Shown: one piece after another, positions 1 to 17,470 of the stretch
How the letters are laid out: each line of letters begins with the position of its first letter
Numbering within the stretch: position 1 is the stretch's first letter
Assembly (NCBI GenBank): GCA_029747585.1
Contig: JAPEVF010000930.1
Coordinates: 1-17,470 of the forward strand
Source: Pleurotus djamor
Lineage: Eukaryota > Basidiomycota > Agaricomycetes > Agaricales > Pleurotaceae
Length of the DNA: 17,470 nucleotides
Direction of reading: 5' to 3'
Position numbers and translations under genes: made by a program
The notes under the pieces: generated by a model
Database searches by the model: none
What the model was told of the DNA's origin: nothing
Seen by the model: the letters and a program-made list of their open reading frames with translations, nothing else

Positions 1-951
1 GAAGGAACACGGAGCACAATAAATGATTTTACACCTTTCTTTGCTTTGTATCATAGTGTAGGGGGGCACCTTGAGCTTTACTCACATCTGATGCTTTGAT
101 TCCTTCGTATGCTTTCGAAGCCTTGAGTGCTTTGGCTGCTTTGGCTGCTTTGGCTGCTTTCGGCGATCCCAGGGGATGCAAACAGGGGTAGCTGGATTTT
201 TCCCGCTTTGGGGGCTTTGTCAGGGGGAGGCGAGACAGCCCCTGGATTTTTATTCTTTTTCTCGCGGAGACTATGAAGATACCTTTCTCCCAATGCTCCC
301 CTTGCCTTCCAAGGTTTGAGATGATTTTTCTTGCTCCCTTCCACAATCAGGTTTTCCTGATGTCCTTCCATCTTTATTTGGTATGCCCCCTTATAGCCGC
401 ATCACGCCATAAGCTTCGAGATTTTGTTCCAGACAAGAGCGGAAGCAGGTATTAAGGTGTCCTACCCTGGATGCTGGTCGGTCGTAGGGAGGAGACTTCC
501 CAATGAGTTCTTTAGGAAGAAGATAGGCCAGAGAAGTCAAGGAAGATCTCCCTGGGAGCAATTTTACGACCAGCCGAAAAGCTAGAGTGACGGGCTGGCC
601 TCAGTTCTAGAGGTGTGGCAGCGGCTGGAATCGTTGAGAAGACGACAGGTCTTTAGAGTTGGCGGTGGCATTGTGATGGAAAGTATTAATCGGCTTAGTT
701 TGTTGATCATGGTCATCCTACTCAATGTACAGATTATCATAATGATAGAGACGTCAAAAGTAGGACATAAAATTTGGTGGAAAGGTGTCTCAGATCGGCT
801 TACGGTTGCATTTACTCTACTGCTCGTCGATAGGATTGGGCTTGAGTTTTGGTTGGATTGCGTTCGAAGTGGCGAAAATTAATTTCATTCGGAGATTGGG
901 CGAAGTGGTTATGGGAAGCTCCCTAGAGTCAGTATGGTGGGGCACGAAATT
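1..951. other. 5' flank without a supportable gene
   Basis: I see no convincing gene here. The open frames on both strands are short and begin at GTG or TTG rather than ATG. A minus-strand frame at 29-346 is Ala/Lys-rich only because it reads through the 9-bp tandem repeat at 128-160. A plus-strand frame at 613-882 is hydrophobic but has no recognisable domain and no good start. The part nearest 951 is presumably the 3' untranslated region and downstream spacer of the minus-strand F-box gene. Confidence 0.5.
128..160. repeat. 9-bp tandem repeat (TGCTTTGGC)
   Basis: About 3.7 perfect copies of TGCTTTGGC stand in a row. Looser relatives of the unit (tgctttgat, tgctttcga, tgctttcgg) lie on both sides between about 90 and 165. 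The period is a multiple of three, so one minus-strand frame reads as repeated Ala-Ala-Lys, but there is no good evidence that it is translated. Confidence 0.8.
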
Positions 952-2174
952 TTACGAACGGTGGGTCGAGACGTGACACTTTATCCTGCCCTGAGCATCA
1001 TGCAGTGGCATCTGACCGACAATTTCCTCTGCGCCACCCGCCATCTGAAATTTCTCGCACGAAAGGATGTACACTCGTATGTCCGCAAATCCTGGCGCTT
1101 TATCGAGTACTTCCCAGTCTATGAAGTGGAAGTGCGGAGCGGTAGGGTTGTTTAAGGCGAGTTCGAGCACTAAGCTGTGTAGCGAAGGCGCTGAAAGCGT
1201 GGCGAGGGTGGTTGAAAGATGCTCTTTGAAATAAACAATATCTTGCTCGAAGAGTCCGACATCAAGGATGAGGGAGTGTAGATTCGTGGTGGCACTGAGG
1301 TCAATATCGGGAAGGCCTAAAAACCAGGTTAGTTGGAACGAGTCCTTGTTATTTGGTGTTCAAGCGACGTACAAGGCGATGACAGACACCGATAATCCAA
1401 TCTGAGAGATTTCAGCTCCGTACCAAGGGAGCTCAACAGAGTTCCAAGCGATGCTTCGGTTTCATCGCTTAGTATGGTGAAGGCAAGGGACTCGATTGGA
1501 TCCGAAGTCCTCCGGTAGTGAAGTACCCATTGGACGAGGGCTTCGAGCGTTTCAGTGCCAGTGAAAAGAAACACAAGTTTCCGTATTGTAGCTGGGAAAT
1601 CCAGATGGGGTTCCGAGGCCGTTTCGTCGTACCACTCGCCCACGAAGTCACCAGTGAAGTCATCATGAATGGCAAGGCTGTGGAGATAAGGGAATGAAGA
1701 GATGAACTGTTTCATCTTGTGCAGACTGTCGAAGATATCAACGGTGACATCGAGGTGGCGAAGGGATGAAATCAAGCCCCTGATTTCAGGAAATTCAAGT
1801 CTGATACGGAAGGTATCATGGATGCACAACGAAAGGACGGTTCCGTGGTGGGATAGTGCTTGGAAGATCGGCGTTACGAAAGCAGAGTCGAGCGGATTTT
1901 CGGCATGGACAAGTGACACATTTCTGATGAGGGGTACGAGCGATTCGTTCTCTTTGATTGTGCGCGCAAGTTCAAGCCTGTTACTACTTGAAAGGGTGAC
2001 GAATCGGTAGAGGGCCGCCCGTGCACTGGGCAGCCACGATCGGCAAACGTGACAGAGGTGAAGCTGGTCGTTGTGATGGTCTTCATTGGATAGTAGTGTG
2101 AAAAATTGGACCAAGATCTCCGGAGGGAGCTTATAAATGGGCGCAACGGGAGCACCTGTCGACGGGGTGGTCAT
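952..2174 (-). CDS. F-box / LRR-type protein (two exons)
   Basis: Host gene on the minus strand, predicted as exon 1 2174-1373 and exon 2 1316-952 around a 56-nt intron; the spliced frame gives 388 aa and ends in TAA at 954-952. Residues about 12-60 match an F-box: LPPEIL near residue 16, then CHVCRSW and an ALYRFVTL end. F-box proteins bind Skp1 in SCF ubiquitin ligases; the variable C-terminal part would choose the substrate. The rest shows loosely repeated leucine-rich stretches (LRHLDV, LHSLAI, LKSLRL, LHSLIL), as in the large basidiomycete families of F-box proteins. The reading frame is open to a TTG at 2186, but the first ATG is at 2174 and is preferred. The joined length is an exact multiple of three. 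The substrate is unknown. Confidence 0.85.
1317..1372 (-). other. Spliceosomal intron of the F-box gene
   Basis: Read on the minus strand, the intron starts GTACGT at 1372, has a CTAAC branch point, then CTGGTTTTTAG ending at 1317. Without splicing the frame stops just inside the intron (TAA within the branch point). With splicing it joins precisely to an open frame that continues the leucine-rich pattern for another 121 residues. Length and signals are typical of basidiomycete introns. Confidence 0.85.
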
Positions 2175-2327
2175 TGTTGGAAGCAAAGACGATGTGATCT
2201 CCGAAAAGATTATCGGATCACCTTTGGATCATATCTCAAAAAAAAAACTGAATAGGGTCGTCGTTCAGGAGTCCCTAAGTAGTTGCCGACCTTGAAGACG
2301 TCGGTTGCATTCACTCAGCTTACCCGT
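2175..2327 (-). promoter_or_regulatory. Remaining 5' region of the F-box gene up to the LTR
   Basis: Only about 153 bp separate the F-box ATG from the first base of the LTR. The stretch contains an A-run at about 2239-2248, which is a T-run on the coding strand and common in fungal promoters. I see no clear TATA box. The LTR therefore lies in, or has replaced, the upstream promoter. Confidence 0.4.
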
Positions 2328-2329
2328 TG

Positions 2330-2360
2330 TCATACCCCAAAATTGAATCTTGGGATATGA
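2330..2360. repeat. Terminal inverted repeat at LTR tip
   Basis: TCATACCCCAA at 2330-2340 and TTGGGATATGA at 2350-2360 pair at 10 of 11 positions around a 9-nt spacer. The same dyad is at 14348-14378 in the second LTR. It sits 2 bp inside the LTR end, where integrase acts. Confidence 0.8.
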
Positions 2361-2757
2361 ACATGAATTTGTATATTTTCTATTTCTTTTATGCATCCCT
2401 CTACCTCTGTCACCCCACCCATTTTCCTAGTACCATACTTCAGGACTCTACCTAATCAGCCATACCACTTTTCTCTTAGCTAGTAAAGTCTATTCTGTCT
2501 TGATCCACTTAGTCTATAGTCTCATTTAATTATTTACTGTTTCCTGCCTACTTGAATTTTCTCTACTCTTTCTTTTCATCTTCTCCATTCACAAAGTAGT
2601 TGCACCAAGTTACAATCTCCTATTCTACTCCTCCTATATCCTGGGAAGACCCGGCCACTTGGTTTTCTCATGAAACACGCACCAGAAGACAAGGCAGCGC
2701 AACATGAAACACAAGAGTCAAGGAATGCAGTGCTTAGAGCCAGACTCAAATGCCCGG

Positions 2758-2775
2758 ACTTGTTTATTGACAAGT
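2758..2775. repeat. U3 inverted repeat ACTTGT...ACAAGT
   Basis: Six-base arms with a 6-nt spacer (5 nt in the second LTR). The arms are kept although the spacer changed length. This is a possible protein-binding dyad, not proven. Confidence 0.5.
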
Positions 2776-2817
2776 TATGACTCTAGCACTCAAGGCCAGA
2801 CTCTCTGTAGTTGAAAC

Positions 2818-2840
2818 ACTAGTCTACAGGCTGGACTAGT
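2818..2840. repeat. U3 inverted repeat ACTAGTC...GACTAGT
   Basis: Perfect 7-base arms with a 9-nt spacer, repeated at 14831-14853. It lies about 160 bp upstream of the TATA box and could be a regulator-binding site. Confidence 0.55.
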
Positions 2841-2996
2841 ACACTGAGGCAGTGAACTTCTGGGCTACTCTACTCCAGGCTGGAATAGAGCCAGAATGTT
2901 CTGAGGAGGACTATAGACATAGCCTAGTTGTAAACACTACTTGTGATTGGCTGGTTTCTGTCAAACAGAACCACGTAGATACAAACACCTGTATCC

Positions 2997-3004
2997 TATA
3001 TAAG
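2997..3004 (+). promoter_or_regulatory. LTR TATA box (TATATAAG)
   Basis: TATATAAG is a strong match to the TATA consensus and is identical in the second LTR at 15010-15017. Transcription would be expected to begin some 25-40 bp downstream, close to the C-rich repeat. This would mark the U3/R boundary (inferred). Confidence 0.7.
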
Positions 3005-3030
3005 CTGGAGGTTTCAGTCTCCATAATACA

Positions 3031-3105
3031 AGTCTCCCCCCCTTGGAAAAGTCTCCCCCCCTTGGAAAAGTCTCCCNCCCCTTGGAAANGTCTCCCTTGG
3101 AAATC
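3031..3105 (+). repeat. C-rich minisatellite, about 18-19 bp unit
   Basis: Three to four copies of a unit like CTTGGAAAAGTCTCCCCC follow the TATA box. The C-runs vary in length within and between the two LTRs, and two N bases fall here (3077, 3089). The equivalent region is about 15044-15118, with N at 15059 and 15088. Confidence 0.75.
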
Positions 3106-3129
3106 CCAAGTTTACACACAGTTATTTTA

Positions 3130-3283
3130 GCAAGGAACAGTTCAAGAGTGACTGTAGTCCTTGGAATACTGTTGGAGCTTCCTCAGTAACCGTTACTGAG
3201 TAATTCTGAAGTTGTGCCACAGTCTATTCTCGCAAGGAGCAGTTCAAGAGTAACTGTAAGCCTTGGAATACTGTTGGACCTCC
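3130..3283 (+). repeat. Direct duplication of about 50 bp inside the LTR
   Basis: The segment from about 3131 to 3178 and that from about 3234 to 3281 are near-identical: both carry GCAAGGA, CAGTTCAAGAGT, ACTGTA and CCTTGGAATACTGTTGGA in the same order. They are about 103 bp apart and also present in the second LTR. Confidence 0.75.
3182..3200. repeat. Perfect palindrome CTCAGTAAC-C-GTTACTGAG
   Basis: Nine-base arms around one central base, lying between the two 50-bp duplicated units. The second copy is at 15196-15214. The form is that of a dimeric transcription-factor site, or of a short hairpin in the transcript. Confidence 0.65.
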
Positions 3284-3476
3284 GTCTGTTTGTTTCAAGT
3301 CCAATTCAAGTCTCTGTCTGTTATACCTCGGACGGGTAACAGATATACGTACGTATCTCAGTCTGACCTATACAGCTAGGTCTATTCTTTCACCACTGTT
3401 CCTCAAGCAAGTGTGCCTCAAGGCCATTTCACCTCAAGCTACCTCAAGTCAAGGAAAGGAAAGCTATTCATACAAG

Positions 3477-3536
3477 GTACGTTTTCACTAAGTATCTTGT
3501 CTACTGACCTATTCTCGGTTGTCAACTACATTAAAG
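3477..3536 (+). other. Candidate 60-nt leader intron / splice donor
   Basis: AAG|GTACGT at 3476/3477 is a strong fungal donor. CTGAC at 3503-3507 and TCAAC further on could be branch points, and CATTAAAG ends at 3536. This could be a short intron in the 5' leader, or the donor for longer splicing to downstream ORFs. The identical arrangement is at 15491-15550. No transcript evidence is available. Confidence 0.4.
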
Positions 3537-3574
3537 ACTACATTTCCTCAAAGTCAAGTCAAGAGGAACACTCA

Positions 3575-3592
3575 CACCACCACCACCACCAC
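3575..3592 (+). repeat. (CAC)6 microsatellite
   Basis: Six CAC triplets, present with the same copy number at 15589-15606. They would read as a histidine run in one frame, but that frame starts with GTG and is not a supported gene. Confidence 0.8.
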
Positions 3593-3742
3593 TTTGATTG
3601 CAAAACACGATATACATTCTCTACAAGAGAAGGGAGTAGTTTGTTGAGCCACTTATCAACGAACAACCAGGCATATATCGATCTACGGAAAGATCCATTG
3701 ACCCTGGGCTTTCTGGTTAAACACCGGATTGCGTGATACGAT

Positions 3743-3760
3743 TGGAGCCCACCGCGAGGG
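3743..3760 (+). promoter_or_regulatory. Candidate tRNA primer-binding site
   Basis: TGGAGCCCACCGCGAGGG follows the LTR. Its complement would be a tRNA 3' end with CCA, discriminator U73, a 7-nt acceptor strand GGTGGGC, a T-stem strand CTCGC and two loop bases. The match would stop exactly before position 58, where m1A normally blocks reverse transcriptase. U73 is characteristic of cysteine tRNA, so tRNA-Cys is the best guess; I cannot compare with this genome's tRNA set. An identical copy is at 15757-15774. Confidence 0.55.
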
Positions 3761-3887
3761 GATAAGTTTTGGAAACCTTACCAAACTCATCCCACTTTCA
3801 TATCATTCAACTTTTGCAATCACCACTACATTTATCGTCATCACCAACCTTCTCATTGCACGCTAGTCACCATCCTACTATCCGACA

Positions 3888-6800
3888 ATGTCATTTTCAC
3901 CAGAGCACCCACATGCTCAATCCCAACAGTTCATTATGCCTGGAGCTAATACAGCTAGGGATCCACCTCCCCATGTACCCTCCAGCACTGCTAGTTTCTC
4001 CAACATTGAGACAAGACCTTCCTCATCTTCAGGAAGAACAGAGACACTAGACCACTATTCCCGCCGCACACCTGATATGATGCCAGGACCAGGAGAAAAG
4101 TCTGCTCCGCCCAAGTTCAAAGGAAGTCATGAACAAGTCAAGCGATTCATCAAACGTTTCAACCGACTCAGCAAGACATACAATCTCATAGATCCTCAAG
4201 AGAAATGTGAGAGAGTTGTTGACTACTGCAGCCGCAGTGTAACAAAGTTGATTGAAGCACTCCCTGGTTATCAAGAAGGTGATTGGGACAAGCTAGAAAG
4301 CCAAATTCTAGACTACTATGATGCTGCACTTCAAGACACCAGGTATATTCTCCAGAACCTCACTTCCCTGGTAAGTAAATGGAAGCACAGAGAGCTTGAG
4401 ACCCTCAGCCACTGGAAGAGGTATCAACGCAAGTTTATCACTATTTCAGGATGGTTACTCAAGCGGAAGAAGATATCCGAAGAGCAGCAATCTGCATATT
4501 TCTGGCAAGGCATCAACAAGCAAACCAAGAAGGATATTGAGTGGAGAATCAAGGCACTCAATCCCAAGCTTACCACCAGAGACATCTACCCCATGGACGA
4601 TATCAAGAAAGCTGCAGCTGACCTGTTTGAAAGAGATAGAGCAGAATACGACCTTGCTCAATCTGATTCTGATATGCCAGAGTGGGCAAACACAGACTCA
4701 GACTCTGAAAGTGATTCAGACAGTGAATCTGACAGTGAGTATGACCACAAGAAGAAGTCCAAGCATTCCAGGCACAAGTCTGACTCCAAGTATGACAGGA
4801 AGAAGAAGAAGCCTACCAAGAGGCGAAGCTATGATTCAGACACCTCTGACTCTGATTCTGACTCTGACTCTGAACCTGAGACAGAGAAGCGGCGCAAGTC
4901 CAAGCACAAGCACANGACCTCAAGTTCCCCAAAGCGAGACTCNCCAGCAAAGAAGGAGAAAGTCAAGGTTGAGAAAGAAGTGGAGCAGCTGATCAAGCAA
5001 ATGTCTAATCTGTCCACCAATGATCCCAAGAACAAGGGTATCTTTGCAGCAGCATACTACCGTGCAATCAAGCTTGATCCATCAGTTGCATCCATTATTG
5101 ACACTCCCTCAGCATGGTACACAGCAGGACATACTCAAGCAAGTAGGAGTTCACCTCCTAGTATGACCAGAGCTAATTCCAGATCTCTCCAAAGTCAGTC
5201 ACCCAGCTTTGTATCTCCAGTCAACCGCACTCCTCTTGGTGGAGGCAGGCCCAGTAGTGAAATGGTCTGCTATGGATGCCAGAAGGGAGGACATGGACTG
5301 AGAGAATGTCCTGAACTCAACCAGTTGATTCAGCAAGGATACCTCCGTCAGAATGAATTTGGAAAGATTGTATTCCCTGATGGAACCACTGTCCGACGTC
5401 AATTTGGAGAGTCCATTGTTGAAGCTGCACGAAGGAAGGGTTCTTCTTCCTTTATTCAGACCAACTTTGTAGAAGCCTACCAAGGATATGAATCAGACTA
5501 TGATTCTGAGGCCCATGACTACTCTGACTATGAGGAGGAAGTCAACTTTGCTGCTGTTCACTCAGATGAAGAAGAATACACTGAGGATGAGTATGATCAG
5601 CCAGAGTACATTGTCAACAATGAAGTTCTCAATACCCATGCAAGCTTTGGGTATCCCCAAGCCTATACTGCAGAAAGAGTCACTCGTAGCACTGCTAATG
5701 CTCGTCAAGATGCAAACCGCAAGTCAGTCACTCCTCCACCCTCAAGATCAAGTGGACCGTCAAATTCCCAGACCTCTAGCCGAAGCACCCAACGGCCAAT
5801 TCTCAATCATCCAGGACCCAGTCGTCGACCATTGCTTAGACCTCCACCAGCACCAGTTCCAGCAGATGTACGCAGAGCAAATCCACCCACAATTGAGGAC
5901 ATTGAAATGAGAGACTCAGCAAACCGCACTCATTCCCATACTGCACCAGAGGTAAGCAACAAGTCCGCCACTCCAAGAGCAAAGCCAGTCCCACGCCAAT
6001 CAGAGATTTCTGGTCAAGTCAGGGATGACAAGATTCTTGATTTGATTCTGGATACTCAAGTCCCAATGAAAGTCCGCGAAATTCTAGGAACATCAAAGGA
6101 GTTATCTGAACTATTTGGAAATGCCCTGAAGCGAAAGAACCCAAAGCCAGTTGGGCAAGTTGGAGCATCCCAAGTACAAGCCACAGGAGCCACTGCACAA
6201 GTCCACCTAGTTCAAGACAATGAGTCTGAATCCCTTGAACGTGCCCAGCTAGTAAAGATCCCTATGACAGTCAGACATGTTCTCCACAATACAACATCTG
6301 AAATTCTGGCCACACTTGACTCTGGCTCTGAGATCAACATGATGAGCCAGAAGGTATATGATGATCTGATTGGAGGACCCATTGACAAGAGCAAGAGTTG
6401 CTCCATCCTTGATGCAAATAGTGGAAGTGGTAATCTCACTGGTTATGCTACTGCTATTCCTCTTACATGTGGAAACCTGACTACCAAATGCAACATCTAC
6501 ATGCACCCGGATCCACCATTTGAAGTACTCCTTGGACGACCATGGCAGCGAGCCAACCGGATGTGTGTCATTGAGCGGAATGAAGGAACCTATCTTGTTC
6601 AAGCCAATGATGATCAACCATTGACTGGAAGTGATATACCAGCCTCCAAGTTTGAAATGAGAGTCCTTACTGCTGCAGAAGCATCTGTCCCTGGAAATCA
6701 TCGCCTAGGATTGACACGACGTTGGAAGGAACTGAACCAGAAGAAGATGAACCAAGTGCATACAACTCCAACCTCACAAGCCATGTTACTTGAGGTGGAG

Positions 6801-7487
6801 CAAGCTACTGAAGACACAAATATCAGAGAAGCATTACCACCAGAATCATCCAGAGTTTCCCAAAGCTGGCACCATTTTTGCATTGCCCTAGCATTGATTT
6901 TCTGCTTCCTATCTGCATTTCTCCCATTCCTGCCATTACTCCTTGTTTTTGCCCTGCTGGTATTCATTCAAGTTGAAGCCAATCTCCGGAAAGTATATGA
7001 CCTTGTACAGAACATCCTCACTACAAGCCAATCATTCAATTCAGTTGTTCAGGAAGAAGATCCACCAACAGATACCAAACCTGCAGACTCTGCAAGCGTC
7101 CCCTTGTTAGGAAATGTCTTTGATTCAGGCCAGGAGCCGAATCCATTTCTTGAAGAAGGCGAGATTGTTGAAAGCATCAGTACAGCAGCTGCCCAAGACA
7201 TGCCAGTACATATTGAAGAGTCTCAAAGTTTTCCACCCTTTGCAGGAACCCAGTTTTTTCGGCGCAGCCAGCTCTTTGAAAGCAGACAAGATGATCCTCC
7301 TACCATTTGCTCATGCTCTGAAACCACCCTTTGCAACCATGTCATTCAAACGGCAATCACCAGAACAACCCGACGTCCCAGACTCTGGTTTGAAACTGAT
7401 CAGAATCATCGAAGAGACACCATCAATCCCCTTAGCAACCAGTTTCTACACTCCCACCCCCCTGGGAAAATCAAAGACGATAAATGA
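3888..7487 (+). CDS. gag: ORF1: Gag - CCHC zinc knuckle - aspartic protease - hydrophobic segment
   Basis: A 1199-residue structural polyprotein. Residues about 65-215 form a retrotransposon Gag capsid-like region (PPKFKGS, VKRFIKRFNRL, a SHWKRYQRKF stretch). A long charged stretch, about 260-345, alternates Ser/Asp/Glu runs with Lys/Arg clusters. The zinc knuckle is C461-x2-C464-x4-H469-x4-C474, for RNA binding. The retropepsin site is D811-S-G in LDSGSEIN, with LLGRPW at about 881-886. Residues 997-1027 are a 31-residue hydrophobic run unusual for this protein type. The C-terminal part overlaps pol. The ATG at 3888 has A at -3 and begins the Gag homology. Two codons contain N (4915, 4943). 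The length, roughly two to three times a typical Gag, reflects the fused protease and the added tail. Confidence 0.93.
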   Translation: MSFSPEHPHAQSQQFIMPGANTARDPPPHVPSSTASFSNIETRPSSSSGRTETLDHYSRRTPDMMPGPGEKSAPPKFKGSHEQVKRFIKRFNRLSKTYNLIDPQEKCERVVDYCSRSVTKLIEALPGYQEGDWDKLESQILDYYDAALQDTRYILQNLTSLVSKWKHRELETLSHWKRYQRKFITISGWLLKRKKISEEQQSAYFWQGINKQTKKDIEWRIKALNPKLTTRDIYPMDDIKKAAADLFERDRAEYDLAQSDSDMPEWANTDSDSESDSDSESDSEYDHKKKSKHSRHKSDSKYDRKKKKPTKRRSYDSDTSDSDSDSDSEPETEKRRKSKHKHXTSSSPKRDXPAKKEKVKVEKEVEQLIKQMSNLSTNDPKNKGIFAAAYYRAIKLDPSVASIIDTPSAWYTAGHTQASRSSPPSMTRANSRSLQSQSPSFVSPVNRTPLGGGRPSSEMVCYGCQKGGHGLRECPELNQLIQQGYLRQNEFGKIVFPDGTTVRRQFGESIVEAARRKGSSSFIQTNFVEAYQGYESDYDSEAHDYSDYEEEVNFAAVHSDEEEYTEDEYDQPEYIVNNEVLNTHASFGYPQAYTAERVTRSTANARQDANRKSVTPPPSRSSGPSNSQTSSRSTQRPILNHPGPSRRPLLRPPPAPVPADVRRANPPTIEDIEMRDSANRTHSHTAPEVSNKSATPRAKPVPRQSEISGQVRDDKILDLILDTQVPMKVREILGTSKELSELFGNALKRKNPKPVGQVGASQVQATGATAQVHLVQDNESESLERAQLVKIPMTVRHVLHNTTSEILATLDSGSEINMMSQKVYDDLIGGPIDKSKSCSILDANSGSGNLTGYATAIPLTCGNLTTKCNIYMHPDPPFEVLLGRPWQRANRMCVIERNEGTYLVQANDDQPLTGSDIPASKFEMRVLTAAEASVPGNHRLGLTRRWKELNQKKMNQVHTTPTSQAMLLEVEQATEDTNIREALPPESSRVSQSWHHFCIALALIFCFLSAFLPFLPLLLVFALLVFIQVEANLRKVYDLVQNILTTSQSFNSVVQEEDPPTDTKPADSASVPLLGNVFDSGQEPNPFLEEGEIVESISTAAAQDMPVHIEESQSFPPFAGTQFFRRSQLFESRQDDPPTICSCSETTLCNHVIQTAITRTTRRPRLWFETDQNHRRDTINPLSNQFLHSHPPGKIKDDK

Positions 7488-10400
7488 GTCATTCCCAGTC
7501 GAGTCATATTTTACCAAGCTTCCCACCGAATATGAGTATGAGAATTCTCAAGGCACAGAAGAATCCCTTTTCACACCTGGGACAATTGACGAAGAACTGA
7601 AGCGCATCTTTGAAGCCAATGCAGTTGACCTAGATGAGGACATTATACTGTTTCCAATGAAAGAGGTACATCAAGATACACTTACATTTGAAGCATATAC
7701 TGCCTACAAGCGAGTAGATCAGAAAGTTCATCCGGTATCTGGAGTATACCCTGAGAATGCCAAAGTGACTCGCACATTCCCACATAATCCACTTGACTCA
7801 TTACCGACCCTTCCCACACACCCTCCCGAATTCATTCCAACAGCGCGACTCACCCAGGAACGTATTGACTCCATGGAAGTTAACAAAGATGAATTTCTCC
7901 GGCCCGAAGAGGAGAAACTATTCAAGCACATCCTACGCCTAAATGAAGCCACCCTAGCATTTGAGGAAAAGGACCGAGGAACTCTACGCAAAGACTATTT
8001 CTCGGATTACATCATTCCCACTGTTCCACATACACCATGGGAGTACAAGAATATTCCTATTCCACCGGGAATCAAGGATAAGGTAATAGAGATGTTAAAG
8101 AGCAAGATCGAAGCCGGAGTCTATGAACCATGCCAATCATCGTATCGAGGACGTTGGTTCTGTGTACTCAAGAAGAATGGATCACTCCGGATTGTTCATG
8201 ATCTACAGCCTCTCAATGCTGTCACAATCCGCGATGCTGGACTCCTACCTATTGTTGATGATTTTGTGGAACCCTATGCAGGTGCACAGTGTAGCACCAC
8301 ATTCGACCTATTTTGGGGCTTTGATGCAAGAATTGTCGACCCATCCTCAAGAGATATGACTGCTTTCTGGACACCACTTGGATTACTCCGACTCACAGCA
8401 CTACCTATGGGCTACACTAATTCACCAACAGAATTTCAGAAATGCATGGTGCATATTCTGCAAGATGAAATTCCCGATGTTGCTAATATCTTCATTGATG
8501 ATCTGCCTATCCGAGGACCAAAGACACAGTATCTAGACATCAATGGAAGCCCTGAGACTTTACTAGGCAATCCTGGAATTCGGAGATTTATCTGGGAACA
8601 TGCCAATGATGTTCACAGAGTTATGCACCGAATCAAATGCGCTGGAGCTACTTTTTCACCAAAGAAGACTCAAATATGCCGACCAGAAGTTGTCATTGTT
8701 GGACACAAGTGTACTCCAAACGGCCGCTGCCCAGATGATGACCGTATATCCAAGATAGTAAACTGGCCATCTTTGACCAACCCCAAAGAAGTACGTGGTT
8801 TCCTAGGACTATGTGGAACCGTACGAATCTGGATCAAAGACTACTCTCAACTTGCTAGACCACTGACTGAGCTAGTACACAAGAATGCTGAATTCACATG
8901 GGATGAACGACGTCAAGAAGCATTTGAGACTTTGAAGGCCAAAGTTATTTCTGCCCCCGCACTACGTCCCATTGACTATACTTCCGACAAGCCTATAATT
9001 CTGTCTGTTGATACAAGCTACATTGCCACTGGATTCATTCTCTCGCAGGAAGACGGGAATGGAAAGCGTAGACCTGCACGCTATGGATCACTGCCCATGA
9101 ATGAGGCCCAAGCACGCTATTCACAGCCAAAGCTAGAGCTTTATGGTCTGTATAGAGCTCTACGACATTGGAGGATATACATCATTGGAGCAAAGAAACT
9201 GATAGTTGAAGTGGATGCCAAATACATCAAAGGAATGCTTCGTGAACCAGATCTACAGCCAAGTAATGCCATGAATAGATGGATACAAGGAATCCTAATG
9301 TTCACATTTGATCTTGTCCACATTCCTGGCAAGAACTTCAAAGGACCTGATGCTCTCTCAAGGAAACCTCACCTACCCTCAGAATATGTTGAAGAAGACG
9401 AAGAATGGTTGGATGACATTGCTTTGTATACCCAGGTCACAGAGTCACCCTCCGCTGAGAAAAACACATTCAAAGTATATGCCCTTCCATCAAGCCATAG
9501 TAATGCAGAAACATCTATGACACAACTAGAGATGGTGAAGCATTACCTGGAAACAGCTGAACTCCCTGAATTAGAGACCTCTCAAGACATAGCAAGATTT
9601 ACAAGCCGTTCCAAGAGGTTTATCCTGGACAAGGGACAGTTCCTGAAGAAGAACAAGACAGGAACTCCTTTGACTGTTATTCTGGACCCAGTGAAGCGTC
9701 TAGAAATCCTCTGCAAAGCACATGACGACTTAGGACACAAAGGAAATGATTCAGTATTTGATTTGATCAAGAAAAGATACTATTGGCCACACCTCAGAGC
9801 TGATATCCGGTACTACATTGCATCATGCCACCAATGCCAAGTACGGAGGACCATCAAGCTGCAGATGCCCTACCGAATATCTGCCCCAGTCCGTATCTTT
9901 GAGAAAGTCTATATTGATGTAATGGTCATGCCAAAGAGTGGAAGGTTTGAGTATATTGTTGCTGCCAAAGATGATTTGACTGGAGTAAGTGAAGCACGCG
10001 CAATTCCATCCAACTCCTCTCAAAATCTAGCTGACTTTTTCTGGGATCAAATCTACTGTCGATATGGAAGCATTGACCAGGTTGTCACTGATAATGGACC
10101 TGAGACAAAGGGAGCATTTCAGTCACTCATTGAACGCCTAGGTATTCCACAAGTTCGCATTACACCCTACAACAAGCATGCTAATGGAGTTGTAGAGAGA
10201 GGACACTATACTCTCCGCGAAGCCATTGTCCGATCATCTCCAAAACACCCTGATGGAACTATCAAAGAATGGGAAAAGTATGTTAATCTTGCAGTATTTG
10301 CTGATCGAGTCACCGTCAGCACTGTCACCGGTTATTCACCTTATTACCTACTCCATGGAACTGAACCAGTACTCCCACTTGACTACGCCGAAGCAAGCTT

Positions 10401-10866
10401 CATGGTTACAGGGTTTAGATCGGAAATGAACACTGCCGAACTACTTTCCCTGCGCATTCGCCAACTTGAGAAACGTGAAGAAGACTTAGAAGCTGCTGCA
10501 GACACTCTGAGACAAATGAGATGCCGCAGTTTAGAGCAATTTCTCAAGCGCTACAAGCATCGAATACAGAAGGAAATCTACGACCCTGGAGAATTTGTGG
10601 TTATTCGGAACAATCGACATGAAGAATCGCTTTCAGCACTCAAGACTCGCGATCGCTACATTGGACCCTTCAAAATCGTCAAGCGAACAGACCGTAACAA
10701 TTACGTCTTGCAAGAATTGAACGGAACCCTCATGCCAGACACTGTTGCAGCTTTCCGCGTTTTGAAATACTTCTCCAGAGACGACCCCGCGCTTCTGGAA
10801 ATGTTGGATGACCCTGGATCTGACATTGAATCTGACGAATCTCCTGAGAACAGTGAAACGGAGTAA
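7114..10866 (+). CDS. pol: ORF2: Pol - reverse transcriptase, RNase H, integrase
   Basis: 1250 residues counted from the ATG at 7114. The frame is open from 7111 and is +1 relative to gag. RT: D398 in TFDLFWGFD, LPMGYTNSP at 430-438, and FIDDL at 460-464 (the YxDD box with Phe). RNase H: D633, E675, D701 and D746 (GPDALSRK). Integrase zinc domain: H870/H875 and C905-x2-C908. Catalytic triad: D935, D993 and E1028, the last two 35 residues apart as in D,D35E. GPF at 1184-1186 marks the C-terminal barrel. An acidic tail follows, without a chromodomain. The order RT-RH-IN is that of Ty3/Gypsy. Translation could use a +1 frameshift in the 377-nt overlap, or the ATG at 7339 (1175 aa), which has A at -3. 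All catalytic residues are present, so it may be active. Confidence 0.95.
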   Translation: MSLIQARSRIHFLKKARLLKASVQQLPKTCQYILKSLKVFHPLQEPSFFGAASSLKADKMILLPFAHALKPPFATMSFKRQSPEQPDVPDSGLKLIRIIEETPSIPLATSFYTPTPLGKSKTINESFPVESYFTKLPTEYEYENSQGTEESLFTPGTIDEELKRIFEANAVDLDEDIILFPMKEVHQDTLTFEAYTAYKRVDQKVHPVSGVYPENAKVTRTFPHNPLDSLPTLPTHPPEFIPTARLTQERIDSMEVNKDEFLRPEEEKLFKHILRLNEATLAFEEKDRGTLRKDYFSDYIIPTVPHTPWEYKNIPIPPGIKDKVIEMLKSKIEAGVYEPCQSSYRGRWFCVLKKNGSLRIVHDLQPLNAVTIRDAGLLPIVDDFVEPYAGAQCSTTFDLFWGFDARIVDPSSRDMTAFWTPLGLLRLTALPMGYTNSPTEFQKCMVHILQDEIPDVANIFIDDLPIRGPKTQYLDINGSPETLLGNPGIRRFIWEHANDVHRVMHRIKCAGATFSPKKTQICRPEVVIVGHKCTPNGRCPDDDRISKIVNWPSLTNPKEVRGFLGLCGTVRIWIKDYSQLARPLTELVHKNAEFTWDERRQEAFETLKAKVISAPALRPIDYTSDKPIILSVDTSYIATGFILSQEDGNGKRRPARYGSLPMNEAQARYSQPKLELYGLYRALRHWRIYIIGAKKLIVEVDAKYIKGMLREPDLQPSNAMNRWIQGILMFTFDLVHIPGKNFKGPDALSRKPHLPSEYVEEDEEWLDDIALYTQVTESPSAEKNTFKVYALPSSHSNAETSMTQLEMVKHYLETAELPELETSQDIARFTSRSKRFILDKGQFLKKNKTGTPLTVILDPVKRLEILCKAHDDLGHKGNDSVFDLIKKRYYWPHLRADIRYYIASCHQCQVRRTIKLQMPYRISAPVRIFEKVYIDVMVMPKSGRFEYIVAAKDDLTGVSEARAIPSNSSQNLADFFWDQIYCRYGSIDQVVTDNGPETKGAFQSLIERLGIPQVRITPYNKHANGVVERGHYTLREAIVRSSPKHPDGTIKEWEKYVNLAVFADRVTVSTVTGYSPYYLLHGTEPVLPLDYAEASFMVTGFRSEMNTAELLSLRIRQLEKREEDLEAAADTLRQMRCRSLEQFLKRYKHRIQKEIYDPGEFVVIRNNRHEESLSALKTRDRYIGPFKIVKRTDRNNYVLQELNGTLMPDTVAAFRVLKYFSRDDPALLEMLDDPGSDIESDESPENSETE

Positions 10867-10961
10867 AGAAGCGAAGTATCCAAATACCTGACAACAGAAA
10901 GTACAAGACTCCCAAGCGAGTGGATTGCACGCTTATGCTGCACCCACACTGCACGCAAGCA

Positions 10962-11465
10962 ATGTCCGACACTATCTCAACGCAGCCCCTGCCTCAAGGT
11001 ATGGAGACGCCCATAAGTGATGCATTGAAAACCTAATACACCTTATTAGGAACAATGCAGGATGATCTGCCTCCGCCCGATAGAGTTTTGATCAGCATTG
11101 ATTTGATCAAACACAAGTGGAACCGTATTCCGTTGCCTACACTCTCCGTCATCGGCAACCAAGACCCCCGCAAGCATACCCAAATACATGCAGGACAAGT
11201 TGTCCTCTGGGAGGATTTGCGCGGAGGAGCTCGCCCACGCGCATTGATCCGCAAGGCATCAATTACTGAAGTTTTGGCAGAGAAGGGGGATTTTATACAA
11301 GTCAAACTCTGCCTTGAGCAGACGAACTCCTCCTACTGCGTCTGGATGCCGCATGAAGATCTTGCAAATTCGCAACAAGTTGATACACCCGTAGCATGTT
11401 TTCAGCCACCAGATTGGCTGAACGTACTTTACAAGTCACTACCATTCTGCTCTATTGCTGTCTGA
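10962..11465 (+). CDS. Accessory ORF A (two exons), SH3-like motif protein
   Basis: Predicted 150 aa, from exon 1 10962-10998 and exon 2 11050-11465. Unspliced translation could instead start at the ATG at 11055 (136 aa). In that shorter numbering residues 45-103 carry the cassette signature: GQVVLWED, then PRALIRKAS, GDFIQVKLCLEQ and YCVWMPHEDL with W97. It is closest to accessory ORF D: G-[DE]-[FY]...QV-x-[LV]-x-L-x-Q-x2-SS ... Y...W-[MV]-P. No signal peptide or membrane segment is seen. The ORF starts 95 nt after the pol stop in another frame, so it is not simply a Pol tail. The function is unknown; a beta-barrel interaction module is inferred only from the pattern. An in-frame ATG at 10935 is an alternative start. 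Confidence 0.65.
10999..11049 (+). other. Predicted intron of accessory ORF A
   Basis: GTATGG donor, CTAAT branch point at 11033-11037 and TTATTAG acceptor ending at 11049, 51 nt in all, with the branch adenine 13 nt from the acceptor. The unspliced frame from 10962 hits TAA at 11034-11036. Splicing restores the frame and joins exactly to ORF A. The acceptor lies 5 nt before the ATG at 11055. Confidence 0.65.
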
Positions 11466-11720
11466 AGTCGCTTTCTTATTTTTTTTNGCTTGTATACACA
11501 AACCAAACCGAACCATTTTTTTTGAATACTTAAGTTATTTTGAGTTGCCTCATGTTGCCACGGACACACACTGGTGCGCAACGCGCCACTAGCATATTCA
11601 TTTACCTAATATCAGGCACATGCTCAGCCGCACCAAAGTTTTCACCCATGCATATTTTTCGTTGGCTCCATCTTTTTTCTTCAGCAATTCCTCCAATCGC
11701 CCTCGAATATCTCTTCTCCA
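11466..11720 (+). other. Spacer before accessory ORF B
   Basis: A 255-nt spacer with T-runs (11479-11486, followed by N at 11487, and 11515-11522). Near its end TCTTTTTTCTTCAG, ending at 11684, looks like a polypyrimidine-tract splice acceptor 36 nt before the ORF B start. It could equally be a pyrimidine-rich fungal promoter or leader. Confidence 0.35.
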
Positions 11721-12371
11721 ATGAACCCACTCCTGCCAGCAATCCCATTCCTACCCATGTCGTTCCCCGGGTATCACTTTATAATGGGACAACTGTACCA
11801 TCCCTTCCGAGGGACAGCGCTCCGAGACTACCCTCAGGATCCCGACTACGAGTACAACACTCAACTCATAATGCAGCACTTCGAGATCACCTTTCCACCT
11901 CTTGTCCACGAGAGAATGCGCATCATCTCTCTGACAAATGAGACAACTGTCCACGTTCGTATCATTCGGCCTATTCCCAACATATGCGTCATTTTCCTCT
12001 CTACCATCATCGACCCAGCTCCTTTCATCAACCGTCTTTATATTCGCCGCGTCTATGGCTGTCAAATCAGCCAGACCACCATCATCTATCACCACCAGTT
12101 GGGATACGGAGTGGCACAGGGTATTCGGCGTATTGTGGGAGGAACCGTAGAGTTGCTTGTCGCATTCCGTATACGCCATCACATTGGTTCACCGATTGTA
12201 TGGGCATACCTCTGGAGTCACCGGTCGTATGTGCGTCTTGATGCCCTTGTATCCATGGCCATCAACAACGGAGGACCCAATGCTCCTCACTTCAGAATGG
12301 TGCCTACCGATCTTGTCTCGGAGACAGTCGTAGTTAGGGACGATGGTCAACCGCGCCGCCTTACCATGTAA
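11721..12371 (+). CDS. Accessory ORF B, paralogue of ORF C
   Basis: 216 aa from the ATG at 11721; an ATG at 11757 (MSFPGYHF) would remove 12 residues. I recognise no named domain. The C-terminal core, residues about 119-180, has GYG at 128-130, then QGI, LLVAFR, and an AYLW-x4-YV stretch with W165. It aligns with ORF C by eye from near the N-terminus: an acidic, Pro/Tyr-containing lead, a V-x-[VR]-I-[RI] strand, then the GYG...QGI...LL[VI]AFR...LW core. There is no signal peptide and no clear membrane helix, so it is not an obvious envelope protein. The sequence is rich in beta-branched residues, suggesting a mostly beta fold (inferred). The function is unknown. Confidence 0.75.
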   Translation: MNPLLPAIPFLPMSFPGYHFIMGQLYHPFRGTALRDYPQDPDYEYNTQLIMQHFEITFPPLVHERMRIISLTNETTVHVRIIRPIPNICVIFLSTIIDPAPFINRLYIRRVYGCQISQTTIIYHHQLGYGVAQGIRRIVGGTVELLVAFRIRHHIGSPIVWAYLWSHRSYVRLDALVSMAINNGGPNAPHFRMVPTDLVSETVVVRDDGQPRRLTM

Positions 12372-12552
12372 TACCTACCCCGCTGTGTTTGTTTTGTATA
12401 TTCGGACTATATTCACCCTACCGTGCATTTCTCTACCTATTATCTTCATTCTGACAAGTTTTTCGTACCCGTATGTTTTGTAGTGTTTTGACTCCGGCAG
12501 TTTTTTTTTNCGCTTCTCAAATTTTTTCTTTTATCACTTCTCTCCCTACACG
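12372..12552 (+). other. Spacer before accessory ORF C
   Basis: A 181-nt pyrimidine-rich spacer with TATA-like words (TGTATATT near 12407, CTATATTC near 12416) and a T-run ending in N at 12510, followed by a T/C-rich lead directly before the ORF. It is compatible with a small internal promoter, but not diagnostic. Confidence 0.3.
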
Positions 12553-13191
12553 ATGTCGCACTCCACAATGAACACTAGTCAATATCTCGTTCCTCTCCTC
12601 CCATTCGCTGTATACACGTATGAATTACCCTGCATGGGAGATGGAAGACGGATTTTTCAACGAGAACCCAGTGAAGAATCACGGAGACAGGACGAGTTCA
12701 TCACTCACATCCTGGCAGAAGAAGACTTCCACCCAGCATTTTCCTATCCGCTGGCACCAGGGACCATAGTCAGGACAAACCATCCCGACCCGGAGGAAGT
12801 TACCAAAGTCCGAATCCGTTGTTCGCTGCTCAACTTCATTGCACTGGAGGTTGAAATTGTCGATTTCCCACTTGCAAACGCGCGCATCAGCAAAATTCAC
12901 TCACCGTTCCAAATCAATACAGTATCTATACTGTATCAGCCAATGTTTGGTTATGGATCAGTGCAAGGCATTATCGGCAAGTCGGACTGTAGTATCAAGC
13001 TGCTCATTGCATTTCGCGACACGCACGAAAGGCAGAGCCACAAGGTTCGATATGCAGGGTTATGGGTGAAACAGGACTTGGTTTCATTTGATGTACGGCT
13101 ACTTTCCTTACTTCCTACTACCAGGCCGTGTGCGATTCAGGCTAGGCACACCGCGCCAATCAATCCCGGACTCAAGTATATATGGTTGTAA
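12553..13191 (+). CDS. Accessory ORF C, paralogue of ORF B
   Basis: 212 aa. The first ATG (12553) and a second at 12568 are both plausible starts. The N-terminal 85 residues are acidic and proline-containing. A strand-rich middle follows (VTKVRIRC, IALEVEIVDF). The core at 124-185 reads GYGSVQGII at 133-141, then IKLLIAFR and YAGLWVKQDLVSF with W171. Its G-x-G-S-x2-G-I-I piece matches ORF E exactly in pattern (GIGSPIGII), and the whole core matches ORF B. ORFs B and C, 181 nt apart in tandem, look like an old duplication. No signal peptide, membrane helix or catalytic motif is visible. The role is unknown. Confidence 0.75.
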   Translation: MSHSTMNTSQYLVPLLPFAVYTYELPCMGDGRRIFQREPSEESRRQDEFITHILAEEDFHPAFSYPLAPGTIVRTNHPDPEEVTKVRIRCSLLNFIALEVEIVDFPLANARISKIHSPFQINTVSILYQPMFGYGSVQGIIGKSDCSIKLLIAFRDTHERQSHKVRYAGLWVKQDLVSFDVRLLSLLPTTRPCAIQARHTAPINPGLKYIWL

Positions 13192-13308
13192 TACATCTAT
13201 CATGTCTTTTTCACATTTCGTTACTTCATATCTACTCGTAATTTTCTTGCTCTTGATTTTTCTCTCTCTTTCTCTACTTATATTCTCAAATTTTAGTTAC
13301 ACATTTCA
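13192..13308 (+). other. Spacer before accessory ORF D
   Basis: A 117-nt pyrimidine-rich spacer. It contains a CT-tract (about 13257-13278) and ends with CTCAAATTTTAG, finishing at 13296, 12 nt before the ORF D ATG, an arrangement like a 3' splice acceptor. The CT-tract also resembles the leader region of fungal promoters. Confidence 0.35.
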
Positions 13309-13584
13309 ATGCCTCATTTCACGTCTGGCAAACTTCTTTACGGACAGACTTCCAGTTCGCCTCCTACAATCTACCGCTACCTCAACCCCTACATGGCATT
13401 GGACAAAGATGACTGGATCTCCATTGAAGGCCTTGGATTCGGACGTGTGGTGAAAAAGCAAATATGGGGCGGAGAGTATTTTGGACAAGTTGATGTTGAG
13501 CTGGGACAGAACATGAGTTCAGCACATGGCGACTTTGTTGTCTACACGTTCTGGGTACCCATTGCCAGCCTTGTGCCGCAGTAG
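13309..13584 (+). CDS. Accessory ORF D, small SH3-like motif protein
   Basis: 91 aa, the smallest member, consisting of a short polar lead and the core alone. The core runs from about residue 36: WISIEGLGFGRVVKK, then GEYFGQVDVELGQ, and VVYTFWVPIASLV with W82. Short strands joined by glycines and an aromatic-Trp-hydrophobic-Pro ending are what a small beta barrel of the SH3/Tudor/KOW type would show; this is inferred, not a domain match. It is most similar to ORF A. It ends in TAG 67 nt before the ORF E start. The function is unknown. The minimal size makes it a useful definition of the shared module. Confidence 0.7.
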   Translation: MPHFTSGKLLYGQTSSSPPTIYRYLNPYMALDKDDWISIEGLGFGRVVKKQIWGGEYFGQVDVELGQNMSSAHGDFVVYTFWVPIASLVPQ

Positions 13585-13651
13585 CTACATTCGACATAAC
13601 TGCAACACGGCGATCAGAACTCCACCCCAATTTGGACTTCATCGTGTTTCC

Positions 13652-14254
13652 ATGTTTAGTACTCAATCCAAGCCATCAGCTTCGTTTATCTCAGGCTCTC
13701 ACCACAACACAAGCATGCACACCCTCCAAGATAACCAATTCTCCTTGAAATACATTCCAAGCCACCTTTTGTTGCACAACTCATTATTCAGACGAGGCGA
13801 ATTCTACACCTACAATGTAGCAAAGACACCTGCATCACCCCTGGAATTGTGCCTACAGGGACTCATCGTGTTCTTCCGATCGTCTGGAATCACCCTGAAC
13901 ACCTCATCTGAACACCGTATTAATACCGCTGCCATCACTATTCCAACGTCCCTTAGCGGGGAAAACGGAATACAACCAACATCAACTCAGCAATTTAACC
14001 GACACCACACAGCTCATCATCCGCTGCATGGCATAGGATCACCGATTGGCATCATCCACGTGTTTGGCAGGCTTGCCCACGTGGTATGGATTTTTCAAAG
14101 CTCCAAAGCACCTGGAGTATACCAACTAGTTGGAATTTGGATGCCAATGGAACAAGTCCAGCTCCATCACTCAGTTTTGCAAGACTTGCAGAACGAGATT
14201 GCTACAGAATACAAAGTCGAAGCACCTCACCCAAGTCTTCCACAGTGGAATTGA
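13652..14254 (+). CDS. Accessory ORF E, SH3-like motif protein
   Basis: 200 aa from the ATG at 13652. The frame is open upstream to 13526, but that part overlaps ORF D and reads unlike protein, so the later start is chosen. Residues 1-125 are Ser/Thr/His-rich and probably loosely folded. The core at 125-172 has GIGSPIGIIHV, then VVWIFQS and YQLVGIWMPMEQV with W163. It ends in TGA 91 bp before the second LTR and is the last gene of the element. The G-x-G-S-x2-G-I-I match to ORF C is the clearest link. No envelope-like features are seen. The function is unknown. Confidence 0.65.
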   Translation: MFSTQSKPSASFISGSHHNTSMHTLQDNQFSLKYIPSHLLLHNSLFRRGEFYTYNVAKTPASPLELCLQGLIVFFRSSGITLNTSSEHRINTAAITIPTSLSGENGIQPTSTQQFNRHHTAHHPLHGIGSPIGIIHVFGRLAHVVWIFQSSKAPGVYQLVGIWMPMEQVQLHHSVLQDLQNEIATEYKVEAPHPSLPQWN

Positions 14255-14308
14255 CAGTAAGGCATAATTTTCAGGACATCAATGTCATATTTACCTACCT
14301 CCCCAGCA

Positions 14309-14326
14309 CTGACCGGGGGCGGTCAG
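14309..14326 (+). repeat. Hairpin CTGACC-GGGGGC-GGTCAG before the 3' LTR
   Basis: Perfect 6-base arms enclose a G-rich loop, 19 nt upstream of the LTR edge. No ordinary uninterrupted polypurine tract lies directly before the LTR (the last bases are TTTTTCTTCCGCGCGGA), so this G-run is the best candidate for the plus-strand priming region. Confidence 0.6.
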
Positions 14327-14345
14327 AATTTTTCTTCCGCGCGGA

Positions 14346-15756
14346 TGTCATACCCCAAAATTGAATCTTGGGATATGAACATGAATTTGTATATTTTCTA
14401 TTTCTTTTATGCATTCCTCTACCTCTGTCACCCCACCTATTTTTCCTACTACCACACTTCAGGACTCTACCTAATCAGCCGTACCACTTTTCTCTTAGCT
14501 AGTAAAGTCTATTCTGTCTTGATCCACTTAGTCTATAGTCTCATTTAATTATTTACTGTTTCCTGGCTACTTGAATTTTCTCTACTCTTTTCTTTTCATC
14601 TTCTCCATTCACAAAGTAGTTGCACCAAGTTACAATCTCCTATTCTACTCCTCCTATATCCTGGGAAGACCCGGCCACTTGGTTTTCTCATGAAACACGC
14701 TGCAGAAGACAAGGCAGCGCAACATGAAACACAAGAGTCAAGCAATGCAGTGCTTAGAGCCAGACTCAAATGCCCGGACTTGTTATTGACAAGTTATGAC
14801 TCTAGCACTCAAGGCCAGACTCTCTGAAACACTAGTCTACAGGCTGGACTAGTACACTGAGGCAGTGAACTTCTGGGCTACTCTACTCCAGGCTGGAATA
14901 GAGCCAGAATGTTCTGAGGAGGACTATAGACATAGCCTAGTTGTAAACACTACTTGTGATTGGCTGGTTTCTGTCAAACAGAACCACGTAGATACAAACA
15001 CCTGTATCCTATATAAGCTGGAGGTTTCAGTCTCCATAATACAAGTCTCCCTCCCCTTNGGAAAGTCTCCCCCCCTTGGAAAAGTCTNCCCCCCCTTGGA
15101 AAAGTCTCCCTTGGAAATCCCAAGTTTACACACAGTTATTTTAGCAAGGAACAGTTCAAGAGTGACTGTAGTCCTTGGAATACTGTTGGAGCTTCCTCAG
15201 TAACCGTTACTGAGTAATTCTGAAGTCGTGCCACAGTCTATTCTCGCAAGGAGCAGTTCAAGAGTAACTGTAAGCCTTGGAATACTGTTGGACCTCCGTC
15301 TGTTTGTTTCAAGTCCAATTCAAGTCTCTGTCTGTTATACCTCGGACGGGTAACAGATATACGTACGTATCTCAGTCTGACCTATACAGCTAGGTCTATT
15401 CTTTCACCACTGTTCCTCAAGCAAGTGTGCCTCAAGGCCATTTCACCTCAAGCTACCTCAAGTCAAGGAAAGGAAAGCTATTCATACAAGGTACGTTTTC
15501 ACTAAGTATCTTGTCTACTGACCTATTCTCGGTCGTCAACTACATTAAAGACTACATTTCCTCAAAGTCAAGTCAAGAGGAACACTCACACCACCACCAC
15601 CACCACCTTGATTGCAAAACACGATATATATTCTCTACAAGAGAAGGGAGTAGTTTGTTGAGCCACTTATCAACGAACAACCAGGCATATATCGATCTAC
15701 GGAAAGATCCATTGACCCTGGGCTTTCTGGTTAAACACCGGATTGCGTGATACGAT
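14346..15756 (+). repeat. LTR, copy 2 (shared middle LTR)
   Basis: This repeats 2328-3742 with net 4 bp fewer. Counted by eye, the first ~490 bp differ by 9 substitutions and 4 indels (one of 6 bp). The remaining ~900 bp, excluding the C-rich repeat, show about 4 substitutions. The right edge is inferred from the primer-binding site at 15757. Confidence 0.87.
15010..15017 (+). promoter_or_regulatory. LTR TATA box, copy 2
   Basis: TATATAAG, identical in sequence and setting to that at 2997-3004. It would drive transcription of the second unit. Confidence 0.7.
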
Positions 15757-15774
15757 TGGAGCCCACCGCGAGGG
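15757..15774 (+). promoter_or_regulatory. Candidate primer-binding site, copy 2
   Basis: Identical to the 18-nt site at 3743-3760, at the same distance from gag. Its perfect preservation is consistent with function, but the two copies are young overall. Confidence 0.55.
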
Positions 15775-15901
15775 GATAAGTTTTGGAAACCTTACCAAAC
15801 TCATCCCACTTTCATATCATTCAACTTTTGCAATCACCACTACATTTATCGTCATCACCAACCTTCTCATCGCACGCTAGTCACCATCCTACTATCCGAC
15901 A

Positions 15902-17470
15902 ATGTCATTTTCACCAGAGCACCCACATGCTCAATCCCAACAGTTCATTATGCCTGGAGCTAATACAGCTAGGGATCCACCTCCCCATGTACCCTCCAGC
16001 ACTGCTAGTTTCTCCAACATTGAGACAAGACCTTCCTCATCTTCAGGAAGAACAGAGACACTAGACCACTATTCCCGCCGCACACCTGATATGATGCCAG
16101 GACCAGGAGAAAAGTCTGCTCCGCCCAAGTTCAAAGGAAGTCATGAACAAGTCAAGCGATTCATCAAACGTTTCAACCGACTCAGCAAGACATACAATCT
16201 CATAGATCCTCAAGAGAAATGTGAGAGAGTTGTTGACTACTGCAGCCGCAGTGTAACAAAGTTGATTGAAGCACTCCCTGGTTATCAAGAAGGTGATTGG
16301 GACAAGCTAGAAAGCCAAATTTTAGACTACTATGATGCTGCACTTCAAGACACCAGGTATATTCTCCAGAACCTCACTTCCCTGGTAAGTAAATGGAAGC
16401 ACAGAGAGCTTGAGACCCTCAGCCACTGGAAGAGGTATCAACGCAAGTTTATCACTATTTCAGGATGGTTACTCAAGCGGAAGAAGATATCCGAAGAGCA
16501 GCAATCTGCATATTTCTGGCAAGGCATCAACAAGCAAACCAAGAAGGATATTGAGTGGAGAATCAAGGCACTCAATCCCAAGCTTACCACCAGAGACATC
16601 TACCCCATGGACGATATCAAGAAAGCTGCAGCTGACCTGTTTGAAAGAGATAGAGCAGAATACGACCTTGCTCAATCTGATTCTGATATGCCAGAGTGGG
16701 CAAACACAGACTCAGACTCTGAAAGTGATTCAGACAGTGAATCTGACAGTGAGTATGACCACAAGAAGAAGTCCAAGCATTCCAGGCACAAGTCTGACTC
16801 CAAGGACAGGAAGAAGAAGAAGCCTACCAAGAGGCGAAGCTATGATTCAGACACCTCTGACTCTGATTCCGACTCTGACTCTGAACCTGAGACAGAGAAG
16901 TGGCGCAAGTCCAAGCACAAGCACAAGACCTCAAGTTCCCCAAAGCGAGACTCTCCAGCAAAGAAGGAGAAAGTCAAGGTTGAGAAAGAAGTGGAGCAGC
17001 TGATCAAGCAAATGTCTAATCTGTCCACCAATGATCCCAAGAACAAGGGCATCTTTGCAGCAGCATACTACCGTGCAATCAAGCTTGATCCATCAGTTGC
17101 ATCCATTATTGACACTCCCTCAGCATGGTACACAGCAGGACATACTCAAGCAAGTAGGAGTTCACCTCCTAGTATGACCAGAGCTAATTCCAGATCTCTC
17201 CAAAGTCAGTCACCCAGCTTTGTATCTCCAGTCAACCGCACTCCTCTTGGTGGAGGCAGGCCCAGTAGTGAAATGGTCTGCTATGGATGCCAGAAGGGAG
17301 GACATGGACTGAGAGAATGTCCTGAACTCAACCAGTTGATTCAGCAAGGATACCTCCATCAGAATGAATTTGGAAAGATTGTATTCCCTGATGGAACCAC
17401 TGTCCGACGTCAATTTGGAGAGTCCATTGTTGAAGCTGCACGAAGGAAGGGTTCTTCTTCCTTTATTCAG
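15902..17470 (+). CDS. gag: ORF1 (Gag), copy 2, partial at window end
   Basis: 523 codons in an unbroken frame, with no stop before the window ends, covering the Gag region, the charged Ser/Asp/Lys stretch and the CCHC knuckle. Compared with copy 1 there is a precise loss of one Tyr codon (TAT at 4791-4793) in the charged stretch and about five substitutions. Two of these change the protein (Arg to Trp near 16901, Arg to His near 17358); the others are silent. The two N positions of copy 1 read A and T here. The protease and later parts are outside the window. Confidence 0.93.
   Translation, partial: MSFSPEHPHAQSQQFIMPGANTARDPPPHVPSSTASFSNIETRPSSSSGRTETLDHYSRRTPDMMPGPGEKSAPPKFKGSHEQVKRFIKRFNRLSKTYNLIDPQEKCERVVDYCSRSVTKLIEALPGYQEGDWDKLESQILDYYDAALQDTRYILQNLTSLVSKWKHRELETLSHWKRYQRKFITISGWLLKRKKISEEQQSAYFWQGINKQTKKDIEWRIKALNPKLTTRDIYPMDDIKKAAADLFERDRAEYDLAQSDSDMPEWANTDSDSESDSDSESDSEYDHKKKSKHSRHKSDSKDRKKKKPTKRRSYDSDTSDSDSDSDSEPETEKWRKSKHKHKTSSSPKRDSPAKKEKVKVEKEVEQLIKQMSNLSTNDPKNKGIFAAAYYRAIKLDPSVASIIDTPSAWYTAGHTQASRSSPPSMTRANSRSLQSQSPSFVSPVNRTPLGGGRPSSEMVCYGCQKGGHGLRECPELNQLIQQGYLHQNEFGKIVFPDGTTVRRQFGESIVEAARRKGSSSFIQ

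Follow-up and report, generated by a model that had tools for sequence, protein, structure and literature searches.

The window, a stretch of 17,470 bp, is an entire contig of Pleurotus djamor and contains a Gypsy retrotransposon (C1339) that extends from LTR to LTR over positions 2328-15752, i.e. 13,425 bp (Table 1). Its two LTRs differ by 14 substitutions in 1401 compared bases. The right boundary of the 5' LTR was fixed from two further insertion sites (contigs C40 and C49), where the match ends at 3738-3739. Just inside this boundary lies a short stretch whose pattern is like that of a primer-binding site. In pol, the Pfam domains RVT_1, RT_RNaseH_2, Integrase_H2C2 and rve all scored above cut-off. 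With reverse transcriptase, RNase H and integrase in this order and paired LTRs around gag-pol, the element is a Ty3/Gypsy LTR retrotransposon. Since a second gag copy, with 6 substitutions over 1715 bases compared, comes after the 3' LTR and reaches the end of the contig, the array is head-to-tail. This tandem copy was absent from a preliminary description of the same DNA. When a target-site duplication was looked for, the right LTR was found to adjoin the second gag copy and not flanking DNA.

Table 1. Positions of the features of the Gypsy element and of the adjoining second copy in the window.
Feature	Position	Strand	Remarks
5' LTR (TGTCATACCCC...GTGATA)	2328..3738	+	1411 bp; pairs with 14346-15752
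Candidate primer-binding site, TGGAGCCCACCGCGAGGGG	3743..3761	+	immediately inside the LTR, read from sequence
gag-side ORF with DUF4100	3888..7487	+	1199 aa; PF13352, E = 7.2e-8
pol ORF	7114..10866	+	1250 aa; Gypsy order RT, RNase H, integrase zinc finger, core
O1	10962..11465	+	150 aa if putative intron removed, otherwise 136 aa (11055-11465)
O2, family gene	11721..12371	+	216 aa; shared domain ~residues 100-180
O3, family gene	12553..13191	+	212 aa; shared domain ~residues 105-184
O4, short putative frame	13309..13584	+	91 aa
O5, family gene	13652..14254	+	200 aa; shared domain ~residues 95-175
3' LTR	14346..15752	+	1407 bp
gag ORF of second copy	15902..17470	+	head-to-tail; open to contig end

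The interval between pol and the 3' LTR harbours five plus-strand frames, O1 to O5, none of which has an internal stop. The preliminary description had placed five intact plus-strand ORFs at 10962-14254 and had them fill a quarter of the element; the positions were right and the cassette accounts for 24.5% of the 13,425 bp, with O1 reaching 150 aa only if a putative intron of 51 bp (10999-11049, GTATGG...CTAAT...TTAG) is excised. The reading frame of O5 has an earlier ATG at 13526, which would result in 242 aa. Counting ATG-to-stop frames of 150 aa or more on the plus strand gave three in 10867-14345; dinucleotide shuffling of this interval, repeated 300 times, gave 0.14 on average and never more than 2. 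O1 and O4 are no longer than expected by chance, with ORFs of 85-143 aa present on both strands of the same stretch. Codon usage did not set these two apart from two spurious plus-strand frames, and no relative was found for O1 in the genome, nor any for O4. They are putative genes that may belong to the cassette. The earlier statements that the ORFs include no envelope gene and belong to no named family hold within the tests made: O1-O5 (O1 as the 136-aa frame) matched no Pfam family at E<=1, and hydropathy revealed no strong membrane helix (best 19-residue values 0.64-1.67, O2 being borderline).

O2, O3 and O5 have a domain of ~80 residues in common. A profile built with the window sequences excluded and run on 2439 frames recovered them at E = 3.1e-19, 9.3e-17 and 4.8e-12, respectively, whereas O1 and O4 gave no match at E<=5. 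In a profile test with a set of 19, O1 and O4 reached E values of 0.86 and 1.6, and pairwise shuffles were not significant. Judged by sequence, the identity and homology of O2, O3 and O5 appear almost certain. The shared pattern that had been noticed among all five ORFs and ascribed to one founding module is found in these three and not in O1 and O4. The conserved family residues include aromatics (YHPxFGFG...W..lW). Database comparisons revealed no known family: in NCBIfam (8 proteins) the sole matches had E values of 0.055-0.21, far under cut-off, in Pfam (13 family members) nothing was above cut-off, the single match being that of one member at E 0.031, and no relative was found among PDB sequences at E<=10. 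Predicted structures of low confidence resemble Tudor and chromodomain-like segments and may indicate a small barrel of the Tudor/SH3 type. The family model shows a weak structural resemblance to the Tudor domain of UvrD/PcrA, to CarD and to related small barrels, with which the family motif presumably has an H/Y-P-x-F-G-x-G type loop in common.

A related cassette was found beside pol in a second Gypsy element of this genome, C1078, whose pol is 77-79% identical to that of the window element. A captured gene cluster present in one copy only, which the preliminary description had considered, is thereby ruled out. At the same site after pol, C1078 has six open frames (A-F), five of them in the O2/O3/O5 family, and their presence in an element with LTRs identical over 487 bp makes the accessory system that had been supposed likely. 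O2 matches ORF B best (3e-15) and O3 matches ORF C (2e-19); O5 groups in the tree with the F genes of C1078, C123 and C478 (support 100/100). Because O5 clusters with F-type genes of three contigs, the O5/F split predates the divergence of both Gypsy elements. Of the assumed expansion of the module within the element, the paralogy is borne out; the duplications may or may not have taken place inside a Gypsy element. ORF A was rejected as a counterpart of O1, as 248 of 500 shuffles reached the score. The accessory protein pairs of the two elements are 27-31% identical and their third codon positions differ more than the second, which argues for fast evolution under constraint; they diverge faster than gag. 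Acidic and basic members are adjacent in C1078, with pI values of 8.96, 5.33, 5.32, 5.24 and 8.93 for B to F. Upstream of O2, O3 and O4 the 50 bases are rich in pyrimidines, with fractions of 0.76-0.80 against a 95th percentile of 0.72 for the cassette, while O1 and O5 have 0.50 and 0.58. A separate promoter for each gene was nevertheless dropped as an explanation, since this enrichment in three of five window frames was unreplicated in C1078, where none of the six frames exceeded that element's own 95th percentile.

The cassette is retained in two diverged elements, C1339 and C1078, and the frames of the latter are open. Intactness does not extend to the other fragments of the window element with O5 DNA: C40 is truncated, C49 is cut by the contig end and apparently frame-shifted, and both retain just the damaged end of O5. 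In the sibling element C1037, family genes are lacking and the cassette position is taken by a frame of 129-130 aa with a single membrane helix (2.94 in the same hydropathy scan). This frame was dropped as a family member (E = 0.01 in the set of 19, 1.5-1.6 among the 2439 frames), and O4 was rejected as its counterpart, 37 of 500 shuffles having reached the score. More distant pol relatives (43-50% identical) showed no accessory match at E<=0.01 in the DNA after pol on four of six contigs (C1172, 5.0 kb; C945, 4.5 kb; C451, 3.2 kb; C868, 0.75 kb up to the contig end; C1366 and C260 were left out).

Diverged family members occur on six further contigs, three of which also have a Helitron helicase. 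In C123, C478 and C798 the distance between this RepHel and the closest family gene is 3-8 kb. No Gypsy LTR was found behind the F genes of C123 and C478, and for some stray members neither gag nor pol was found within the 14-20 kb of DNA examined. Stand-alone open members are present on C1196, C1107 and C44, those of C1196 and C1107 being 58% identical over 132 codons with a dN/dS of 0.16.

When the family alignment (A1, 13 members) was compared with 5.8 billion predicted proteins, 1437 candidates were obtained, none at E<=0.01; distant relatives may escape this method, which works with no more than 100 short words. Residues 70-190 of C1078 ORF C gave 11 candidates and one match, P0121 (201 aa, 98% identical to ORF C), which comes from a 1838-bp contig of an assembled-reads source. 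As a positive control, the pol query returned 1703 matches, including Pleurotus cornucopiae and P. djamor. Scans of IMG/VR with pol and a pol alignment matched 3 and 23 stretches by pattern, none of which was confirmed by tblastn. We infer that the family genes are absent from the deposited annotation, both protein searches being of limited reach.

Additional ORFs (aORFs) between pol and the 3' LTR have been described for plant Gypsy elements, e.g. Retand with TRP28, with an unknown role for which regulation was suggested (PMC7264820, PMC11963269). The window element has its extra ORFs at the same place. The Retand ORFs are antisense, whereas the frames of the window element and C1078 are in sense and comprise 3-5 paralogs of one family. 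Similarly, LTR retrotransposons of bdelloid rotifers have ORF3 types after pol that are common to unrelated mobile-element classes (PMC5408684), and genes of the present family likewise lie after pol in Gypsy elements and near Helitron helicases. Each bdelloid element has one ORF3 with a known domain (env, GDSL esterase or DEDDy exonuclease), in contrast to several paralogs without known domain here. In MDG1-group elements, LTR elements without envelope carry a small accessory frame, sORF2, a fusogen (PMC11952523). Small accessory frames without envelope are the common trait, and C1037 has its single-helix membrane frame there; unlike the fusogen, O1-O5 have no strong membrane helix. The HELPO1 Helitrons of Pleurotus ostreatus, from the same genus, were reported to carry, downstream of RepHel, cap genes whose function is unknown (PMC4289320); RepHel is likewise present on three family-bearing contigs. 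No paper describing the cassette was found by title and abstract in a partial literature collection. LTR elements with extra ORFs are already known; what is unusual here is the multigene family of paralogs.

We propose, with a probability of roughly 0.4, that O2, O3 and O5 are small Tudor- or SH3-like adaptors which would counter host silencing of the Gypsy element. The anti-silencing role taken by itself is suggested by analogy and is held slightly more tentatively. The variable N-terminal part of each protein would pick a host target among the factors of chromatin, DNA methylation or small RNAs, to which the common barrel would then bind. In such an arms race, gene copies would multiply and diverge as the host targets change. 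Parallels for this copy growth would be the multigene families of large viruses and VANC of the Arabidopsis VANDAL DNA transposons, an anti-silencing protein with diverging relatives that differ in target spectrum (PMC5735166). The likeness is a functional analogy only, namely transposon-encoded diverging relatives, and VANC belongs to DNA transposons whereas O2, O3 and O5 lie in an LTR retrotransposon. The occurrence of copies near Helitrons would agree with a tool from which any silenced element could benefit. That an anti-silencing toolkit of barrel-fold paralogs is exchanged between mushroom Gypsy elements and Helitrons, duplicating inside them like viral immune-evasion families, is a speculative extension and rather unlikely.

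Equally doubtful is that the family genes encode particle or ribonucleoprotein components, acidic and basic paralogs assembling with Gag or element RNA. The neighbouring acidic and basic members of C1078 (pI 5.24-8.96) would suit hetero-oligomers, as would the retention of several paralogs in one element, but C1037 manages without the family, divergence is faster than that of gag, and members also occur without gag or pol in the DNA examined around them. A little less probable still is a fast-evolving host or Helitron family captured by Gypsy elements, in which it would serve no purpose. The stand-alone open members, with a dN/dS of 0.16 between those of C1196 and C1107, the helicases on three of the six stray contigs and the cap genes reported in P. 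ostreatus are in line with such passengers. However, five to six open frames were kept in two elements while nearly all synonymous sites changed, which argues for selection inside mobile elements. Integration steering, in which a Tudor- or chromodomain-like reader tethers the pre-integration complex to chosen chromatin, is improbable, even though the predicted models resemble such segments and the conserved aromatics could line a cage. That the frames are random open stretches, an outcome the preliminary description had allowed for, may be conceded for O1 and O4, which have no relatives and lengths within chance, but is ruled out for O2, O3 and O5 by shuffles, homology and codon-position pattern, and is very improbable overall.

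The near-absence of matches among 5.8 billion predicted proteins points to a blind spot, within the limited reach of both searches. A paralog family that lies in the last quarter of an element and recurs in C1078 and beside Helitrons suggests a shared, evolving transposon toolset. If O2, O3 and O5 indeed counter silencing, they would offer a direct handle on transposon silencing in mushrooms and on the transposons' answer to it.

All five plus-strand frames that the preliminary description had placed between pol and the right LTR of the Ty3/Gypsy element (O1 to O5) were present, O1 reaching 150 aa only with a putative 51-bp intron. On the plus strand, three frames reached 150 aa or more, whereas 300 dinucleotide shuffles yielded 0.14 such frames on average and never more than 2. 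BLAST and profile comparison linked O2, O3 and O5 to each other, as well as to genes at other places of the genome (55.9 Mb, 1413 contigs). Moreover, a profile of a domain of about 80 residues (approximate consensus LYHPxFGFGsvQGi...vqLLvaFR...WvalW...v.lD), built from 12 sequences that all came from other contigs and searched among 2439 stop-to-stop frames, matched O2 (3.1e-19), O3 (9.3e-17) and O5 (4.8e-12); the best score of three column-shuffled control profiles was 0.29. O1 and O4 were unmatched by this profile and showed nothing unusual in length or codon usage. Therefore, the pattern formerly ascribed to all five frames is demonstrated for three. The window spans contig C1339 from end to end (17,470 bp). 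The two LTRs of its element were unlike at 14 of 1401 compared bases.

Coordinates and lengths of the elements, frames and family genes
Feature	Contig (stretch)	Position	Strand	Length
F-box-like host gene	C1339 (window)	1329-2186	minus	
Gypsy LTR, left	C1339	2328-3738		
Gypsy gag-side ORF	C1339	3888-7487		
Gypsy pol	C1339	7114-10866		
Gypsy LTR, right	C1339	14346-15752		
Second gag copy	C1339	after right LTR to contig end		
Head-to-tail copies, common LTR region	C1339	14346-17470		
Head-to-tail copies, common LTR region	C1037 (L038, L040)			
Related Gypsy element	C1078 (L023-L025)	1-20674		~21 kb
Gag-side ORF	C1078			1909 aa
Frame A	C1078			179 aa
Frame B	C1078			202 aa
Frame C	C1078			201 aa
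Frame D	C1078			203 aa
Frame E (from second ATG)	C1078			202 aa
Frame F	C1078			184 aa
First frame after pol	C1037 (L040; L038)	278-667; 305-694		129 aa
Second frame after pol	C1037 (L040; L038)	906-1298; 931-1323		130 aa
Repeated frame pairs	C44 (L032)	6606-7730, 8075-8994		
Repeated frame pairs	C798 (L026; L027)	5214-8800; 597-1358		
LTR of the window element	C1196	45275-46683		
Stand-alone open family gene	C1196	28824-29555		~243 aa
Stand-alone open family gene	C1107	32608-33339		~243 aa

A related element in the same genome (C1078) has a pol 77-79% identical to that of the window element, in two pieces around an N, and a gag identity of 47%; its left LTR is truncated by the contig start, and over 487 bp the two LTRs show no difference. 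Six open frames (A to F) follow its pol; B to F are family members and A had no match to the family. Among proteins derived from assembled reads there was an independent, near-identical copy of C (98%). O2 was most like B and O3 most like C. In the tree O5 clustered with F (support 100/100), and partners of O2 and O3 were not resolved, O3 even being joined with D and flagged as long branches. Isoelectric points across both cassettes ranged from 5.2 to 9.5.

Protein identity was 30% for O2-B, 31% for O3-C and 27% for O5-F. Differences in these pairs were fewest at the second codon position (0.40-0.46), followed by the first (0.53-0.62) and the third (0.69-0.73), and the remaining diverged family pairs compared gave the same order. 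Their dN was 0.80-0.84, that of pol 0.16 and that of gag 0.51, with dS saturated. Together, codon-position order and dN indicate that the family proteins were under constraint yet diverged far quicker than pol. The sole close pair, O5 and its C40 counterpart, was uninformative, with three differences in 100 codons.

The LTR of the window element had 15 DNA matches genome-wide, its own two counted. Among the other copies O5 sequence was found in C40 and C49 only: C40 keeps the 3' half and C49 just the end, apparently frame-shifted. The sibling element in C1037 (a contig of 25,792 bp; pol 63-75% identical, two head-to-tail copies) is without family members. In their place the pol-LTR interval holds two frames, the first with one strong hydrophobic stretch and reminiscent of small accessory frames for membrane proteins in LTR elements of insects. 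The head-to-tail arrangement in C1339 and C1037 is possibly an assembly artefact. Of six pol relatives at greater distance, four were read beyond pol, and no family member was found there. A literature search of partial coverage found no fungal Gypsy element described as carrying a multigene cassette of paralogs.

Diverged family members also occur on six further contigs (C123, C478, C798, C44, C1196 and C1107), with no pol around them within the fetched stretches. C123 carries E- and F-type members in the order and strand of C1078, C478 two members on opposite strands, and no Gypsy LTR was found behind the F genes of either. Helitron RepHel frames were found 7.6 kb from the nearest family gene in C123 (L036, L037), 3.3 kb in C478 (L028) and 6.0 kb in C798 (L026). 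There were at least 26 Helitron_like_N matches genome-wide, in 23 contigs. Since 10 kb on each side of 23 sites covers about 0.8% of the genome by hand estimate, such proximity in three of six contigs is unlikely by chance alone, with the caveat that transposons cluster. C123 and C478 also have another frame in common (51% identical), located between RepHel and the family genes. Carriage of family genes as Helitron cargo is a lead only. The unannotated frame pairs adjoining family genes in C44 and C798 comprise one frame with ...IGGS(L)AL... and another starting MNF/MNI...LFP; four examined gave no Pfam match. C1196 also has an LTR of the window element, 16 kb from its stand-alone family gene.

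The family proteins matched no Pfam family above cut-off, nothing near cut-off in NCBIfam and no PDB sequence. The structure model of O3 was poor (mean pLDDT 39.6). That of the O2 domain (mean 58.3) showed an antiparallel strand set, with block means of 62-75 over residues 41 to 110. Foldseek gave no hit at E<=0.001, its top rows being unrelated proteins, and VIA-align gave weak matches throughout, to segments of eEF3 (4.3) and Argonaute (3.9) and to UvrD/PcrA Tudor and CarD (3.3-3.4). The models give only a hint of a Tudor/SH3-like barrel. We infer that host-directed factors are a better fit than replication or particle proteins, because the paralogs are adjacent, evolve fast under constraint, are dispensable in the sibling element, have no membrane parts and are present near other transposon classes. 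From this pattern, and by analogy to VANC (PMC5735166), we give a probability of roughly one in three that the family proteins are anti-silencing adaptors, which would act against host silencing of the element.
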